This document shows, piece after piece, positions 1 to 63,561 of a stretch of 63,561 bases of DNA. The translations under genes were made by a program, and so were the position numbers. Within the stretch, counting starts at the first letter, position 1; the number at the start of each line of letters is the position of its first letter. The notes under the pieces are model-generated. The model saw only the letters and a program-made list of their open reading frames with translations. It was not told the origin of the DNA and did no database searches. Source of the stretch: Nanobdellati archaeon (lineage in GTDB: Archaea > EX4484-52 > GLR71); assembly GCA_019429005.1 (NCBI GenBank), contig JAHYJR010000004.1, forward strand, positions 77,700-141,260, given 5' to 3'.

Positions 1-61
1 AACAATACTTAAATAAATGATTTAAAAAAGAAAAAAACAATAATTTCCGGAAACAAGGAAA

Positions 62-613
62 TCATTCTTTATTAGGTAATATAAACATAGGCCATTTTAT
101 ATCAGGATTCTCTACTTCCTCAATAATCCTTTTTATTATAGTCTTTTTTGGATTTGGAAGAAGTGTTACTCGAGCCTTTATATCTGCGAAAGATTCAAAT
201 GGTTTTATCTTACGTTTCTCGATTATTTCCCACATATGTTTCTTACCAATACCCGGGAAAAGCTCAAGCTGATGATGTCGCATTGTAATCGGTCCTGCTT
301 TATTGTAAATATTAACAAAACGTTGTTCATCACCCATAACAATAAGTTCAATAATATCATTAAGTTCAGAACGTGCTGTTGCAGTAAGATCATCAACAGA
401 AATCCTACCTTTTATAGATTTAACAACACTCCGTTCACCAGAACCTATATAAAGACGATCTTGAGGTTTTACATCAGTAACATCCTCACGAATAGTTACT
501 TCTAACAGATTAAAATGATTTTCACCAATTACAAGAGCAATAGGAGTCTCAGATCTATATTGTGCATAACCCGTTACTAAAAAATCCAATACAAAAGCAT
601 AATCATCTTTCAT
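62..613 (-). CDS. DUF655 family putative RNA-binding protein
   Basis: This is a protein of about 183 residues that I recognise as the archaeal DUF655 family. An N-terminal OB-like beta region carries RLYIGSGERSVVKSIKGRI, and a helix-hairpin-helix-like stretch (LELFPGIGKKHMWEI) lies near residues 118-135. Its biochemical role is not established; a nucleic-acid-binding role is inferred from the fold and the neighbours. It follows rpoF and L21e on the same strand, the conserved archaeal order in which ksgA often comes next (outside this window). The frame is open upstream through TTG and GTG codons, but ATG at 613 lies about 7 nt after TGGTGGAT, a good ribosome binding site, so that start is chosen. 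Confidence 0.85.
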   Translation of the reverse strand: MKDDYAFVLDFLVTGYAQYRSETPIALVIGENHFNLLEVTIREDVTDVKPQDRLYIGSGERSVVKSIKGRISVDDLTATARSELNDIIELIVMGDEQRFVNIYNKAGPITMRHHQLELFPGIGKKHMWEIIEKRKIKPFESFADIKARVTLLPNPKKTIIKRIIEEVENPDIKWPMFILPNKE

Positions 614-638
614 AAAATCCACCAAATAATATTTTTAA

Positions 639-998
639 TTAATTCTTTGAAACGTTTTCTGGTCGTATTTTATCAACAATCTCTAAAATTGTTTTAATCT
701 GATCTTTCTCTAAATTAATTCGCTCTTTCATAAAAAGTAATTTTAACTCATCTTCATCAAAAGGAAGATTGTCAATTATCATTATTATATGATAATCTTT
801 AAGTATGGATACATTTTCAGTAAGTTCTTTTATTGCAAATTCAACATCTTTAGATTCTAATTTAACAAATTTTCTTAAATATTCAAGTGTTATACTCTGT
901 TCATGACCTAAAGTTAATTCATCATGACTAGATAATATATCTTTTGCAGTAACAAAAGATATTGGTGTTGTTTTTAGTTTCTCAAAAATACAAATCAC
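639..998 (-). CDS. rpoF: DNA-directed RNA polymerase subunit F (Rpo4/RpoF)
   Basis: This is the small stalk subunit of archaeal RNA polymerase, homologous to eukaryotic Rpb4, which pairs with Rpo7 in transcription initiation and RNA binding. The length (about 119 residues) and pattern fit: PISFVTAKDILSS near the N terminus, then ESITLEYLRKFVKL and a helical C-terminal HRDC-like region. It lies between L21e (2 nt upstream) and DUF655. The start is uncertain. GTG at 998 opens the frame immediately after the L21e stop, but a strong GGTGATTT ribosome binding site overlaps that GTG. This leaves open a slightly downstream, possibly non-standard start such as the in-frame ATT at 989. Confidence 0.88.
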   Translation of the reverse strand: MICIFEKLKTTPISFVTAKDILSSHDELTLGHEQSITLEYLRKFVKLESKDVEFAIKELTENVSILKDYHIIMIIDNLPFDEDELKLLFMKERINLEKDQIKTILEIVDKIRPENVSKN

Positions 999-999
999 C

Positions 1000-1284
1000 T
1001 TATACTTTTAAAGTCCTGATATGTTCGGGTCTAGATAACAAGAATTTTGTCTTATTACCATCTTTTATCTCAACAAGATACGAGATCCCTCGAGATTCCT
1101 TAACAGTACCAACCTTACCTTTAAATCTTGTATGTGGCATACCCTTTATGACAGACGGATTAGGCATAATAGTTACCCTATGACCTATTTCAAACTGCTT
1201 AAGAGTAGTTGTAATCTTATTTCTACATGCTTTCTTATGCAGACTTCTCCTTGTCCCACTTCTATATCCTCTTGATCTTCTCAT
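1000..1284 (-). CDS. rpl21e: Large ribosomal subunit protein eL21 (L21e)
   Basis: This 94-residue basic protein starts MRRSRGYRSGTRR and contains the SH3-like core of L21e (IGHRVTIMPNPSVIKGMPHT, then GKVGTVKESRGISYLVEI). L21e is an archaeal/eukaryotic component of the 50S subunit that contacts 23S and 5S rRNA. It is the first gene of the L21e-rpoF-DUF655 operon. The region upstream (1285-1400) is AT-rich and would hold the promoter. The length is normal for the family. Confidence 0.93.
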   Translation of the reverse strand: MRRSRGYRSGTRRSLHKKACRNKITTTLKQFEIGHRVTIMPNPSVIKGMPHTRFKGKVGTVKESRGISYLVEIKDGNKTKFLLSRPEHIRTLKV

Positions 1285-1403
1285 ATTTATGACCTTTAAA
1301 TTAAATATATCATTAAATTAACAATAAAACTAATACAAATTAGATTCTACTTAGATTTTATTAAATAAATAGATTTATATAAGTTGTGTCTTAAATGCAA
1401 AAA

Positions 1404-1498
1404 AGAGACATATCAATCGATTTGTAAAGAAACATATCAATCGATTTGTAAAGAGACATATCAATCGATTTGTAAAGAGACATATCAATCGATTTGTA
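1404..1498. repeat. Four tandem copies of a 24-bp unit
   Basis: The unit AGAGACATATCAATCGATTT plus GTAA is repeated four times head to tail, with one substitution in the second copy (AGAAAC). The rightmost copy contains the last codons and TGA stop of pus10 (1485-1487), so the array appears to have grown by duplication of the 3' end of that gene. Each copy also carries a TGA in the pus10 frame. It lies in the gap between the convergent end of pus10 and the L21e operon. Confidence 0.95.
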
Positions 1499-2762
1499 TA
1501 ACATCAAGTTCAATCACTTTTGCACCAACACCAAGAAGTCCAGTAACGGAAGGCTTAGTCCGATCATTATCGCCAGAGATAAGTTCTTTAATATAAAGAC
1601 CAGCATCCCCTTTTACATCAACTTCAATATGGGTTTTATCTATAAATTTTGCATTAATTGATATAACGTTTCGTTTTCGAATTAAATCGGCACGCCTATG
1701 ACTTACACGCTCAGGAGTTCTTTGATTGATTGTTTTTCCACTAAGCTCACTTATTTTTTTAACATCCTCTTTTTTGATATCAGAATCAAGTTCAACCATA
1801 GCACGATATGTCTTTGCAGACTTATTTGCTTTAATATCTACAACTTCAGCCTTATTTGAAAACCTAAGATCTGAAACTTCAACTTTATCTTTAGTCGCCT
1901 TATTTATTGTTTTAGTTAGAGCCTTAAGATCAAAAGATCTTTTCTGAGGTTCCTTCATTTCAACTATAAAAGGACGTCCTGCAAGATTAAGTGCGTCTAT
2001 ATCTTCTCTGCCAGCACCATGGAATTTTGATTCCATAGCATCAGATATTTCAAGTACAGGAGCTGCAATCAATTCTTCAACACTCTCTGGATACTGCTTT
2101 CCAGTCCAATCACAAGTATCACAACCAAGACCACGACATTTTCTACAAGGCCATTTTGTCTGAGGTATTCCACGCACAAGTTTCTTATATTTACCATAAA
2201 TATAAATCGGATTTGGTTTTACTTCAATGATATCATCTTCAAGATCAATAAGAATTGCTATATCAGGATTTGAACGTTCATGCTCCTTTCCAGCAAGAGT
2301 TGAGAAACGTTTTCCAACTTCTCTTGAAATTTCATTTTTTATTGATTCACAAAAATCAATACCCACAGATTCCCAAAAGACTTCTTCAGTATCACGAATC
2401 TTATCAGAAAGCCTTACACCTATTAAAAAATTTGAGAATTCAAGATTTTTTGTCTCATCAATAATTCGTTGTGCAAAAGTATCCACATCTTTAAAAATGT
2501 CGTTACATACAACACATTTCAAATCAGAATCAGATTTCTTAGCTTTTAACTTATAATTACGAAATTTAAAACTAGATAGATTAGATGCATTAACTTTTAT
2601 TTCACCACCACAATCAAGTGCTATAGCAATAGATGTTCTTATAATAGAACCTCTCTCCTTATTACTATAACCTGACAAAACTTGAGAAAACTGTCGTCCA
2701 AGGCAATGATCACATACATATCCGTACGAAAGTATTCTTGAAGTTATATCTATTAGTTCCAT
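1485..2762 (-). CDS. pus10: tRNA pseudouridine synthase Pus10
   Basis: Pus10 makes pseudouridine 54 (and often 55) in the T loop of archaeal tRNAs. The N-terminal part has zinc-binding pairs (CDHC near residue 15, CVVC) and a CRKCRGLGCDTC motif, then a THUMP-like region. The C-terminal catalytic half contains the conserved AGREDIDALNLAGRPF segment with the catalytic aspartate, and ends in HRRADLIRKRNV and DAGLYIKELISGD. An upstream extension rich in hydrophobic residues (to 2828) does not look like the family; ATG at 2762 gives the expected start MELIDITSRIL. TrmY at 5962-6549 modifies the same position (54), so two successive enzymes of one tRNA pathway sit within 4 kb. Confidence 0.93.
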   Translation of the reverse strand: MELIDITSRILSYGYVCDHCLGRQFSQVLSGYSNKERGSIIRTSIAIALDCGGEIKVNASNLSSFKFRNYKLKAKKSDSDLKCVVCNDIFKDVDTFAQRIIDETKNLEFSNFLIGVRLSDKIRDTEEVFWESVGIDFCESIKNEISREVGKRFSTLAGKEHERSNPDIAILIDLEDDIIEVKPNPIYIYGKYKKLVRGIPQTKWPCRKCRGLGCDTCDWTGKQYPESVEELIAAPVLEISDAMESKFHGAGREDIDALNLAGRPFIVEMKEPQKRSFDLKALTKTINKATKDKVEVSDLRFSNKAEVVDIKANKSAKTYRAMVELDSDIKKEDVKKISELSGKTINQRTPERVSHRRADLIRKRNVISINAKFIDKTHIEVDVKGDAGLYIKELISGDNDRTKPSVTGLLGVGAKVIELDVIQID

Positions 2763-2831
2763 AGACACATATATAAAACAAAATTTTATAAGGGTTTTGA
2801 AATTGTACAAAATTAAACAGATTTTCAACAG

Positions 2832-3632
2832 TTAATTGAAAATTTTATCAGCATTTCGATATAATTTAGATATAATATCTAAAGACACACCAGCATCCAA
2901 AATAAGTTTCTCTTGTGACATTATTGTAGGTTTTAACAATTTGACGTAATCTGATGCAGGAACATTGCCAATAAGACTACCGACAGTAAGAGGGAAATCT
3001 GTGCCTAAAAGTAGTTTATCCATAATACCGTCAAGATTATTTACAATTAAATCTAATTTTGGTTTATAATTAAGGATTGATGATTCTAAATATACATTTG
3101 GATTTATTTTTGCAACTTCGATTGCATCAGAGACAAGCTGAGGTATGCCTAAATTTGAAAGATAAATATCCTCAATTGGTGGTCCATATGCACCAGAATG
3201 ACCAAGCATAAAAGTGCGTTTAGGATGTTCTTTTGCAAGAATTTCCACTTTTTGGGGATCAGAATAATCGGGTCTAAGCTCACCACAATGTGCATAAACC
3301 GGAAGGTTACGCTTATCAGCCTTAAGAATTGGATTTATATCTAATAAATCAAAGCCATCAATATAAGTCTCAAACTTGATAGCATCGGCACGTTCAGGTA
3401 TAACATAATTATCAGGATCTGAAATCCAATAAAAACCATATATTTTTGTAGATTTGCAAAACTGTTTTATCTTTTCAAGACATTCTTCATTATTATATAC
3501 AACAAAAGCAGTCGTTAGGTTTTGGGATTTAAAATAATCTCTATAGAGTTCAAGCGAATAATTAGGATTCATACCCATGATTCTTCGGTCAAGAAGATGT
3601 ATATGTGCATCTGTACGGTTAAGAGCTACCAT
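2832..3632 (-). CDS. Amidohydrolase-2 family TIM-barrel metal hydrolase
   Basis: A hydrolase of about 267 residues in the amidohydrolase-related family. Metal-ligand motifs appear in the expected order: DAHIHL near residue 10, YAHCGE in the middle, LGHSG, and a C-terminal LGTDFP aspartate. The substrate cannot be told from sequence; such proteins act on C-N, C-O or decarboxylation substrates. The frame opens at TTG 3638 but ATG at 3632 (MVALNRTDAHIHL) is preferred. It is followed after a few bases by pus10 on the same strand, with no obvious functional link. Confidence 0.75.
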   Translation of the reverse strand: MVALNRTDAHIHLLDRRIMGMNPNYSLELYRDYFKSQNLTTAFVVYNNEECLEKIKQFCKSTKIYGFYWISDPDNYVIPERADAIKFETYIDGFDLLDINPILKADKRNLPVYAHCGELRPDYSDPQKVEILAKEHPKRTFMLGHSGAYGPPIEDIYLSNLGIPQLVSDAIEVAKINPNVYLESSILNYKPKLDLIVNNLDGIMDKLLLGTDFPLTVGSLIGNVPASDYVKLLKPTIMSQEKLILDAGVSLDIISKLYRNADKIFN

Positions 3633-3693
3633 AGACAATTATTAGAATATTAATCATTAAATAACTAGTCAAAGGCATAAACAGTTACGCATA

Positions 3694-4980
3694 TCAAAGA
3701 TGTGAAAGAAACTCCTTTGCACCTTTAAAGACTGCACCTTCATCAATCGTTTTTAAGACCTTATTTTCCATAAGAATTTTTCCAGAAACTATTGTAGTAT
3801 CAACACAGGAACCATTTGCAGAATACACAATATTTGATACAAGGTTATGATTTGGAAACATTGCAATATCATTTAAATTACAGATGACCAAATCTGCCTG
3901 TTTTCCAATTTCAATTGAACCGACCAAGTCTTCAATACCAAGAACTTTTGCACCACATACCGTTGCAAGATCAAAAACTTGTTGAGCAGATATTACTTCA
4001 GGATCATTTTCGACAAACTTGTGTAAAAGAGCACAGACTTTCATCTCTGAAAACATATCAAGAGAATTATTGCTTGCAGAACCATCTGTTCCAAGACCAA
4101 CAAGTATTTTAGCTTTTAATAGTTTAGATAGTGGCATTGCACTACCTGTTGCAAGCTTCATATTTGATGAGGGATTATGAGATATTTTCACACCGTTTTT
4201 TGAAAGAATTTTAAAATCATTTTCTGATAGATGGCATGAATGCGCCATAATCACATCGTTTTTAAGAAAACCAATGCTTTCAAGATATTCAATAGGCGTC
4301 AGACCATATTGTTTAATTGAATCTTCAACTTCTTTAACAGTTTCGGATACATGTATATGCAGCGGAATATTATATTTTTCTGCAAGCTTTCTTGAACCCA
4401 TTAAATGATCTTTTGAACAGGTATAAGGTGCATGAGGTCCAACCATAGATCTTAGAAGATTTGATTTTTTTGACAATAGATAAGATATAAAACTATCACG
4501 CTCTTTCAATTTCTCTTCACTTTTTTCAGTTTCACCTATATCAGTACTACCTCTTGAGATAAAACCGCGGATACCCACCTCAATTGCTGCATCACAAACG
4601 CCTTCTGAAAACATATACATATCATTAAAACAGGTTGTACCAGTACGTATCATTTCAATAAAGGCCAACATAACTCCATAATATGCGGATTTTTCATCAA
4701 GTTTATCTTCAACAGGCCATATTTTTTCAGAAAGCCACTTGTCAAGAGACATATCATCACTATACCCCTTAAAGAGAGTCATAGCAAGGTGATTATGTGT
4801 GTTTATAAGACCTGGAATGATAAATTTATCTTTACAATCAAGTACTTTTCCAGATGTTTGAAGATCTTTTCCGATTTTGACGATTTTACTATCTTGAATC
4901 AAAATATCTTCGTTTTTTATTATTGAACGCTTTTGATCTTGTGTCAAAATATATGAACAGTCTTTAAGAAGGATTTCCAT
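3694..4980 (-). CDS. MTA/SAH/5'-deoxyadenosine deaminase-type amidohydrolase
   Basis: A 428-residue member of the TRZ/ATZ-type amidohydrolases, closest in pattern to 5-methylthioadenosine/S-adenosylhomocysteine deaminases and archaeal 5'-deoxyadenosine deaminase. Visible motifs are PGLINTHNHLAMTLFKGY (metal HxH), DKWLSEKIWPVEDKL, GPHAPYTCS, HIHVSET, MAHSCHLS and GLGTDGSASNN, which together supply the metal and catalytic residues. It would deaminate an adenosine by-product of SAM chemistry to the inosine form in purine salvage. The exact substrate is inferred. The length is normal for the family and the start is a clear ATG. Confidence 0.85.
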   Translation of the reverse strand: MEILLKDCSYILTQDQKRSIIKNEDILIQDSKIVKIGKDLQTSGKVLDCKDKFIIPGLINTHNHLAMTLFKGYSDDMSLDKWLSEKIWPVEDKLDEKSAYYGVMLAFIEMIRTGTTCFNDMYMFSEGVCDAAIEVGIRGFISRGSTDIGETEKSEEKLKERDSFISYLLSKKSNLLRSMVGPHAPYTCSKDHLMGSRKLAEKYNIPLHIHVSETVKEVEDSIKQYGLTPIEYLESIGFLKNDVIMAHSCHLSENDFKILSKNGVKISHNPSSNMKLATGSAMPLSKLLKAKILVGLGTDGSASNNSLDMFSEMKVCALLHKFVENDPEVISAQQVFDLATVCGAKVLGIEDLVGSIEIGKQADLVICNLNDIAMFPNHNLVSNIVYSANGSCVDTTIVSGKILMENKVLKTIDEGAVFKGAKEFLSHL

Positions 4981-5031
4981 AGATGTTTTTTAATCAGAAG
5001 ATTTATTTAATTTTGGGTGATGTTTAAAAAA

Positions 5032-5778
5032 TCATAAGTAAGCATCTTTGCTTACAACCCCAGATATGAACATATCATTTGCAAAGGTTTTTAATCCAAT
5101 TGCTTCAAGTTCTTTGTACATATATACAGATTTTAAATCAAATAGATTATTTAAATCTTTTAGAGCATCAATTGATTCAGAAAACGTATCACCATACTTA
5201 GCTTGTATATGTTCAGTTAATTTCTTTGTGATAACCATCTCATTTTTAATTAATGAACTAATACCAAGTTCAGAAATATAATTCTCAAGTCCAAAGGTAC
5301 CTTCAAAGATATTTGGAAAACTTAGTGGACCTTCTTCACGTATCGTATCAAGACATTCTTCAGAAAGTTTATACATAAATACAGTATTTTGTTTATACAT
5401 AAAATCAATCTTTTCAAAAGTTTCATATAGTAATTCATGTGCTTGTATTGTACCATATATTTTTGATATTTGAGCAATTTTTAAGTTTTCCATATCATTA
5501 AGCACTTTTTGAAGTTCTGTAACATCCCTATTTGATATTGTTTTTTCCGCAATTTTCGCATTAAGAATAGATTCATTTTCCTTAATTAAATCAAACATAG
5601 ATTCATATTCCTCAATAAATGTATATAATCTACCAACAACACCATCACTATAAATATTAAAATCAACATTTTTTAGAGATTCAAGAGCACCCTTATTAAT
5701 ATTTATAGAATGATTAAAAAGAGAAATATATTTGATATTTGCCAATTCAGCATCAGAAGGATTTCTTTGAGTTACCAT
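5032..5778 (-). CDS. Uncharacterised helical protein
   Basis: A 248-residue protein without a recognised domain. It is acidic and almost entirely predicted helical, with a heptad-like central stretch (IKENESILNAKIAEKTISNRDVTELQKVLNDMENL, residues about 65-105), and has no signal peptide or membrane segment. It stands alone between the deaminase and trmY with 180 bp of AT-rich DNA upstream, so it is probably monocistronic. No function is proposed. Confidence 0.6.
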   Translation of the reverse strand: MVTQRNPSDAELANIKYISLFNHSININKGALESLKNVDFNIYSDGVVGRLYTFIEEYESMFDLIKENESILNAKIAEKTISNRDVTELQKVLNDMENLKIAQISKIYGTIQAHELLYETFEKIDFMYKQNTVFMYKLSEECLDTIREEGPLSFPNIFEGTFGLENYISELGISSLIKNEMVITKKLTEHIQAKYGDTFSESIDALKDLNNLFDLKSVYMYKELEAIGLKTFANDMFISGVVSKDAYL

Positions 5779-5961
5779 AACACCACTTGTTACTTATATA
5801 TAGTAAATATATCTTTTTAAATCTATGTGTTGTTAAAAACATATAAAACAATAGCAGTACAACAAATAGAAAAAATATTGATTACGCTGTGAACAACTAA
5901 AATATTTACAAATTAATAATATATCAAAAAGACATAAAGATTATATCAAAATACATAAAAA

Positions 5962-6549
5962 TCAGATTTTATCATTCAACCAATTGACAATCGTTATGCA
6001 ATGACTTGCAAGATATGATTTATCGCCAAGAGATACACGATTTAGCTTATATTTTTCCAAATATGCAATTTCGGAATCAATAAGATCTTCCTTGTCACCA
6101 AGAATAAAAAATGCATCCGTATACTTAACTTTGTCAAGAGGTTCCAAGGATTTACCCTCTTCAGATAGGAGGAAAAAGGTTTTCTCTTTGTTATCCTCAA
6201 TAAGTTGTTCAAACGATTTCCTACTTACAAAAATACCTGGTGTTGACTCTATTTCTTTACCATCTTTAAAACGTTCAATTGCTTTTTTTAAGAAAATTGA
6301 AATATTTCGCTCATCCGGTTGCACTTTTCGTAATTTAGCACCTTCAATCCGGATATAGATTGGAGGATTAGGTTCGCCGTGTAAAATAGTATGAAAAACG
6401 ACATCGCGTCGCATAGCATTAGATAACCATAATGCTGAATTTATACATCTTGAAATTATATCAAGCCGACCTGCACTACCTGCAAGATCTGAAAGATTGA
6501 TATCTGGTGACGTCTGTCCTTTAGTTGATTTTACATAAAAATGAATCAT
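5962..6549 (-). CDS. trmY: tRNA pseudouridine(54) N1-methyltransferase TrmY
   Basis: TrmY is a SPOUT-fold methyltransferase that converts pseudouridine 54 to N1-methylpseudouridine in archaeal tRNAs. The sequence shows the family signature: an N-terminal segment with DLAGSAGRLDIISRCINSALWLS, then FHTILHGEPNPPIYIRIEGAKLRKVQPDERNIS, and the C-terminal knot region with FFLLSEEG, FILGDKEDL and RVSLG. ATG at 6549 (MIHFYVKSTKGQ) matches the usual family start; the extension to 6573 looks spurious. It complements Pus10, encoded nearby. Confidence 0.93.
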   Translation of the reverse strand: MIHFYVKSTKGQTSPDINLSDLAGSAGRLDIISRCINSALWLSNAMRRDVVFHTILHGEPNPPIYIRIEGAKLRKVQPDERNISIFLKKAIERFKDGKEIESTPGIFVSRKSFEQLIEDNKEKTFFLLSEEGKSLEPLDKVKYTDAFFILGDKEDLIDSEIAYLEKYKLNRVSLGDKSYLASHCITIVNWLNDKI

Positions 6550-6591
6550 AACTATTAAGATGCTATAAAACAATAAAAATTTATGTAATAT

Positions 6592-7068
6592 TTACTCAAA
6601 ATCAGAAAGAGTTGTATCACCTATTAGATATTTTTTAGTATCAACAACTTTACGGTTTCGTATCACAGTATGATTTAATTCAGAAGAATCCTCAGGTACT
6701 TCTATATAGGTCAAAGGCTTAGGTATTTTCCCTTTTTGATAACGCACAATAACCTGTTCACTTGAGCCCGATTTGATAGACCCATCATTACATAAAGTGT
6801 AAAGATATTCTGGCATCTTTAAAAAAAGTTCTTTTGTTCCTAATTGATTTAATTTAGTTCCACTAAGCCCTGAATAATTTACAAAAGTATTGATTGGTTC
6901 AAATACGTCAGAGACATATATAGGTTCAGGTAATTCAATTTCTTTAGGAAGAATAAATGTTTCAATCTGTGATTCTGGTATATTTGATTCAACAAGATTC
7001 CGGTCAGTAACTAACTTAATATAGTCATCACTTACACCTAACTGCTCCAAAATTGAATATAAACTCAT
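6592..7068 (-). CDS. Uncharacterised small protein
   Basis: A 158-residue protein I do not recognise, with no transmembrane segment and no cysteine cluster. It starts at ATG 7068 after a GGTG motif and ends 43 bp before trmY on the same strand, so it may share a transcript with it. The N-terminal 25 residues form an amphipathic helix (LEQLGVSDDYIKLV) and the C-terminal half is mixed beta. Function unknown. Confidence 0.55.
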   Translation of the reverse strand: MSLYSILEQLGVSDDYIKLVTDRNLVESNIPESQIETFILPKEIELPEPIYVSDVFEPINTFVNYSGLSGTKLNQLGTKELFLKMPEYLYTLCNDGSIKSGSSEQVIVRYQKGKIPKPLTYIEVPEDSSELNHTVIRNRKVVDTKKYLIGDTTLSDFE

Positions 7069-7192
7069 AAATACACCATTTTTTAATTCAGATAGATATT
7101 ATTATACCTAAAACTTTAAATAGTGTTACTATAAAGAAATAAATTATGCTGTATGAATCTCTCAGATAGACCAATACAACACATTACTGTTT

Positions 7193-9403
7193 CTAATACA
7201 AAATAGGTTTATCATAATCTGAAACAGGAAGGTTTACCTTATTAACCTCTTCCAAATCATTAATATTATTCATCTTTACCATACCATCTGATACAGTATA
7301 AAGTGTGTCTGCGATATAAAGAGACCGTTTAATTGAATATTCTGAACCATAATAATACCAACCGCCTTTATCAAATACATCTGTATTTTCATTATGAGTT
7401 ACAGTACCACGTAATCCGATACCAGTCTCTAGATTTATATCAAATATGTACGCACCTTGGAAAACATAGTCACCATAAGTCCAGTCAGAGATACCTTCAG
7501 GATATTTATCCTCATCAATTTCTGCAAGAGTTATAGGTATTGATAGAAGATTCTTATCACGACTGAAAAGGAATGCCTTATGATCTTGAAGTGCATATGA
7601 ATCCGTACCCCTATCACCGATTACAAAACTTGAGATTTCTTTTGGCGTACTGACATCAGTAACATCAAATAATGCAATTTTCACACCTTGATACCATGCA
7701 AAATTACCTGTATCTGAAGGATCTGCAACTTTACCGATACCAATCAAATGATTCTCATCATAAGGATGTAAATAGTCTGAATATCCTGGAATTTTTAGTT
7801 TACCCAAGACTTTAGGATCTGTTGGTTGAGATAAATCAATTACAAATAAAGGATCAATCTTTTGAAAGGTGACAAGATATCCTTTTTCACCCATAAATCT
7901 TGCCGAATAAATACTTTCACCAGGTGCAAGATCTTCTAAGGCACCAACTTGTTCAAGATTGCTATCAAGAACATAAATATGGTTTGCAGACGTTACATCA
8001 CCTGCTCTTGTCACACGGCCTGTGGTTGTTGCAATCCTAAAATGATTATCATATTCATCCATTGAAAACTGATTCAGCACACGTCCGGAAACATTGCCTG
8101 TCGCACTATATTCAATATTACCACCTGCAATTGAAATCTTATGTATCACCGTTTTTTCAGTCTCTTTTGCAATTTCACGTTCAAGAACCTCATACTTTTC
8201 CTTAAAGTCATTCTGCATTATTTCTTTCTGGTCATCAGGCAAAGATTCTATATAATCCATAAATAATTTGCCGATATCATTTTGTTTTTCAACCTGACTA
8301 AGATCTGATTTTTCAATGTTTCTTATATCAGATGAAATTTTAGTTGATACAAGTGGCATTATTATGTTATCTATAGCACGTTCAATAAAAAATGTTTCAG
8401 GTACTCGTTTTTGATAAACAACATAAATATTATCTTGTGAAACATACATCTCTTGAGTACCACCTAAAAGATATACATTACCTTCAGATTCAATATTATC
8501 ATCTTGTACATTAACAGATATAATTGTTGTAAATGAATAAGAATTATCTATCGTATTAAAATGATATACATCAAGTTCTTTAGACTCAACTGTTGTGCTT
8601 GATATCAATTCAGGAATTCGTATATTAGTATAATCATAAACATACTCCGATGCTACTATATAAACATAATCACCAATCATCCGCGAATCAAAATAATTTC
8701 CATCAACTGAAATATTTTTTGATAGAATCGGATTTGAACGATCTGAAACGTCATAAACATCAATAACGGAATAATAAGATACATGCATATAATCTGGTGC
8801 TATCATCCTAGAACTCAAACTTGCTAACTCTTTAGTTTCAGCTATTGGTTGACCTTGAGTAGAATACACATAACGATTACCGATAACAATCAGTTTATCA
8901 TTATTAATGTAAATTATATTAGGAGAATAATCAAAATCAATATTTGAAATTAATTTTGCAGATTCTGCAGGATATGCATTAATTATTGATACTGTATTTC
9001 CTGAAAGAACATATATGTATGAACCATCACTTTTTACGATATCACCTTCATCAACACCATCAACTTGTATATTTGTTTTTGAGAAATCACCATCTGAAAC
9101 TTGAGTGGGTTGCGATATTGTTTTTGTAGATATAGCTGAACCCATATCAGTTGTAGACATTTCCATAACAACACGGTCTGAGCCCATAACACCCATACTC
9201 ATACTATTACCATAATATATATTTTGTTCTTGATTCTCTTTCAAAAAAGACTTTATCTCATCAATAGAATTAAATTTGCTAAATGTATCTTGTGATGAAT
9301 AAATATTAGATTGAATATCCATTGGATATAAAGCAATCACACCAAAGGTGATAATAAGTACAAACATAACCAAAGCTGGTGTTTTTAATTCGTCAGGTAT
9401 CAT
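7193..9403 (-). CDS. Membrane-anchored beta-propeller domain protein (Beta_propel/COG4880 type)
   Basis: A 736-residue extracytoplasmic protein. Residues about 7-26 form a hydrophobic N-terminal segment (LVMFVLIITFGVIALYP), acting as a signal peptide or anchor. The family hallmark TNIQVDGVDEGDIVKSDGSY follows near residue 110 and begins a beta-propeller of secreted archaeal/bacterial proteins distantly related to WD40. Further blades include IYVLDSNLEQVGAL, YSARFMGEKGYLVTFQKIDPLFVIDL and HLIGIGKV. A lysine/glutamate-rich helical insert lies near residues 350-410. The family role is unknown; extracellular binding is a reasonable inference. Confidence 0.85.
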   Translation of the reverse strand: MIPDELKTPALVMFVLIITFGVIALYPMDIQSNIYSSQDTFSKFNSIDEIKSFLKENQEQNIYYGNSMSMGVMGSDRVVMEMSTTDMGSAISTKTISQPTQVSDGDFSKTNIQVDGVDEGDIVKSDGSYIYVLSGNTVSIINAYPAESAKLISNIDFDYSPNIIYINNDKLIVIGNRYVYSTQGQPIAETKELASLSSRMIAPDYMHVSYYSVIDVYDVSDRSNPILSKNISVDGNYFDSRMIGDYVYIVASEYVYDYTNIRIPELISSTTVESKELDVYHFNTIDNSYSFTTIISVNVQDDNIESEGNVYLLGGTQEMYVSQDNIYVVYQKRVPETFFIERAIDNIIMPLVSTKISSDIRNIEKSDLSQVEKQNDIGKLFMDYIESLPDDQKEIMQNDFKEKYEVLEREIAKETEKTVIHKISIAGGNIEYSATGNVSGRVLNQFSMDEYDNHFRIATTTGRVTRAGDVTSANHIYVLDSNLEQVGALEDLAPGESIYSARFMGEKGYLVTFQKIDPLFVIDLSQPTDPKVLGKLKIPGYSDYLHPYDENHLIGIGKVADPSDTGNFAWYQGVKIALFDVTDVSTPKEISSFVIGDRGTDSYALQDHKAFLFSRDKNLLSIPITLAEIDEDKYPEGISDWTYGDYVFQGAYIFDINLETGIGLRGTVTHNENTDVFDKGGWYYYGSEYSIKRSLYIADTLYTVSDGMVKMNNINDLEEVNKVNLPVSDYDKPILY

Positions 9404-9475
9404 AAGAAAATATAGAATTTTAACCTATATATACCTAGCTTTTTGTTCGGGAAAAATCCCGAAAATCAAATTAAA

Positions 9476-10402
9476 TTAAATTAAAAGCTTCCCATCTTTC
9501 ATTATTACCTTATCATCAGCATAGATTGTTGGTTTGAAAAGTATAGAATCATAATGAATATCAGAATAGACTTTTCCACCAAAAGCGGTACTATTACCAA
9601 ATGCAATATGACAAGTACCAAAAACTTTTTCATCTTGTAATATAAAACCAATTATTTCAGCTTTCATATTTATACCAATACCAAATTCTGCAATATTTCG
9701 TGCATTTTCTATAGTATCAAAAAGCTTGGAAAGTTTACAGCCTTTATCAGAGATATCCCTGGCAAGCCCCTCTTTTACTGTAATAATCGCACCCTCACTT
9801 GCAATCACGCCATTTGCATCTTTCATAATATCAACTACAATTATTCCGTTTGCTGTTGATTCTAGTGGTGCAAAAAAGACTTCTCCAGCTGGAAGATTGC
9901 CATAAAGACATTTATCTTTAAGATTATTTGTATCTACATCAATTTCAGGTCTGACATCAAAAGAAATATCTGTACCAGACGGTGTGATAACGCGTATCTG
10001 TTTGGATGACATAAGTGCATCTTTTATTGTTAAACCTAATTTATCCATATCAGATGAATCTACATCAAGAGCATCAAACATCAGTTCGTTAAACCCTGGC
10101 ATTGATGCAATCCGTGCACCATTTTCACAAGCTTTAATTCTTGCGTTTGTATGTGTCAAAGAATTAGTTGTAATCAATATTGAAATATCATGTTCAAGCA
10201 TGATTTTTGCAACCTCATCAGACGGTTCTTCACCTGAATGATTACCTATAGGCTTTTTAACAAAAATTGTGTTTTCAGATAATTTTTTTGCAGCTTCAAA
10301 AAAGGGTTCTGCATTTTTTTCCAAATTATCATCTGTTAAAACAAGAACTTTTTCACCTTGCTTTATATCAAATACATCTTTCAAAATTTTTACCATATTC
10401 AT
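9476..10402 (-). CDS. Aminopeptidase-like protein, M29 (AmpS/COG2309) family
   Basis: A 308-residue relative of thermophilic (M29) metallo-aminopeptidases. The C-terminal catalytic-type half shows NLPAGEVFFAPLESTANG, then AEFGIGINMKAEI, and GTCHIAFGNSTAFGGKVYSDIHYD, which supply the conserved Glu/His metal-site residues. The N-terminal half is shorter than in its neighbour, the other M29 gene at 10442-11539. The two lie 39 bp apart on the same strand and probably arose by duplication. It would remove N-terminal residues from peptides in the cytoplasm. Confidence 0.8.
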   Translation of the reverse strand: MNMVKILKDVFDIKQGEKVLVLTDDNLEKNAEPFFEAAKKLSENTIFVKKPIGNHSGEEPSDEVAKIMLEHDISILITTNSLTHTNARIKACENGARIASMPGFNELMFDALDVDSSDMDKLGLTIKDALMSSKQIRVITPSGTDISFDVRPEIDVDTNNLKDKCLYGNLPAGEVFFAPLESTANGIIVVDIMKDANGVIASEGAIITVKEGLARDISDKGCKLSKLFDTIENARNIAEFGIGINMKAEIIGFILQDEKVFGTCHIAFGNSTAFGGKVYSDIHYDSILFKPTIYADDKVIMKDGKLLI

Positions 10403-10441
10403 TTAAATCAACTTAATAATTATTCAACAAGCACGCAACAA

Positions 10442-11539
10442 TCACTCAATAAATTTACCATCAACTATTACAGGTTTTCCATCCACTTCAAGTAAAGAAC
10501 CTTTAGACATTGTCTTGAAAAAATCCCAATGTATTGTAGACTCATTTTTACCACCAAAAAGGGTATTGTCACCAATAGCAATATGTATAGTCCCTTTAAT
10601 TTTCTCATCAACAATAGTAAGACCGCCTGTTGATTCTGCATTTGGATTTGTACCTATACCAAGCTCACCAATATTAAGCTTATCTCCTGTAGCATTTTTA
10701 ATCACATCTTCAAAAGCATCTTGACCCTTATCAATCTTATACTCTACAACTTTACCATCTTTAAACTTGAACCAAACACCTTCAACTTGCTTTCCATAAT
10801 GCCATAGACTTGGAAGATCAAAATAGATTTCGCCGTTAGCAGAATTCTCAATAGGTGCAAAAAATAATTCGCCATCTGGCATATTTATAAAACCCATCTT
10901 TTCATGTTCCAAAATAGCACAACCATTCATACATTCTCGACCTTTTACGGAAAACTCAAGATTTGTCTTATCTCCAATAATTCGTATATGATTAGCATTT
11001 TTGAATTTTTTTGCTAAAGTTTCATTATATTTATATAACGCCTCATAATCAATATCAAAAGAATTCCAGAAAACCCTTTTAAGTTTTTCAAAAGTAATTC
11101 CTAACGATTTTGCGATATTTTCAGTAGGATACCCCATAAGAAGTATCTTAAGATCTTTTTTTATGAGTCTTTTCTCTTCAAAATCACGTATAGGTTTCAT
11201 TGTTTTTCTCATAACTTGAATTTTATCTTGAGGTAACCTACTAGCAAGAACTGGATTGGATTCATCTATGATTATCTCAACATCCATATCTTTAGATAAA
11301 ATATCATTGAGTTTAGGTTTATCTTTAATATAGTTTACATCTATATACGTATACGTTTTTAATGAAAGTTCACTACTGTTATAAAAAATAGTTGGTTGTG
11401 CACCAATAATTGAACATTCATATGCAAGCATTTGAGCAAATTTAATTGATTCTGGCCCAGAACGTATAACAACAAGATCTTTTCTCTTGACTGAAAGATT
11501 AACGTTTATTATTTTTTTTGCGATTGACTCAAGATTCAT
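10442..11539 (-). CDS. Aminopeptidase, M29 family
   Basis: A 365-residue M29-type aminopeptidase of full family length. Motifs include NMPDGELFFAPIENSANGEI, IGELGIGTNPNAE and GTIHIAIGDNTLFGG followed by STIHWD. These glutamates, histidines and the aspartate form the two-metal site of the family. The start at ATG 11539 is supported by MNLESIAKKIINV, a usual opening. It is the upstream gene of a tandem pair with 9476-10402; the second copy may have diverged in specificity. Confidence 0.85.
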   Translation of the reverse strand: MNLESIAKKIINVNLSVKRKDLVVIRSGPESIKFAQMLAYECSIIGAQPTIFYNSSELSLKTYTYIDVNYIKDKPKLNDILSKDMDVEIIIDESNPVLASRLPQDKIQVMRKTMKPIRDFEEKRLIKKDLKILLMGYPTENIAKSLGITFEKLKRVFWNSFDIDYEALYKYNETLAKKFKNANHIRIIGDKTNLEFSVKGRECMNGCAILEHEKMGFINMPDGELFFAPIENSANGEIYFDLPSLWHYGKQVEGVWFKFKDGKVVEYKIDKGQDAFEDVIKNATGDKLNIGELGIGTNPNAESTGGLTIVDEKIKGTIHIAIGDNTLFGGKNESTIHWDFFKTMSKGSLLEVDGKPVIVDGKFIE

Positions 11540-11637
11540 ATTTAACTACCTCAATAATAAGTCTATAAGAATTATTATGTGCTAGAGTTAATAAAAATAG
11601 TTCAAAGGCGTTTATCTAATTTAATTAAAAAATAAGA

Positions 11638-14600
11638 TTAAACACCAAAAATAGCTCTTAAAGCAGCTCGTTTTATATAAACACCTATAATCAACAATAT
11701 TAAGATTATATTTGTTACGTCCTCTGCATGTTCAGAAAATGAAAATCCTGTTGGAAGTGCATTGATAACAAGTATTTCTGTTGCTAACTTATCACTTGTT
11801 TTACTAAGTGTTGCAATAAATGCAATATTGTAGTTACCAACATCATCAAAAGTATGATTAAAATAGATTATTTCTTTATCCATAACATAAATCTTTTCTT
11901 TTGAAATCAATTCATCATCAATAAATAGCATTACATCAACAAAACCTGCAATATCAACAGATATGCCAACACCCAATTCAGTCTGATGATTTACAATTAT
12001 AACAGATTCTGTAACAATCTTTTCTAGAGTCACACCACCATAGACTATAAACATTTGAGTCTCATTAAAATCTGTACCTGAAACAAGTATCAGAGATTCA
12101 TGTAAGCCTACACTAAGATCTCCGAAATAAGATAACTCAAAACACATATCATTATCTAAATCAGTTACATCAACAAAAATATTGTCAATATATAATTCAA
12201 CACGATTATCATCAGTCAAATTCTCAGTATTTACAAAACATCCTGAAAATGTTATAACATCACCTACAACAACATTTATTGGTATTTTAAATGATGAAAA
12301 TCCTAATAAAATTACGGATTGTGTCTCTAGAGTCTCGTTTGACTCATTTGAATCATCATCAATCCTAGGCCAACTGCCTGAACTATAACTACCACCATTG
12401 CTGCTGCCACAACCGACATGACAAGTTGGACTGTTTATATCAAGAGGATTGCTACCATTTGCGATTTCGGTCCCATCATCTATACCGTCACCATCTGAAT
12501 CTGCAAGATTAGGATTTGTACGATATGGGTTCTCAAGATATTCATAAAGATTAGATAAACCATCGCCATCATTATCATAAGTCGCATCCTTTGGGTCTGT
12601 TGGATTCATATTGTAGGTTATTTCCCAACCATCTGGGATTCCATCATTATCACTGTCAGGATTATTTGGATTTGTTCCAAGAAGATATTCTTCATAATTA
12701 GTAAGACCATCATTATCAGGGTCTTCATCACCATCTAAAATACCATTATTATCAGAATCATTATTATTTGGGTCTAAAATATTTCCAGTCTGGTTGTAAT
12801 GGTTTTCCCAACCAGTTGGAAGTCCATCTCCATCCGGATCAATATCTTGACCTGTTGCAAGCGTTATTGCAGATGTTTCAATAGAACGGTTTATATTATC
12901 AACGTAATCAGAGGCCTCTACAACAAAAAAGTATTTTGTCAATGGATTTAATCCTGTGATATTCACAAGGTTTGTTGCATTTGAAACTACTAAATTTGGT
13001 ACTGAAAAATCCTGTCCACCACTAAAGAGCGAATAATAAATATTATATTTCTCAACATCATCAGACATTGAAAATATCCAATTCAAGCGTATAGTTTCGT
13101 TATCTATCGCAATCGCTACAGGATTACTTGGAGCAAAAGGAATTATTGAATCTAAAATAACGCTATAAGACACACTTATATCAGTCACAACATTTGAAGA
13201 TGTATCAACAACTGTAACATTTATAGTATATACACCAGGAGCACTATTTGCTATGATATCACCTTCCCAAATGTTACCAATAGTATTTGAAAGAAGAACA
13301 CTCTCTGCTTCCACTGAAAATATACCAGAATCATCTGTCACATTAACTGTAACATGAATCGTCTCAAGCGGAGATACAATGGAATCATCAATAGTTATAC
13401 TATTTATAACAGGATAAGTTGCACTCAATGGAATTATAGTTAAGGTCATTGTACTTGATGCGGTTAATATGCTATCATTTGCAATAAATGTAATGTTTTC
13501 ATCGCCAATCCATCCACTCAATGCTGTAAATGTAACGACATTTGTAAATGGATCAATATAGACTGTTGCATGACTTGGTGTTGTTGATGAATAGGATAAC
13601 ACATCACCATCTACATCTGTAAAATAATTATCAAGATCAATTGACGAATCACTTAGACTTTCACCTATGATTAAATTTGGTAAGACTCCTGTTGCAACTG
13701 GAGCATCGTTTATAGAGTTAACCGTAACTGTAAACATATCAGTATCAGTCAGACCGCCCTCATCTGTCACTTCGATTGTCACAATAGATAAACCGTTCCA
13801 ATCCTCAGTAGGATAAACATCAATATTATTATTGGAATCTATTGTCACATTAACGTATAAATCTGTAAATATTATTGAATATCTCAGATTATCATTACTC
13901 GTCTGTGTATCATTTGCATAAGTATTCAAATTAAAAGCATTCTCCTTAAAACCATCTTCATCAAGCTCAACATCTGGAAGTCCGGATATACTTGGAGCTG
14001 TATTAGGTAAAGCAGATATATTTATTGTAATATCTTTTGTTGCTTGGAGAAGCCCGGAATCAGTAAGTACCAATGTTGCGACATCACTACCAATCATTCC
14101 AGATTTTGGTGTAATATTAAGGATATCGCTTGCATTAATTGATGCAGTATAAAGATAAGTATTAACATTATTAATTGTCCAGATTAAAGTTGCAGCAGAA
14201 TCTTCAATATCATATTTGTAGGCTGTTAAATCAAATAAATATGTTGTATCTTGAGTTACAGCAAAATCTGATGGAACACCTGTTATTTCAGGCACATCAT
14301 TTATAGGATTAACAGTTATAATAAAAGATTGTGATGCAGTTAAACCACCTTCATCTGTAACCTTTATTGTTATCGTTGAAAAACCGAACCAATTTAATGC
14401 TGGTTGTATGTCTATATTTTTTGAGGAATCAATAGAGAAACCAACGTTTGTATTTGTGTTTCCGGTAATAGTGTATATCAGATTAACATCAAGAGTCTCT
14501 GTATCTGTTACATAAGAATTAAGATTGAATACATCAAACTTAGGGATGTCTTCATCTGTACTTATATTGGGTATTATGCTTATTGACGGTGGTGTATTTA

Positions 14601-16302
14601 AATGAGTTACATTAACCCTTAAAGTGTCAGAACCGCTTAAACCGTGTGGGTCTGTTGCAGTGAATGTGATGTCTTCAATACCAGTCCAAGATGGTGGTGC
14701 GCTCAAAATTAAAATATGTGTTGTTGGATTTATACTTACACCAACATTTGAATTGCCCGAATATGACCAAGTAAGCGTGCTTTTAGCATCAGTTGAGTCA
14801 AGTACATAATCATCAAGATCTATTGTTGAATCGCTAGTGCTCTGTACTAGGGTTTTATCTGGAAGATCCATTACAGACGGTGCAGTGTTAGTAACTAACA
14901 TTGTAAATTCAATATCTTTACTTTTATCTATAATTTCTACATTACCTGTTTTTGTATCATATGCAGACTTTGATGCTGTATAAGTATAAGTACCACTTTG
15001 GAAACCTGTAAGTGTTAATTGTCCGGATGAATCTGTTACACCTGTTTCTCCATCCATTGTTATAGAGACACCTATTAAACTTGAAGATTCTGTAAATGTC
15101 ACAGAATAAACCGGTTTAGGATCAACTGTTATAAACATAGACAGATAATTTGGTGTATTATCAAGACCTGAACATAATGTTGAATTTGCAAGACCTGTAA
15201 TTGAAATATTATAAGATCCAGCTGTTTCTGGAACCCAATTAAAACCATTATATTCTGCAGTAAAATTATCATTATTTGCATCAGCAAGATATGTTTGTAA
15301 TTCTACAAGAGTGCCACTCTCTTTTTTAATATCATAGGTTATCGCTGTTGGTATTGGTGTTAATACATAATTTGAATCATCATATTGATAATTATTAGCA
15401 TAATTAGAGATTTTTGAAAAATTAAATATCTGTTGAAATCCCACAATAGGGTATGGATTTACAATTGTAAGATCATTTAAAATAGTATAACATTCATTTC
15501 TTGGAAGTCGCGGTAACACGGAAAAAATATCTGTTGCACTTTGAGCGATACTATTTATACAAACATCATCAATTACGTTTGTAGTAATTGTTGCGGTATA
15601 TGTGCCATCTGTAGTTGGAGTCCATGTGAATTCAACATCTTGTGCTGTATCCATATATAATGGCGGTCCATCATCACCACTAGATTTTGTATAATATTTA
15701 TTAGATGTATACACTAAGGATGTTCCTTTCTTTATTTCAAGCTTAACATGTATATCTGAAGAATAATAATCATCTTTAAGGGAATCTGGTGTAAAACCTA
15801 CACCTGTATCTGCATCTTGAAATGCACTGTAAGTTGTTGCATCAAGACTTGATTGTGTGTTTATAACAATAGGTACTTCTGCATGTTCATCATTTGTTAC
15901 AGTAAATGAATCCACTGTCGATGAACAATCTGAAAGTTGATATAATGTTTTTGATATAGTTCCACTACATTGTGTTCCGCCACCAGAACATTGATTAAAC
16001 ACCTTATATTCTAAAGGAACTTGACCTGGACTTGTAAAAAATATAGCATACCCGAATGTAGTTGTAAGCTGTGCAGGGTATTTTATAATCAATTGTCCAT
16101 TTGTTGTTGAATAGGATGGTATGATTCCTGAAAAAGCATTATGATTAATACAACTAGCCTCTAGACAATCATATGCTAAGACATTTACATTATTTTGGTT
16201 AAATGTATAAGTAACATCTGCAGTAGCAGACACAAGACCTGAAAAACAATATAAAATACTTATAATTACAAATAATACTTTAGGAAATCTATTAAAACTC
16301 AT
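11638..16302 (-). CDS. Large cell-surface protein: cadherin-like, FN3 and thrombospondin type 3 repeats
   Basis: A 1554-residue secreted protein with an N-terminal signal peptide (LFVIISILYCFSGLVSA). Residues about 30-450 are beta-rich, followed by a PEGA-like or carboxypeptidase-regulatory-like unit. At least five dystroglycan/cadherin-type repeats come next (recurring WTG/WFG..ITFTATD or ITIKVTDEGGLT with NDVPEI or NTAPSI linkers), then a fibronectin type III domain (NPVAIAIDNETIRLNW). Calcium-binding thrombospondin type 3 repeats (DPDGDGLPTGWE, DSDNDGIPDGWE, DSDGDGIDDGTE) follow near residues 1150-1290. It ends in PTGF, a transmembrane helix (IILILLIIGVYI) and a basic tail. This resembles a sorted or anchored adhesin. 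ATG 16302 follows GGTGGTGGTGG and overlaps the stop of the upstream gene. Confidence 0.85.
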   Translation of the reverse strand: MSFNRFPKVLFVIISILYCFSGLVSATADVTYTFNQNNVNVLAYDCLEASCINHNAFSGIIPSYSTTNGQLIIKYPAQLTTTFGYAIFFTSPGQVPLEYKVFNQCSGGGTQCSGTISKTLYQLSDCSSTVDSFTVTNDEHAEVPIVINTQSSLDATTYSAFQDADTGVGFTPDSLKDDYYSSDIHVKLEIKKGTSLVYTSNKYYTKSSGDDGPPLYMDTAQDVEFTWTPTTDGTYTATITTNVIDDVCINSIAQSATDIFSVLPRLPRNECYTILNDLTIVNPYPIVGFQQIFNFSKISNYANNYQYDDSNYVLTPIPTAITYDIKKESGTLVELQTYLADANNDNFTAEYNGFNWVPETAGSYNISITGLANSTLCSGLDNTPNYLSMFITVDPKPVYSVTFTESSSLIGVSITMDGETGVTDSSGQLTLTGFQSGTYTYTASKSAYDTKTGNVEIIDKSKDIEFTMLVTNTAPSVMDLPDKTLVQSTSDSTIDLDDYVLDSTDAKSTLTWSYSGNSNVGVSINPTTHILILSAPPSWTGIEDITFTATDPHGLSGSDTLRVNVTHLNTPPSISIIPNISTDEDIPKFDVFNLNSYVTDTETLDVNLIYTITGNTNTNVGFSIDSSKNIDIQPALNWFGFSTITIKVTDEGGLTASQSFIITVNPINDVPEITGVPSDFAVTQDTTYLFDLTAYKYDIEDSAATLIWTINNVNTYLYTASINASDILNITPKSGMIGSDVATLVLTDSGLLQATKDITINISALPNTAPSISGLPDVELDEDGFKENAFNLNTYANDTQTSNDNLRYSIIFTDLYVNVTIDSNNNIDVYPTEDWNGLSIVTIEVTDEGGLTDTDMFTVTVNSINDAPVATGVLPNLIIGESLSDSSIDLDNYFTDVDGDVLSYSSTTPSHATVYIDPFTNVVTFTALSGWIGDENITFIANDSILTASSTMTLTIIPLSATYPVINSITIDDSIVSPLETIHVTVNVTDDSGIFSVEAESVLLSNTIGNIWEGDIIANSAPGVYTINVTVVDTSSNVVTDISVSYSVILDSIIPFAPSNPVAIAIDNETIRLNWIFSMSDDVEKYNIYYSLFSGGQDFSVPNLVVSNATNLVNITGLNPLTKYFFVVEASDYVDNINRSIETSAITLATGQDIDPDGDGLPTGWENHYNQTGNILDPNNNDSDNNGILDGDEDPDNDGLTNYEEYLLGTNPNNPDSDNDGIPDGWEITYNMNPTDPKDATYDNDGDGLSNLYEYLENPYRTNPNLADSDGDGIDDGTEIANGSNPLDINSPTCHVGCGSSNGGSYSSGSWPRIDDDSNESNETLETQSVILLGFSSFKIPINVVVGDVITFSGCFVNTENLTDDNRVELYIDNIFVDVTDLDNDMCFELSYFGDLSVGLHESLILVSGTDFNETQMFIVYGGVTLEKIVTESVIIVNHQTELGVGISVDIAGFVDVMLFIDDELISKEKIYVMDKEIIYFNHTFDDVGNYNIAFIATLSKTSDKLATEILVINALPTGFSFSEHAEDVTNIILILLIIGVYIKRAALRAIFGV

Positions 16303-18182
16303 TTTATACCACCACCACCATCTTCATCAATGATTATATCACTATCATCACCTGAAGATGCTGTATTACTATTACCATTATTTTTAAAACTTTCAACCAC
16401 AAGATTAAAATCATAATCAGATACGCTAGAGTCACCTAAAAGAATTAAACCCTTATAATCAGAATAAATTTTATCTATATCAACACCTTCAGGTGTTGTT
16501 ATTGACCAGTCACGCATATGAGGATTTGTTATAGATTCAGAAAATAAATAACTACTACCTGTTGAAACACTTTTTTTGATATTGGATTGAACAAGATTTA
16601 AAGGAATATGATTTTCAGATAAAATAGCCCAATCAAGATCCGTTCCAGCAGTAATCTTAAATGCATAAATACCAGATGTAACATTTTCTATCTTTTTACT
16701 GATATTGACCTCATCAACAGTATTAAAAGGTAATGTATAAACAGAAAAACCATCAAAATCAAAATTGTTATATTCATTACAAGTTATATTTACGCTTTTT
16801 TGATCAAAAGGTCTGAAGTATTTTGGAAATCTACTTGTTGAAACAGAATTGATTATCTTTGATAACTCTAGACTTGAAGTATCTGTAAAACCACGTTTTT
16901 TGAAACCATTTATCACATTTTCAACCATAAAATCGGATGATAATGGAAACTGTGTAAAGAAATCCCCACCTATATAAGGTGTATCTTTAAATATATTATC
17001 AAGTTCTGGATCGTATGTGTCTACATTAGGTTCTGATTCTTGAACAACAGGTTTAACTTTTTCTTTAATTGATTTGGATATTAAAGACTCGTCAATAAAA
17101 GTTATTCCACCTTCGCTATCTTTGACCCAACCCTTTAAAACATAATTTTCTGGAGGTAGGTTAAGATTTAAAATTGTGCCTTCATCTGAGTCCTCAAAAT
17201 CAGAGATATCATAATTTATTGGTTCACCTTCAAAATTATTAACAGGTTTTCCGTCAGAATCAATAAGTTGAATTGAAGCATCAACAATATCATCACTAAA
17301 ACCTATAGGTATTCCCCAAAGAGTTTCTCCCTCATCTGTAACTGTTAATTTATATGAATCCATACCAATTTTGTTATTAGAATCAAGACTATCTAAATTA
17401 ACAATTGGATTGTTATTTATACCTAAAATAGAATTACCAATACCCGAAACAGCATTTAATGTTAAACCAGCAAAAAGTACTGCTAAACCTTTTCTTTTAA
17501 ATTCGCTACGAATATCTTTTGCATTAAAATAATCTTCAGCAATTTTTAGAGTTTCTTCATCTTTAAAATATAAATTTAATAGTTCGCTCGGATCTGTAAA
17601 AGCAGATTCTATAAGAGCATCAAAAGATTCCTTATATTCGCTAGAAGTCTCAAGCATTGAATCATGACGTGAAATTGGCTTTTTTGAATTATACAATTCA
17701 GCTATAAAACCAGGTGCTTTTTTTATTTTTTGAATACTTTTTAGAATTTCAATAGATGCATCAATCAGACCATATGCACCATATTTACAAAGATCTTTTG
17801 TATCTGATAAGATTTCTTTAAGTGGAATAGTTGGTTCAGAATGTATTTCCAAAATTGTGTCAGATAATTTATTAAAATCCTCTTTTGTAAGATATCTTGA
17901 AAAATATTTATTTTCAATAAATGCATCATTTAAAATCTTATAATCTTCAGGAGTGCCTGTCCAAGTTCCATCTCCAAAACTTTTACCATTAAGTTTTATT
18001 TCGCCTTGATTTACTGAAATTATAAGATCTGTAGCCAATTTATTCAAATAATTATCTTTTTGCTTATCGAACCCAAGAGAATCTAGGAAATATAATACAA
18101 AATCATCAGAAAAATAGCTATTTAGTTTAATATTTTTAATACCTGGTTCTACAGATTCATTATCAATATCATTAAATTGCAT
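16299..18182 (-). CDS. Uncharacterised protein translationally coupled to the surface adhesin
   Basis: About 627 residues with no recognised family. Residues 1-230 are helical and charged; a hydrophobic stretch (KGLAVLFAGLTLNAVSGIGNSIL, about residue 240-262) may be a membrane segment. The remainder is beta-rich and acidic, like an extracellular region, and the C terminus is DEDGGGGIK. Its TGA stop overlaps the ATG of the adhesin (ATGA at 16299-16302), so the two are probably made together. ATG 18182 is preferred to 18203 because GGTGG lies just upstream. The two proteins may form a surface complex; this is inferred from the overlap only. Confidence 0.6.
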   Translation of the reverse strand: MQFNDIDNESVEPGIKNIKLNSYFSDDFVLYFLDSLGFDKQKDNYLNKLATDLIISVNQGEIKLNGKSFGDGTWTGTPEDYKILNDAFIENKYFSRYLTKEDFNKLSDTILEIHSEPTIPLKEILSDTKDLCKYGAYGLIDASIEILKSIQKIKKAPGFIAELYNSKKPISRHDSMLETSSEYKESFDALIESAFTDPSELLNLYFKDEETLKIAEDYFNAKDIRSEFKRKGLAVLFAGLTLNAVSGIGNSILGINNNPIVNLDSLDSNNKIGMDSYKLTVTDEGETLWGIPIGFSDDIVDASIQLIDSDGKPVNNFEGEPINYDISDFEDSDEGTILNLNLPPENYVLKGWVKDSEGGITFIDESLISKSIKEKVKPVVQESEPNVDTYDPELDNIFKDTPYIGGDFFTQFPLSSDFMVENVINGFKKRGFTDTSSLELSKIINSVSTSRFPKYFRPFDQKSVNITCNEYNNFDFDGFSVYTLPFNTVDEVNISKKIENVTSGIYAFKITAGTDLDWAILSENHIPLNLVQSNIKKSVSTGSSYLFSESITNPHMRDWSITTPEGVDIDKIYSDYKGLILLGDSSVSDYDFNLVVESFKNNGNSNTASSGDDSDIIIDEDGGGGIK

Positions 18183-18369
18183 TTTATACCACCAATATAA
18201 CATTAAAAAATATATTACTTAACTATTCTTTAGGAATAAATCTTTATATTAGTATTGCTAAATAGTAACAAACATGTAAAAACTTTATAATTATACATAA
18301 AAATAACTTTAAAGTTGATTTTAATACAAAACAAAATTAAAAAATCTGCTGTTTTAAGCAAATTATAAT

Positions 18370-20253
18370 TTACATATTATCTACAACAGAAATACCAAGG
18401 ATATTAAGCATATTATCGAGAACAGTCTTTGAAGCTTCAACAAGAGCAATTCTTGTATTGACTTCAGCTTTTTCAGCTTTCAATACAGGTACATTGTTAT
18501 AGAATGAATTGAAAAGTGTAGCTACATTGAATGCATATGTTGCAGCAATAGTTGTATCTTTCATATAAGCTGATTTTTTGATTGTTTCTGGCATCTTTGC
18601 CATCTCAAAAATTAGCTGATGCTCTTCTTTTTTAACAAAGGGTACATCAAGATTAGATTTAATCTTTTTAACTCGTTTAAGTATACTTGAACATCGAACG
18701 GATGCATATTGAAGGTAAGGACCAGTATTTCCTTCAAAACTCAAAGCATCTTCCCACCTAAATGTAATCTTTTTAAAAGCAGATGTTTTCAAAAGAATAT
18801 ATCTTACTGCACCGATACCTATAGCTTCTGCAAGTTTAGTTTTTTCGGAATCAGATAAAACAGATTTATCCCGTTTCTCAATCTCAACAAGTGCACGTTT
18901 AGTTGCCTCGTCAAGAATATCATCAGTTGAAAAACCTACCCATGTACCCTTTCTGCCTGAAAATTTGCCTTCAGGTAACCAGACATGTTCATACGCAATA
19001 TGTATATAATTCTTGAAATGAGGATACCCTAACACTTTCAGTGCTATACGCACAGCTTCCTGCGGATATGCTTGTTCTGCACCTATAACATTTACAACAA
19101 TATCACCATGACCAAAATCAGATGACTTTTTACCATTGTTATTTGTTGTCCAGAGATCTTGTTTATTTGGTTGTTTCATTGTTTTTAGATATTTCAGATT
19201 TTTCTTTAAAAGACCAAACTTCCAAAGATGGAATGCTATATCTTTTCCAGTATAAGTTGCAGTACCATTTGACCTAAACAGTACCTTATCTGAAGAATAC
19301 ATACCTTCCATTGATTTCTCTTTGTCAAGCTTCAAAACTATACAATCCTTGTTTGGACCTTCTCTCTCTTTAATTACACTTTTTGATTCTAATAAAATAG
19401 TTGTTGCTTCTTCAAGAAGTTTTGACTGAACAATATCACTTTCCCATGTCAAAAGATTATAAAATATACCCATACGGAATGCGGTTTGTAATTGAGCAAA
19501 AACACATTTTTCAGTAAGATCCCTTGCAAGAACACTTGTCTTATTGCCACCCTCTTCCATATCTTTGATTATGGTTTCAATATCAGTCTCAAGAGACTTA
19601 TCAGCTTCAAGCTCCTTGTTAATTTCAACATACCGTAACCCGGTCCAATGATCAAACTTCAGATTTTTATCATTTAAAGACTTAAATTTAATATTGTCAA
19701 GAACACTTATTGCAACCTGACGTCCAAGGTCATCAATATAATTTTGAACCTCAACATCATATCCTGCAGCCCTCATAATTCTTGCTAAAGTATCACCCAG
19801 AACAGCATTTCTTGCATGACCAAAATGCCATGGTTTGTTTGGATTAACTGATGTATGTTCAATTATAACTTTTGTTTTCTTACTAGTTTTTATTGAACCA
19901 TATTCATTTCCACGCTTAGAAATATCTTTGATAACAGCTTTTGAAAAGTTATCAAAATTTATAAAAATATTTATATACCCGTTACCTGCGACTTCAATGC
20001 CTTTTATGAAACTATCTTTATCAAATACAATATTATTAGATATAGTATTGGCTATCTCTCTTGGAGCTTTCTTAAGCTTTTTTGCTAAGTCAAAACAGAT
20101 TGTGCAAGCATAAGAACCAAATGCGTAATCAGGTGTCTCTTCGATTGAATCTTTTATTATGGTTTCCGAAATATCATTGATATCCAGTTTCTTTAGACTT
20201 TCATGGATTGTACTTACAATCTGTTTTTTAAGAATCATAAGTGGATATACCAT
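18370..20253 (-). CDS. argS: Arginyl-tRNA synthetase
   Basis: Class I synthetase of 627 residues that charges tRNA-Arg. The N-terminal Add-1 tRNA-binding domain is followed by the HIGH-type signature PNKPWHFGHARNAVLGD near residue 135. The catalytic domain includes YTGKDIAFHLWKFG. In place of KMSKS there is KFSGRKGTWV, as in many ArgRS enzymes that lack a canonical lysine loop. The anticodon-binding DALR domain at the C terminus contains GPYLQYASVRCSSILKR. It faces away from the cassette array that begins about 215 bp upstream of its start. Confidence 0.95.
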   Translation of the reverse strand: MVYPLMILKKQIVSTIHESLKKLDINDISETIIKDSIEETPDYAFGSYACTICFDLAKKLKKAPREIANTISNNIVFDKDSFIKGIEVAGNGYINIFINFDNFSKAVIKDISKRGNEYGSIKTSKKTKVIIEHTSVNPNKPWHFGHARNAVLGDTLARIMRAAGYDVEVQNYIDDLGRQVAISVLDNIKFKSLNDKNLKFDHWTGLRYVEINKELEADKSLETDIETIIKDMEEGGNKTSVLARDLTEKCVFAQLQTAFRMGIFYNLLTWESDIVQSKLLEEATTILLESKSVIKEREGPNKDCIVLKLDKEKSMEGMYSSDKVLFRSNGTATYTGKDIAFHLWKFGLLKKNLKYLKTMKQPNKQDLWTTNNNGKKSSDFGHGDIVVNVIGAEQAYPQEAVRIALKVLGYPHFKNYIHIAYEHVWLPEGKFSGRKGTWVGFSTDDILDEATKRALVEIEKRDKSVLSDSEKTKLAEAIGIGAVRYILLKTSAFKKITFRWEDALSFEGNTGPYLQYASVRCSSILKRVKKIKSNLDVPFVKKEEHQLIFEMAKMPETIKKSAYMKDTTIAATYAFNVATLFNSFYNNVPVLKAEKAEVNTRIALVEASKTVLDNMLNILGISVVDNM

Positions 20254-20467
20254 AAAATCACATAATATTTAAAAATAGGGTTTATAACATTACTTTTATT
20301 TACCTTGAAGATTTATAAGTTTATTAGGGGGTGGGGTTGTTTGAGATGTCTATTTTTCAGGGGTTGTATTTTTAGTATTTAGATAAAAAATATACTAGCA
20401 ATTGAATAATACCGTATAAAATGCCAAAATAACAGTATTATAGGGATAACATTCTGTATAATAACTT
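20254..20467. other. Intergenic region between argS and the cassette array
   Basis: AT-rich spacer that must contain the argS promoter and, at its right end, the left boundary of the cassette array. No integrase gene is present, and no canonical attI sequence is recognisable apart from the AACTTG that precedes the crossover point. A purine-rich GGGGGTGGGG tract lies at about 20328-20337. Confidence 0.5.
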
Positions 20468-20476
20468 GTTATCTGT
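20468..20476 (+). other. Left boundary of cassette 1 (attI-like or secondary insertion point)
   Basis: The sequence AACTTG|TTATCTGT contains the GTTA core. Its nine bases GTTATCTGT are the exact reverse complement of the R'' box ACAGATAAC of the attC at the far end of the same cassette (21519-21527). This marks where cassette 1 joined the chromosome. Whether the left flank is a true attI or a secondary site cannot be decided here. Confidence 0.75.
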
Positions 20477-20478
20477 AA

Positions 20479-20521
20479 TTCAGAAATCAGCCTTAGAATT
20501 TTCGAAGAGGGGCAAATCTTA
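20479..20521. repeat. Left arms of two nested inverted repeats flanking the Nif3 cassette gene
   Basis: Two 14-bp arms, TTCAGAAATCAGCC (20479-20492) and AGGGGCAAATCTTA (20508-20521), are perfectly complementary to GGCTGATTTCTGAA (21451-21464) and TAAGATTTGCCCCT (21399-21412). The outer pair and inner pair are properly nested around the gene. The inner right arm includes the TAA stop codon of the gene. Confidence 0.92.
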
Positions 20522-20549
20522 TAAAGTAACAAGTTTATCTAATTTTATT

Positions 20550-21401
20550 ATGAAAGCAACCCAACTATACCAACACCTTGAGAAAGATTTTATCACTCCA
20601 GAAATGAATGATGGATGGGCGCAGTATATGGATTCTGTTGCTGATTTTCTTAGTGAGAACTTTAAGAAAAGATCTATGGGATTAGTTTGCGATTTTGCAA
20701 CAGAAATCAATAAAATATATACTGCTGTTTTTCCATCAAGAGAAGTTATGCAAAGAATTTTAGATGATGGAACTCAAGATGCAATGCTTTTTGTTCATCA
20801 CCCATCGATATGGGATATAAGAAAAGCTCCAGAAGTTTTTCAGCAAATGGACAGAGATTTATTACAACAATTTAGAGATAGAAAAATCTCTATTTATAAC
20901 CTTCATGTGCCTTTAGATAATTTTGGAGAATATTCAACAAGTGTAACTTTAGCAAAAGCATTAGGGATAAAACCTGAAAAATCTTTTGCTCCTTACTTTG
21001 GCTCTATGTGTGGAGTTTTTGGAAAAACTGATGTGGTAACAGTTCAAGATTTAAGAAAAAGATTCCAAGATGCTGTTGGACACGAAGTTAATTTGTATAA
21101 TTATGGAGATAATGAAATCAAAGATAGAACTGTTGCTGTTATTGCTGGTGGCGGAAACGATGCAGATATGCTTGAAGAAATCGCCAAAGCAGGAGTTAAT
21201 ACTTTTGTAACTGGAATTACTGTTAAAAATGATCACTCCAAAAAGGCACATGATTTTGCTGAAAAACATAGAATAAATGTCCTTGGCGGAACTCATTATT
21301 CTACTGAAAGATTTGCTTGTATATCGATGGTTGATTATTTTAAGAAAGTTGGGTTACCTTCTGAGTTTATTGAAGATAAACCTGTAATGGAAGATATGTA
21401 A
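20550..21401 (+). CDS. Nif3/DUF34-like metal-binding protein (cassette 1 cargo)
   Basis: About 283 residues related to the Nif3 (NGG1-interacting factor 3, DUF34) superfamily. Seen: MLFVHHPSIWD near residue 85, NLHVPLDNF, a long middle insertion, AVIAGGGNDADMLEEIAKAGVNTFVTGI, and the C-terminal GGTHYSTERFACISM, whose histidine and glutamate would complete the di-metal site. The family is widespread but its biochemical role is poorly defined. The frame is open from TTG 20466, but that codon lies in the recombination boundary. ATG 20550 gives a sensible start. The gene occupies cassette 1, reads towards its attC, and is flanked by nested inverted repeats. Confidence 0.75.
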   Translation: MKATQLYQHLEKDFITPEMNDGWAQYMDSVADFLSENFKKRSMGLVCDFATEINKIYTAVFPSREVMQRILDDGTQDAMLFVHHPSIWDIRKAPEVFQQMDRDLLQQFRDRKISIYNLHVPLDNFGEYSTSVTLAKALGIKPEKSFAPYFGSMCGVFGKTDVVTVQDLRKRFQDAVGHEVNLYNYGDNEIKDRTVAVIAGGGNDADMLEEIAKAGVNTFVTGITVKNDHSKKAHDFAEKHRINVLGGTHYSTERFACISMVDYFKKVGLPSEFIEDKPVMEDM

Positions 21402-21464
21402 GATTTGCCCCTTTAATTCTTTTATTTTATGTATCGCTTCGCTCTTGGACGGCTGATTTCTGAA
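21399..21464. repeat. Right arms of the nested inverted repeats of cassette 1
   Basis: TAAGATTTGCCCCT (21399-21412) and GGCTGATTTCTGAA (21451-21464) are perfect complements of the arms at 20508-20521 and 20479-20492. Between this and the attC lies a short hairpin (AAAATCC-TTC-GGATTTT, about 21468-21484). Confidence 0.92.
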
Positions 21465-21518
21465 CTCAAAATCCTTCGGATTTTGCCACGCTGCGCTCTC
21501 CTCTTTTCAGTCGTCGGG

Positions 21519-21614
21519 ACAGATAACAGGGCTTAAACGGAAAATGCCTCAGCTCGGCATTTTCCCAAATTTCTCCCTGCGGTCGCAACTTCGTTTAAGC
21601 CCAATGTTATACGC
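21519..21614 (+). other. attC1 recombination site (end of cassette 1)
   Basis: R'' box ACAGATAAC (21519-21527), one spacer base, L'' GGGCTTAAACG (21529-21539), then L' CGTTTAAGCCC (21592-21602), spacer AAT, and R' GTTATACG (21606-21613). L'' and L' are an 11-bp perfect inverted repeat, and the spacers are unequal (1 versus 3 nt), giving the strand asymmetry attC sites need. The central loop contains a secondary stem AAAATGCC/GGCATTTT (21541-21563). The crossover lies between G21606 and T21607. Confidence 0.88.
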
Positions 21615-21645
21615 AATTAAATTTTCACTAGTCTAAATCTCATTT

Positions 21646-21680
21646 TTCTTTTAAAAAAAGAAACAAAAGAGAGGGAGTCC
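21646..21680. repeat. Cassette-border palindrome followed by a G-rich tract
   Basis: A TTCTTTTAAAAAAAGAA-type imperfect palindrome followed by a purine tract (CAAAAGAGAGGGAGTCC). Near copies lie at about 24128, 24374, 28722 and 31089, always just inside a cassette end or start. It may be a terminator-like hairpin common to the donor pool of cassettes. Nothing coding is seen in the remaining gap up to 21802. Confidence 0.6.
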
Positions 21681-21837
21681 AGGTGCTACGCACATATTGC
21701 CTTTTACTTCGTAAAAGAAATCTATTAAGAGGGGGCTTTTAAGATAGTCTTTTTCTACGAAAAAGAAATTTTTCGGAATAGCTTTAGAAAACTTATTAAA
21801 TGTGAACCTTTTTATACTTAATATGGGAAGTTTAATT

Positions 21838-23199
21838 ATGGGTGAAATAAAAGAGGGATCTGCTTTTGGTAATTTTAATCTAAATGGTTCAAATGGTGAT
21901 TTATATAAATTATTAAATAAATTAGGAAGATTACCTGAAAATTTTGATGAAAAACCATTATTAAATCTTCTTAATCATCAAAGTGACAAAGTAAGATTTT
22001 TGGTTGTAAAAAATCTAGCAAAATTATCAAAATTTTCTTTAATTGAAACCTATATCAATCTAATTAATAATGATGAAAGTTCAACAGTTAGAAGAGAAGC
22101 GGCATCAGCAATAGGTAGACTAAGAAATTCAAATGCTAAACAAACAATGTTTAATTTACTTAATGATAATGATCCTGAAGTAGTTTTACAATCAATTAGA
22201 GGGTTACTTGTTTTTAAGAAAGATGAAGATGTTAAAAATAAGTTATTTAGTCTAAAAGAACACCCTAATGAAATAATCCAAGAAGTAGTAAAAAAAGAAT
22301 TCAAATTAAATAATAATCCTATAAGCAAAGATGAAGATCATACAAAATCTCCCAATTTTATGAAAAATGCAGTAATTCAAGGAGATGTTAGAGAAACACT
22401 TAAACTTGTTCCAGATGAATCAGTTCATTTAACTTTTACTTCTCCGCCTTATTATAATGCAAGAGATTATTCAACATATAAAAGTTATCAAGAATACTTA
22501 GATTTTTTAGAATCTGTTTTTAAGGAAGTTCATAGGGTTACTAAAGAGGGGAGATTTTTCTTGTTAAATACTTCCCCTATAATTATTCCAAGGGTGGGTA
22601 GACAATATTCTAGTAAAAGATATCCAATCCCTTATGATATCCACCCACTTTTAATAAAAATGGGTTGGGAATTTATTGATGATATTGTATGGGCAAAACC
22701 TGAGGCAAGTGCAAAAAATAGAAATGCTGGTTTTCTCCAACACAGAAAACCATTAGGATATAAACCAAATGCTTGTAGTGAATGTGTTATGGTTTATAGA
22801 AAAAAAACGGATAAACTAATTGATTGGAATATAAAACAATATGATAAAAAAATTGTAGAAGAGAGTAAAATAAAAGGAGATTATGAATCTTCAAATATAT
22901 GGAATATTGATCCTACATTTGATAAAACACATAGTGCTGTTTTCCCAATCGAACTATGCAATAAAGTTATTAAATTTTATTCATTTAAAGGAGATTTAGT
23001 TTTTGATCCATTCGCCGGAAGCGGAACTTTTGGCAAATCGGCTATAAATTTAAACAGATTTTTTTTCTTAACCGAACAAAAGAAACAATATGTAGACAGA
23101 ATAAAAGAAAATATGAGTCAAAGTAAAATATTTTCAGATAATAATTTAAAACCAAAATTTTTAAACATAAACGAATTTGAAAAGGTAATAAAAAAATGA
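21838..23199 (+). CDS. DNA methyltransferase with N-terminal HEAT-like repeats (probable N4-cytosine, CfrBI type)
   Basis: About 453 residues from ATG 21838; ATGs at 21802 and 21823 are also in frame. The first 165 residues are HEAT/ARM-like helical repeats (HQSDKVRFLVVKNLAKLS, STVRREAASAIGRLRN, DPEVVLQSIRGLL). The catalytic part is of beta class, with motif IV TSPPYYNARDYSTY preceding the SAM-binding motif DPFAGSGTFGKSAI at the C terminus. TSPPY is typical of N4-cytosine enzymes. Its stop overlaps the ATG of the endonuclease gene (ATGA at 23196-23199). It protects host DNA against the partner nuclease. The HEAT extension on a modification enzyme is unusual. Confidence 0.82.
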   Translation: MGEIKEGSAFGNFNLNGSNGDLYKLLNKLGRLPENFDEKPLLNLLNHQSDKVRFLVVKNLAKLSKFSLIETYINLINNDESSTVRREAASAIGRLRNSNAKQTMFNLLNDNDPEVVLQSIRGLLVFKKDEDVKNKLFSLKEHPNEIIQEVVKKEFKLNNNPISKDEDHTKSPNFMKNAVIQGDVRETLKLVPDESVHLTFTSPPYYNARDYSTYKSYQEYLDFLESVFKEVHRVTKEGRFFLLNTSPIIIPRVGRQYSSKRYPIPYDIHPLLIKMGWEFIDDIVWAKPEASAKNRNAGFLQHRKPLGYKPNACSECVMVYRKKTDKLIDWNIKQYDKKIVEESKIKGDYESSNIWNIDPTFDKTHSAVFPIELCNKVIKFYSFKGDLVFDPFAGSGTFGKSAINLNRFFFLTEQKKQYVDRIKENMSQSKIFSDNNLKPKFLNINEFEKVIKK

Positions 23200-24119
23200 C
23201 AATAACATTAACTGAAGCAGTAGCAAAAAATATCATTACTAAATTGATAAATGGAGAAGATTATAGAATAGAAATAGTTACACTAATTAATGCCGAATTT
23301 TTACAGTATACTGTTGATTTCTTTAAAAAAATTGTAGAAGCAAAACTAAGAAACAAAGACATAACTGTTGATTGGTACAAAAAAGAATTTTTAGATGAAA
23401 ATCTTACATCAGAAGAAATAGCAATAAATTCAGGTTTAAACAAGAAAACTATATCAAATATGTATAATTCTGCAACTAAAGAGATTGTAATTGAAGCCTC
23501 AAAAGAACACTATGAAGAACTATATCAAGCCATACAAACTTTAGTAGATGGAGAAAATGAACTTAACATAACGCTCACTTTAAAATTTAAAGGAGTTAGT
23601 GTTGATTTAAATGTTAGTGAAAGTTTGATTGTAATAAATACTTTAGCTGTAAAACGAGCAGCATTAAGAGGCGGACTATGGAGTACCGCGGGTAAAAGAG
23701 TTGAAAAACCTTTAATGCAAACTCTATGTAAAATTTATAATGTTAGTGATGAGAATTACAAGGTTAAAATAAAAAGTAAAATCAAAGGTAAAGTTGATTT
23801 TGTAAGAGAAATCGATTTCTATTTAGTTAATAACGGACAAAACCACAAATGCGAAGTTAAACTAATGGGCAAAGGAAACCCTGAAAGTGCAGACGCAGTA
23901 ATAGCAAGGGATAGTAAGGTTTTTGTTGCCGATAAACTTTCCGATACAAATAAAAAACAATTAGACAGCCTTAAAGTTGAATGGGTTGAAATGCGAGATC
24001 ATGATGGATACAAGAGGTTTAAAAAAATCCTTGAAAACTTAAAAATACCTCATACAGATTTTAATGGAAATATTAACGAAAAATTAAAAGAAATTTACAG
24101 TGAATTATTTGAACAATAA
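23196..24119 (+). CDS. Restriction endonuclease, CfrBI-like
   Basis: A 307-residue protein that I match, from memory of the family, to CfrBI-type endonucleases (recognition CCWWGG). Notable segments are EEIAINSGLNKKTISNMYN (residues about 70-90), VKRAALRGGLWSTAGKRVEKPL, and a probable PD-(D/E)XK core: REIDFYLV then HKCEVKLMG near residues 205-230. It overlaps the methyltransferase by four bases, the usual type II arrangement for coupled expression. Recognition site and family call would need a profile search. Confidence 0.68.
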   Translation: MTITLTEAVAKNIITKLINGEDYRIEIVTLINAEFLQYTVDFFKKIVEAKLRNKDITVDWYKKEFLDENLTSEEIAINSGLNKKTISNMYNSATKEIVIEASKEHYEELYQAIQTLVDGENELNITLTLKFKGVSVDLNVSESLIVINTLAVKRAALRGGLWSTAGKRVEKPLMQTLCKIYNVSDENYKVKIKSKIKGKVDFVREIDFYLVNNGQNHKCEVKLMGKGNPESADAVIARDSKVFVADKLSDTNKKQLDSLKVEWVEMRDHDGYKRFKKILENLKIPHTDFNGNINEKLKEIYSELFEQ

Positions 24120-24264
24120 AAGCCCCTCTATTTTCTTTTTTTAGAAAAAAGAAACAAAAAATCTGGACTCCCCCTCGTCCTTCGGACATATTGGCTCCTT
24201 TCAGTCGATATTTATTAACGTGAAAATTTAACTGAGCCTTCGGCTTTTTTTCTTGCAGAAAAAA
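24120..24264. other. 3' non-coding part of cassette 2
   Basis: Holds a TTCTTTTTTTAGAAAAAAGAA palindrome, a CGTCCTTCGGACATAT hairpin, and at 24230-24265 a 36-bp segment (AACTGAGCCTTCGGC onward) that is repeated exactly at 29742-29777 at the end of cassette 4. No gene seen. Confidence 0.7.
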
Positions 24265-24353
24265 CGTATAACAAGGATTTAGAGATTCCGCCTTGCAGGC
24301 TCCATCCAAATTTTTGCTTCGCAAAAACTTCTCTAAATCCTGATGTTAGTTGC
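24265..24353 (+). other. attC2 recombination site (end of cassette 2)
   Basis: R'' CGTATAAC (24265-24272), spacer AA, L'' GGATTTAGAG (24275-24284), L' CTCTAAATCC (24331-24340), spacer TGAT, R' GTTAGTTGC (24345-24353). L''/L' is a perfect 10-bp inverted repeat. A TTTTTGC-TTC-GCAAAAA stem (24311-24327) sits in the central loop. R'' is the exact complement of the left end of cassette 2 (GTTATACG at 21606). Confidence 0.88.
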
Positions 24354-24462
24354 AATTTAGTTTAAGTTTAAAATGTTCTTTTAAAAAAAGAAGCAAAAGG
24401 GGGGAATTCCGTCCTTCGGACATATACACTCCCTACGGTCGATATTTATGTGGGCAAGAAAA
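24354..24462. other. 5' non-coding part of cassette 3
   Basis: Contains the border palindrome (GTTCTTTTAAAAAAAGAAGC, about 24373), a GGGGGG tract, and the CCTTCGGACATATACACTCC hairpin element found again near 28757-28777. The stop of the specificity gene follows at 24463. Confidence 0.65.
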
Positions 24463-25785
24463 CTAACCTAAGATAATCTTTTCTACTTCTAACTTTGCTT
24501 TTTCTAATTCTTCTTTTGTTTCTTTCTGCAATGTTTCTGCTTTTTGCATTCTTTTTTTAACTTCGTCAGCAATTTTATTCTGAACAGAAAGAGGGGGCAG
24601 AGGGATTTTTAATTTTGATAAATCTCTTGAATAAACATGAGGTTGTCCTGCTCCTTGTTGCATATTATAAACAAATTTCTGTTTTGCTTTCATAACCCAA
24701 AACAAGTAAAAAGTAGAAACATCTTTCTCGTCTAAAGATTTAATTACTGTACAATCAGAAGCGAAAATAGGATAATTGTGAAACCATACATAACCAGAAT
24801 AAGCACCAGATGCACTTACAGTTATTATATTTCCCTTATAGTTATATTTATCTATTGAATATGGACTTGATTGACCTCCTGCAATTACGGGATACTCTCC
24901 AGAAGTAATATTTTCTTTAGTAATGCTTTGACCTTTTGTTAAACTTGAAACTTCACCTAAAGTTTTTTCTTTAAATTTTTCAGAACTTGGCGTATCTTGA
25001 GGATGTGCAAAACTTATAGGGTCAATTCTGCCAATTTCAACTTCTTCAAAATTAATCGTAAAGCACATTTTATCTTCTGATTTATGAAGTTTTATTCCTA
25101 ATTCATCAAGAATATAATCGTTTATTGAATCAATAAGTTTCCGGGCTTCTGTTTCTTTATAATTTTTTGAGGAGTAAGCATTATCCATTAAAGAAACTAT
25201 TTTATTTTGAATTTCTAAAGATGGCATAGGAATTTCGATTTCTTTTAATTCTTTTACAGAAACAATATTCCTAATAGCAGAGCCATAAGCAAATTCATTC
25301 CCTTCAATTAATTTTTCGATTATATATCTAAATATCACTAAGAAATATTTAAGATTAATATTTTCGTTCAATCTAATTCTTAATAATGCTTGATTAATTA
25401 CACCTTTACGAAATTTTTCAGGAATAATAACCAATTTACCGATAGTTCCTGAACAACTCATAAGAATATCATTTTTTTGAACAGAGAAAGATTTTAATCT
25501 TTGAAAATCCCCATCAGAAATAAAATATCTTGCCCTATTTGGATTATTTTTTATCGCATTATATTGTTCATAAACTTGATAATTTTCAGGTCTATCATCT
25601 ACAAATATCTCTTTTTTTATTGAACCCCCGAAAGGCCCTCTTTTTAATTGAGCAATTTCTCCAAATTTAACTACCTTAAATTTTTTAAAATTTAAAAAAT
25701 CATCAGAACAATTCAATCTTTTATAATTACTTTCTACATCAAATCTTCCTTGTGTTTCTTCAATCAAAACTGTAAAGCATTCCAT
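24463..25785 (-). CDS. Restriction-modification specificity subunit (HsdS-like)
   Basis: A 440-residue DNA-recognition subunit with two target-recognition domains. Repeat one starts near FKVVKFGEIAQLKRGPFGG and ends with IPMPSLEIQNKIVSLMDNAYSSKN. Repeat two starts EKTLGEVSSLTKGQSITKEN and ends with IPLPPLSVQNKIADEVKKRM and a C-terminal coiled coil (ETLQKETKEELEKAKLEVEKII). It begins 2 nt after the stop of the upstream methylase-nuclease gene. It would direct that partner to a bipartite DNA sequence. It is transcribed against the direction of the cassette array. Confidence 0.88.
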   Translation of the reverse strand: MECFTVLIEETQGRFDVESNYKRLNCSDDFLNFKKFKVVKFGEIAQLKRGPFGGSIKKEIFVDDRPENYQVYEQYNAIKNNPNRARYFISDGDFQRLKSFSVQKNDILMSCSGTIGKLVIIPEKFRKGVINQALLRIRLNENINLKYFLVIFRYIIEKLIEGNEFAYGSAIRNIVSVKELKEIEIPMPSLEIQNKIVSLMDNAYSSKNYKETEARKLIDSINDYILDELGIKLHKSEDKMCFTINFEEVEIGRIDPISFAHPQDTPSSEKFKEKTLGEVSSLTKGQSITKENITSGEYPVIAGGQSSPYSIDKYNYKGNIITVSASGAYSGYVWFHNYPIFASDCTVIKSLDEKDVSTFYLFWVMKAKQKFVYNMQQGAGQPHVYSRDLSKLKIPLPPLSVQNKIADEVKKRMQKAETLQKETKEELEKAKLEVEKIILG

Positions 25786-25787
25786 CT

Positions 25788-27599
25788 TTAACAGCCCTCG
25801 TAAGATGTTGGTTTTTTCTCAAACTTTCTATACTCGAGCAAAATTTTATCTAAATCGTTTATTGGGTCTTTTCTTCCTGTCGCATCATAACCAATATGTT
25901 TCGCAATCGCCATAAAAATAGGATAATTGCCTAATCTCTCGTCTTTCTTTTTCTTACGAACAAATACTAAAGATGATTTTACTCCTGCTCCAAAATGGCT
26001 AAATGCTATTTGAGGAAGTGAAACAACTGCTTCTATTTGTGCGTGTTCCATTAAGAAATCTCTAACATATTGCAAAGAACTATTTGTTAAAATTCCGTCA
26101 GGCAAAACTATTCCCATTTTACCACTGCCACTTTTCAGAAATTCTAAACATCTCTCAATAAATAAAATTTCTGTTTTTTGATTTTTACGATTTTCTCCGA
26201 GTTTGTATTTTCCTAAATAATCGTGTTCTGTTGATTTAACACTTGCCCCAAATGGTGGATTAGTTAAAATAATATCAAATTTATTTTTCCCAAAACCTTG
26301 ATGAATCTCTGAAATTTCATTCACATTTCTTAAAGAATCTGTTGAAATAACATTTGTATGCCCATCATCATGAATAATCATATTCATTTTACAAACTCTT
26401 GCGATTTGATCATTTATCTCAATTCCATAAAGTTTGTCTTTCGCAAAATCGTGCCACATTCTAAAATTTTCTTCTGGACTATCAGGAAATTCTTTATCTG
26501 CTAATTCTCTAACATAATCCATAGCATTAAGCAAAAATCCACCACTACCACAAGCAGGGTCTAAAACAAGTTTATCTTCTTCTGGCTTTAACATTTTTAC
26601 AGCAAATTGAATAACTTCACGAGGAGTAAAAAACTGCCCCATTTTTCCTTTAAAGAAATCTTCCATAAAACGCTCAAAAGCAACGCCTTTTGTATCTAAA
26701 TCTGTTTTATTAAAATTAATACTCTGTAAATGTTCAACCACACCATAAACAACTTTTGGATTTAATTTTATATCTTCTTTAAAGACTTCTGCATCTTTTG
26801 TTTTCGCATATTGATATATTTGATCCACTCTCTTAAAAACTTCCTCTGGCGTTTCATGAGTTCCAATCTGAAATTTATATGGCTCTCCTTTTTTGGTTAC
26901 AGTTCTTTCTTTTTCTTCTTGTAATTTACAAAAAAGTAATTTTGATACTTCATCAAAAGCAGCAGTTGGGCTTAATTTCCCACCTTGCCAAATAGTATCA
27001 TGTGCTTTATCTAAAACTCTAATCAAATCATCACGAGAAACAAGTTTTAAATCTTTATCCGGGTCGCCCTTGATAAATTTATATTTTGGTGCTTGTCCGT
27101 ATCGCTCTGGAATATCTGCAATAACATTTTTTTCTCTTTCTCTTTGTGTAAATCCAGAAACATCAAAAGCAGTTCGTGTAGTTCCTGCAACAACAATCGC
27201 ATATTTCGCTCTCTTGCTGTTTGCGTTTCCAAACGCTTGTTCTATTGCTTGTTTAAATTCTGCGTCTGTAATTCCATCTTTTTTACATTCAACAATCAAA
27301 TAATCTTTTCCATCTTTATCATAAACAACAATATCGGCTCTATCGTCAGGTATTCGTCGCTCAACTTTTACTTCAATATCAATATTTTCTTTAGGGTATT
27401 TTTTATCCAAAACTAACTCAACAAAATAAGAAGCCCTTACTTTTTCTTCTGGATTTGTAAATGTTGTAGAATACTCACGCTTACAAAAATAAGTTATTCT
27501 CTTTTTATCATCAGAAAGTTTAATGATTTTTTCTTTAAGCCCTCGATCAACATTTTCCATGAAAATAGTATTATTATCAATATTATTATCTTCACTCAT
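25788..27599 (-). CDS. Fused HSDR_N nuclease-N6-adenine methyltransferase (bipartite type IIB/BcgI-like RM subunit)
   Basis: 603 residues. Residues about 30-150 form a PD-(D/E)XK nuclease-like domain of the HSDR_N kind: RRIPDDRADIVVYD and DYLIVECKK carry the acidic residues and lysine, followed by AIEQAFGNANSKRAKYAIV. The rest is a gamma-class N6-adenine methylase with GQFFTPREVIQFAV, VLDPACGSGGFLLNA (SAM) and TNPPFG (catalytic). No ATP-dependent HsdR translocase is encoded in the cassette, so this with HsdS resembles two-subunit type IIB systems rather than type I. Its ATG overlaps the TGA of the small ribbon-helix-helix gene (27596-27599). Confidence 0.82.
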   Translation of the reverse strand: MSEDNNIDNNTIFMENVDRGLKEKIIKLSDDKKRITYFCKREYSTTFTNPEEKVRASYFVELVLDKKYPKENIDIEVKVERRIPDDRADIVVYDKDGKDYLIVECKKDGITDAEFKQAIEQAFGNANSKRAKYAIVVAGTTRTAFDVSGFTQREREKNVIADIPERYGQAPKYKFIKGDPDKDLKLVSRDDLIRVLDKAHDTIWQGGKLSPTAAFDEVSKLLFCKLQEEKERTVTKKGEPYKFQIGTHETPEEVFKRVDQIYQYAKTKDAEVFKEDIKLNPKVVYGVVEHLQSINFNKTDLDTKGVAFERFMEDFFKGKMGQFFTPREVIQFAVKMLKPEEDKLVLDPACGSGGFLLNAMDYVRELADKEFPDSPEENFRMWHDFAKDKLYGIEINDQIARVCKMNMIIHDDGHTNVISTDSLRNVNEISEIHQGFGKNKFDIILTNPPFGASVKSTEHDYLGKYKLGENRKNQKTEILFIERCLEFLKSGSGKMGIVLPDGILTNSSLQYVRDFLMEHAQIEAVVSLPQIAFSHFGAGVKSSLVFVRKKKKDERLGNYPIFMAIAKHIGYDATGRKDPINDLDKILLEYRKFEKKPTSYEGC

Positions 27600-27739
27600 T
27601 TTCTCGCCCCCTTTTTCATCTGTTCTTCCATCATAATTTCTACTTGGCGAGAAACTAATAAACCTTTCTTCTTGCAGAAATCTCTATATTTATCATAAAT
27701 TTTTGAATCAACACGCAAAGTTATATTTTTTGAATCCAT
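27596..27739 (-). CDS. Small ribbon-helix-helix protein
   Basis: A 47-residue protein found by reading the gap between two genes. It opens MDSKNITLRVDSKIYDKY, a basic beta strand followed by helices (REVE-like VSRQVEIMMEEQMKK), the layout of MetJ/Arc-type repressors. It starts 1 nt after the stop of the DUF5655 gene and its TGA overlaps the ATG of the methylase-nuclease gene. By position it is a likely autoregulator of the restriction operon, similar in role to control proteins of RM systems; that role is inferred. Confidence 0.75.
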   Translation of the reverse strand: MDSKNITLRVDSKIYDKYRDFCKKKGLLVSRQVEIMMEEQMKKGARK

Positions 27740-27740
27740 T

Positions 27741-28655
27741 TTAACCCCTATTAATTTTTTCGTAACTATTTTTAATAAGTGACATCACAAGAGGCAGTTC
27801 TTCTATTTTTGAGATGGTTACTTCATAATCCAATGCTCCCCAATGTCCAATCTTTGAAACATCTCTTACAATATCATTATTCAAATCATTTTTTGATAAG
27901 TTAAGATATAATTTTATTTTTTGCTTTTTGAAAACAAAATACGCAAAATTTATATTACTTTTAAAAGCGATATATTGCTTTTTTGGAAGAATCTCAATAT
28001 TATCATCAATTGCTAAAATCTGATTTTTTAATTCGTCATATAATGATTTTGTTTCATCTGAAGAATTATTTAAATGGTCTTCTTCAGTATAAACCTTTAC
28101 TTCACTACTTACTTTTTGAACAACACTACTTTTTTTACTGATTTTGTTTATTGATTCAGAATTTTCATGTGACCTTAATCTTGTATATTGAATTAAATCG
28201 TTTTCATATTTTGATATTTCCCATAATTCAATAGGTAAATCCTTAAAATTTATTGCTTGTTGTTGATATTTTGAAAAAGCAGGAGAAACAAATAAAACTC
28301 TTGATTGCGACCAATCAACATTTTCTCTTTTCAAATTCCTATCGCAATTCTCATTATATTCCAAAATAAAATCTGCTTTGTTATTAAGCATTAAAGAAAG
28401 ATAAGCATAACCTTGATCTATTACACTAAAATTTTTATCTCGCTTATATTCAATAATCACAAAACTATTATTTTCATTATCGTAAGCAAGAGTATCTATT
28501 CTTAGTCCATTTAAAGAAAATTCTGATTTAACTATTTGTAATCCAAATATATCGTTTAAGTTTTTCTCTGTTAAATCTTGAATTTCTTTTTCCAACTTAA
28601 AAGATAATTGTTTAATTCTGTTGAGTTTATTAGTTGAGTTTTTGAAGATTGCCAT
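27741..28655 (-). CDS. DUF91-like nuclease with C-terminal DUF5655 domain
   Basis: 304 residues. The N-terminal half (residues 25-130) carries a PD-(D/E)XK-like core, LRIDTLAYDNENNSFVIIEY followed by KRD, and resembles NucS/DUF91-type and 'predicted transport protein' families. The C-terminal 110 residues match DUF5655 (SLYDELKNQILAIDDNIEIL to SKIEELPLVMSLIKNSYEKI). It is the first gene of the reverse-oriented operon in cassette 3, just ahead of the RHH protein and the restriction subunits. It may add a nuclease or regulatory activity to the system; the function is not established. Confidence 0.7.
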   Translation of the reverse strand: MAIFKNSTNKLNRIKQLSFKLEKEIQDLTEKNLNDIFGLQIVKSEFSLNGLRIDTLAYDNENNSFVIIEYKRDKNFSVIDQGYAYLSLMLNNKADFILEYNENCDRNLKRENVDWSQSRVLFVSPAFSKYQQQAINFKDLPIELWEISKYENDLIQYTRLRSHENSESINKISKKSSVVQKVSSEVKVYTEEDHLNNSSDETKSLYDELKNQILAIDDNIEILPKKQYIAFKSNINFAYFVFKKQKIKLYLNLSKNDLNNDIVRDVSKIGHWGALDYEVTISKIEELPLVMSLIKNSYEKINRG

Positions 28656-28871
28656 CTTACTAATACAAATGAAATCAAATATTTATAAATGTATCGCTAA
28701 AACCGTTTTCTTGCCCTAATGTTCTTTTAGAAAAAGAACTAAAAGCCCCCCTCTCGTCCTTCGGACATATACACTCGCTACGCTCGAAATTTATCTGAAC
28801 CTAAATACAACTCTTCGGGATTTTTTCACTTCGTGAAAAATCGTTGCACTATCCCTCGGTCACTTCGTGAC
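28656..28871. other. 3' non-coding part of cassette 3
   Basis: Contains the presumed promoter of the reverse operon close to 28655, the border palindrome GTTCTTTTAGAAAAAGAAC (about 28720), CGTCCTTCGGACATATACAC and CACTTCGTGA hairpins. G+C content is visibly higher than in the flanking archaeal genes. No gene seen. Confidence 0.65.
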
Positions 28872-28964
28872 GCAACTAACAGGGCTTAAAGGGTTCGCTC
28901 GTTGCACTTCGCTCTCTCAAATTTTTTGCTACGCAAAAAACGTCCCTTGCCCGATGTTAAGTGC
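28872..28964 (+). other. attC3 recombination site (end of cassette 3)
   Basis: R'' GCAACTAAC (28872-28880), spacer A, L'' GGGCTTAAAGGG (28882-28893), L' CCCTTGCCC (28944-28952), spacer GAT, R' GTTAAGTGC (28956-28964). L''/L' pair as GGGC/GCCC and AAGGG/CCCTT with TTA bulged on one side. The central loop holds a TTTTTTGC-TAC-GCAAAAAA stem. R'' is the exact complement of the left end of cassette 3 (GTTAGTTGC at 24345). Confidence 0.88.
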
Positions 28965-29014
28965 AATAATTTTTAGGGGCTCATAATACTAGATGTGGGC
29001 TTTGGATTATTTAT

Positions 29015-29605
29015 TTACTCTATGTAAAAATTCTGTTTATTTAGAAGATTAAAAGGAAGCTCTGGACGATTTTCAGATTTGAAATATTCTTTCATATATA
29101 ATTTAATTAATTCCTCTTTTGAGATACCATAAATTTCTTCAGTTATTTTTCCCTCAATAATTCTTCTTTGTTCTTCCTCCCTACCAAGAACAATTACAGT
29201 ATTTCCTGAACCAGATCCCTTTTTATATATATTTTCCTTTGCTTGTTCTAGCGTACAATTTTTTACATCAAATATATATGTCACTGAAAGAGGTCCAGAA
29301 TCCCAACTAAAATTAAATTCCCACAAGTCAAAAAATATTTTTTTTTCATTAGTATTTTTATCTTCATCAGACCATAAAAATGAAATAAAATACTTTTTAT
29401 CTTCTAGACTTGATAGCTTCATTCTTCCTGCCGGTCCCGCAGACTCAGTAGTTATTATTGAATAAAGATTTTTTATTGAAGCAGAATCATATCTAGATAA
29501 AACGGTTTTATTATTATCACCCATTACAGTTTCAATTCCTTCTTTAGGATATACAATTAATCCTGTATTTCTAAATTTTATTAATTCTGGATTAAAAAAT
29601 GACAT
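29015..29605 (-). CDS. Uncharacterised protein in cassette 4
   Basis: About 196 residues, no recognised domain. Seen: FINPELIKFRNTGL-like opening (MSFFNPELIKFRNTGLIVYP), an acidic and lysine-rich middle with IFFDLWEFNFSWDSG, GSGSGNTVIVLGREEEQRRI, and a helical C terminus. No membrane segment is seen. ATG 29605 (MSFFNPEL) is preferred over 29623. It lies in reverse orientation in the fourth, damaged cassette. Cassette genes are commonly of unknown function; none is proposed. Confidence 0.55.
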   Translation of the reverse strand: MSFFNPELIKFRNTGLIVYPKEGIETVMGDNNKTVLSRYDSASIKNLYSIITTESAGPAGRMKLSSLEDKKYFISFLWSDEDKNTNEKKIFFDLWEFNFSWDSGPLSVTYIFDVKNCTLEQAKENIYKKGSGSGNTVIVLGREEEQRRIIEGKITEEIYGISKEELIKLYMKEYFKSENRPELPFNLLNKQNFYIE

Positions 29606-29741
29606 TATATTATTATACAACAAGCTCTTTATAAATTTTCTGATTTTGACTACACTATTTAGTAGTTATTCTATTATTCTAGCACCAAAGCCCCAGAAGT
29701 TTTTTATATGTGTCGCTATGCTCCCTACCACCCCTAAAAAT

Positions 29742-29798
29742 AACTGAGCCTTCGGCTTTTTTTCTTGCAGAAAAAACACATAACAAGTGCTTTTAAAG
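29742..29798 (+). other. Half attC4 with R'' and L'' only
   Basis: The 36 bp from 29742 to 29777 are identical to the run-up to attC2 (24230-24265). Next come R''-like ACACATAAC (29776-29784) and L''-like AAGTGCTTTTAAAG (29785-29798), but no L' or R' partner follows before the HEPN gene stop at 29815. The R'' does not match the left end of cassette 4 (GTTAAGTGC would need GCACTTAAC), so this end came from a different cassette. Confidence 0.7.
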
Positions 29799-29814
29799 TT
29801 TCGCTACACTTCAC

Positions 29815-30402
29815 CTAGCTTTTCTTAATGATTTTCTTTAATTCACGTCTAAATCTTTGTGCTCTTTCCAGAGATGTTTTTGCTTTTGATTGGACTAATA
29901 CGTCACCCATATTATAAGTAAAAGTTCCTCTTTTCTTCTTTTCAAAGAAATAGTCTTCCATTAATTCATCGGCTTTCAGTTTTCCAAGAAGTTCAGCAGC
30001 ATCTTCTTTTGCTTCAATAAAATCATCTAATAATTCCCTCTGCAATTTTCCTGTCAGATAAAAATAATAGATTATTGAATCAAAAGTTACAGCATGAATT
30101 GAAAGGTCTGTTTTTATCTTAATACCACCATTTTCCAATAAGGCCCTTGCCATATAAAACATGCTATAATAACTAGCATTTACGACCCAAAGCAATCCAT
30201 TGAAACTTGTAAAACCAAGATATTGCTGTTTGTCTTGGTTGGTTGACAATTCAAATAATGCTTTTGCAGAATCAATTGAATCATCTGCATTTTTAAGATA
30301 AAAATCTATGTGTTCTGGTTTTTCCTTTGTTTTTATTATACCCTCACTTATGAATTGCTTCATTCGATTTTCTGCTTCTTTTAGCTTTTTTTCTTGTAAC
30401 AT
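29815..30402 (-). CDS. HEPN domain protein (HEPN/MNT pair)
   Basis: 195 residues with a HEPN-type helical bundle: a C-terminal-half KLQRELLDDFIEAKEDAAELL and the conserved core LLWVVNASYYSMFYMARALLE near residues 70-90. HEPN proteins of this kind pair with a minimal nucleotidyltransferase, and many act as ribonuclease toxins kept inactive by the partner. It begins 1 nt after the stop of the MNT gene. Its 3' end abuts the half attC4, so it lies exactly at the broken right end of the cassette array. Confidence 0.8.
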   Translation of the reverse strand: MLQEKKLKEAENRMKQFISEGIIKTKEKPEHIDFYLKNADDSIDSAKALFELSTNQDKQQYLGFTSFNGLLWVVNASYYSMFYMARALLENGGIKIKTDLSIHAVTFDSIIYYFYLTGKLQRELLDDFIEAKEDAAELLGKLKADELMEDYFFEKKKRGTFTYNMGDVLVQSKAKTSLERAQRFRRELKKIIKKS

Positions 30403-30403
30403 C

Positions 30404-31009
30404 TTATAATCGCCCCCGTTGAATTAATCTATAAAATAATTCAGCCCCATATAAAATTATATGTTTGTTTAATATTTCATTCATCACATTCTTTTCATCA
30501 CGTTTAGTAAGCATACTATAAACACTCTCAAATCCAATAACGTGCTCTTCAAAAGGCAAATCATAATTTGATGCAATATTATGAATGAATTTTTCATGAA
30601 ATTCTATTTTATCTGTACTATCCACAATCAACAGGATATCAATGTCTCGCGGTGTATCAGATTCAACTGTTGAACCAAATACAAGCAAAATAAAACTAGC
30701 TTCCTTGATTTTATTTATGATTTCTTCCATAAATAAATCAAGATCTTTGAACGTACCTTTACTTAATAAATCATCCCTTCTTGAATATTCAGCAAAAGCA
30801 AGAGTCTCATGATGGATTTTATAGTTTAGACTAAGATTCTTATGTTTATCTTGTTGAATAATATCATTTTCTATTAATGGCTGTATTGCCCTATGTGTAA
30901 GAGAGACATGCATATTTAATCTTCTTGCGACTTCTCTCAAAGTAAATGATTCGGTGATATGCCCGACAAATATTTGCAATACTTTTAGTGTTGATTTATT
31001 AAGATACAT
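30404..31009 (-). CDS. HTH-fused minimal nucleotidyltransferase (MNT antitoxin-type)
   Basis: About 201 residues from ATG 31009, which follows a GGTGA ribosome binding site; an upstream extension to 31057 is unlikely. The N-terminal 70 residues form a winged helix (STLKVLQIFVGHITESFTLR, EVARRLNMHVSLTHRAI). The C-terminal part has the nucleotidyltransferase motif GSTVESDTPRDIDILLIV (GS then DxD). Partners of HEPN toxins often AMPylate them; the fused HTH suggests the same protein also controls the operon promoter. It is immediately upstream of HEPN. Confidence 0.82.
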   Translation of the reverse strand: MYLNKSTLKVLQIFVGHITESFTLREVARRLNMHVSLTHRAIQPLIENDIIQQDKHKNLSLNYKIHHETLAFAEYSRRDDLLSKGTFKDLDLFMEEIINKIKEASFILLVFGSTVESDTPRDIDILLIVDSTDKIEFHEKFIHNIASNYDLPFEEHVIGFESVYSMLTKRDEKNVMNEILNKHIILYGAELFYRLIQRGRL

Positions 31010-31263
31010 GTGTTCACCTTTATATGAACAACTATTCATTTTAAAGTATATAAACATTTCTGTTTTGAAACAGTTTTTTCACCACTATATTCTTTTAGAA
31101 AAAACCAAATAAAAGCCCACTTTTTAATAAAAGAAACAAAAAATCTAAAGAGAAACAATATTTATCCTTCAAAGATCCACACACCATCAAACCATACCGT
31201 TTTAAATTAGTAAATTTCCTTAATAACTTTAAAAAAAGCCATACCATTTGTTTCATAACAGAT
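31010..31263. other. Non-coding spacer with a degenerate cassette-border element
   Basis: Contains the HEPN/MNT promoter side and, near 31089-31120, TTCTTTTAGAAAAAACC then AAAAGCCCAC, a degenerate copy of the palindrome-plus-tract that marks cassette borders at 21646, 24374 and 28722. An open frame at 31095-31289 overlaps the end of the next gene and is not believed. This may be a cassette relic. Confidence 0.45.
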
Positions 31264-32034
31264 TTATCTAGGCATAAAAGTCCGTACATCTAAATCCCCT
31301 AATTCTTCTTTAGGATCTATTACAGCGACAATTGACTCAGGTAAAACTAAATCCCAATGATGGAAATGTATAATCATACCATGAAAATGAGCGACAATTG
31401 ACTCAGGTAAAACTAAATCAGGAATCCAGATTTCATTTTCTTTAGAAGAACAAACAGATGCATAATTTCTGAATGCGTTTTTAACAGGCGTTTTAATTAC
31501 ATATACGATACCCGAATCAACCTTATATTTTGGATGTTTTCTTGCGATTTTAAATGATGTTGAAGTTGATATAAAATTCTCATAACCACCGTTTGAATGC
31601 ATCCACATAGATTCTCCTAATTTATTTCTTACACAAAAATTCCAACGATTATTCAAGGGTGCATCTTTCAACAATCCAAGCATTTGATCTAAATTTACAT
31701 TCCATCTTCCATAAGCAAAAGAAAAAATACCTTTCTGTTCTAAACCCGGATAATCTCCTCGGAACGTATAAACATAACCGTCATGTACATATTTAGGATT
31801 TAACTCTGCAAGATCACCTCTTAATAATTCTCGGTAATCTGTATTGACCGTTGGAAGTGAATGTCTTGCCAAAACCTCATCAGGTTTAACTCCCTCTATA
31901 TAGGGTTTTTCTTTAGAAAGAATCATATCTAATTCTGAATCGGATTTTCGCCTTTCGTGAGCTAAACGCTCTAAAGTTTGAAATGTTTCTTTTAATGAAA
32001 TCCTTTGATCAATTACATCATATACAGATTGCAT
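31264..32034 (-). CDS. Putative ADP-ribosyltransferase-fold protein
   Basis: 256 residues. After a helical N terminus, the second half resembles ADP-ribosyltransferases of the R-S-E type: YTFRGDYPG (Arg, near residue 90), FISTSTSFKIARKHPKY (STS, near 157), and SSKENEIWIPD (E-x-E, near 197). A strand VLPESIVAVIDP follows. The family call is my own motif reading and needs a structure search. The region after the ExE motif contains an in-frame 22-residue insertion in which DLVLPESIVA appears twice, caused by a 30-bp direct repeat at 31324-31353 and 31390-31419. No signal peptide is seen. It stands alone in the accessory region. Confidence 0.5.
   Translation of the reverse strand: MQSVYDVIDQRISLKETFQTLERLAHERRKSDSELDMILSKEKPYIEGVKPDEVLARHSLPTVNTDYRELLRGDLAELNPKYVHDGYVYTFRGDYPGLEQKGIFSFAYGRWNVNLDQMLGLLKDAPLNNRWNFCVRNKLGESMWMHSNGGYENFISTSTSFKIARKHPKYKVDSGIVYVIKTPVKNAFRNYASVCSSKENEIWIPDLVLPESIVAHFHGMIIHFHHWDLVLPESIVAVIDPKEELGDLDVRTFMPR
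31324..31419. repeat. 30-bp direct repeat pair with 36-bp spacer (candidate ectopic CRISPR spacer insertion)
   Basis: The copies at 31324-31353 and 31390-31419 are identical over exactly 30 bp (starting AGCGACAATTGACTCAGG), and the bases on both flanks differ. The unique sequence between them (31354-31389) is 36 bp. The unit inserted into the gene is 66 bp and keeps the frame. This is the size of one CRISPR repeat plus spacer. Confidence 0.9.
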
Positions 32035-32163
32035 ATGTTTAAATTAAAATTATTACGTTATAAAAATTGTTATAAATAAACTACTAGTGTGTAATAAATA
32101 TTATAACATAGTCTCAATACAGACCCATGCAGAATCTTAAATATTCATAAGTATCACGAAATC

Positions 32164-32868
32164 TTAATCACAATCCCATCTCGCAAAAACTTCTAGATTT
32201 TTTGATGTTGATTGTGCAGGATTAAAACCGTAACCTGCGTATACAGCAGATTCAGAAAAACCCAAATCTTTCAGAAGTTTTAACATTTCATCAATTGAAT
32301 AAATTCGCATAGTATGATTATCAATAACTTCTTTTCCGTCAATATTGAAAACCACAGATGATTTTTCAAGTCGGGTTTTAGGATTATAGAGCCATTCCAT
32401 TGTTCTTGTGATATTTCCAATTGAGTCTTGTTTTTTTCCACTGCTTTTAGGATTATGCAAATCAATTAAGATAATACCACCGCGATTCAGATGATTCCTA
32501 AAACATGTAATAGCTTTTCTTGCATAACTTGGTTCAAGCAGATGATTGAACGCTGCGAACATACATATTATTGCATCATATTTTTTTCCTAAACTAAAAT
32601 CAACCATATTTGCTTGAGCTAGACAACCCTTTACTTTAGTTCTAGCTATATCAAGCATTTCAGGATTCAAATCAATACCATCACATTTGAATCCCATTTC
32701 TTCTAACAAGCTCATATGAGTGCCAGTACCACAACCAACATCAAGTATGGTTTTTACACTATATTTTCTAAACAAGGACTTAAGAAAATCCACTTCGCCA
32801 ACATAATCTTTTTTCAGATTTACCAAGTCATAAACTTTAGCCAAATCTTTGTATCCATGTTTTTGCAT
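32164..32868 (-). CDS. Class I SAM-dependent methyltransferase
   Basis: 234 residues with a standard Rossmann methyltransferase core: TILDVGCGTGTHMSLLEEMG (motif I, near residue 38), GIDLNPEMLDIAR (motif II), YDAIICMFAAFNHL (motif IV region), and RGGIILIDLHNP. The C-terminal part (TMRIYSIDEMLKLLKDLGF) is typical of small-molecule methyltransferases. The substrate is unknown. It is a single gene with short AT-rich flanks in the accessory region. Confidence 0.85.
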   Translation of the reverse strand: MQKHGYKDLAKVYDLVNLKKDYVGEVDFLKSLFRKYSVKTILDVGCGTGTHMSLLEEMGFKCDGIDLNPEMLDIARTKVKGCLAQANMVDFSLGKKYDAIICMFAAFNHLLEPSYARKAITCFRNHLNRGGIILIDLHNPKSSGKKQDSIGNITRTMEWLYNPKTRLEKSSVVFNIDGKEVIDNHTMRIYSIDEMLKLLKDLGFSESAVYAGYGFNPAQSTSKNLEVFARWDCD

Positions 32869-32959
32869 AATAATTATAATAATGGCGTATTGATATAAAT
32901 ATTAACGACTGTGTTGACCTTAAAAATAAATATAGTGTTTGCTACTTTGAATTTTTCAG

Positions 32960-33568
32960 TTATCCGAAAAGAGTTTGAAAATGTTTAGATTGCTTATAGT
33001 TTATAATATTAGTGATTAATTCAGTTACCATTATAGGAGCAATTGCTTTTCCGAGAGGAATATAAAATGTAGCAGAATCCCTAAGCTTTCTTTCAATCCC
33101 ACTTTTACTTAAAGCAGATAACGTACTTGTATTATGAATCATATCCGCAATTTTTATTCTTTTAATTGTATCCCTGCTAAACATAATTCTAAGTTTATAG
33201 GCTTGTGGTGTTAAAGTTTCATTCGCATCTATAAATTTAACTCCTAAATCATCAAATAAAGGTGTTAACGCTTTAACATATTTTCCAACAGTATTGTTTG
33301 ATAGAGTGTATACGCCATCATATACAACAGTTCCAAATCTTTTTTCAATTTCACTTTTAATAGTTCTTAATTTAGTATCTTCAATTGTATCATGCAATAA
33401 TGCAATTACTTGAGTTTCAACATCGTCATACCCATATCTGACTAAAATATCCCTTACTGCAAAAGGGTGGGTATGATAAGGTTCTTGATTTCCACCTTTT
33501 CGTTTCTGTGATTGATGAAATAATAAACAATATTCTTCTGCTAATTTTATTAGATCCTTACGTTCCAT
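32960..33568 (-). CDS. HD-domain hydrolase, MESH1/SpoT-like
   Basis: 202 residues. The RelA/SpoT-type HD hydrolase motifs are present: HQSQKRKGGNQEPYHTHPFA (H near residue 32), IALLHDTIEDTK (HD and ED near 57-63) and IKIADMIHNTSTLSA (metal-binding D near 140). There is no synthetase domain. Members hydrolyse (p)ppGpp or related nucleotides such as NADPH; the substrate here is not known. In a defence-rich accessory region it might act on alarmones made by a toxin-type synthetase, which is inference. Confidence 0.82.
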   Translation of the reverse strand: MERKDLIKLAEEYCLLFHQSQKRKGGNQEPYHTHPFAVRDILVRYGYDDVETQVIALLHDTIEDTKLRTIKSEIEKRFGTVVYDGVYTLSNNTVGKYVKALTPLFDDLGVKFIDANETLTPQAYKLRIMFSRDTIKRIKIADMIHNTSTLSALSKSGIERKLRDSATFYIPLGKAIAPIMVTELITNIINYKQSKHFQTLFG

Positions 33569-33619
33569 AATATTAAGATAAAAAAAGAGACTTATATACT
33601 TTATTACGATTTAATGTTA

Positions 33620-34147
33620 CTAATAACGCAACTTTTTCTGTTTTTGATAAATCATTAACCCATCTTGATGATAAACTTTAGAAAAAAGTGGAAGCTGTCT
33701 TCCAATCGTATTTTGGTACATTGTATATCTTCCAGATTCTTGTTCTTCCTCAGTTTTATTAAGAGGCATAATTAAATACCCACCAAATTTAATTGCAGAA
33801 TTAATAGCACTATAAATATCAGGATTTTCTCTGCCATCAATTGGAATAGGATAAGTCCATATAAATTCACGAATTATAATTGCATCCAAATCAGATACTT
33901 CATCAGGCAAATAAGGCATCGTTGTTTTTTTTAAATGTATATTAGGAATCTCTTTTAAATTTTGCATATTTGGATGATCTTCAAATGGGTTTAGACTATC
34001 CACCCCATAAACAGTTCCAGAGTCCCCAATTAACTTAGAAAGGCCTTTTAAAATATCATCTTTCTCGCCATGGTAAAATTCTGCAACGTTATTACCTTCT
34101 TCTATGTAATCGTTCAAGATATCAAAAAATGTAGAATTAACACCCAT
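33620..34147 (-). CDS. Methyltransferase-like protein without a clear SAM motif
   Basis: 175 residues with a Rossmann-like layout: VAEFYHGEKDDILKGLSKLI, DSGTVYGVDSL, DLDAIIIREFIWTYP and AIKFGGYLIMPL. This order of strands resembles class I methyltransferases, but the glycine-rich motif I is replaced by EFYHGEK, so catalysis is doubtful. It lies 52 bp downstream of the HD-hydrolase gene's left end on the same strand direction, but the two need not be one operon. Confidence 0.5.
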   Translation of the reverse strand: MGVNSTFFDILNDYIEEGNNVAEFYHGEKDDILKGLSKLIGDSGTVYGVDSLNPFEDHPNMQNLKEIPNIHLKKTTMPYLPDEVSDLDAIIIREFIWTYPIPIDGRENPDIYSAINSAIKFGGYLIMPLNKTEEEQESGRYTMYQNTIGRQLPLFSKVYHQDGLMIYQKQKKLRY

Positions 34148-34285
34148 AAGATATTATTGTTTTCAAGGTTTATAAAACTTTGTATTTTTACTACATTTAA
34201 GTAGTCTAACATAATACACCCCGTTATATTACGAATAATAGTTTGGTAAAAAAGGTAAATTGAATCAGTCAAAATATTTCGGATT

Positions 34286-34963
34286 TCATGACAGATGCAT
34301 TGATTCTATCTTGTCATCAACGTTATATCCTAACACATTAAGAAGTTCATTATAGATAATCTCATCCGAAGGCTCTTTAATTAAACTTAATATACGCTCA
34401 TCAACTAGATTGTGATCATAAAACGTTTGAGCTAAAGTATAACCGATACGGTAAGGATATTCAGTATAAGTCCAAAACAATTTCATACTCCCTTCAGTAT
34501 TTGTAAGTTTTATTTCGTCAAAGGAGGGATATATATTTTCGTTTTCTAATTTATCTAAAAGACTTATTGCTTTACGCCATTCAGATGAAATAAGCCAGAT
34601 TGGGGAACACAATAAGTTATCTACAAATTTTGAAAATGATGACGATTTTAAATACAACTCAGTTTCATCGCTATTAAGCAACCTATTTAACCCACCAAAG
34701 AATTCGTGTATAACACCCCCTTTAGGATTTGTATCATAAAGATTTCGAATAAAATGACCAGTTTCTTCCGCATAATGTGATACTTCAGGAGATATAATTG
34801 TTATTAACGATTTAGACGCAGAAAAACTGCTATTTTTAGCATAAGGATCATATCGTATTTCAGGCATCCCAGACTCATACAGATATTTAGGAATTTTAAA
34901 GGTTTTAGCTGATTTATGTATCATCTGCATAGTTTCTTCAATGATTTCTTCTTCATAACGCAT
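34286..34963 (-). CDS. Uncharacterised protein
   Basis: About 225 residues, soluble, mostly helical. A segment HYAEETGHFIRN near residue 65 has spaced His/Glu residues that could bind a metal, but no known metallopeptidase signature is complete. ATG 34963 (MRYEEEIIEE) is preferred to the upstream 34978. I do not recognise the family and propose no function. Confidence 0.5.
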   Translation of the reverse strand: MRYEEEIIEETMQMIHKSAKTFKIPKYLYESGMPEIRYDPYAKNSSFSASKSLITIISPEVSHYAEETGHFIRNLYDTNPKGGVIHEFFGGLNRLLNSDETELYLKSSSFSKFVDNLLCSPIWLISSEWRKAISLLDKLENENIYPSFDEIKLTNTEGSMKLFWTYTEYPYRIGYTLAQTFYDHNLVDERILSLIKEPSDEIIYNELLNVLGYNVDDKIESMHLS

Positions 34964-35067
34964 ACAAAGCCCCTTCACGCAATTTACGTTCTTATATCTT
35001 TATAACGTTTTTCTACAAGTATCCCAGAATACCCTTACAAAACCTTTTTAACGATTAAATACAGTAT

Positions 35068-35538
35068 ATGATTAATATGAAAATCTTTATTACAGGTAGT
35101 TCTGGATATGTTGGAAGTGAATTAATTAAACAATTATCATCAAAACATGAAATTGTGACTTTCGATTTGAAACAGAATCAAGATATCTTAAATTTTAAAC
35201 AACTTGAAGATGCAATGAAAAATTGCGACATTGTAATTCATTTAGCAGCGATTAGAGGTCCGGATGAAACTAAATCATTCCAAGATTATTTTGATTTGAA
35301 TTGTAAAGCAACTTTAAATGTTGCTCAAGCAAGTATTAAAAATAAAGTTAAAAAGTTGATTTATTCTAGTTCAACAGGGTATTATGGTGTTGAAAATGGA
35401 ATTCCCTATATTAAATCAATAAAAGAATCAAATTTAATTATTTCGCAACATGTTGATATAAATGATTTAACTTGTCGTGATTGTGATATTGGATATTCAA
35501 CAAGCAAAGTAATTACTGAACAAATTCCAAAAAATTAA
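35068..35538 (+). pseudogene. NAD-dependent epimerase/dehydratase, truncated
   Basis: 156 residues covering only the NAD-binding half of an extended short-chain dehydrogenase. Seen: MKIFITGSSGYVGSELI (GxxGxxG), IVIHLAAIRGPDE, LIYSSSTGYYG and a terminal GYSTSK (YxxxK). The protein stops just after the catalytic lysine, whereas full enzymes run to about 300 residues. The sequence directly after it is from a different family (GNAT) in another frame. Either a deletion joined two genes or this is a relic. Confidence 0.72.
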
Positions 35539-36051
35539 ATAAAAATGCTATTTATATTACAGAAATAGATAAGATACCATCAGGAATTTCTCATGAACTT
35601 GCTAAAGCTACAAATTCAGGTGAAGAAACAGTTTCTAAATCAATAAATACAGATATTCAATTTGGAATCTTAAGAGGTCATGAATTAGTTGGATTTGTCA
35701 GTGGAACGTATTTTCAAGATGTGATTTCAATAGCAGGATTGTATATTAGAGAAGATTATAGAAGTAAAGGTCTTTCAACAATATTATTAAAATGCATGAT
35801 GGACAAAGCAGATAAATAAAATTTAAAAGGACTAGCTATAGATAATGCATCTTGGGGTAGTTAGGATACAGTTTCAATGTCCTGTGTATATGACCGTAGT
35901 TCAAATAGATAATGCATCTTGGGGTAGTTAGGATGCTTTATCGGAATTAAAAAGATATTATGATTAATAAGGTACCATTGATACAGAGTTTGAATCGGGT
36001 TCAGAAGATTTACAAAATTATGCAAGTATTTATTTTAAAGATTGGTTATAA
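35519..36051 (+). pseudogene. Degenerate GNAT acetyltransferase
   Basis: Translating the gap shows an acetyltransferase remnant: NAIYITEIDKIPSGISHELA, then FGILRGHELVGFVSGTYF, and the acetyl-CoA loop GLYIREDYRSKGLSTILLKC followed by a TAA at about 35818. Beyond it the reading resumes as LKGLAIDNASWGS with further stops, ending YASIYFKDWL near 36048. There is no start codon after the last upstream stop. A 30-bp direct repeat with a 37-bp spacer interrupts it. Confidence 0.75.
35838..35934. repeat. 30-bp direct repeat pair with 37-bp spacer (candidate ectopic CRISPR spacer insertion)
   Basis: Exact 30-bp copies (starting ATAGATAATGCATCTTGG) at 35838-35867 and 35905-35934, with differing flanks. 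The intervening 37 bp (35868-35904) do not continue the acetyltransferase reading, while the sequence after copy two does. The inserted unit is 67 bp. Its size and form match the repeat pair at 31324-31419, but the sequence is unrelated. Confidence 0.9.
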
Positions 36052-36053
36052 TC

Positions 36054-36431
36054 TTAAATTTCGTCTATATCTTCTTTTTCATCTTCAAAATTAATTAAAC
36101 CTCTTAATTTTAAATCCGCTGTAAGGTCACAAGATTCATAAAAACCACAATTATCGCAAGAGTTACTCAAATCAACTTCTTCAAGATTCTTTGTAGTGTA
36201 CACTATATTTGAGAATATAGTGCCGTCACGGACAGACTCTAATTCTTTTAGAGATAAAATAAAATTCAGATCTTCTTTTGAATCGCCCATAGCTCGATAA
36301 CCTTGTGGGATTGAATCAAAAATATTTTGTGTAGCGTCCGAAGGATTTTTATAACCAAAATTAAAAGCACAAACATCAGGATTAGGCATACCCCCATCAG
36401 CTGGAACATAAAGCTTTAGTAATTTAGACAT
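36054..36431 (-). CDS. Uncharacterised small protein with C-terminal cysteine cluster
   Basis: 125 residues, opening MSKLLKLYVPADGGMPNPDV. The C-terminal part has CDNCGFYESC, three cysteines that may bind zinc or a cluster with partners, followed by an acidic tail. No signal peptide or membrane segment. Family unknown. It converges with the decayed acetyltransferase. Confidence 0.55.
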   Translation of the reverse strand: MSKLLKLYVPADGGMPNPDVCAFNFGYKNPSDATQNIFDSIPQGYRAMGDSKEDLNFILSLKELESVRDGTIFSNIVYTTKNLEEVDLSNSCDNCGFYESCDLTADLKLRGLINFEDEKEDIDEI

Positions 36432-36560
36432 TGTATATCACTTTTAAGTATTGAATAAAAATATATTTAAATCTTATTAATACAAAAAATCTGAAATAAT
36501 TCAAATCAATTTAACATAATAGATAAAATCTATATATGCAACCAAAAACAAATATTAATT

Positions 36561-37169
36561 ATGTCAGAATATAAACATTACAATATCGAAGAAGATTCTG
36601 CAGGACGACTTCTTGGAAATCTCTACAGTGGCTATGTGCAAAATAGAAATGAAGAAATGACTAGAATAGATAATTCAACAGGTTGGTCTGTTGCAATTGT
36701 TACACTTATACTTTCGTTTTCCTTAGGTATCAATACACCATATTACTTTGTACCGTTAGCAATTATATTTATAGCACCGTTTTGGCTAAAAGAGTCAAGG
36801 CGATATGTATATTATATATTTTGGTCAGATAAGGAAAGAAAAGCTGAAGAATGCATACTTCAAACATATAAGACAGGCAAAGTTGATTCTAAAAAAATAA
36901 TTGAACTTATAGATGATATAAGGCCACTTAAAATCATAACACTCAAAAAAGCTATGATTGTTAGATTATACAGATCTTATTTCTGGATGATTGTAATGAT
37001 ATTTTCGGTAACATTCCTACTCTCTTATGTTCAAGGAGCTATACAGACACAATATATTGCAATATTATTCCTTCTAATAGGATTTATACTTCTTATCGCA
37101 GCAGTTAAAGGAAAAGATGAATTTTTACTTCCAAGAAAGATTATTATGAAACCAGGGATTGCAAATTAA
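36561..37169 (+). CDS. DUF2270 family integral membrane protein
   Basis: 202 residues with about four hydrophobic segments: SVAIVTLILSFSLGI, YYFVPLAIIFIAPFWL, FWMIVMIFSVTFLLSYV, and YIAILFLLIGFILLIAAV. The soluble link ESRRYVYYIFWSDKERK between pairs two and three is the DUF2270 hallmark (ARRYRYYDVWR-like). It is an inner-membrane protein of unknown role. Confidence 0.75.
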   Translation: MSEYKHYNIEEDSAGRLLGNLYSGYVQNRNEEMTRIDNSTGWSVAIVTLILSFSLGINTPYYFVPLAIIFIAPFWLKESRRYVYYIFWSDKERKAEECILQTYKTGKVDSKKIIELIDDIRPLKIITLKKAMIVRLYRSYFWMIVMIFSVTFLLSYVQGAIQTQYIAILFLLIGFILLIAAVKGKDEFLLPRKIIMKPGIAN

Positions 37170-37193
37170 TAAAATGAAAATTCTTAGTTTTAA

Positions 37194-37862
37194 TCAATAA
37201 TTAAAAAGACTTTTCTGTTTCTTAGCACCTAAAAGTTTCTTTGTTGTTGCCCATGCATGCCTTACACAATCTGGAAAGGTGTCATGAGTCTCTAAATATT
37301 TCTTTAAGAAATTAACTGTGTGGACATCTGAAGGATAACCAGAACCAATTTCAAAACCAAGATTTTTTTCAATCATTTTTATTTCGTTATCCCTTTCAAC
37401 CTTTGCAATTATTGATGCTGCAGAAACAACTGGATATTTATCATCAGCCTTATGTTCTGCAATAAGTTTTATTTTTCTATTTGATTCTTTCTTAATAACA
37501 GACTGAAATCTGTTGCTTCTTTCTGGAAGATCAAGATATACTGTGTCTGCAGACAAATCATTTATTATGCTTACAAATGATTCAAGTTCAATTAAGTTAA
37601 GTGATTTCTTACTCATAAGTTCATCAAGATTTTTTGCAGAGATTTTTATAACTGATATTTTTATTGCGATAGCTCTAATCTTTAGAGCGAGTTCCTCACG
37701 TTTCTTGGCTGAAAGTCTTTTTGAATCCTTTATACCAAGTTCTTTGAAAATAGCTTCATCCTCTTTCCTAATCTCAACCCCTGCGAGAACTATTGGACCA
37801 ATTACAGGACCACGTCCAGCTTCATCAAGACCGATAATATTAGATTCAACACGTTTTTCCAT
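37194..37862 (-). CDS. rnhB: Ribonuclease HII
   Basis: 222 residues. RNase HII removes ribonucleotides and RNA primers from DNA. The signature GLDEAGRGPVIGPIVLAGV near residue 11 provides the first catalytic Asp and Glu, VYLDLP the second Asp, and HKADDKYPVVSAASIIAKVERD the last; the GSGYPSDVHT segment is also typical. Start ATG 37862. It converges with DUF2270. Confidence 0.95.
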   Translation of the reverse strand: MEKRVESNIIGLDEAGRGPVIGPIVLAGVEIRKEDEAIFKELGIKDSKRLSAKKREELALKIRAIAIKISVIKISAKNLDELMSKKSLNLIELESFVSIINDLSADTVYLDLPERSNRFQSVIKKESNRKIKLIAEHKADDKYPVVSAASIIAKVERDNEIKMIEKNLGFEIGSGYPSDVHTVNFLKKYLETHDTFPDCVRHAWATTKKLLGAKKQKSLFNY

Positions 37863-37945
37863 AAAAACACCAACTATAGATAACTATATAAAATTAAATC
37901 CAATATTTAATATAACTAACTCTAATTTCTAACTCTGTTAAACAA

Positions 37946-38020
37946 AGCGGGATGGAATAGCTTGGAGTGTTCGCCGGGCTCATAACCCGGAAGTCAGAGG
38001 TTCAAATCCTCTTCCCGCTA
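37946..38020 (+). tRNA. Initiator tRNA-Met (CAU)
   Basis: Cloverleaf by eye: acceptor AGCGGGA (37946-37952) with TCCCGCT (38013-38019), D stem GAAT/GTTC, anticodon stem CCGGG/CCCGG around CTCATAA (anticodon CAT), T stem AGAGG/CCTCT around TTCAAAT, and discriminator A at 38020. The run of G-C pairs in the anticodon stem and the AGCGGG acceptor are hallmarks of archaeal initiator tRNA. CCA is not encoded. Confidence 0.95.
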
Positions 38021-38211
38021 TGTTTTTTATTTTTTAATACACATATATATACCTAAAAATACATATTATATATACGATATCAATTAATATACCAATTAAG
38101 CTAAGGCTTATTAAACATAATATATAATAAAAGACAATTAATAAATACACTTTTAAAATTAATTGTTGTAAATATGATACTAGGTAGTAAAAACAAAAAT
38201 AGTGATTATTT

Positions 38212-38922
38212 ATGGATAAAAAAGACGTTCCCAAACATATCGGTATCATTATGGATGGAAATCGACGTTTTGCAAAAAAACTTATGAAAGAGCCATGGAA
38301 AGGTCACGAATGGGGAGCTAAAAAAGTTGAAACTGTCCTTGATTGGGCACGAGAACTTGACATAAAAACAATAACACTTTACTCATTCTCTATAGAAAAC
38401 ATAGATAGACCTAAAGATGAATTTGATATGCTGATGAATATCTTTGAAAAGAATTTCAAAAGAATAAAAATACATCCAAAAATACATGAATATCAAGTCA
38501 AAATAAATGTTATTGGACGAATTGAACTACTTCCTCAAAAGGTTCAAGATGCAATAGCAGAAGCCATAGAATCAACCAAAAATTATTCAAACCACACAAT
38601 AAACTTTGCTATCGCATATGGCGGTCGACAAGAAATCATAGATACAACAAAAAATATTGCTGAACTTGTAAAGGCTGGTAAAATTAAACCTGAAGACATT
38701 GATGATAAATTATTTTCTAAATATCTTTATTTAACAGGATATCCAGACCCTGAACTCATAATAAGAACAAGCGGTGAGCGGAGACTTTCAGGATTCTTAC
38801 TTTGGCAAAGTGCTTATTCTGAATTATATTTCTCAGAAAAACTTTGGCCTGAATTTCAAAAAGAAGATTTTATAGATGCAATTGAATCATTCAAAACCAG
38901 ACAAAGACGTTTTGGTAAATAG
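38212..38922 (+). CDS. uppS: cis-Prenyltransferase (UppS-type polyprenyl diphosphate synthase)
   Basis: 236 residues. The enzyme extends farnesyl- or geranylgeranyl-PP with isopentenyl-PP in cis, giving the lipid carrier used for glycan assembly in archaea. Signatures: HIGIIMDGNRRFAKK (pyrophosphate-binding Asp), ITLYSFSIENIDRP, FAIAYGGRQEI and IIRTSGERRLSGFLLWQSAYSELYF. Normal length; start ATG 38212. The initiator tRNA lies 190 bp upstream, and the gap has nothing else recognisable. Confidence 0.93.
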   Translation: MDKKDVPKHIGIIMDGNRRFAKKLMKEPWKGHEWGAKKVETVLDWARELDIKTITLYSFSIENIDRPKDEFDMLMNIFEKNFKRIKIHPKIHEYQVKINVIGRIELLPQKVQDAIAEAIESTKNYSNHTINFAIAYGGRQEIIDTTKNIAELVKAGKIKPEDIDDKLFSKYLYLTGYPDPELIIRTSGERRLSGFLLWQSAYSELYFSEKLWPEFQKEDFIDAIESFKTRQRRFGK

Positions 38923-39000
38923 TTTTTTCTAAATAAAGGTTTTTAAAGATTATTTCTAAATATATCATTTACTAGTGATTAATATATTGGTGTGGTTTTT

Positions 39001-39873
39001 ATGAAGATTAAAACAGATAAATATGAAGAAGCTTTCGATAAATTAATTGCATATAATATTGATTCTGTTTCTCAAGAAATTATAAATAAACATTATAATA
39101 AAATAAGTACCTTTTGGACTAAAACAAATAAAGATAAATCACCACACTTTGATTTCAAAAGTAATCTTAAAACAGATTGGGATTATATAGATATTTTGTG
39201 GGATGGTGCACCACAACATTCACAATTCATAAACACAAAGATGTCACAAGACATAATATTAACAAATGCATTTGAAACACTTACAGTTGATAATGTTGTC
39301 GCATTCATATATGACCCAGCACAACTTGATGAAATTGAAAAACCAATTTTTCCTTTCACAGACACAAAAAAAGTCATAAGAAATGCACTTTCTGATGATT
39401 TTTATAAAGACATTATCAAAGATATGCATAACAAATATGGACCAATTACAATATCAAGAGATGTTGTCCGTCTTTATGATGAAGATACTGGAACAATAAA
39501 ACTAAAAAATATTTATACCTTAAAAGACGAAGATTATAAAATTATTTTTGATGAGAATCCATTTACGGATCTTTTAACTGAGCTCACAACCACAAATTCT
39601 GCAGCTAATAGTTCGGTTATGATACAAAGTCTATTTTATATGATGTGTGTTGGTGGTTATATTTTATATTCAACTTCAACAAATATGGGTGATGTGCCTT
39701 ATATGGAAGAGCTTACAAAGATCTCAAAAGGTCTAGCTGGCGTTGTCACAGGTGGTATAGCTGGTGTCATTTTATATTCAACACTATTTGGTCTTGAAAA
39801 CACAAAAGATATTTTTAAAGAATCATACCATCGAATTAAACTTAAAAATAAAGTCAAAGAAAAATACTTATAA
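39001..39873 (+). CDS. Uncharacterised membrane protein, paralogue A
   Basis: 290 residues from ATG 39001, which follows GGTGTGG; GTG 38992 is also in frame. The soluble N-terminal 200 residues include FIYDPAQLDEIEKPIFPFTD, and two hydrophobic segments follow (SLFYMMCVGGYILYS and GLAGVVTGGIAGVILYSTLFG) with a basic C terminus. It is a tandem paralogue of the gene at 39884. 107 bp (39292-39398) match that gene with only two differences, although the flanks have diverged strongly. Confidence 0.65.
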   Translation: MKIKTDKYEEAFDKLIAYNIDSVSQEIINKHYNKISTFWTKTNKDKSPHFDFKSNLKTDWDYIDILWDGAPQHSQFINTKMSQDIILTNAFETLTVDNVVAFIYDPAQLDEIEKPIFPFTDTKKVIRNALSDDFYKDIIKDMHNKYGPITISRDVVRLYDEDTGTIKLKNIYTLKDEDYKIIFDENPFTDLLTELTTTNSAANSSVMIQSLFYMMCVGGYILYSTSTNMGDVPYMEELTKISKGLAGVVTGGIAGVILYSTLFGLENTKDIFKESYHRIKLKNKVKEKYL

Positions 39874-39883
39874 GGTCAACTCT

Positions 39884-40801
39884 ATGAAAACTGAAATTAG
39901 TGGATATGAGGAAGCGTTTAACAAGATGTTATGGAATCATTTACCTACAATTTATGAAGAATATGAAACACATAAAGATATTATTGATCAATTGTTTGAA
40001 ACATTGCAGATAGACAATCCATTGATATATCATCATAAAATTGATTTCAAAAACTATTTGAAAAATGATTGGAATAATATAGATCTCAAATGGTACGGAA
40101 CACCAAAAGACGAACAATTTTTAAATTTAAATTCAATCCAAAACAGGATACTTATTGAATCATTCAAATATCTTACAGATCAAAATGTTGTCGCATTCAT
40201 ATATGACCCTGCACAACTTGACGAAATTGAAAAACCAATTTTTCCTTTCACAGACACAAAAAAAGTCATAAGAAATGCACTTTCTGATGAATTATATAGA
40301 GACACAATCGAAGACCTTTTTGATAGATATGGACCTATCACAATTGTACGAGATATTCGAGAATCTAATTCTGAAGATACAACAAAACCAAAAGAATTCT
40401 ATAGATTAAAAAATCAAGATAATAAGATTATTGGTGAAGATAATCTAGTTTCAGATCTTCTTAATGAACTCACAATCACACATTCAAATGCTAAAAGTTC
40501 ATTTGTAATACCATATATCACCTTTATGGGTACTTTTGGAGCTTTAGGATTTTCAATGCTAAATGTGAATTTAGTTGAAAATACACCACTATATTTTGAA
40601 GATATTATAAATACTACAAACATTATAAACGGTTTCGCAATAAGTACTTTATTAGGTTTAGCTAGTTGTTCAATACCATATGGATTTGAAAATACAATTG
40701 ACACGCTTAAAGAATCAAACCAGAGAATTGGTATCAAAAACAAGGTCAAAAAGGATACCAATAATATCAAAACAAAAGAAACTTTAAAATATACATTCTA
40801 A
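39884..40801 (+). CDS. Uncharacterised membrane protein, paralogue B
   Basis: 305 residues from ATG 39884 (MKTEISGYEEAFNKM), 10 bp after paralogue A; the longer open frame to 39764 overlaps paralogue A and is rejected. Same layout: soluble N-terminal domain with GYEEAFNKM (A has KYEEAFDKL), shared FIYDPAQLDEIEKPIFPFTD block, PITIVRDI, then two hydrophobic segments (VIPYITFMGTFGALGFSML and GFAISTLLGLASCSIPYG) and a lysine-rich tail. Family unknown. Confidence 0.65.
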   Translation: MKTEISGYEEAFNKMLWNHLPTIYEEYETHKDIIDQLFETLQIDNPLIYHHKIDFKNYLKNDWNNIDLKWYGTPKDEQFLNLNSIQNRILIESFKYLTDQNVVAFIYDPAQLDEIEKPIFPFTDTKKVIRNALSDELYRDTIEDLFDRYGPITIVRDIRESNSEDTTKPKEFYRLKNQDNKIIGEDNLVSDLLNELTITHSNAKSSFVIPYITFMGTFGALGFSMLNVNLVENTPLYFEDIINTTNIINGFAISTLLGLASCSIPYGFENTIDTLKESNQRIGIKNKVKKDTNNIKTKETLKYTF

Positions 40802-40813
40802 TAATTCTTTACT

Positions 40814-41845
40814 ATGAACCAAAAAATGATTATTATAGATGGCTCAAAAGGTGAAGGTGGCGGGCAAGTTATACGTAGTGCTGTCGCGCTTTCAGCTGTA
40901 ACTCAAAAACCTGTAAAAATCATAAACATAAGAGCAAAACGATGCAATCCAGGACTTCGCAATCAACATGTAAATGGAATAAAAGCTGTTGGTGAAATCT
41001 GTAACGCAAAAATTGAAGGATGTTACATAGGCTCATCTGAACTTGAATTCATACCATCTTCAATCCAGCCAAAATATATCAAAATTAAAATAGACACCGC
41101 AGGATCTATAAGTCTTATATTACAAGCGATTATGATACCTCTATTACACGCAAAAAGCAATATAATTATTGAGATTAAAGGCGGAGCTACTTTCGGCAAA
41201 TGGGCACCACCTATAGATTATACAACACAAATACTTTTTCAATTACTTAAAAAAATGGGCTATTATCTAAAATTAGATATTATCAAACAAGGCTATTATC
41301 CAAAGGGTATGGCTGATGTTGTGCTTAAAGTCACGAAAACAGAAAAACTAAAACCTTTAGTCATAACAGACCGTGGTAAGCTTCTTGAAATTAAAGGCGT
41401 ATCAAATGCATCTTCTTTACTTAAAAAAGCAGAAGTTGCTGAAAGACAAAAAATAGCTGCAAAAAAGTATCTTGAAGATAAGTTTAAAGTTCCAGTCAAT
41501 ATAACCATAGAATACGCAGATACTGACAGTGTTGGGTCTTGTATAGTTCTTTGTGCGGTCTTTGAAAACACTTTGCTTGGTTCAGATGCGCTTGGTGAAC
41601 GGGGTGTAAAGGCTGAAACTGTGGGCATAACTGCAGCAAAATGCATTGAACATATTATTAACACAGATTGTACAATAGACCCCTTATTGAGTGATCAGAT
41701 ACTACCATATCTTGTGTTTGCAGAAGGCAAATCAAAAATTAAGATTTCTAAAGTGACAGGGCATCTTGAAACAATTAAAGATGTTATTGGGATGTTTATA
41801 GAACGTAAAATTTGTTTTGAGGATGGGTTTGTCTACATAAATTGA
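40814..41845 (+). CDS. rtcA: RNA 3'-terminal phosphate cyclase
   Basis: 343 residues. RtcA converts RNA 3'-phosphates to 2',3'-cyclic phosphates through a histidine-AMP intermediate. Family features: IDGSKGEGGGQVIRSAVALS at the N terminus, NIRAKRCNPGLRNQHVNG, IEIKGGATFGKWAPPIDY, and the C-terminal SDQILPYLVFAEGKSKI followed by VTGHLETI, whose His is in the position expected for the nucleotidyl-accepting residue. It follows paralogue B by 12 bp. Confidence 0.93.
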   Translation: MNQKMIIIDGSKGEGGGQVIRSAVALSAVTQKPVKIINIRAKRCNPGLRNQHVNGIKAVGEICNAKIEGCYIGSSELEFIPSSIQPKYIKIKIDTAGSISLILQAIMIPLLHAKSNIIIEIKGGATFGKWAPPIDYTTQILFQLLKKMGYYLKLDIIKQGYYPKGMADVVLKVTKTEKLKPLVITDRGKLLEIKGVSNASSLLKKAEVAERQKIAAKKYLEDKFKVPVNITIEYADTDSVGSCIVLCAVFENTLLGSDALGERGVKAETVGITAAKCIEHIINTDCTIDPLLSDQILPYLVFAEGKSKIKISKVTGHLETIKDVIGMFIERKICFEDGFVYIN

Positions 41846-42777
41846 TAATCTAAGAGGTCCTTAATCTGTAACTTTTTAATTTTTGCTTCTAAGTCTTTAG
41901 GTTTCAACAAAAGCAAATTTGGATTTTCCTTATAATTAAAATTTGGATTAAAAAACCAAATAATTGAATCTAAAAGGACTTTATTTGTATTAATTTCATC
42001 TTTTTTTGATGTGAAAATCAAATGATTTATATTTATATCGTTAAGATTGAAACCTAAATCAAGTACCATTGTATTATAGGATTCTTTAATCCTATCTAAA
42101 GAACAACCAATATATAATGGATTCTTTACTATGTATTCATCATCTAATTTGAGAACATCCCTAAAATAAGTTACAGTATCAAAAATATTTTGAGTAGAAT
42201 AACCAAAAATAGGGCCAAAATTCAAAATTTCTTTATCAAGACCGAGATCTTCTGTTATTAACTTAACATGATTAGAAATATTTTCAACAGAAAGATCATA
42301 AATTGTATCATAATCCAATATTTTACGATTAAGATTAAGAGTTCCAATCAATAAATTTACACGATCATAAATATGTTCATATGAACGACCATAAATATGA
42401 GGATTACTTAAGGATTTTCGATCAAAATCTAAATTTTTAGTAAGTAAATCAATATGTTGCGTTAAATTATATTCAGATAAACCTAAAAGACCTGTATAAA
42501 TTTCAAATTTATGTTCTTTCATATTTGTTTTATCCTTAAATATGTTATATGCTACCTCCATAGTTTCAATAGGTGGTGGGTACTCAACTTTAGAATGAAT
42601 TAAAAATCTATCTGAATCTATACCATGATCTTCTAACCATTTTATACGTTTATATTTTTCAGATTGTGTTAACTTACTATTCATCAGTAACAATATTTTA
42701 TATAATTTCTGTAATTTATATAAAAACCACATCAAAACAGCAAAACTTAATAAATAAACAGTCAAATTAAGATGCAT
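41833..42777 (-). CDS. mTERF-like helical-repeat protein with N-terminal membrane anchor
   Basis: About 314 residues. An N-terminal hydrophobic segment (VYLLSFAVLMWFLYKLQKLY) is followed from residue 75 by at least five repeats of roughly 32-36 residues: a helix such as NLTQHIDLLTKNLDFDR, then a short turn with NPHIYGRS, DYDTIYDLS, NFGPIFGYS, NPLYIGCS. This spacing and the Leu/Pro-Ile-Phe pattern recall mTERF-type repeats, which are known mainly from eukaryotes. The call is by pattern only. The ATG at 42777 overlaps the oppositely oriented trmI start in a shared CATG; its 3' end overlaps rtcA by 13 bp. Confidence 0.55.
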   Translation of the reverse strand: MHLNLTVYLLSFAVLMWFLYKLQKLYKILLLMNSKLTQSEKYKRIKWLEDHGIDSDRFLIHSKVEYPPPIETMEVAYNIFKDKTNMKEHKFEIYTGLLGLSEYNLTQHIDLLTKNLDFDRKSLSNPHIYGRSYEHIYDRVNLLIGTLNLNRKILDYDTIYDLSVENISNHVKLITEDLGLDKEILNFGPIFGYSTQNIFDTVTYFRDVLKLDDEYIVKNPLYIGCSLDRIKESYNTMVLDLGFNLNDININHLIFTSKKDEINTNKVLLDSIIWFFNPNFNYKENPNLLLLKPKDLEAKIKKLQIKDLLDYQFM

Positions 42778-43543
42778 GACCTCAAAAAACAAGATTAAAG
42801 AAAATGATATGGTCTTAATATGCCATGAATCTGGAAAATCCTTTTTAAGGCCTGTTGAATACAGAACGTTTACAACCGAATGGGGTGGCTATTTTCTTAA
42901 AGAACTCATAGGACTGGATTATGGGGCAATAGTCAAAACAACAAAAGATGTAAAATTAAAAATACTTAAACCAGACACAAATGATCTCCTTGTAAAAAGC
43001 CTAAAAAGGCTTCCGCAAATAATTAACAAGAAAGATGCAGGTCTAATTATAACAAGCCTCGGTATAAATAAAGAGTCACGAGTGCTTGAATCTGGTACAG
43101 GTTCAGCATACCTTACAACATACCTTGCAGGAATCGCAAAAGAAGTTGTAACATTTGAAATTAACTTAAGACATTACAAAAATGCAATTGAAAACATTGA
43201 GAAAATGGGACTTGACAATGTCAAGATAATAAATGATGACATAATCAATTCAAAAGAAATGGATTTTGATTGTGTTGTGCTTGATTTGCCAGACCCAGAA
43301 CGTGTTATACCTACGCTTGCAACAAAAATAAAAATAGGTGGGCGTATTGCGGTATATGTACCTTGCATAGAACAGATTATTGCATCAGATAAGTCTCTTA
43401 AAGCTTCTGGTTTTGAAGGTATCTCAATAAAAGAATGCATATTAAGATCATGGAAAACAGATGATTGCACAAGACCAAATACAAAAATGCTTGGACATAC
43501 GGGTTTTTTGGTTTTCGCAAGATATATGGGTAAATGGGACTGA
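42776..43543 (+). CDS. trmI: tRNA (adenine-57/58-N1)-methyltransferase TrmI
   Basis: 255 residues. Archaeal TrmI methylates A57 and A58 in the T loop of tRNA. The N-terminal beta domain (KIKENDMVLICHESGKSFLR) is followed by the SAM site RVLESGTGSAYLTTYLAGIA, VTFEINLRHYKNAIEN and the catalytic-type DCVVLDLPDPERVIP. It ends with MLGHTGFLVFARYM. It is the third T-loop tRNA modification enzyme in the window, with Pus10 and TrmY. Confidence 0.92.
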   Translation: MTSKNKIKENDMVLICHESGKSFLRPVEYRTFTTEWGGYFLKELIGLDYGAIVKTTKDVKLKILKPDTNDLLVKSLKRLPQIINKKDAGLIITSLGINKESRVLESGTGSAYLTTYLAGIAKEVVTFEINLRHYKNAIENIEKMGLDNVKIINDDIINSKEMDFDCVVLDLPDPERVIPTLATKIKIGGRIAVYVPCIEQIIASDKSLKASGFEGISIKECILRSWKTDDCTRPNTKMLGHTGFLVFARYMGKWD

Positions 43544-43547
43544 ACTT

Positions 43548-43913
43548 ATGGAAATCACAAATATAACCAAAGGCACACATATAGATAATATAGATACAGC
43601 AAATAACATGTTAAAAAAAGTCATAGGCCTTATGTTTAGAAAATCTGGACGAATGCTTTTCAAATTTAATAGAGAAGGTTCTTACGGCATATGGATGCCA
43701 TTCATGCATATGAGTCTTGATTTGATATTTATAGATAAAGATAAAAAGATTGTAGATATAAAAGAAGATGTTAAACCCATAACGATTTTTTTGAAAAATC
43801 TAAAAATTTATTATCCACAAAAAAAATCGAAATACATACTTGAAATCGAGAAAGGTCTTTCAAACACAAAAAACCTTGAAATTGATGACATACTCGAATT
43901 TGATATGAAATGA
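43548..43913 (+). CDS. DUF192 family protein
   Basis: About 121 residues from ATG 43548, 4 bp after the trmI stop; the frame is open further upstream but overlaps trmI. The DUF192 signature is clear: KKVIGLMFRKSGRMLFKF, YGIWMPFMHMSLDLIFIDKD and KIVDIKEDVKPI. The family is a small beta-barrel of unknown function. Unlike many bacterial members, no signal peptide is present. Its stop is 1 nt before tRNA-Pro. Confidence 0.88.
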   Translation: MEITNITKGTHIDNIDTANNMLKKVIGLMFRKSGRMLFKFNREGSYGIWMPFMHMSLDLIFIDKDKKIVDIKEDVKPITIFLKNLKIYYPQKKSKYILEIEKGLSNTKNLEIDDILEFDMK

Positions 43914-43914
43914 T

Positions 43915-43993
43915 GGGCCCTTAGGGTAGTTTGGTTTTATCCTCGGAGCTTTGGGAGCTTTGGACCCCGGTTCGAATCCGGGAGGGCCCACCA
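43915..43993 (+). tRNA. tRNA-Pro (UGG)
   Basis: Acceptor GGGCCCT (43915-43921) pairs with AGGGCCC (43983-43989). The anticodon stem GGAGC/GCTTT encloses TTTGGGA (anticodon TGG), the T stem CCCGG/CCGGG encloses TTCGAAT, and discriminator A is followed by an encoded CCA (43991-43993). It begins 1 nt after the stop of DUF192, so it is probably cut from, or transcribed within, the same RNA. Confidence 0.93.
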
Positions 43994-44296
43994 ATTATAT
44001 TTAATTAAAAGAATTAGAAATGCTTCTATATATAACGATTTAATCCATTTTAGGTTATAATTACAGCTATAACATCAATAACTATATATTCTATATTTTA
44101 CAATTAATATCTAATATAAATATATAATTTGAATATGTAATTATATTGTATTTGTAACTGTTAAATTTAGATTTCTTTTTTATTATAGTGATTCAAAAGC
44201 ATACATAGGATTCATAAATAACAAATATTTCTTAAATATGTGTATAATCCAGCTTAAATTAAATAATTTTAAATAAACTCGCGACCTAATAGCCTT
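43994..44296. other. AT-rich intergenic region
   Basis: 303 bp of very AT-rich sequence with no gene found on either strand. TTTTAAATAAACTCG about 25 bp ahead of the peptidase start could be a TATA-like element. Confidence 0.5.
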
Positions 44297-45184
44297 ATGC
44301 TTGAATATTTATTACTGGCCGTCGCACTTATCGGTACAGCTGCAGCTGGGTATATAGACCTAAAAACAACAGAAATACCTGACTATATACCATTATTCAT
44401 AGGCGGAAGCGGTTTGTTAATACATCTACTTTATGGGTTGATTACAGGTTCATGGATAGGGTTACAATATTCTTTGGGTATTGGTTTTGGATTTCTTGCA
44501 CTAGGTTATATCATGTTCTATACAGGACAATGGGGTGAAGCTGATGTTCTTGTACTTGGAGCACTCGGATTTCTCATACCATTACCATTAAGCATATTTC
44601 ATCCATCAATGATAAATGTATATTACCCTTTAATATTTATCTTAAATGTATTTCTTATAGGCGGAATATATTCCATAATTTATGCGATAGTAAAAACATT
44701 TATGACTAAAGGCGTATTTACAAAATTCTATAATAAGGTCTTAACAAGTAAAAAAGGATTTTTAGTTATCACAATCGCATATTTTGCAATATTCCCTACA
44801 ATAGTGTATCTGATTACAAAAGGTCTTGGATTTAATCCCGTATTTTGGTTAATAATCAAACAGGGCGTATATTTCTATCCGACAATACTTGCAGTATACA
44901 TCTTATACATATTCACAAAGATACTCGATAGTGAAGCGTTCAGATGGACAATCAGCACTAAAGATCTTCAAGAAGGTGATGTCCTTGCAGAAGATATTAC
45001 ATATAGAGGCAAGAAGATATCTAGTAAATTACTTGTAGGTCTTGATGCAGAGACAATTAAGATATTACAGAAAGCACGGAAAAAAGTTGTTATTAAAGGC
45101 GGTATTTGTTATGCACCAACATTCTTCTTTACAATAATTGCAACAGTATATCTTGGAAATGTAATATTGTATTTTGTGTTTTAA
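44297..45184 (+). CDS. Archaeal prepilin/preflagellin peptidase (A24 family)
   Basis: 295 residues, integral membrane aspartic protease that trims class III signal peptides from archaellins and pilins before assembly. Two catalytic aspartates are visible: YIDLKTTEIPDYIP near residue 20 and the GxGD-like GEADVLVLGALGFL near 92. About seven hydrophobic segments are present. A 60-residue cytoplasmic loop (STKDLQEGDVLAEDITYRGK) near the C terminus resembles those in FlaK-like enzymes. No pilin genes are seen in this window. Confidence 0.85.
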   Translation: MLEYLLLAVALIGTAAAGYIDLKTTEIPDYIPLFIGGSGLLIHLLYGLITGSWIGLQYSLGIGFGFLALGYIMFYTGQWGEADVLVLGALGFLIPLPLSIFHPSMINVYYPLIFILNVFLIGGIYSIIYAIVKTFMTKGVFTKFYNKVLTSKKGFLVITIAYFAIFPTIVYLITKGLGFNPVFWLIIKQGVYFYPTILAVYILYIFTKILDSEAFRWTISTKDLQEGDVLAEDITYRGKKISSKLLVGLDAETIKILQKARKKVVIKGGICYAPTFFFTIIATVYLGNVILYFVF

Positions 45185-45271
45185 GTAATACAGAATACAT
45201 TTGATATTTTAGAAATGATTATTCTACTATTTTAGAAATTAAGATTCTTGTATTTTTGAAAAAATATAGAT

Positions 45272-45520
45272 TTTAGAAATAAAAAATTTAGAATTTTAAA
45301 AAAAAATCTATAAGTTTAGAAATAAAAAATTTAGAATTTTAAAAAAATCTATAAGTTTAGAAATAAAAAATTTAGAATTTTAAAAAAAAATCTATAAGTT
45401 TAGAAATAAAAAATTTAGAATTTTAAAAAAAAATCTATAAGTTTAGAAATAAAAAATTTAGAATTTTAAAAAAAATCTATAAGTTTAGAAATAAAAAATT
45501 TATAAGTTTAGAAAAATAAT
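45272..45520. repeat. Five to six tandem copies of a 41-43-bp AT-rich unit
   Basis: Units begin TTTAGAAATAAAAAATTTAG at 45272, 45315, 45356, 45399, 45442 and (partial) 45484; differences lie mainly in the length of one poly-A run. The copies are otherwise identical. A further 20-odd-bp duplication (ATAATCATTCTATAATT) lies at about 45538-45580 at the end of the coiled-coil gene. The 379-bp gap contains no gene. Confidence 0.93.
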
Positions 45521-45563
45521 TAATTGGTAATTTTAAAAATAATCATTCTATAATTAAAAATAA

Positions 45564-47453
45564 TCATTCTATAATTATAGGAGACGTTTCACGAATATAT
45601 TTTAACTGACCATATTCTTCTTTAAGTTCTTCAAGTTCTTTCTTTAAAAATTCATTAGAACGTTTCATATTAATCATTTCTGATTTTATACCCTTTATAA
45701 TATTTATTGTGTCAAGCTCACTATTTTCAATTTCAATTTCAGTATTTTTAAGTTTTGAAATATTTTTCAACAAAAGAACCATATCATTTTTTAAGTTTTC
45801 TACTTCTACTTTTTTAGCAGATTTGTGCTCCATTATATTTAATGCATCTTTAAGTCCTTCTAATTCACTTCGCCTAAGACTGTCCTGTTCAACATTACGT
45901 AATGCTTTTTTTAAGTCATCAATATCTTCAGTTTTAACAATTTCACTATCAAAAATAGATAAAGCATCTTTCATATTTTCTATATCATCTTCAAGATTCA
46001 AAATGGTTTTATTATATGAAGATGAGATTTGTGCAATTTTAACAAACATATTTTTATTTGATGCTGCAACCATATTTTTTGAATTAGATAGTACAGTTTC
46101 AATCTTATTGTTCAACATTTCGGAAACTCTTGATAATTTTTCAATATCATCTGTTACACTATTTAATACTAATTCATTTGTTTTCTTTAAGTCCTCAATT
46201 TTTGAATCAAAACTAATTTCGTAAAAATCTTGTTTTTTTAACACATCTTCAATCATTACTTTTAAATCATCATCACTAATATTATTCGTTATAGACTCAA
46301 TAGAACTTATTTTTGACACAATATCTTTTAAAATATCATTATATTTGCTAAGAACTGGTAATATTTTTTGTTTTATAGCAGCATTATCAGATTCATTCTT
46401 TATTTGTATAGCATCAACTTTTTTTGATAACCCATCATTTACTGCACTAAAATTATGTATAATATCATCAATCTCAGTTTTGATTATTTCTTCAGTATTT
46501 TTAGCTAACGTATTTTGTGAATTTTCAAATTCGTTTTTAATTATATCTATTGTTTTTATAAGTTCGGCTTCACGAATTGAAAAAGATTCATTTGAAATTT
46601 CTTGAACTTTAGTTTTAAGGAATAACTCTGTATCTTGATTAAATTTGCCCATAACTTCAAACTTAGTTTTTAGTTCCGTTAATTCGCCTAACATATTTTT
46701 TTGTATATCGTTAAACTTAAGATTAATATCATTCTTAAATGAACTAATTTCAGATTTTAATTGTGTTTCTGTTGACGTTATATTATTATTGATAACATTT
46801 ATTTTTTGATCGACATTTTTTGTATTATTAGAAATAGCATCAAAATGCTCAAAGTGGTTTTTCATCATTTTTGATAACTCTAAAAGATTTTTCTGTAACG
46901 CATTAAAACGAGTTTCGACATCTTTACTATTTATTTTAAGATTATTAATATCTGAAATTATTGTTGCATCCTGTTTTGAATCTTTAACTTTTTCATCCAA
47001 TACAGAATCCCAGATTTTCAATGTAGATTGTATCGTTTTTATAGCGTTTAAAATACCGTTAAATTTATCATACATATCTGTTTTTAAGAATTCAAGATTA
47101 TCTTTATTATTCAAATCAGAACGTAGTTCAATTAACTTTTTATCAAGTTCATTAGATTTGGATTTCTCAAAAGATTGTATATTATCAGTTAAAGAAGCTA
47201 TAGTTTTTTTAACATTCTCTATTTTATCAAACCATAATTTATCATGAGCTATTAATTTGTTATCAACATTAGATAATATCTTATTGATATCAACTTTGTC
47301 TGTTGTTGTCGAAATATTGATATTTTTAACCTTATTCTGTTTAGCTTCTAAAGAGTTCATCTTTGATATTGCATTTTTTAATTTAGAATGAAGATTACTT
47401 ACAGATACTTCAGACACCTTATTATTATCAGTAGAATTTGATGAATTTGACAC
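45564..47453 (-). CDS. Long coiled-coil protein
   Basis: About 629 residues. GTG 47453 follows AGGTGTTGATT and is preferred to 47462. It is almost wholly helical, with heptad-like hydrophobic spacing and many Lys/Asp/Glu/Asn/Ser residues, and no signal peptide, membrane helix or globular motif. The last 150 residues contain a repeated phrase (DIDDLKKALRNVEQDSLRR, ELEGLKDALNIMEHKSAKK, EVENLKNDMVLL). This layout suits a structural, filament-like or scaffold protein. It lies downstream of a second coiled-coil gene. Confidence 0.6.
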   Translation of the reverse strand: MSNSSNSTDNNKVSEVSVSNLHSKLKNAISKMNSLEAKQNKVKNINISTTTDKVDINKILSNVDNKLIAHDKLWFDKIENVKKTIASLTDNIQSFEKSKSNELDKKLIELRSDLNNKDNLEFLKTDMYDKFNGILNAIKTIQSTLKIWDSVLDEKVKDSKQDATIISDINNLKINSKDVETRFNALQKNLLELSKMMKNHFEHFDAISNNTKNVDQKINVINNNITSTETQLKSEISSFKNDINLKFNDIQKNMLGELTELKTKFEVMGKFNQDTELFLKTKVQEISNESFSIREAELIKTIDIIKNEFENSQNTLAKNTEEIIKTEIDDIIHNFSAVNDGLSKKVDAIQIKNESDNAAIKQKILPVLSKYNDILKDIVSKISSIESITNNISDDDLKVMIEDVLKKQDFYEISFDSKIEDLKKTNELVLNSVTDDIEKLSRVSEMLNNKIETVLSNSKNMVAASNKNMFVKIAQISSSYNKTILNLEDDIENMKDALSIFDSEIVKTEDIDDLKKALRNVEQDSLRRSELEGLKDALNIMEHKSAKKVEVENLKNDMVLLLKNISKLKNTEIEIENSELDTINIIKGIKSEMINMKRSNEFLKKELEELKEEYGQLKYIRETSPIIIE

Positions 47454-47489
47454 AATCAACACCTATTATATATTTGTTCGGTCTGGTTA

Positions 47490-48389
47490 TTATACTTTAC
47501 CCTTAGACTTTGATGTTTTTAACGTTTTTACTGAAATATCTGACTTTTGAGTCTTATTTTTTATATTTTTTTTAATAAGATCTAGATCTTTATGTGATTC
47601 TTCAATCATTATTACAATCATATCTAATATATCCTTGAACTGTTTAAATTTGGCATCATGTTTATTTAAATTGTTTGATACCTTGTGATGTTCATCCATT
47701 GATACTTTGGAATTAATAATCTGTTCAAAACCACCTAAAGTATCTTTATGTGTATTTTTTACAAATGTTATATCTGAGATTAATTCAGAAATATCATGCT
47801 CAATAGAATCTACTCTAGAATCAAGTCCTTTTAAATTAAATTGAGTATTGTTTTTTGGATTTTTAATCGACGATGTTAAGTTATCCATCTGAGTTTTTAA
47901 ATGTTGTATCTCAGCTGACAAGGGTTTCATATCTTGTTTAAAATCAAGTTTTTTTGATATTAATTTTGAAACAATAATTTCAAGATCATAAAGTCGTGTT
48001 TTAAGATACATATTCTCTTTATTCAGATTCTCAAGATTAACTGTAAGCGTTAATTTAGTATTTAATACTTTAATAGCATCAGACATCAGATTCATCTTGC
48101 CATTCAATACAGAGATCTGCTCATTTATATCATTAAAATTCACTTCAAAATTAGTTGCATCAAACCGTTCAAAAAGAGCCATATCTTCCAATTGAGATAT
48201 CGATTTCTTGATTATAACCTCATTATCTTGAACATTGTTGTTATCATTATCATTTAAAATATCTGTTTTTTTGCTTAATTCCAATAAAATATTTTCAATA
48301 ACGTTGATTCTATTTTCAACATCTTTTTTAGGTTCGTTAATATTGTCTTTAAGACTGTTAAACATTTCTATAATATTATTACCAGACAT
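47490..48389 (-). CDS. Coiled-coil protein
   Basis: About 299 residues from ATG 48389, which directly follows TTGGTGATT; the frame runs upstream to 48413 but lacks a better start. It shares composition and coiled-coil character with the next gene (36 bp downstream), so the two may be co-transcribed and form a mixed coiled coil. The C terminus is basic (KKNIKNKTQKSDISVKTLKT). No motif points to a function. Confidence 0.6.
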   Translation of the reverse strand: MSGNNIIEMFNSLKDNINEPKKDVENRINVIENILLELSKKTDILNDNDNNNVQDNEVIIKKSISQLEDMALFERFDATNFEVNFNDINEQISVLNGKMNLMSDAIKVLNTKLTLTVNLENLNKENMYLKTRLYDLEIIVSKLISKKLDFKQDMKPLSAEIQHLKTQMDNLTSSIKNPKNNTQFNLKGLDSRVDSIEHDISELISDITFVKNTHKDTLGGFEQIINSKVSMDEHHKVSNNLNKHDAKFKQFKDILDMIVIMIEESHKDLDLIKKNIKNKTQKSDISVKTLKTSKSKGKV

Positions 48390-48503
48390 AGAATCACCAA
48401 TAACCAAATACAACCTATAGATTATATAGTCTTTTGATTGTATATATAGATTAATTAGGATTTATACTTGTAAAGAATAGATCTGCTTTGGGATATATAA
48501 TAA

Positions 48504-49085
48504 TCATAAAAACTTAACATTAAAAGCGATTTTCTTCAACCAGACAATCCATAATGCGAGAACGAATAATACAAGACCCCATTCCCATAAAAATGAATGG
48601 ATGATATCAAAAAAGCTAATACCATATATTATTGTGAAATACATTGTTGTTACAAGACGTATGACGTTACCTATAAAGATTACAGGAATGCCTATTAAAA
48701 CACCTAAAAGTCTTGGTTTTAATTTGACTTTTCTTGTAGCAAAGATTAATCCAACTAAGGCAAGGAATGATTTCCAACCGATGCAATCCTTAATTATTTC
48801 AACACCAAGTTCTCCAGTTAGCGTATTTAAAATAAATAGAGAACCATCATAGGAAAAAGAACCTGTAAAAAAGGATAATACAACTGCAACAGCATATGAT
48901 GTAAGACGTATAATTGAAGTGAACTCAATACCAGACCAAATAATTAAATACATCGGTAAGGCTAATATTAAGAATTTCAAAAGAAATATCAGAACATCAA
49001 AAAGACGTTTCTGTTTTTCAGTAAAGTCTTTTGTGATATTTGATTCTGTTTTTTTAAAAAATAATTCTAACTTATGAAGCGACAT
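48504..49085 (-). CDS. Archaeosortase/exosortase family protein
   Basis: 193 residues with about six hydrophobic helices. The transpeptidase-like triad of the family is visible: KDCIGWKSFLALVGL (Cys, near residue 100), GNVIRLVTTMYF (Arg) and IHSFLWEWG (His). Archaeosortases cleave C-terminal tripartite signals of surface proteins. ATG 49085 overlaps the stop region of the small zinc protein upstream. It sits beside decayed and intact surface-protein genes whose C termini end in a short motif, a membrane helix and a basic tail. Confidence 0.85.
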   Translation of the reverse strand: MSLHKLELFFKKTESNITKDFTEKQKRLFDVLIFLLKFLILALPMYLIIWSGIEFTSIIRLTSYAVAVVLSFFTGSFSYDGSLFILNTLTGELGVEIIKDCIGWKSFLALVGLIFATRKVKLKPRLLGVLIGIPVIFIGNVIRLVTTMYFTIIYGISFFDIIHSFLWEWGLVLFVLALWIVWLKKIAFNVKFL

Positions 49086-49239
49086 ACATCTGCTCACCGC
49101 AATGATCTGGTGCTACATAAAGATTATTGCAAGTATTGCATTTTACTGTAGTTCCATCGTTCTTAAGTTCATGATCTGATTTACAACCGGTTTTACAGAT
49201 TTCTTTTTCATGACCACAAGATTTACATTTCCATTTCAT
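49072..49239 (-). CDS. Small zinc-ribbon-like protein
   Basis: A 55-residue protein found in the gap: MKWKCKSCGHEKEICKTGC then VKCNTCNNLYVAPDHCG. Seven cysteines in CxxC-type pairs and two nearby histidines indicate a zinc ribbon. It starts at ATG 49239, and its last codons overlap the archaeosortase start by 14 bp, so the two are translationally linked. The role is unknown. Confidence 0.75.
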   Translation of the reverse strand: MKWKCKSCGHEKEICKTGCKSDHELKNDGTTVKCNTCNNLYVAPDHCGEQMYVAS

Positions 49240-49291
49240 AAATATCACTTATTGTTTATTTGATTTTTGTATTTATAAATATAAATCGTTT

Positions 49292-50220
49292 TTAAGCTTT
49301 TAACTTAATTGGTTTTTTATCCGAGTCTTTCTTTTTATTTAAGGTTTCTTCAGAAGGTTTATTATCAGTAGAACTTTTCTTATCTTCAGATGTATCTTTA
49401 ACGATTGATTTTTTTGATTTGTTGAAATAATAAAGTGCAACGATTAAAAAGAATATTACGATTACAAATACATTCTAAGATGTATTGTAAGATGCAAGAC
49501 CGGTTGGTGTCTGAATTACTGTTTCAGACACTATAGCAGCTTCAGTATTTAATGCAAGATTTGCTAAGGCTTTTGCATTATCATAATTTCCAAGCTCATA
49601 TTGGTACAGAGCATCATTAAGGTATATTTTCGCTTCAGGTTTTGTTATTGTGTCTTGTGCAGATGTTAGGATATTAAGAGTTTCGACTTTAAGTATATCT
49701 TCTTCAGATAATGGCATTTCACAGCCTTGAGTCTCTAAAGGTTTATCCGTTGTTGTGTTACACGTGCTAAGATCAGTACAGAATCTCTCTTTTGTATTAT
49801 CTAGACATTCACTCCATTCTGAACAGGACCGGTCTTCAATACAGATTTCAGGTTCATTAGTTTCACAAGGACCGCAATCATCTTGAGATGTTTCACAAGT
49901 CTCATACACACTACAATAACCATCACCATAAGCATAAGAGGGTCCATTTGATGACGATGATGTTGTTACCACAATAGGTATAGCGGATGCAGTCAAAGAA
50001 CTGCTTGATACATATGTTGCATTGAAAGTTGATTCTTCTAGATTAAGAACGGTATAGATTATAAAAGTTCCAGCAGATGGAACAGTCCAAGATATCTGTT
50101 CAGTTAAAGTACTATTAGAATAAATCTCAGATAATACCTTTGTCTCTATTAAAGCACCACCTGTCTCGGGATTACCATTATAGAAAATCTAGTTAAAGGT
50201 TCAAATATTTGAATAGTTAA
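49292..50220 (-). pseudogene. Decayed surface protein with CARDB-like domain and sortase-type C terminus
   Basis: The longest intact piece (49475-50190) reads FYNGNPETGGALIETKVL, a CARDB/Ig-like fragment, then a cysteine-rich part (YGDGYCSVYETCETSQDDC, CIEDRSCSEWSECLDN) and TPTGLASYNTS. An in-frame TAG at 49475-49477 follows. After it the frame continues for 60 codons as NVFVIVIFFLIVALYYFNKS, a membrane helix, then a Lys-rich tail to a TAA at 49292. Upstream, TIQIFEPLT lies in another frame, indicating a frameshift near 50186. The start is lost. Confidence 0.75.
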
Positions 50221-50279
50221 AGTTTACGGTTTTTAAAAAAACGGAGAATGAACCAAAACTTTCAAAAGGAACTTAAAAC

Positions 50280-50534
50280 TTAAGGAAATAATCTATTTTT
50301 AATCGCTTTGAAAAGGCTATAATTCTCATTATCATCAATCAATTCGGATGTATAATTTATAGAACTTCGATATTGAGAATAAGACATAATACCAGATTCA
50401 GACATTGTTCATGAATCATTTCTAAGATTTAAAATAAAGAAGGATGTATAAAATATTACATAAATCATTATTATGACAGAAATAAAACCCCCGACATAAT
50501 TATATTTTGTATATTTTTTCAATAATCGTTTCAT
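50280..50534 (-). CDS. Tiny membrane protein coupled to the giant protein, possibly interrupted by TGA
   Basis: ATG 50534 overlaps the TGA stop of the giant gene (ATGA). The first 41 codons read MKRLLKKYTKYNYVGGFISV and a hydrophobic helix to LRNDS, then TGA at 50409-50411. The same frame then stays open for 42 more codons (TMSESGIMSYSQYRSS to KAIKNRLFP) to TAA at 50280-50282. It is either a 41-residue single-span protein, or an 84-codon gene broken by a nonsense mutation. TGA is a normal stop elsewhere here, so readthrough is not assumed. Confidence 0.5.
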
Positions 50535-53500
50535 GCTAATCCCTTATATACAAAAAGAGCACCTATAAGTCCTATTAATAATATTCCTATATTACTTAAA
50601 CCTGGAGTTGCCTTAATAATACCAACATTATAAATCGGCGATATGACACGCACTATTGTAGTGTCATATGCATACCCTCCAGTTATTGATGAAGTCCCTT
50701 CAACTTTTACAGTATAAGTTCCAACTTCACCACCAATTACATCTATAATATGCATTTTCTCGGAATAAGAACGCACTTGCAATCGTGTATTTAGCCTATC
50801 TATACCACTTTTCTTATCTTTAAACCATGCCCAATACTTCATTTTAGGATCACTATTTTGAATCGTTAATGCAATATCGTCCGTAATTGAAAGATTGCTC
50901 CTGACAACAATGAACAATGATTCTGTTGAACCTAACTCAATCTCATACAATGAACTATTGAACTCAATTATAGGATCTGTTCTAAATAGACATATCTCAT
51001 GAAGACATTCAAGAGGTGAAACACAATCCGCATCACTTTCACACGCACAATTATCAGGCATACTTTCAACCCAATCAGTACTGTTCCAATAATTTTTAAT
51101 ATTATCGACAATAATTTCATCACAGACTATAGGTTCAAATATTGTTGTTGCAACAAAACTAAATGAATTGTCACAATTAGGTCCGGTGTAATTACCTTCA
51201 GCTGTACCGACACAATGCCATTTGCCATCAGTTGCTACCCAAGCATCATTTGAATCACAGCAACCTTTCGTATCATCCCAATAACCAGATGACAAACAAC
51301 AGCAAGCCTCATTTGAGATATCTGAATTTGTTATCCATTCTGAATTAGCATTATCTATAGCACTACAGTATCCTTGGAAAACACCAGTATTATCACAACT
51401 AGATTCACCATCATCTTTCATATTATTAATATTACCTTCAGCAGCAAAACAGAAATTTTCTGACACACAATCTGTCTCAAGATCACAGCAAGCATCACTC
51501 ATACCCCAATCAGTCTGTTTTGTATCTTTAGTCTCATTAGAAATATAGACTTCCCATCTCCAACCTATACCAAGATTGAAACGATCTATATTATTATCAA
51601 AATCATATTGGTTCCATGTTTTCTCATCTTGACAACATACATCATTATAAGGAAGACTATCCATCTGATCTCGACCTTCACTTGACCCGGTATTATCCCA
51701 CCAATATTTGCCTTGTATATTAGCATAAGGATTAGCTGACGAAGATATATTCTGTTTTACAGTCATACCCAATTCATCTGACCAGAAAGACCAAGGTTCA
51801 GTACCTATTGCACTTGTAGTATTACCGACACGGCAAATATTGAAATCAAGAGCTTTACGTTTGTTAGCTTCATCAACATCATACCAAACGTTACCATAAC
51901 AGTACTCATCAAATGAGTCATTATTAATATCACCTGTGAAATTCTCATCATAACAAGTGTTATTAAATACGCAATCTGTAGGTGCATCACAGCATGCATC
52001 TGGTCCCGTCTGATTAATTGCAGAATCCATAAATATACTGTTACAAATGTCTAATTCAACTCTTCTGAATCCCATAGGTAAAGTTGCATTATAATCAGAT
52101 GTACAATTTATATACCATTCCATATCAGGTCCATCATCTTCACAACAAAGACTTGGTATAAACATACTTGTATTTCTACCATCTGGACTGTCAGGGAACA
52201 TAGTTTCACTTACACCCTCAGTTGAACCAGTACCATCCCAATAACCATTACATAATTCTTCAGACTCATCCTGATCATGCCATACTCCACCACGCTGAGG
52301 TGTCCAAGTGAGCGTATTATAATCAAAGAGAGTCTCAAACTTTTCTTCACCAGATATATCTGAACCATTACAATACTCATCATCAGCATGACCTGCATCA
52401 AAGATAGACCAATCACCATTCCAAGTTGTCCAATTAATATAATTACGACCTGAATCTGCATAAGTTCCATTAGGAACACATTGACCGCTCGGCAATACAC
52501 AATCTGTTGGATTATCACAACAAGATTCCATCTGATAGAATCCCGTACCATTTCTGAAATGACCACGATTGAAAAATTCTACTGGGTCTCCAGCCGCATT
52601 GAAATCATCTTCACAACAAAGTCCAGTTGTTATGTTGAAGTCCCAATCATCTGTCGCCTCTTGACAACCATAAGCCCATTCAGTACAGTTTGAACCATTA
52701 AGCCAGATTGCAACGGAATAAAATGGCACAGCCAAACCAAATGGATTTGAAAGGTTTAATGGATGGTTTATATTTACACCACAGGCTAAATCACTTTCAT
52801 CTTGGTCATGCCACACACCACCACGTTTTGGTGTCCAATTGAAGTCCATGTCAGGATAACCATCATCATCAGTATCTAGAACAGTACCAGTATCCCAAGG
52901 TGCACAATATTCAAGGTCAAATGCACCTACATCAGAATCGTGATTATTTCTTGTACCAACATCATAATAACCATATTCAGGAACACAAGCATTATCTGGA
53001 GCAACACAATCTGAACTACTATTACAACAAGATTCTACAATATTGAAAAGACCAGTTCCATTTGCAAGCACATATTGAGTACCATTCCAAAGCGTTGCAT
53101 GATGCTCACGATTGAAAAACTCATTCTCTTCATCTTCACAGCAAAGACCTGTATATATATCATCATCAAAATCATCTGTTCCATTTATACACATCTGTGG
53201 ATAATCAGTACAATTCTGGGGTGTAAGCCATATTGCCACATCATAATATTCAGCGATAACTGCAACAGGATGTGCTTCAAGAGGATGTGTTGTATTTATA
53301 CCACAATAATTATCAGATTCATCTTGATCATGCCAGGTTCCACCACGCTGAGGTGTCCAGTTCCAGAAATCTGTAAGATATCCATCACCATCAAGATCTA
53401 TCGTGTCACCAGGATCTGTACCATTGCAGTATTCCCTATCTGTCGTACCATTATCATTGAAAACGTGATTAGGTGCACCACTATCATAATAAAGACCACT

Positions 53501-56500
53501 TATATTACTATCTTCAACACAATAACCGCTCGAAGTTACACAATCAGTCATCTGATCACAACATGATTCAGACGGATTATAACCCGTACCATTATTGAAA
53601 TGCGCATAATTGTAAAATTCTGCCTGCTCAGTCAGACCAAGTCCAACCGTACGATAATCATCTTCACAACACATGACCCCTGTTATTGACTTGTTTGTGC
53701 CGTTTAATTCAAGTGTAAAATCATTTATACCTTCAACACAACGACCCGGATTAGCAATACAATCACCTATCCAGAATGAAAGATTATAGTCTGGATAATA
53801 ATCAATAACACCATCTTCATTCATATCATATTCATATTTTGGATGTATTATAGGACTTCCACAATAAGCATCACCTTCATCCTGATCTCGCCATACACCA
53901 CCACGTTGAGGACTCCAATTGAAAGCCAATTCTTCAATACCATCACCATCAGCATCTATAAGCGTATCAGATTCCCAACCTGCACAAATCTCAAGATCTG
54001 TTGAACCATTATCATAAGCCCAGTTAGATTGAGAACCAACATCATAATATGTGAAATTAGCCATACATCGCATATCATTTGTAACACAATCTGAAGTCAA
54101 ATTACAACATGCTTCACTACTATTTGTAAATCCAGTACCATTTGGTGAATGATGCTCTATATTATAGAACTCATTACTCTCATCTTCACAACATAGACCT
54201 GTATATATATCATCATCAAAATCATCTGTTCCATTTATACACATCTGTGGATAATCAGTACAATTCTCGGGTGTAAGCCAGATTGCTACATCATAAAATG
54301 GCCGAAGTGCGACAACAGGATGATTCTCAAGAGGATGTGTCGTATTTATACCGCAATATAAATCAGATTCATCCTGATCATGCCATACACCACCACGCTG
54401 ATAAGTCTCATTCCATATAGAATCCACACCAGAATAACGGTCTTCAATTTCACTATCATCTTTAAGAACAGATTGTGCAAAGTTACCATCACAGAATTCC
54501 ATATCATCTGTACCATTATCATCATAACTATATGACCCATCAGGCAATAGTCCAGAATCACCATAATCAGATGAATTTATACATAAATATTGACTACTAC
54601 CATTAAAGGTTAAAATACAGGATGTCCTGTTGAAACAACAGGATTCTGCAACCCAAATAGGATCTGATGAACCTGTACCATTCTCATGATGTTCACGATT
54701 ATACCATTCTTTCTTTTCACCTGTAGCAATATCAACATCATCTTCACAACAAGCCCCGATTGAATTTGGAGAATCTGTAAATACCTGATCACATAAACCA
54801 CCTATTGAACAATCTAACCAAAACATATAATTGTAATCTATTGAACTTGACAGTTTCCTTATATCAATATCACCTTCAACAAGCCATGATGAAGCAGGAT
54901 GTTCTGGATTTTTATTTTCTTTTGTTGTACATGCATTTTCATCACAATCCTTATCTTTCCAAGTTCCACCACGCTGAGGATATCTACCTTTAGCATTATC
55001 ACCATCACAGAATTCAAGATCTTCACCACCTGCATCTACAAGTATGCCATTTATATAATAAGAACCATCAAATTCGAGTGCAAGACCAGTGATATTTCCA
55101 AGATCTATCTCAGTTCCATTTGGAACACAGGTCCCGTTTGGAAGTACGCAATCGGTTGGATCATTACAACAGGAAATAACACCAAAATCCCATCCAGTAC
55201 CACCACAATCATCATGAAGCTCACGATTCAAGAATTCTATACTTTCACCGGCTGCATTCTTATCATCTTCACAACAAAGACCAGTTGAGATGTTAAAATC
55301 AAAGTCATCAATAGCTTCATTACATTGACCTGAACTATCTGTAAGATATGGCGATAACCAACCCATGTCAGTACAGTTTGAACCTGCTATCCAAATAGAT
55401 TTATTATTAAACTCGTCATCAGGATGTTCTATAGATGCACTACAATATACAGCTGCTTCATCCTGGTCATGCCAGACACCACCACGCTGGACATTCCAAT
55501 CGAAATCCATATCAGGCCAACCATCGCCATCAATATCAAAAGTTGTTCCATTTTCCCATGGTGCGCAGAATTCCTCATCAAATAAACCAGCATCATGCTC
55601 ATGATTATTCCTGATACCAACATCATAGAAAGTATAGGCTGCAACACAACTACCATCTGGAGCCACACAATCATCACTCCTGTTACAGCAAGATTCCATG
55701 TTAAAACTAAGACCCGTACCATTCACAAGTTCGTATAGTCCGAGAGTTGCATTCCAGATAGTTGCATGATGCTCATAATTAAAGAACTCATTTTCTTCAT
55801 CTTCACAACATAGACCTGTATATATATCATCATCAAAATCATCTGTTCCATTTATACACATCTGTGGATAATCAGTACAATTCTCGGGTGTAAGCCAGAT
55901 TGCTACATCATAAAATGGCCGAAGTGCGACAACAGGATGATTCTCAAGAGGGTGTGTAGTATTTATACCACAATAATTATCACTTTCATCCTGATCATGC
56001 CAAGTTCCACCACGTTGAGGTGTCCAATTCCAAAATGTATCTAGATAACCATCATTATCAAGGTCAATCTCATCACCAGGATCTGTACCATTGCAGTATT
56101 CCTTATCAGTTGTACCATTATCATTAAAGATGTGGTCGGGTGCACCTGAATCATAATAAACCCCTGTAATAGTACTAGATTCAACACAATTACCGCTTGA
56201 AGTCACACAATCTGACATCTGATCACAACAGGATTCATTTGGATTATTACCAGTACCATTCCTATAATGACCATAATTGAAAAACTCTTTTCCAATCTCA
56301 TCTTCACAACACATCTCTCCCGTACTAGTCTTATTTGTACCATTCATCTCATTTGTAAAATCATTTATACCTTCAACACAACGGCCAGGTACTAAGTTAC
56401 AGTTATCTATCCAGAAAGAACGATTGTATTCTGGATAATAATCAATATCACCATCTAAATTCATATCCCATTCCCATTTAGGATGTATTACAGGACTACC

Positions 56501-59500
56501 GCAAGCATCATCACTTTCATCTTGTTCAAGCCAAACACCACCACGTTGAGGATTCCATCTTGCAGGAGTACTATCATTACAGAATTCCAAATCATCAGTA
56601 CCATTATCATTCACATACCCTGATAGAGCACCAACATCCATATAGGTATTTGCTTTAACACAATAATTATCTTGAGTTACACAATCTGAAGCTTCAGTAC
56701 AACACGATTCACTCAACATATCAATACCAGTACCATTACCATCAATGACCATATTATGATGTTCGCGATTAAAAAATTCATTAGTTTCATCTTCACAACA
56801 AAGACCAGTTGATGTCAGATTATCAAAATCATCGGTTGCATTCCAACATTTCTGTGGAATATTTGTACAATTTTCACCATTAATCCATATATTTGTAGTA
56901 TAAATTGGTTCATAGGGATCTGATAGGGGATATAATAAAGGTTCAATACAATAAGATTCACTTTCATCTTGGTCATGCCAGACACCACCACGCTGAAGTG
57001 TAGAATCCCATGCAAGTCCATTCTGATCCTCAATAGGATCATCATCTTGTACCCAAGCTTGGGCTTCAGTACCATTACAGAATTCAAGATCTGTAGTTCC
57101 ATTATCATCAATACTGTAGATAAAACCAGGTAATAATCCAGAATCTGCAAATAATGATGAATTTATACAAGTAAATTCTGAAACACCATCAAATGGAAGA
57201 ACGCAAGATGTTCTATTTAGACAACAGGATTCTGCAGGCCACGTATTATTAGTTGAACCTGTACCAGCCTCATGATGTTCCCTTATGAACCAATCTAGCT
57301 TTTCACCTGTAACTACATGAATATCATCTTCACAACAACCACCAGTCAAATCACCTGTATCTTGAATCATTTGATCACAAATACCTGTAAGTGTACAATC
57401 AAGCCATATATGTTGACTATAATTGATAGGAATTGTTGCTGATAATTTTCTAGTATCAGCATCTGTTGTTGGAAGCATTGATGAAGCAGGATGTATTGGA
57501 TCTGTATTTGGAACACTTAAACAAATACCCGGATCTGAATCTTGATCTTTCCAAACACCGCCACGCTGAGGAACCCTACCGAAGTCATCATCACCGTCAC
57601 AGTATTCAAGGTCTTTACCACCTTCATCTACAAGAACACCATACACATAATAAGAACCGCCAATTTCAGTTGCAAGACCTGTAATGTTACCAATATCCAT
57701 ATAAGTACCATTAGCCACACAAGTACCATTTGGAAGCACACAGTCTGTTGGTTTAGTACAACAAGATATAATATTAAAATTATAACCAGTACCTACCGTA
57801 TCATGAAGCTCACGATTTAAAAATTCAACTTTATCGCCAGTTGCATTAAAATCATCTTCACAACACATACCGGTTGAGACATCATCATCAAAATCATCTA
57901 TACCTAAATCACATTGTCCTGAAATACCTAAAAGTGCTGGAGAAAGCCACCCCATACTAGTACAATTTGAACCATTTAACCATATTGCCCGATTATTAAA
58001 TTCAGCATCAGGATGGTTTATTGGAGTTCCACAATAAAGTTCGTCTGAATCCTGCTCATGCCAGACACCGCCACGCTGATATACAGGCGCACCATCTACA
58101 AGTGTCATATTCCAATTGATTGAGTCACCAAATCCTGCAGCTTGATCACCTGCACAATATTCATAATCTGAATAACCACCATCATTTATATAAGGACCCG
58201 GAACCCCTGTAATCGTATAATTACCAACATCCATATATGTTCCGGGTGCGATACAAGTATAATCTCCAAGAACACAATACGATTGATTAGGACAACAAGA
58301 TTCTCTATAATAATTAGGACCAGTTCCTCGTGAAAGTTCAAATACTTCTAAAAATTCATTCCATACAGCTGCATGATGTTCTCTGTTATAGGCTTCCATC
58401 TTGAAAGTCAAATTAGATTCATCTTCACAACAGACACCTGTTGTCTTATCATAATCAAAATCATCTATTGCGTTTAAACATTTACCAGGAATAGTTGTAC
58501 AATTTACATCAGGTATCCATATAGCAAATTCATAGAATGCACCACCACCTTCCGCAACACTATCAAACATTGCAGGATGAGTTATTGGAAGCATACAATA
58601 ATTATCACTTTCATCCTGATCATGCCAAGTACCACCACGTTGAGGCGTCCAATTCCAATAAGTATCTAAATACCCATCCTTATTAAGATCAATTTCATCA
58701 CCTACATCACTACCATTACAATATTCCTTATCAAATCCACCAAGATCGTTGAATAAAGTGGAACCACCAGAATTCATGAAACTTCCATTAGGTACACAGG
58801 AACTGTTTGAAAGAACACAATCGTTCATCTCATAACAACAAGATTCTTCTGGATTGTACCCAGTACCATTTCTATAGTGACCATAATTGAAAAACTCATG
58901 TTCTTTTTCATCTTCACAACAGACTGAACCAGTACTTATCTTATTTGTACCATTCATCTCATTTGTGAAATCATTCACAGCGTCAAAACATCTACCCGGC
59001 CTTGCAATACAGTTGTCTATCCAGAATGCTTTGTTATATTCAGGATAATAAGTAAGACTATATGTAGCATTATCCCATATCCACATAGGATGGTCTATAG
59101 GACTACCACAAGCATCACCACTTTCATCTTGTTCAAGCCAAACACCACCACGTTGAGGATTCCATCTTGACTGAGTACCATTAAAACATAATTCTACATC
59201 TGTGGTGCCATTATCATCTACCCAACCACCTAAAGCACCAACATCTTTATACGTTCCAGCTTTAACACAATAATTATCTTGAGTAACACAATCTGAAGCT
59301 TCAAGACAACAAGATTCACTTGCCATATCAATTCCAGTACCATTACCATCTACAACAAGATTATGATGTTCTCTGTTATAAAACTCGATACCATATTCAT
59401 CTTCACAACAGACACCTGTTTCCTTATCAAAATCATAATCATCTGTTGCATTCCAACATTTCTGTGGAATATCGGTACAAGTTGAACCGTTTATCCAGAT

Positions 59501-61654
59501 AGTTGTGGTATATATAGGTTCGTACGGATTAACTAAAGGATAAGCAATAGGTTCACTACAATAATAATCATTTTCATCTTGGTCATGCCAAGTACCACCA
59601 CGTTGATTTGCTGCCCATTCTGCTTCAGTTACATCAAGTTCATTATTAGCACCACCGAAATCAAAAATCATATAACCCCCAGAGTCATCACCATCACAAA
59701 ATTCCCTATCAGTTCTACCATCGTCATTAATATAAGCTGCAGGTATACCTGTGTCAGCATAAGTCGCATTAGGTATACATTCAAAAGCGTATGAAGATAC
59801 ACAATCAGTCTGATAGACACAACAAGCTTCAGTAGGTGGTGTGTTATATAACCCAGTCCCAGCACCATATTCAGGATGATGTTCAACATTCATGAATTCT
59901 AAACCAATATCATCTTCACAGCATAGACCTATAGGTAATCCAAGTGTATCATCCAAACTCGGATTCCAGACAGGATTACCATCTGTATCATCCACACCTT
60001 GCGCACATGCCGCAACTGGATTTGCTGCACAATCTACCCAGGGTGAGTTAAGATCATAACCAGGATGTAAAGTACCTTGACCACAATATTCAGGTCGTTC
60101 ATCTTGATCATGCCACCGACCCTCAAAACACATTTCGGTATCATTTGTTGGCGGTGAAAGAAGACGATCTGCATCTGTTACATAATTTGAATTATCAATA
60201 AAAACATTAGTTGAAGTATAACATTTATCATATAATTTTACAGTATTCCAATCAGCATCTAATTCTGGACAAACACCACGACCATCCTCATTCCAACAAG
60301 GTGCTACACAGTCATAAACATCACTACAACAAGCATCAGGCACAGGATTATAAGAATCATCACAAGCATCACGATAACATTCCATTGTTTTATATAAAGA
60401 AGGTCCACCTAATAGCTTATTTGTGGTTTCGTATTCATAATCATCACCACAGCATAGAGGTGAGAAGGCTGAGGCATACCTATTACCATAAGCATTATAA
60501 TAATAAAGACCACGACCGCCTTGAGACACATCGTGCGTCTGCAATACATTACCTCCTAATATATCTACTTGATCCAAATCAATGTAACCATCTGAATCCC
60601 AAACCCAATCGTACCCTTTTTCTATTGCAGCTTGAGTACATAAATTATCTATTGTACGTACAGGTTTAGCTGGTGGTATTGTTAGACATTCTTCTGAACC
60701 TGAAGAACGAAGAATACATTTACCACTCTCACAAGTTCCAAAAGGATTATTCATAACAACAGTACAATCAACAGCAGTTGGAGGTGCACAAGAACCAGAC
60801 TGGATAAGAGGACAAGTATATTCATATAGGGTAATGCCATCAGCATCACAATAATCCAGTAAAGGTTCTTCGTCAGCACCACCTTGACAGTATTTTGCAT
60901 TTTCATAAGGATTAGAAGGTTCATTTGTACAAGCGGGAAGACAAACACCACTATAACATACACCTTCTAAACTATCATCCCAACAAGGCGTACCAGGCGG
61001 AAGTTCTTGATCAGAATCACAACCATTATCATTACAAACATGACATGGACACGATTCGACCTTAATAAACTGATCAGACTCCGCTGAACAGTTCCAACCT
61101 GTATCCGTACATATTTTGGGTTTTTGACTACGACATAATGTTGTAGGATTAACATTATAACGAAAATGGTCATTTTGACAATCTATAGTTGACATATCTA
61201 AAATTAAAGTATCATCATAAAAATTATAATAACTATATAAGATGTCATGATTTTTATAATTACATCGCCATGCATTAAAAAAATTGAATATACCTATACA
61301 AGGATCATCATCTAAACTATAATGACAAATTTCAAATCTGATATAACTCGGGACACCACTAATAGGATCATATATATGTACTGATACAAAGAAAAGATTT
61401 ATTTGATCAACATCTTGAATAAAACTACAAGAATCTTTACAACCAGCAGAGTACAATATAGAACAAACTGAAATCCCATCATCACAAGTTTTAGGTATAA
61501 TGACTATATCAGCACCAATATATTCAACATCATCTTCAAAAGTGTCAATTATATAAGTAAAACCAAAAACATTAAAAGAAAAAGCACTTAACGACAATAA
61601 TATAATTAATAATAAAATAAACGCTTTATTTATATTTATTTTATTACCAAACAT
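50531..61654 (-). CDS. Giant cysteine-rich modular surface protein (about 3,700 residues)
   Basis: Secreted protein with a signal peptide (AFILLLIILLSLSAFSFNVFG). After an N-terminal 500 residues come about 17 modules of roughly 174 residues, each with about ten cysteines. A module runs CCEDE..EFFNREHH...GTG, ESCC..DCV...C, DNGTTDLEYCNGT, WNPQRGGVWHDQDESD, YCG..HP, NCT..P..C, DDFD. Sequons (NGT, NCT) suggest heavy N-glycosylation. CCEDE motifs occur about every 520 bp between 59920 and 51629. A cysteine-poor domain and TPGLSNIGILLIGLIGALFV close the protein as a membrane anchor. I do not recognise the module. ATG 61654 follows a GGTG site. Confidence 0.88.
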   Translation of the reverse strand: MFGNKININKAFILLLIILLSLSAFSFNVFGFTYIIDTFEDDVEYIGADIVIIPKTCDDGISVCSILYSAGCKDSCSFIQDVDQINLFFVSVHIYDPISGVPSYIRFEICHYSLDDDPCIGIFNFFNAWRCNYKNHDILYSYYNFYDDTLILDMSTIDCQNDHFRYNVNPTTLCRSQKPKICTDTGWNCSAESDQFIKVESCPCHVCNDNGCDSDQELPPGTPCWDDSLEGVCYSGVCLPACTNEPSNPYENAKYCQGGADEEPLLDYCDADGITLYEYTCPLIQSGSCAPPTAVDCTVVMNNPFGTCESGKCILRSSGSEECLTIPPAKPVRTIDNLCTQAAIEKGYDWVWDSDGYIDLDQVDILGGNVLQTHDVSQGGRGLYYYNAYGNRYASAFSPLCCGDDYEYETTNKLLGGPSLYKTMECYRDACDDSYNPVPDACCSDVYDCVAPCWNEDGRGVCPELDADWNTVKLYDKCYTSTNVFIDNSNYVTDADRLLSPPTNDTEMCFEGRWHDQDERPEYCGQGTLHPGYDLNSPWVDCAANPVAACAQGVDDTDGNPVWNPSLDDTLGLPIGLCCEDDIGLEFMNVEHHPEYGAGTGLYNTPPTEACCVYQTDCVSSYAFECIPNATYADTGIPAAYINDDGRTDREFCDGDDSGGYMIFDFGGANNELDVTEAEWAANQRGGTWHDQDENDYYCSEPIAYPLVNPYEPIYTTTIWINGSTCTDIPQKCWNATDDYDFDKETGVCCEDEYGIEFYNREHHNLVVDGNGTGIDMASESCCLEASDCVTQDNYCVKAGTYKDVGALGGWVDDNGTTDVELCFNGTQSRWNPQRGGVWLEQDESGDACGSPIDHPMWIWDNATYSLTYYPEYNKAFWIDNCIARPGRCFDAVNDFTNEMNGTNKISTGSVCCEDEKEHEFFNYGHYRNGTGYNPEESCCYEMNDCVLSNSSCVPNGSFMNSGGSTLFNDLGGFDKEYCNGSDVGDEIDLNKDGYLDTYWNWTPQRGGTWHDQDESDNYCMLPITHPAMFDSVAEGGGAFYEFAIWIPDVNCTTIPGKCLNAIDDFDYDKTTGVCCEDESNLTFKMEAYNREHHAAVWNEFLEVFELSRGTGPNYYRESCCPNQSYCVLGDYTCIAPGTYMDVGNYTITGVPGPYINDGGYSDYEYCAGDQAAGFGDSINWNMTLVDGAPVYQRGGVWHEQDSDELYCGTPINHPDAEFNNRAIWLNGSNCTSMGWLSPALLGISGQCDLGIDDFDDDVSTGMCCEDDFNATGDKVEFLNRELHDTVGTGYNFNIISCCTKPTDCVLPNGTCVANGTYMDIGNITGLATEIGGSYYVYGVLVDEGGKDLEYCDGDDDFGRVPQRGGVWKDQDSDPGICLSVPNTDPIHPASSMLPTTDADTRKLSATIPINYSQHIWLDCTLTGICDQMIQDTGDLTGGCCEDDIHVVTGEKLDWFIREHHEAGTGSTNNTWPAESCCLNRTSCVLPFDGVSEFTCINSSLFADSGLLPGFIYSIDDNGTTDLEFCNGTEAQAWVQDDDPIEDQNGLAWDSTLQRGGVWHDQDESESYCIEPLLYPLSDPYEPIYTTNIWINGENCTNIPQKCWNATDDFDNLTSTGLCCEDETNEFFNREHHNMVIDGNGTGIDMLSESCCTEASDCVTQDNYCVKANTYMDVGALSGYVNDNGTDDLEFCNDSTPARWNPQRGGVWLEQDESDDACGSPVIHPKWEWDMNLDGDIDYYPEYNRSFWIDNCNLVPGRCVEGINDFTNEMNGTNKTSTGEMCCEDEIGKEFFNYGHYRNGTGNNPNESCCDQMSDCVTSSGNCVESSTITGVYYDSGAPDHIFNDNGTTDKEYCNGTDPGDEIDLDNDGYLDTFWNWTPQRGGTWHDQDESDNYCGINTTHPLENHPVVALRPFYDVAIWLTPENCTDYPQMCINGTDDFDDDIYTGLCCEDEENEFFNYEHHATIWNATLGLYELVNGTGLSFNMESCCNRSDDCVAPDGSCVAAYTFYDVGIRNNHEHDAGLFDEEFCAPWENGTTFDIDGDGWPDMDFDWNVQRGGVWHDQDEAAVYCSASIEHPDDEFNNKSIWIAGSNCTDMGWLSPYLTDSSGQCNEAIDDFDFNISTGLCCEDDKNAAGESIEFLNRELHDDCGGTGWDFGVISCCNDPTDCVLPNGTCVPNGTEIDLGNITGLALEFDGSYYINGILVDAGGEDLEFCDGDNAKGRYPQRGGTWKDKDCDENACTTKENKNPEHPASSWLVEGDIDIRKLSSSIDYNYMFWLDCSIGGLCDQVFTDSPNSIGACCEDDVDIATGEKKEWYNREHHENGTGSSDPIWVAESCCFNRTSCILTFNGSSQYLCINSSDYGDSGLLPDGSYSYDDNGTDDMEFCDGNFAQSVLKDDSEIEDRYSGVDSIWNETYQRGGVWHDQDESDLYCGINTTHPLENHPVVALRPFYDVAIWLTPENCTDYPQMCINGTDDFDDDIYTGLCCEDESNEFYNIEHHSPNGTGFTNSSEACCNLTSDCVTNDMRCMANFTYYDVGSQSNWAYDNGSTDLEICAGWESDTLIDADGDGIEELAFNWSPQRGGVWRDQDEGDAYCGSPIIHPKYEYDMNEDGVIDYYPDYNLSFWIGDCIANPGRCVEGINDFTLELNGTNKSITGVMCCEDDYRTVGLGLTEQAEFYNYAHFNNGTGYNPSESCCDQMTDCVTSSGYCVEDSNISGLYYDSGAPNHVFNDNGTTDREYCNGTDPGDTIDLDGDGYLTDFWNWTPQRGGTWHDQDESDNYCGINTTHPLEAHPVAVIAEYYDVAIWLTPQNCTDYPQMCINGTDDFDDDIYTGLCCEDEENEFFNREHHATLWNGTQYVLANGTGLFNIVESCCNSSSDCVAPDNACVPEYGYYDVGTRNNHDSDVGAFDLEYCAPWDTGTVLDTDDDGYPDMDFNWTPKRGGVWHDQDESDLACGVNINHPLNLSNPFGLAVPFYSVAIWLNGSNCTEWAYGCQEATDDWDFNITTGLCCEDDFNAAGDPVEFFNRGHFRNGTGFYQMESCCDNPTDCVLPSGQCVPNGTYADSGRNYINWTTWNGDWSIFDAGHADDEYCNGSDISGEEKFETLFDYNTLTWTPQRGGVWHDQDESEELCNGYWDGTGSTEGVSETMFPDSPDGRNTSMFIPSLCCEDDGPDMEWYINCTSDYNATLPMGFRRVELDICNSIFMDSAINQTGPDACCDAPTDCVFNNTCYDENFTGDINNDSFDEYCYGNVWYDVDEANKRKALDFNICRVGNTTSAIGTEPWSFWSDELGMTVKQNISSSANPYANIQGKYWWDNTGSSEGRDQMDSLPYNDVCCQDEKTWNQYDFDNNIDRFNLGIGWRWEVYISNETKDTKQTDWGMSDACCDLETDCVSENFCFAAEGNINNMKDDGESSCDNTGVFQGYCSAIDNANSEWITNSDISNEACCCLSSGYWDDTKGCCDSNDAWVATDGKWHCVGTAEGNYTGPNCDNSFSFVATTIFEPIVCDEIIVDNIKNYWNSTDWVESMPDNCACESDADCVSPLECLHEICLFRTDPIIEFNSSLYEIELGSTESLFIVVRSNLSITDDIALTIQNSDPKMKYWAWFKDKKSGIDRLNTRLQVRSYSEKMHIIDVIGGEVGTYTVKVEGTSSITGGYAYDTTIVRVISPIYNVGIIKATPGLSNIGILLIGLIGALFVYKGLA
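54050..59420 (-). repeat. Higher-order repeat: five-module block of about 2.6 kb, about three copies
   Basis: Module subtypes recur in fixed order. Subtype with GNGTGIDM lies at about 59400 and 56798 (and its counterpart at 54185); NYGHYRNGTG at 58912, 56301, 53663; HAAVWN/HATIWN/HATLWN at 58423, 55801, 53135; FLNRELHD or FFNRGHF at 57856, 55268, 52612; TGEKLDWF/TGEKKEWY at 57328, 54742. Each spacing is 2.59-2.66 kb. The third block extends past this interval to about 52600. Confidence 0.85.
54180..54334. repeat. Near-identical tract inside the giant gene (copy 1)
   Basis: About 154 bp are identical to 55797-55951 in the same gene, encoding the END-HPVVALRPFYDVAIWLTPENC segment of two non-adjacent modules. 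A third, more diverged copy lies near 53131-53285. Flanks differ more, which suggests recent gene conversion. Confidence 0.85.
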
Positions 61655-61742
61655 CAAATTACACCTAATTTTATTAATTACACATTTATATACATTAACT
61701 CTTCATTTTATACAATATTTTATATCTTTATTTCATTTGTTT

Positions 61743-63395
61743 TTAAGCACAAGGTGCACAATTTACAGCAGTCACACCTTCAATACAACCTTCCCAATCT
61801 GAATTGCAAGCATCGTCAGGATCCCACCATTTACCGACCAAGGATATTGAAACACCGCCACTATCATCTAAATCATCTACTTCCCACGAACCAACACAAA
61901 TATCATCTGAGTTCAATGCAGGTAAATCATTTACACCCGTTCTATCACAACATTCGACAAGAGACGCATAAGGACAAAAATTATTATTATCTCCACATTC
62001 TACAATCCTAAAAGCTTCTCTTTCAGGTTCATCACCACAACAAAAATTCTGTCCAGTAGCACCATCACGCACACCTTCAGGTCCAAATTGCTCACCATCT
62101 GCCATCCAACAAGAACGACTATCATAATTACCAGGAAATCCGGTTATACAATAATAATCTGGATGTGACAATAATGTTGATGTTATATCATTACACCAAT
62201 CTTCATTTGTATCTTGATCATCCCAGACATAATGCTTACTAGCAGAATCCATAACACAAACAGAATATTCTCCAGCATCACCACTAATACCAACCTCACA
62301 ATTTTGAACATCTGTAGATGGCAAAATTGGTGCATAACAAGACCCTCCTGGACCAATACAACTTTCAACAGTATTACAACAACCCACTTTTGTTGTACTA
62401 TATGTTGTTGGACACGCATAAGATTTACATTCTTGTTGCCTGAAATATTCAGTAAGATTATTACCACAACAGCCATCAGGTTGTGGATTATTAAGGGATG
62501 TAAGAATACCAGTAGTCCTAACATCCCAAGGATTTACAGTCGCAGTATAATCAATAGTAGGGTCTACAATACCACTACCATTCCAACCATCATTAATTGT
62601 TGCCATCTCATAACCATCTATCGCTGCACACTTGCAGGATTCAGGTTGAATGTTTGGATTGTTTGTATCACCAAAACCTAAACGAGGATAAGCTGTTGGT
62701 GCTGTAGGTTCAGCTTCAACAGCTTTAACATACTGACAAGTATGACTACCGGAATACCAATTTAATTCAGTCTCAACATTCTTATTATAATAATTTGAAG
62801 TCGACCCAGTACCAGGACATGCAGAACACATAAAAAAAGCAGTAATAACCTCATCGAAAACTAATATATTGGGTGTGTTCGTTCCATCATCCTTCGGAGA
62901 GGGTTGATTATAATCACGATTCTCGCCATCAGGAGGCATACAATCTTTATGAGTCGCAGGATTATTATAATATTGATACCACCCTGAATCCATATCTGTA
63001 CTTATACAAGCATCCTGGACGGGGTCTGAAAAAGTTTTATATTGACCTATACAATTAATAGACGCACCATCACAATACGTTTGCTTAACATCACAATTAG
63101 ACCATATATAATCACATGACTCCTTACACTCTAAAGGAACTTCTTCAGTTCCACAACTATAAGTACATGTATTTACTTTACTATAACAGTTATAATCTTT
63201 AAAATCACGAGTAAATTTACAATCTCCACCACCAACTAGTACAGGTGGACAATTTTGAGATTGACAGGTATTTGGATCCGCACAAGAACCAACACAAGGC
63301 GATGGCGTACACGATGCTGAAAATACAATATCAATATTAAATATAACTAAAAAAGAAATTAAAAAAAATAATGTTAAAAAATTTATAGATTTCAT
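61743..63395 (-). CDS. Secreted cysteine-rich protein related to the giant protein
   Basis: About 550 residues with a signal peptide (INFLTLFFLISFLVIFNIDIVFSA). It carries dozens of cysteines and one to two modules of the same plan as the giant protein: CCNTVESCIGPGGSCYAP, then HYVWDDQDTNEDWCND, SHPDYYCITG, NFCCGDEPEREAF and a second VECCDRT. It has no C-terminal membrane helix and so may be released or bound to the giant protein. ATG 63395 is preferred to GTG 63404, which overlaps the upstream stop. It precedes the giant gene by 88 bp on the same strand. Confidence 0.8.
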   Translation of the reverse strand: MKSINFLTLFFLISFLVIFNIDIVFSASCTPSPCVGSCADPNTCQSQNCPPVLVGGGDCKFTRDFKDYNCYSKVNTCTYSCGTEEVPLECKESCDYIWSNCDVKQTYCDGASINCIGQYKTFSDPVQDACISTDMDSGWYQYYNNPATHKDCMPPDGENRDYNQPSPKDDGTNTPNILVFDEVITAFFMCSACPGTGSTSNYYNKNVETELNWYSGSHTCQYVKAVEAEPTAPTAYPRLGFGDTNNPNIQPESCKCAAIDGYEMATINDGWNGSGIVDPTIDYTATVNPWDVRTTGILTSLNNPQPDGCCGNNLTEYFRQQECKSYACPTTYSTTKVGCCNTVESCIGPGGSCYAPILPSTDVQNCEVGISGDAGEYSVCVMDSASKHYVWDDQDTNEDWCNDITSTLLSHPDYYCITGFPGNYDSRSCWMADGEQFGPEGVRDGATGQNFCCGDEPEREAFRIVECGDNNNFCPYASLVECCDRTGVNDLPALNSDDICVGSWEVDDLDDSGGVSISLVGKWWDPDDACNSDWEGCIEGVTAVNCAPCA

Positions 63396-63400
63396 AAATA

Positions 63401-63561
63401 TCACGACAATACACTATATTTAAATCGCTTTTCGGTAACATTATCAACAGATACAATTAACGAGTTATATCTTTTAACAAGTGTAATATTATTTGAATTT
63501 AATGTAGTATACCAACAATTAGATTTATCATTTAATACAATAAACTCATATATACCATTAT
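63401..63561 (-). CDS. 3' end of a gene cut by the window edge
   Basis: 53 codons are open from the window end to TGA at 63401-63403, reading NGIYEFIVLNDKSNCWYTTL and ending KRFKYSVLS. The beta-rich pattern is like that of an extracellular domain. The stop lies 6 bp before ATG 63395 of the next gene, so it is probably the upstream member of the same operon. Too short to identify. Confidence 0.5.
   Translation of the reverse strand, partial: NGIYEFIVLNDKSNCWYTTLNSNNITLVKRYNSLIVSVDNVTEKRFKYSVLS

What the first reader, a model, noticed from the sequence alone, without database searches (positions are those of the whole stretch)
20468..28880. Each cassette's left end is the exact inverted copy of its own right-end R'' box
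Seen: GTTATCTGT (20468) with ACAGATAAC (21519); GTTATACG (21606) with CGTATAAC (24265); GTTAGTTGC (24345) with GCAACTAAC (28872). The three sequences differ from one another beyond the GTTA core, so the matches are cassette-specific. This is what circular cassettes inserted at G|TT leave behind, because a cassette's 3' R' half moves to its 5' end. It fixes the cassettes as 1138, 2739 and 4611 bp and their orientation.
Basis: seen in the sequence. Interest (0 to 1): 0.8.

Follow-up and report, generated by a model that had tools for sequence, protein, structure and literature searches.

The report
Archaeal integron lacking canonical integrase features
The three matched ends are real and mark three mobile gene cassettes in an archaeal integron; relatives show that this kind of integron pairs a recombinase without the integrase-specific helix with hairpins that mostly lack the usual bulged base, and that most cassettes carry a second inverted repeat at their ends that I found described nowhere.

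Summary
Confirmed: all three boxes are exact, cassette-specific, and fix cassettes of 1138, 2739 and 4611 bp. This is the known R'/R'' property of integron cassettes; over 54 neighbouring attC pairs, mostly from related archaea, 30 match perfectly (permutation mean 2.7, maximum 11). The window is a three-cassette array (NIF3-like gene; methylase plus CfrBI-like endonuclease; type I-like R-M genes) in a small archaeon. Its left border is homologous to the attI beside a tyrosine recombinase in same-family genomes: this copy kept attI and lost its integrase (none in the 93.6%-complete genome).

Beyond the finding: (1) in relatives, recombinase-attI-cassette units use Xer-like enzymes without the roughly 40-residue IntI-specific insert, and most attC sites lack the extrahelical base (44 of 56 well-fitted; 27 of 27 Vibrio-type control sites have it). 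(2) Most cassettes carry a second cassette-specific inverted repeat of about 13 bp, starting exactly at cassette nt 12 and ending just before CTY (43 of 48 archaeal cassettes; 0 of 26 Vibrio-type). Window cassettes 1 and 2 have it. It is either a third stem of the excised circle or a scar of cassette birth. Nothing was tested at the bench.

The parts
20416..20468 (+). attI left half (crossover between 20468 and 20469); homologous to recombinase 3' end plus attI of same-family genomes; contains TGTATAATAACTTGTTA 20455-20471
   Evidence: blastn to L155 7257-7324 (76%, E 1e-7) and L158; shared core
20468..20476 (+). left box of cassette 1, GTTATCTGT
20479..20492 (+). second inverted repeat of cassette 1, left arm TTCAGAAATCAGCC
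20508..20521 (+). nested third inverted repeat of cassette 1, left arm AGGGGCAAATCTTA (partner 21399-21412)
20466..21401 (+). cassette 1 gene, DUF34/NIF3-like; the ORF opens at 20466 but an in-frame ATG at 20550 is the more likely start
   Evidence: Pfam PF01784 E 8e-29; start choice is inference from the sequence
21451..21464 (+). second inverted repeat of cassette 1, right arm, followed by CTC
21465..21527 (+). 3' module of cassette 1 (CTCAAAAT... to the end of R'')
21519..21613 (+). attC1; L''/L' GGGCTTAAAC perfectly paired, no extrahelical base
21606..21613 (+). left box of cassette 2, GTTATACG
21617..21628 (+). second inverted repeat of cassette 2, left arm TTAAATTTTCAC (partner 24220-24231)
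21802..23199 (+). cassette 2 gene 1: HEAT repeats plus N4/N6 DNA methylase
   Evidence: PF01555 E 3e-38, PF13646
23196..24119 (+). cassette 2 gene 2: CfrBI-like restriction endonuclease
   Evidence: PF09516 E 3e-22
24220..24231 (+). second inverted repeat of cassette 2, right arm, followed by CTG
24264..24353 (+). attC2; L''/L' AGGATTTAGA perfectly paired, no extrahelical base
24345..24353 (+). left box of cassette 3, GTTAGTTGC
24463..25785 (-). cassette 3: type I specificity subunit (HsdS-like)
   Evidence: PF01420 E 1.5e-38
25788..27599 (-). cassette 3: HSDR_N domain fused to N-6 DNA methylase
   Evidence: PF02384 E 1e-46, PF13588
27741..28655 (-). cassette 3: DUF5655 protein
   Evidence: PF18899 E 2e-16
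28811..28880 (+). 3' module of cassette 3 (CTCTTCGGG... to the end of R''); its second inverted repeat is not above the null
28872..28964 (+). attC3 and terminal R' box GTTAAGTGC (28956), end of the array; L' altered

Best explanation
This is a three-cassette integron array at an attI whose integrase gene has been lost, in a small archaeon. It belongs to an archaeal integron lineage in which a Xer-like tyrosine recombinase without the IntI-specific I2 insert moves cassettes at G|TT. Shown by sequence: attC anatomy, the cassette-specific R'/R'' rule, attI homology, recombinase-attI-cassette units in relatives, the missing insert, the rarity of the extrahelical base, and the second inverted repeat. 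Inferred: that these recombinases act on these sites, that cassettes leave as circles, and that in the circle R'/R'' and the roughly 13-bp second repeat pair to make one long branched hairpin around attC, which stands in for the missing recognition features.
For: Exact boxes and the rule over 54 pairs, 30 perfect against 2.7 expected. Similar sites in 25 of 34 genomes of the order. Left border homologous to recombinase-linked attI of two same-family genomes; no tyrosine recombinase match in this genome. In eight relative loci an attI lies 46-163 nt from a recombinase gene with the first cassette's boxes matching 9/9 (six loci) or 8/9 (two). These enzymes skip IntI4 residues 200-241, have KDR-HxLRH spacings of 54-61 against 81 and 100 in IntI controls, and the model has no helix at 173-190. 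44 of 56 well-fitted sites lack the extrahelical base against 0 of 27 Vibrio-type sites. Second repeat: 43 of 48 archaeal cassettes, five hits at the predicted offset in contigs not used to define it, 0 of 26 Vibrio-type; the joined ends fold as proposed.
Against: No activity was measured. Many recombinases of the order have no attC hit nearby, though several contigs stop on the array side. The gene in L176 is broken by a stop. 10 of 56 sites do have the base in L''. Cassette 3 lacks a clear second repeat. The tree's key branches have only moderate support (83 and 94) and no root. A true IntI outside the sampled genomes could act in trans: eight of nine archaeal attC sites tested elsewhere are used by IntI1 (PMC9668308).
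Confidence: 0.75

Rival explanations
1. An ordinary CALIN: cassettes moved in trans by a canonical IntI, with the neighbouring Xer-like genes unrelated passengers.
For: Most archaeal integrons reported are CALINs and archaeal attC sites can be used by IntI1 (PMC9668308). The spirochaete L088 has both a canonical IntI elsewhere and an insert-less gene near attC.
Against: No match over the IntI cut-off in 101 archaeal genomes. Eight attI sites sit 46-163 nt from the insert-less genes and match their first cassettes. Most sites lack the base that IntI needs for attC x attC recombination.
Confidence: 0.15
3. The cassette ends are terminal inverted repeats of a transposon family.
For: Each body is bounded by an inverted repeat.
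Against: Repeat sequences are specific to the cassette rather than shared by a family, while the shared parts are attC modules; the genes found in the window cassettes include no transposase.
Confidence: 0.02
4. The array is a bacterial contaminant binned with an archaeal genome.
For: The genome is a draft of 15 contigs.
Against: The same 141-kb contig carries Pus10 with the archaeal THUMP domain, and 25 of 34 genomes of the order have such sites.
Confidence: 0.02

Closest known systems
Integrons and CALINs of Archaea (Ghaly et al. 2022, PMC9668308)
   Same: attC arrays in archaeal MAGs, mostly without a detected intI; DNA-modification and restriction genes are common cargo.
   Different: Their archaeal IntIs carry the additional domain; detection used IntegronFinder, so insert-less enzymes would probably be missed. 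No second inverted repeat is mentioned in the parts I read.
Canonical integrons with IntI (Vibrio-type superintegron, class 1)
   Same: G|TT crossover, R''-L''-loop-L'-R' sites, attI beside the recombinase gene, cassette-specific R'/R''.
   Different: IntI has the I2 insert; 27 of 27 control sites have the extrahelical base and 0 of 26 cassettes have the second repeat.
XerA / XerC-D recombinases
   Same: Closest solved relatives by sequence, without the insert.
   Different: Not known to my knowledge for cassette arrays with attI and attC; the array genes lie outside the branch holding the other archaeal Xer-like genes in the tree.
CTXphi integration by XerCD
   Same: Recombinase without I2 on a folded single-strand site without extrahelical bases (PMC4792948).
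   Different: A phage using host enzymes, with no cassette arrays.

Membership tests
Integron cassette array | attC sites with R'', L'', L', R' and GTT crossover triplet | tested here: met
   Three sites; models started from them find homologous arrays
Integron cassette array | Cassette-specific R'/R'' complementarity | tested here: met
Integron cassette array | At least two attC sites less than 4 kb apart | tested here: met
   attC1-attC2 are 2.7 kb apart; attC2-attC3, 4.6 kb apart, would miss the default limit
Integron cassette array | First extrahelical base in L'', said to be absolutely conserved | tested here: not met
   attC1 and attC2 have none, attC3 too altered to judge; 44 of 56 relatives' sites have none; control 27 of 27 have it
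Complete integron | attI at the array border | tested here: met
   Homology to recombinase-linked attI of G003 and G002
Complete integron | Integrase gene at attI | tested here: not met
   No PF00589 or array-type recombinase match in the genome; no remnant of the gene beside attI
Integron integrase IntI (for the relatives' enzymes) | Additional I2 domain between the KDR and HxLRH motifs | tested here: not met
Integron integrase IntI (for the relatives' enzymes) | Tyrosine recombinase fold with conserved catalytic motifs | tested here: met
Integron integrase IntI (for the relatives' enzymes) | Recombination of attI with folded single-strand attC | not testable with these tools
   needs a bench assay

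The most novel reading that the evidence does not exclude
A separate integron lineage in archaea works without the I2 helix and mostly without extrahelical bases, using extra cassette-specific stems, and those stems are scars of how a free gene body is joined to an attC module, which would expose the unknown mechanism of cassette birth.
Probability: 0.3. Interest if true: 0.92.

Novelty: new variant of a known kind. Interest (0 to 1): 0.78.

Why it matters
Integron integrases are thought to have gained single-strand recombination by acquiring the I2 helix, and intermediates are reported as lacking (PMC7790495); the first extrahelical base is called absolutely conserved and its loss abolishes attC x attC recombination by IntI (PMC2727003). 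Natural cassette arrays that mostly lack both would let that model be tested directly. How cassettes form is largely unknown (PMC5371416); an exact, cassette-specific inverted repeat at a fixed place in most cassettes is a concrete clue.

Tried and rejected
Rfam gave only a tRNA. A search that kept 80 named relatives of the recombinase found attC only next to a spirochaete gene whose genome also has a true IntI, so it was not counted as support. The first extrahelical-base census had a strand-offset error and was redone. A first automatic attI table returned nothing because of too strict an attC filter and was replaced. Plasmid IntI arrays gave few sites, which I chose by eye, so the Vibrio-type array served as the main control. 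Synteny of the window's left flank with the recombinase loci was looked for and not found. Terminal repeats of a transposon were considered and rejected because the sequences are cassette-specific.

Full report
The observation. The boxes are at the stated places and exact. They differ between cassettes and none is frequent in the window. The cuts give cassettes of 1138, 2739 and 4611 bp. The window is part of a 1.08-Mb, 15-contig genome, 93.6% complete, archaeal by Pus10 with the archaeal THUMP domain on the same contig; a genome of the same order (G009) carries a contig identical to a record titled Candidatus Nanohalarchaeota archaeon. The order itself is not named by the tools.

What it is. 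A covariance model from the three sites finds such sites in 32 of 101 archaeal genomes, and a second model built from those hits in 25 of 34 genomes of the order; only the three window sites pass in this genome. The cassette-specific box rule was tested on 54 neighbouring site pairs: 30 perfect, permutation mean 2.7, maximum 11 of 20,000. The rule is a known consequence of cassette circles inserted at G|TT. Cargo is a NIF3-like gene, a methylase with a CfrBI-like endonuclease, and a type I-like restriction-modification set on the opposite strand.

The missing integrase. No PF00589 or array-type recombinase match is in the genome. The left border, 20416-20483, aligns with the recombinase 3' end plus attI of same-family genome G003 (76%, E 1e-7), and 20429-20480 with G002; all share TATAATAACTTG|TTA. 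So attI is kept and the gene is gone; no remnant was found beside attI, and the gene may also have been lost to the unassembled 6% if it moved.

The recombinases of relatives. Eight loci have a recombinase gene, an attI 46-163 nt from it and a first cassette whose boxes match 9/9 (L053, L056, L058, L059, L176, L183) or 8/9 (L054, L057); the gene in L176 is broken by a stop. The scan resolved none for L055 and L158. In L055 a weaker box match was seen by eye. Catalytic motifs are conserved. The L053 enzyme matches archaeal Xer best by sequence (4a8e, E 4e-46) and aligns with IntI4 in two pieces, skipping residues 200-241; the KDR-HxLRH spacing is 56-59 in intact array-linked genes against 81 and 100 in IntI controls with readable motifs. 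A predicted fold (pLDDT 84.5) has no helix between residues 173 and 190 and matches IntI4 first, XerA next. In a quick tree the array-linked genes lie apart from IntI; support is moderate (83 and 94) and the root is unknown, so loss and primitive absence of the insert cannot be told apart.

The sites. Of 56 well-fitted sites in relatives, 44 have no extrahelical base in L''/L', 10 have one in L'' and 2 in L'. With nearly the same fit, which penalises such a base, a Vibrio-type array gives 27 of 27 with the base in L''. attC1 and attC2 of the window have none; attC3 is too altered to say.

The second inverted repeat. Looking for further pairing at cassette ends showed an exact repeat of mostly 11-17 nt starting at cassette nt 12 and ending directly before CTY, 38-76 nt before the end of R''. 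By the best-arm score 43 of 50 cassettes exceed the 99% null, all 43 archaeal and neither of the two spirochaete cassettes, and the match fraction is 0.83 or more over positions 1-13 and falls to background by about 18. In 39 strong cases only 11 of 507 arm positions mismatch, while position 1 is always T and positions from 3 on use all four bases. A scan with this grammar on twenty contigs not used to define it gave six hits at offset 11, five of them followed by CT, and none followed by CT at any other offset; 0.97 Mb of bacterial loci gave none at offset 11. Vibrio-type cassettes show none. Folding the joined ends of window cassettes 1 and 2 as in a circle pairs L, R and the second repeat into one branched hairpin.

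Reading the second repeat. Four cassettes share a 3' module at 89-93% over 67-73 nt yet have different repeats and bodies, so the repeat travels with the body. A copying or repair event when the body was joined to the module would explain the exact outer border and ragged inner border; selection for a stem in the circle would explain the near-perfect pairing. The data do not separate these.

Limits. Everything is sequence inference from draft genomes; model E-values are rough; the second model was trained on hits of the first; the control for the extrahelical base is mainly one superintegron; many recombinases of the order have no array nearby. Statements on prior knowledge rest on the papers read (PMC9668308, PMC2727003, PMC4792948, PMC7790495, PMC5371416, PMC8352920, PMC8946536); most subscription journals were not searchable, so 'not described' means not found here.

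Noticed in passing
L053, 86-197 nt upstream of the recombinase start: The first cassette at attI appears to hold no gene: left box, 10-nt arm, about 17-nt loop, opposite arm, CTTC module, attC.
   Followed up: partly
window 24463-28655: Cassette 3 carries three restriction-modification genes against the cassette direction in 4.6 kb; with cassette 2 two complete-looking R-M sets lie in one array.
   Followed up: no
L088 (Spirochaetes bacterium GWE1_32_154): An insert-less recombinase near three attC sites without the extrahelical base, in a genome that also encodes a canonical IntI on another contig.
   Followed up: partly
L060, L061, L180: Broken tyrosine recombinase genes of another branch (ending HVAN-DIKKLA-LL) lie near attC sites.
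   Followed up: no
L153, L154, L155, L156, L159, L073, L081: Contigs carrying relatives of the array recombinases stop within 0.7 kb on the side where attI would be, as if arrays broke the assembly.
   Followed up: partly
window 50531-61657: A single open frame of 3708 codons on the minus strand.
   Followed up: no
window 9476-11539: Two neighbouring M29-type metallopeptidase genes, perhaps a duplication.
   Followed up: no
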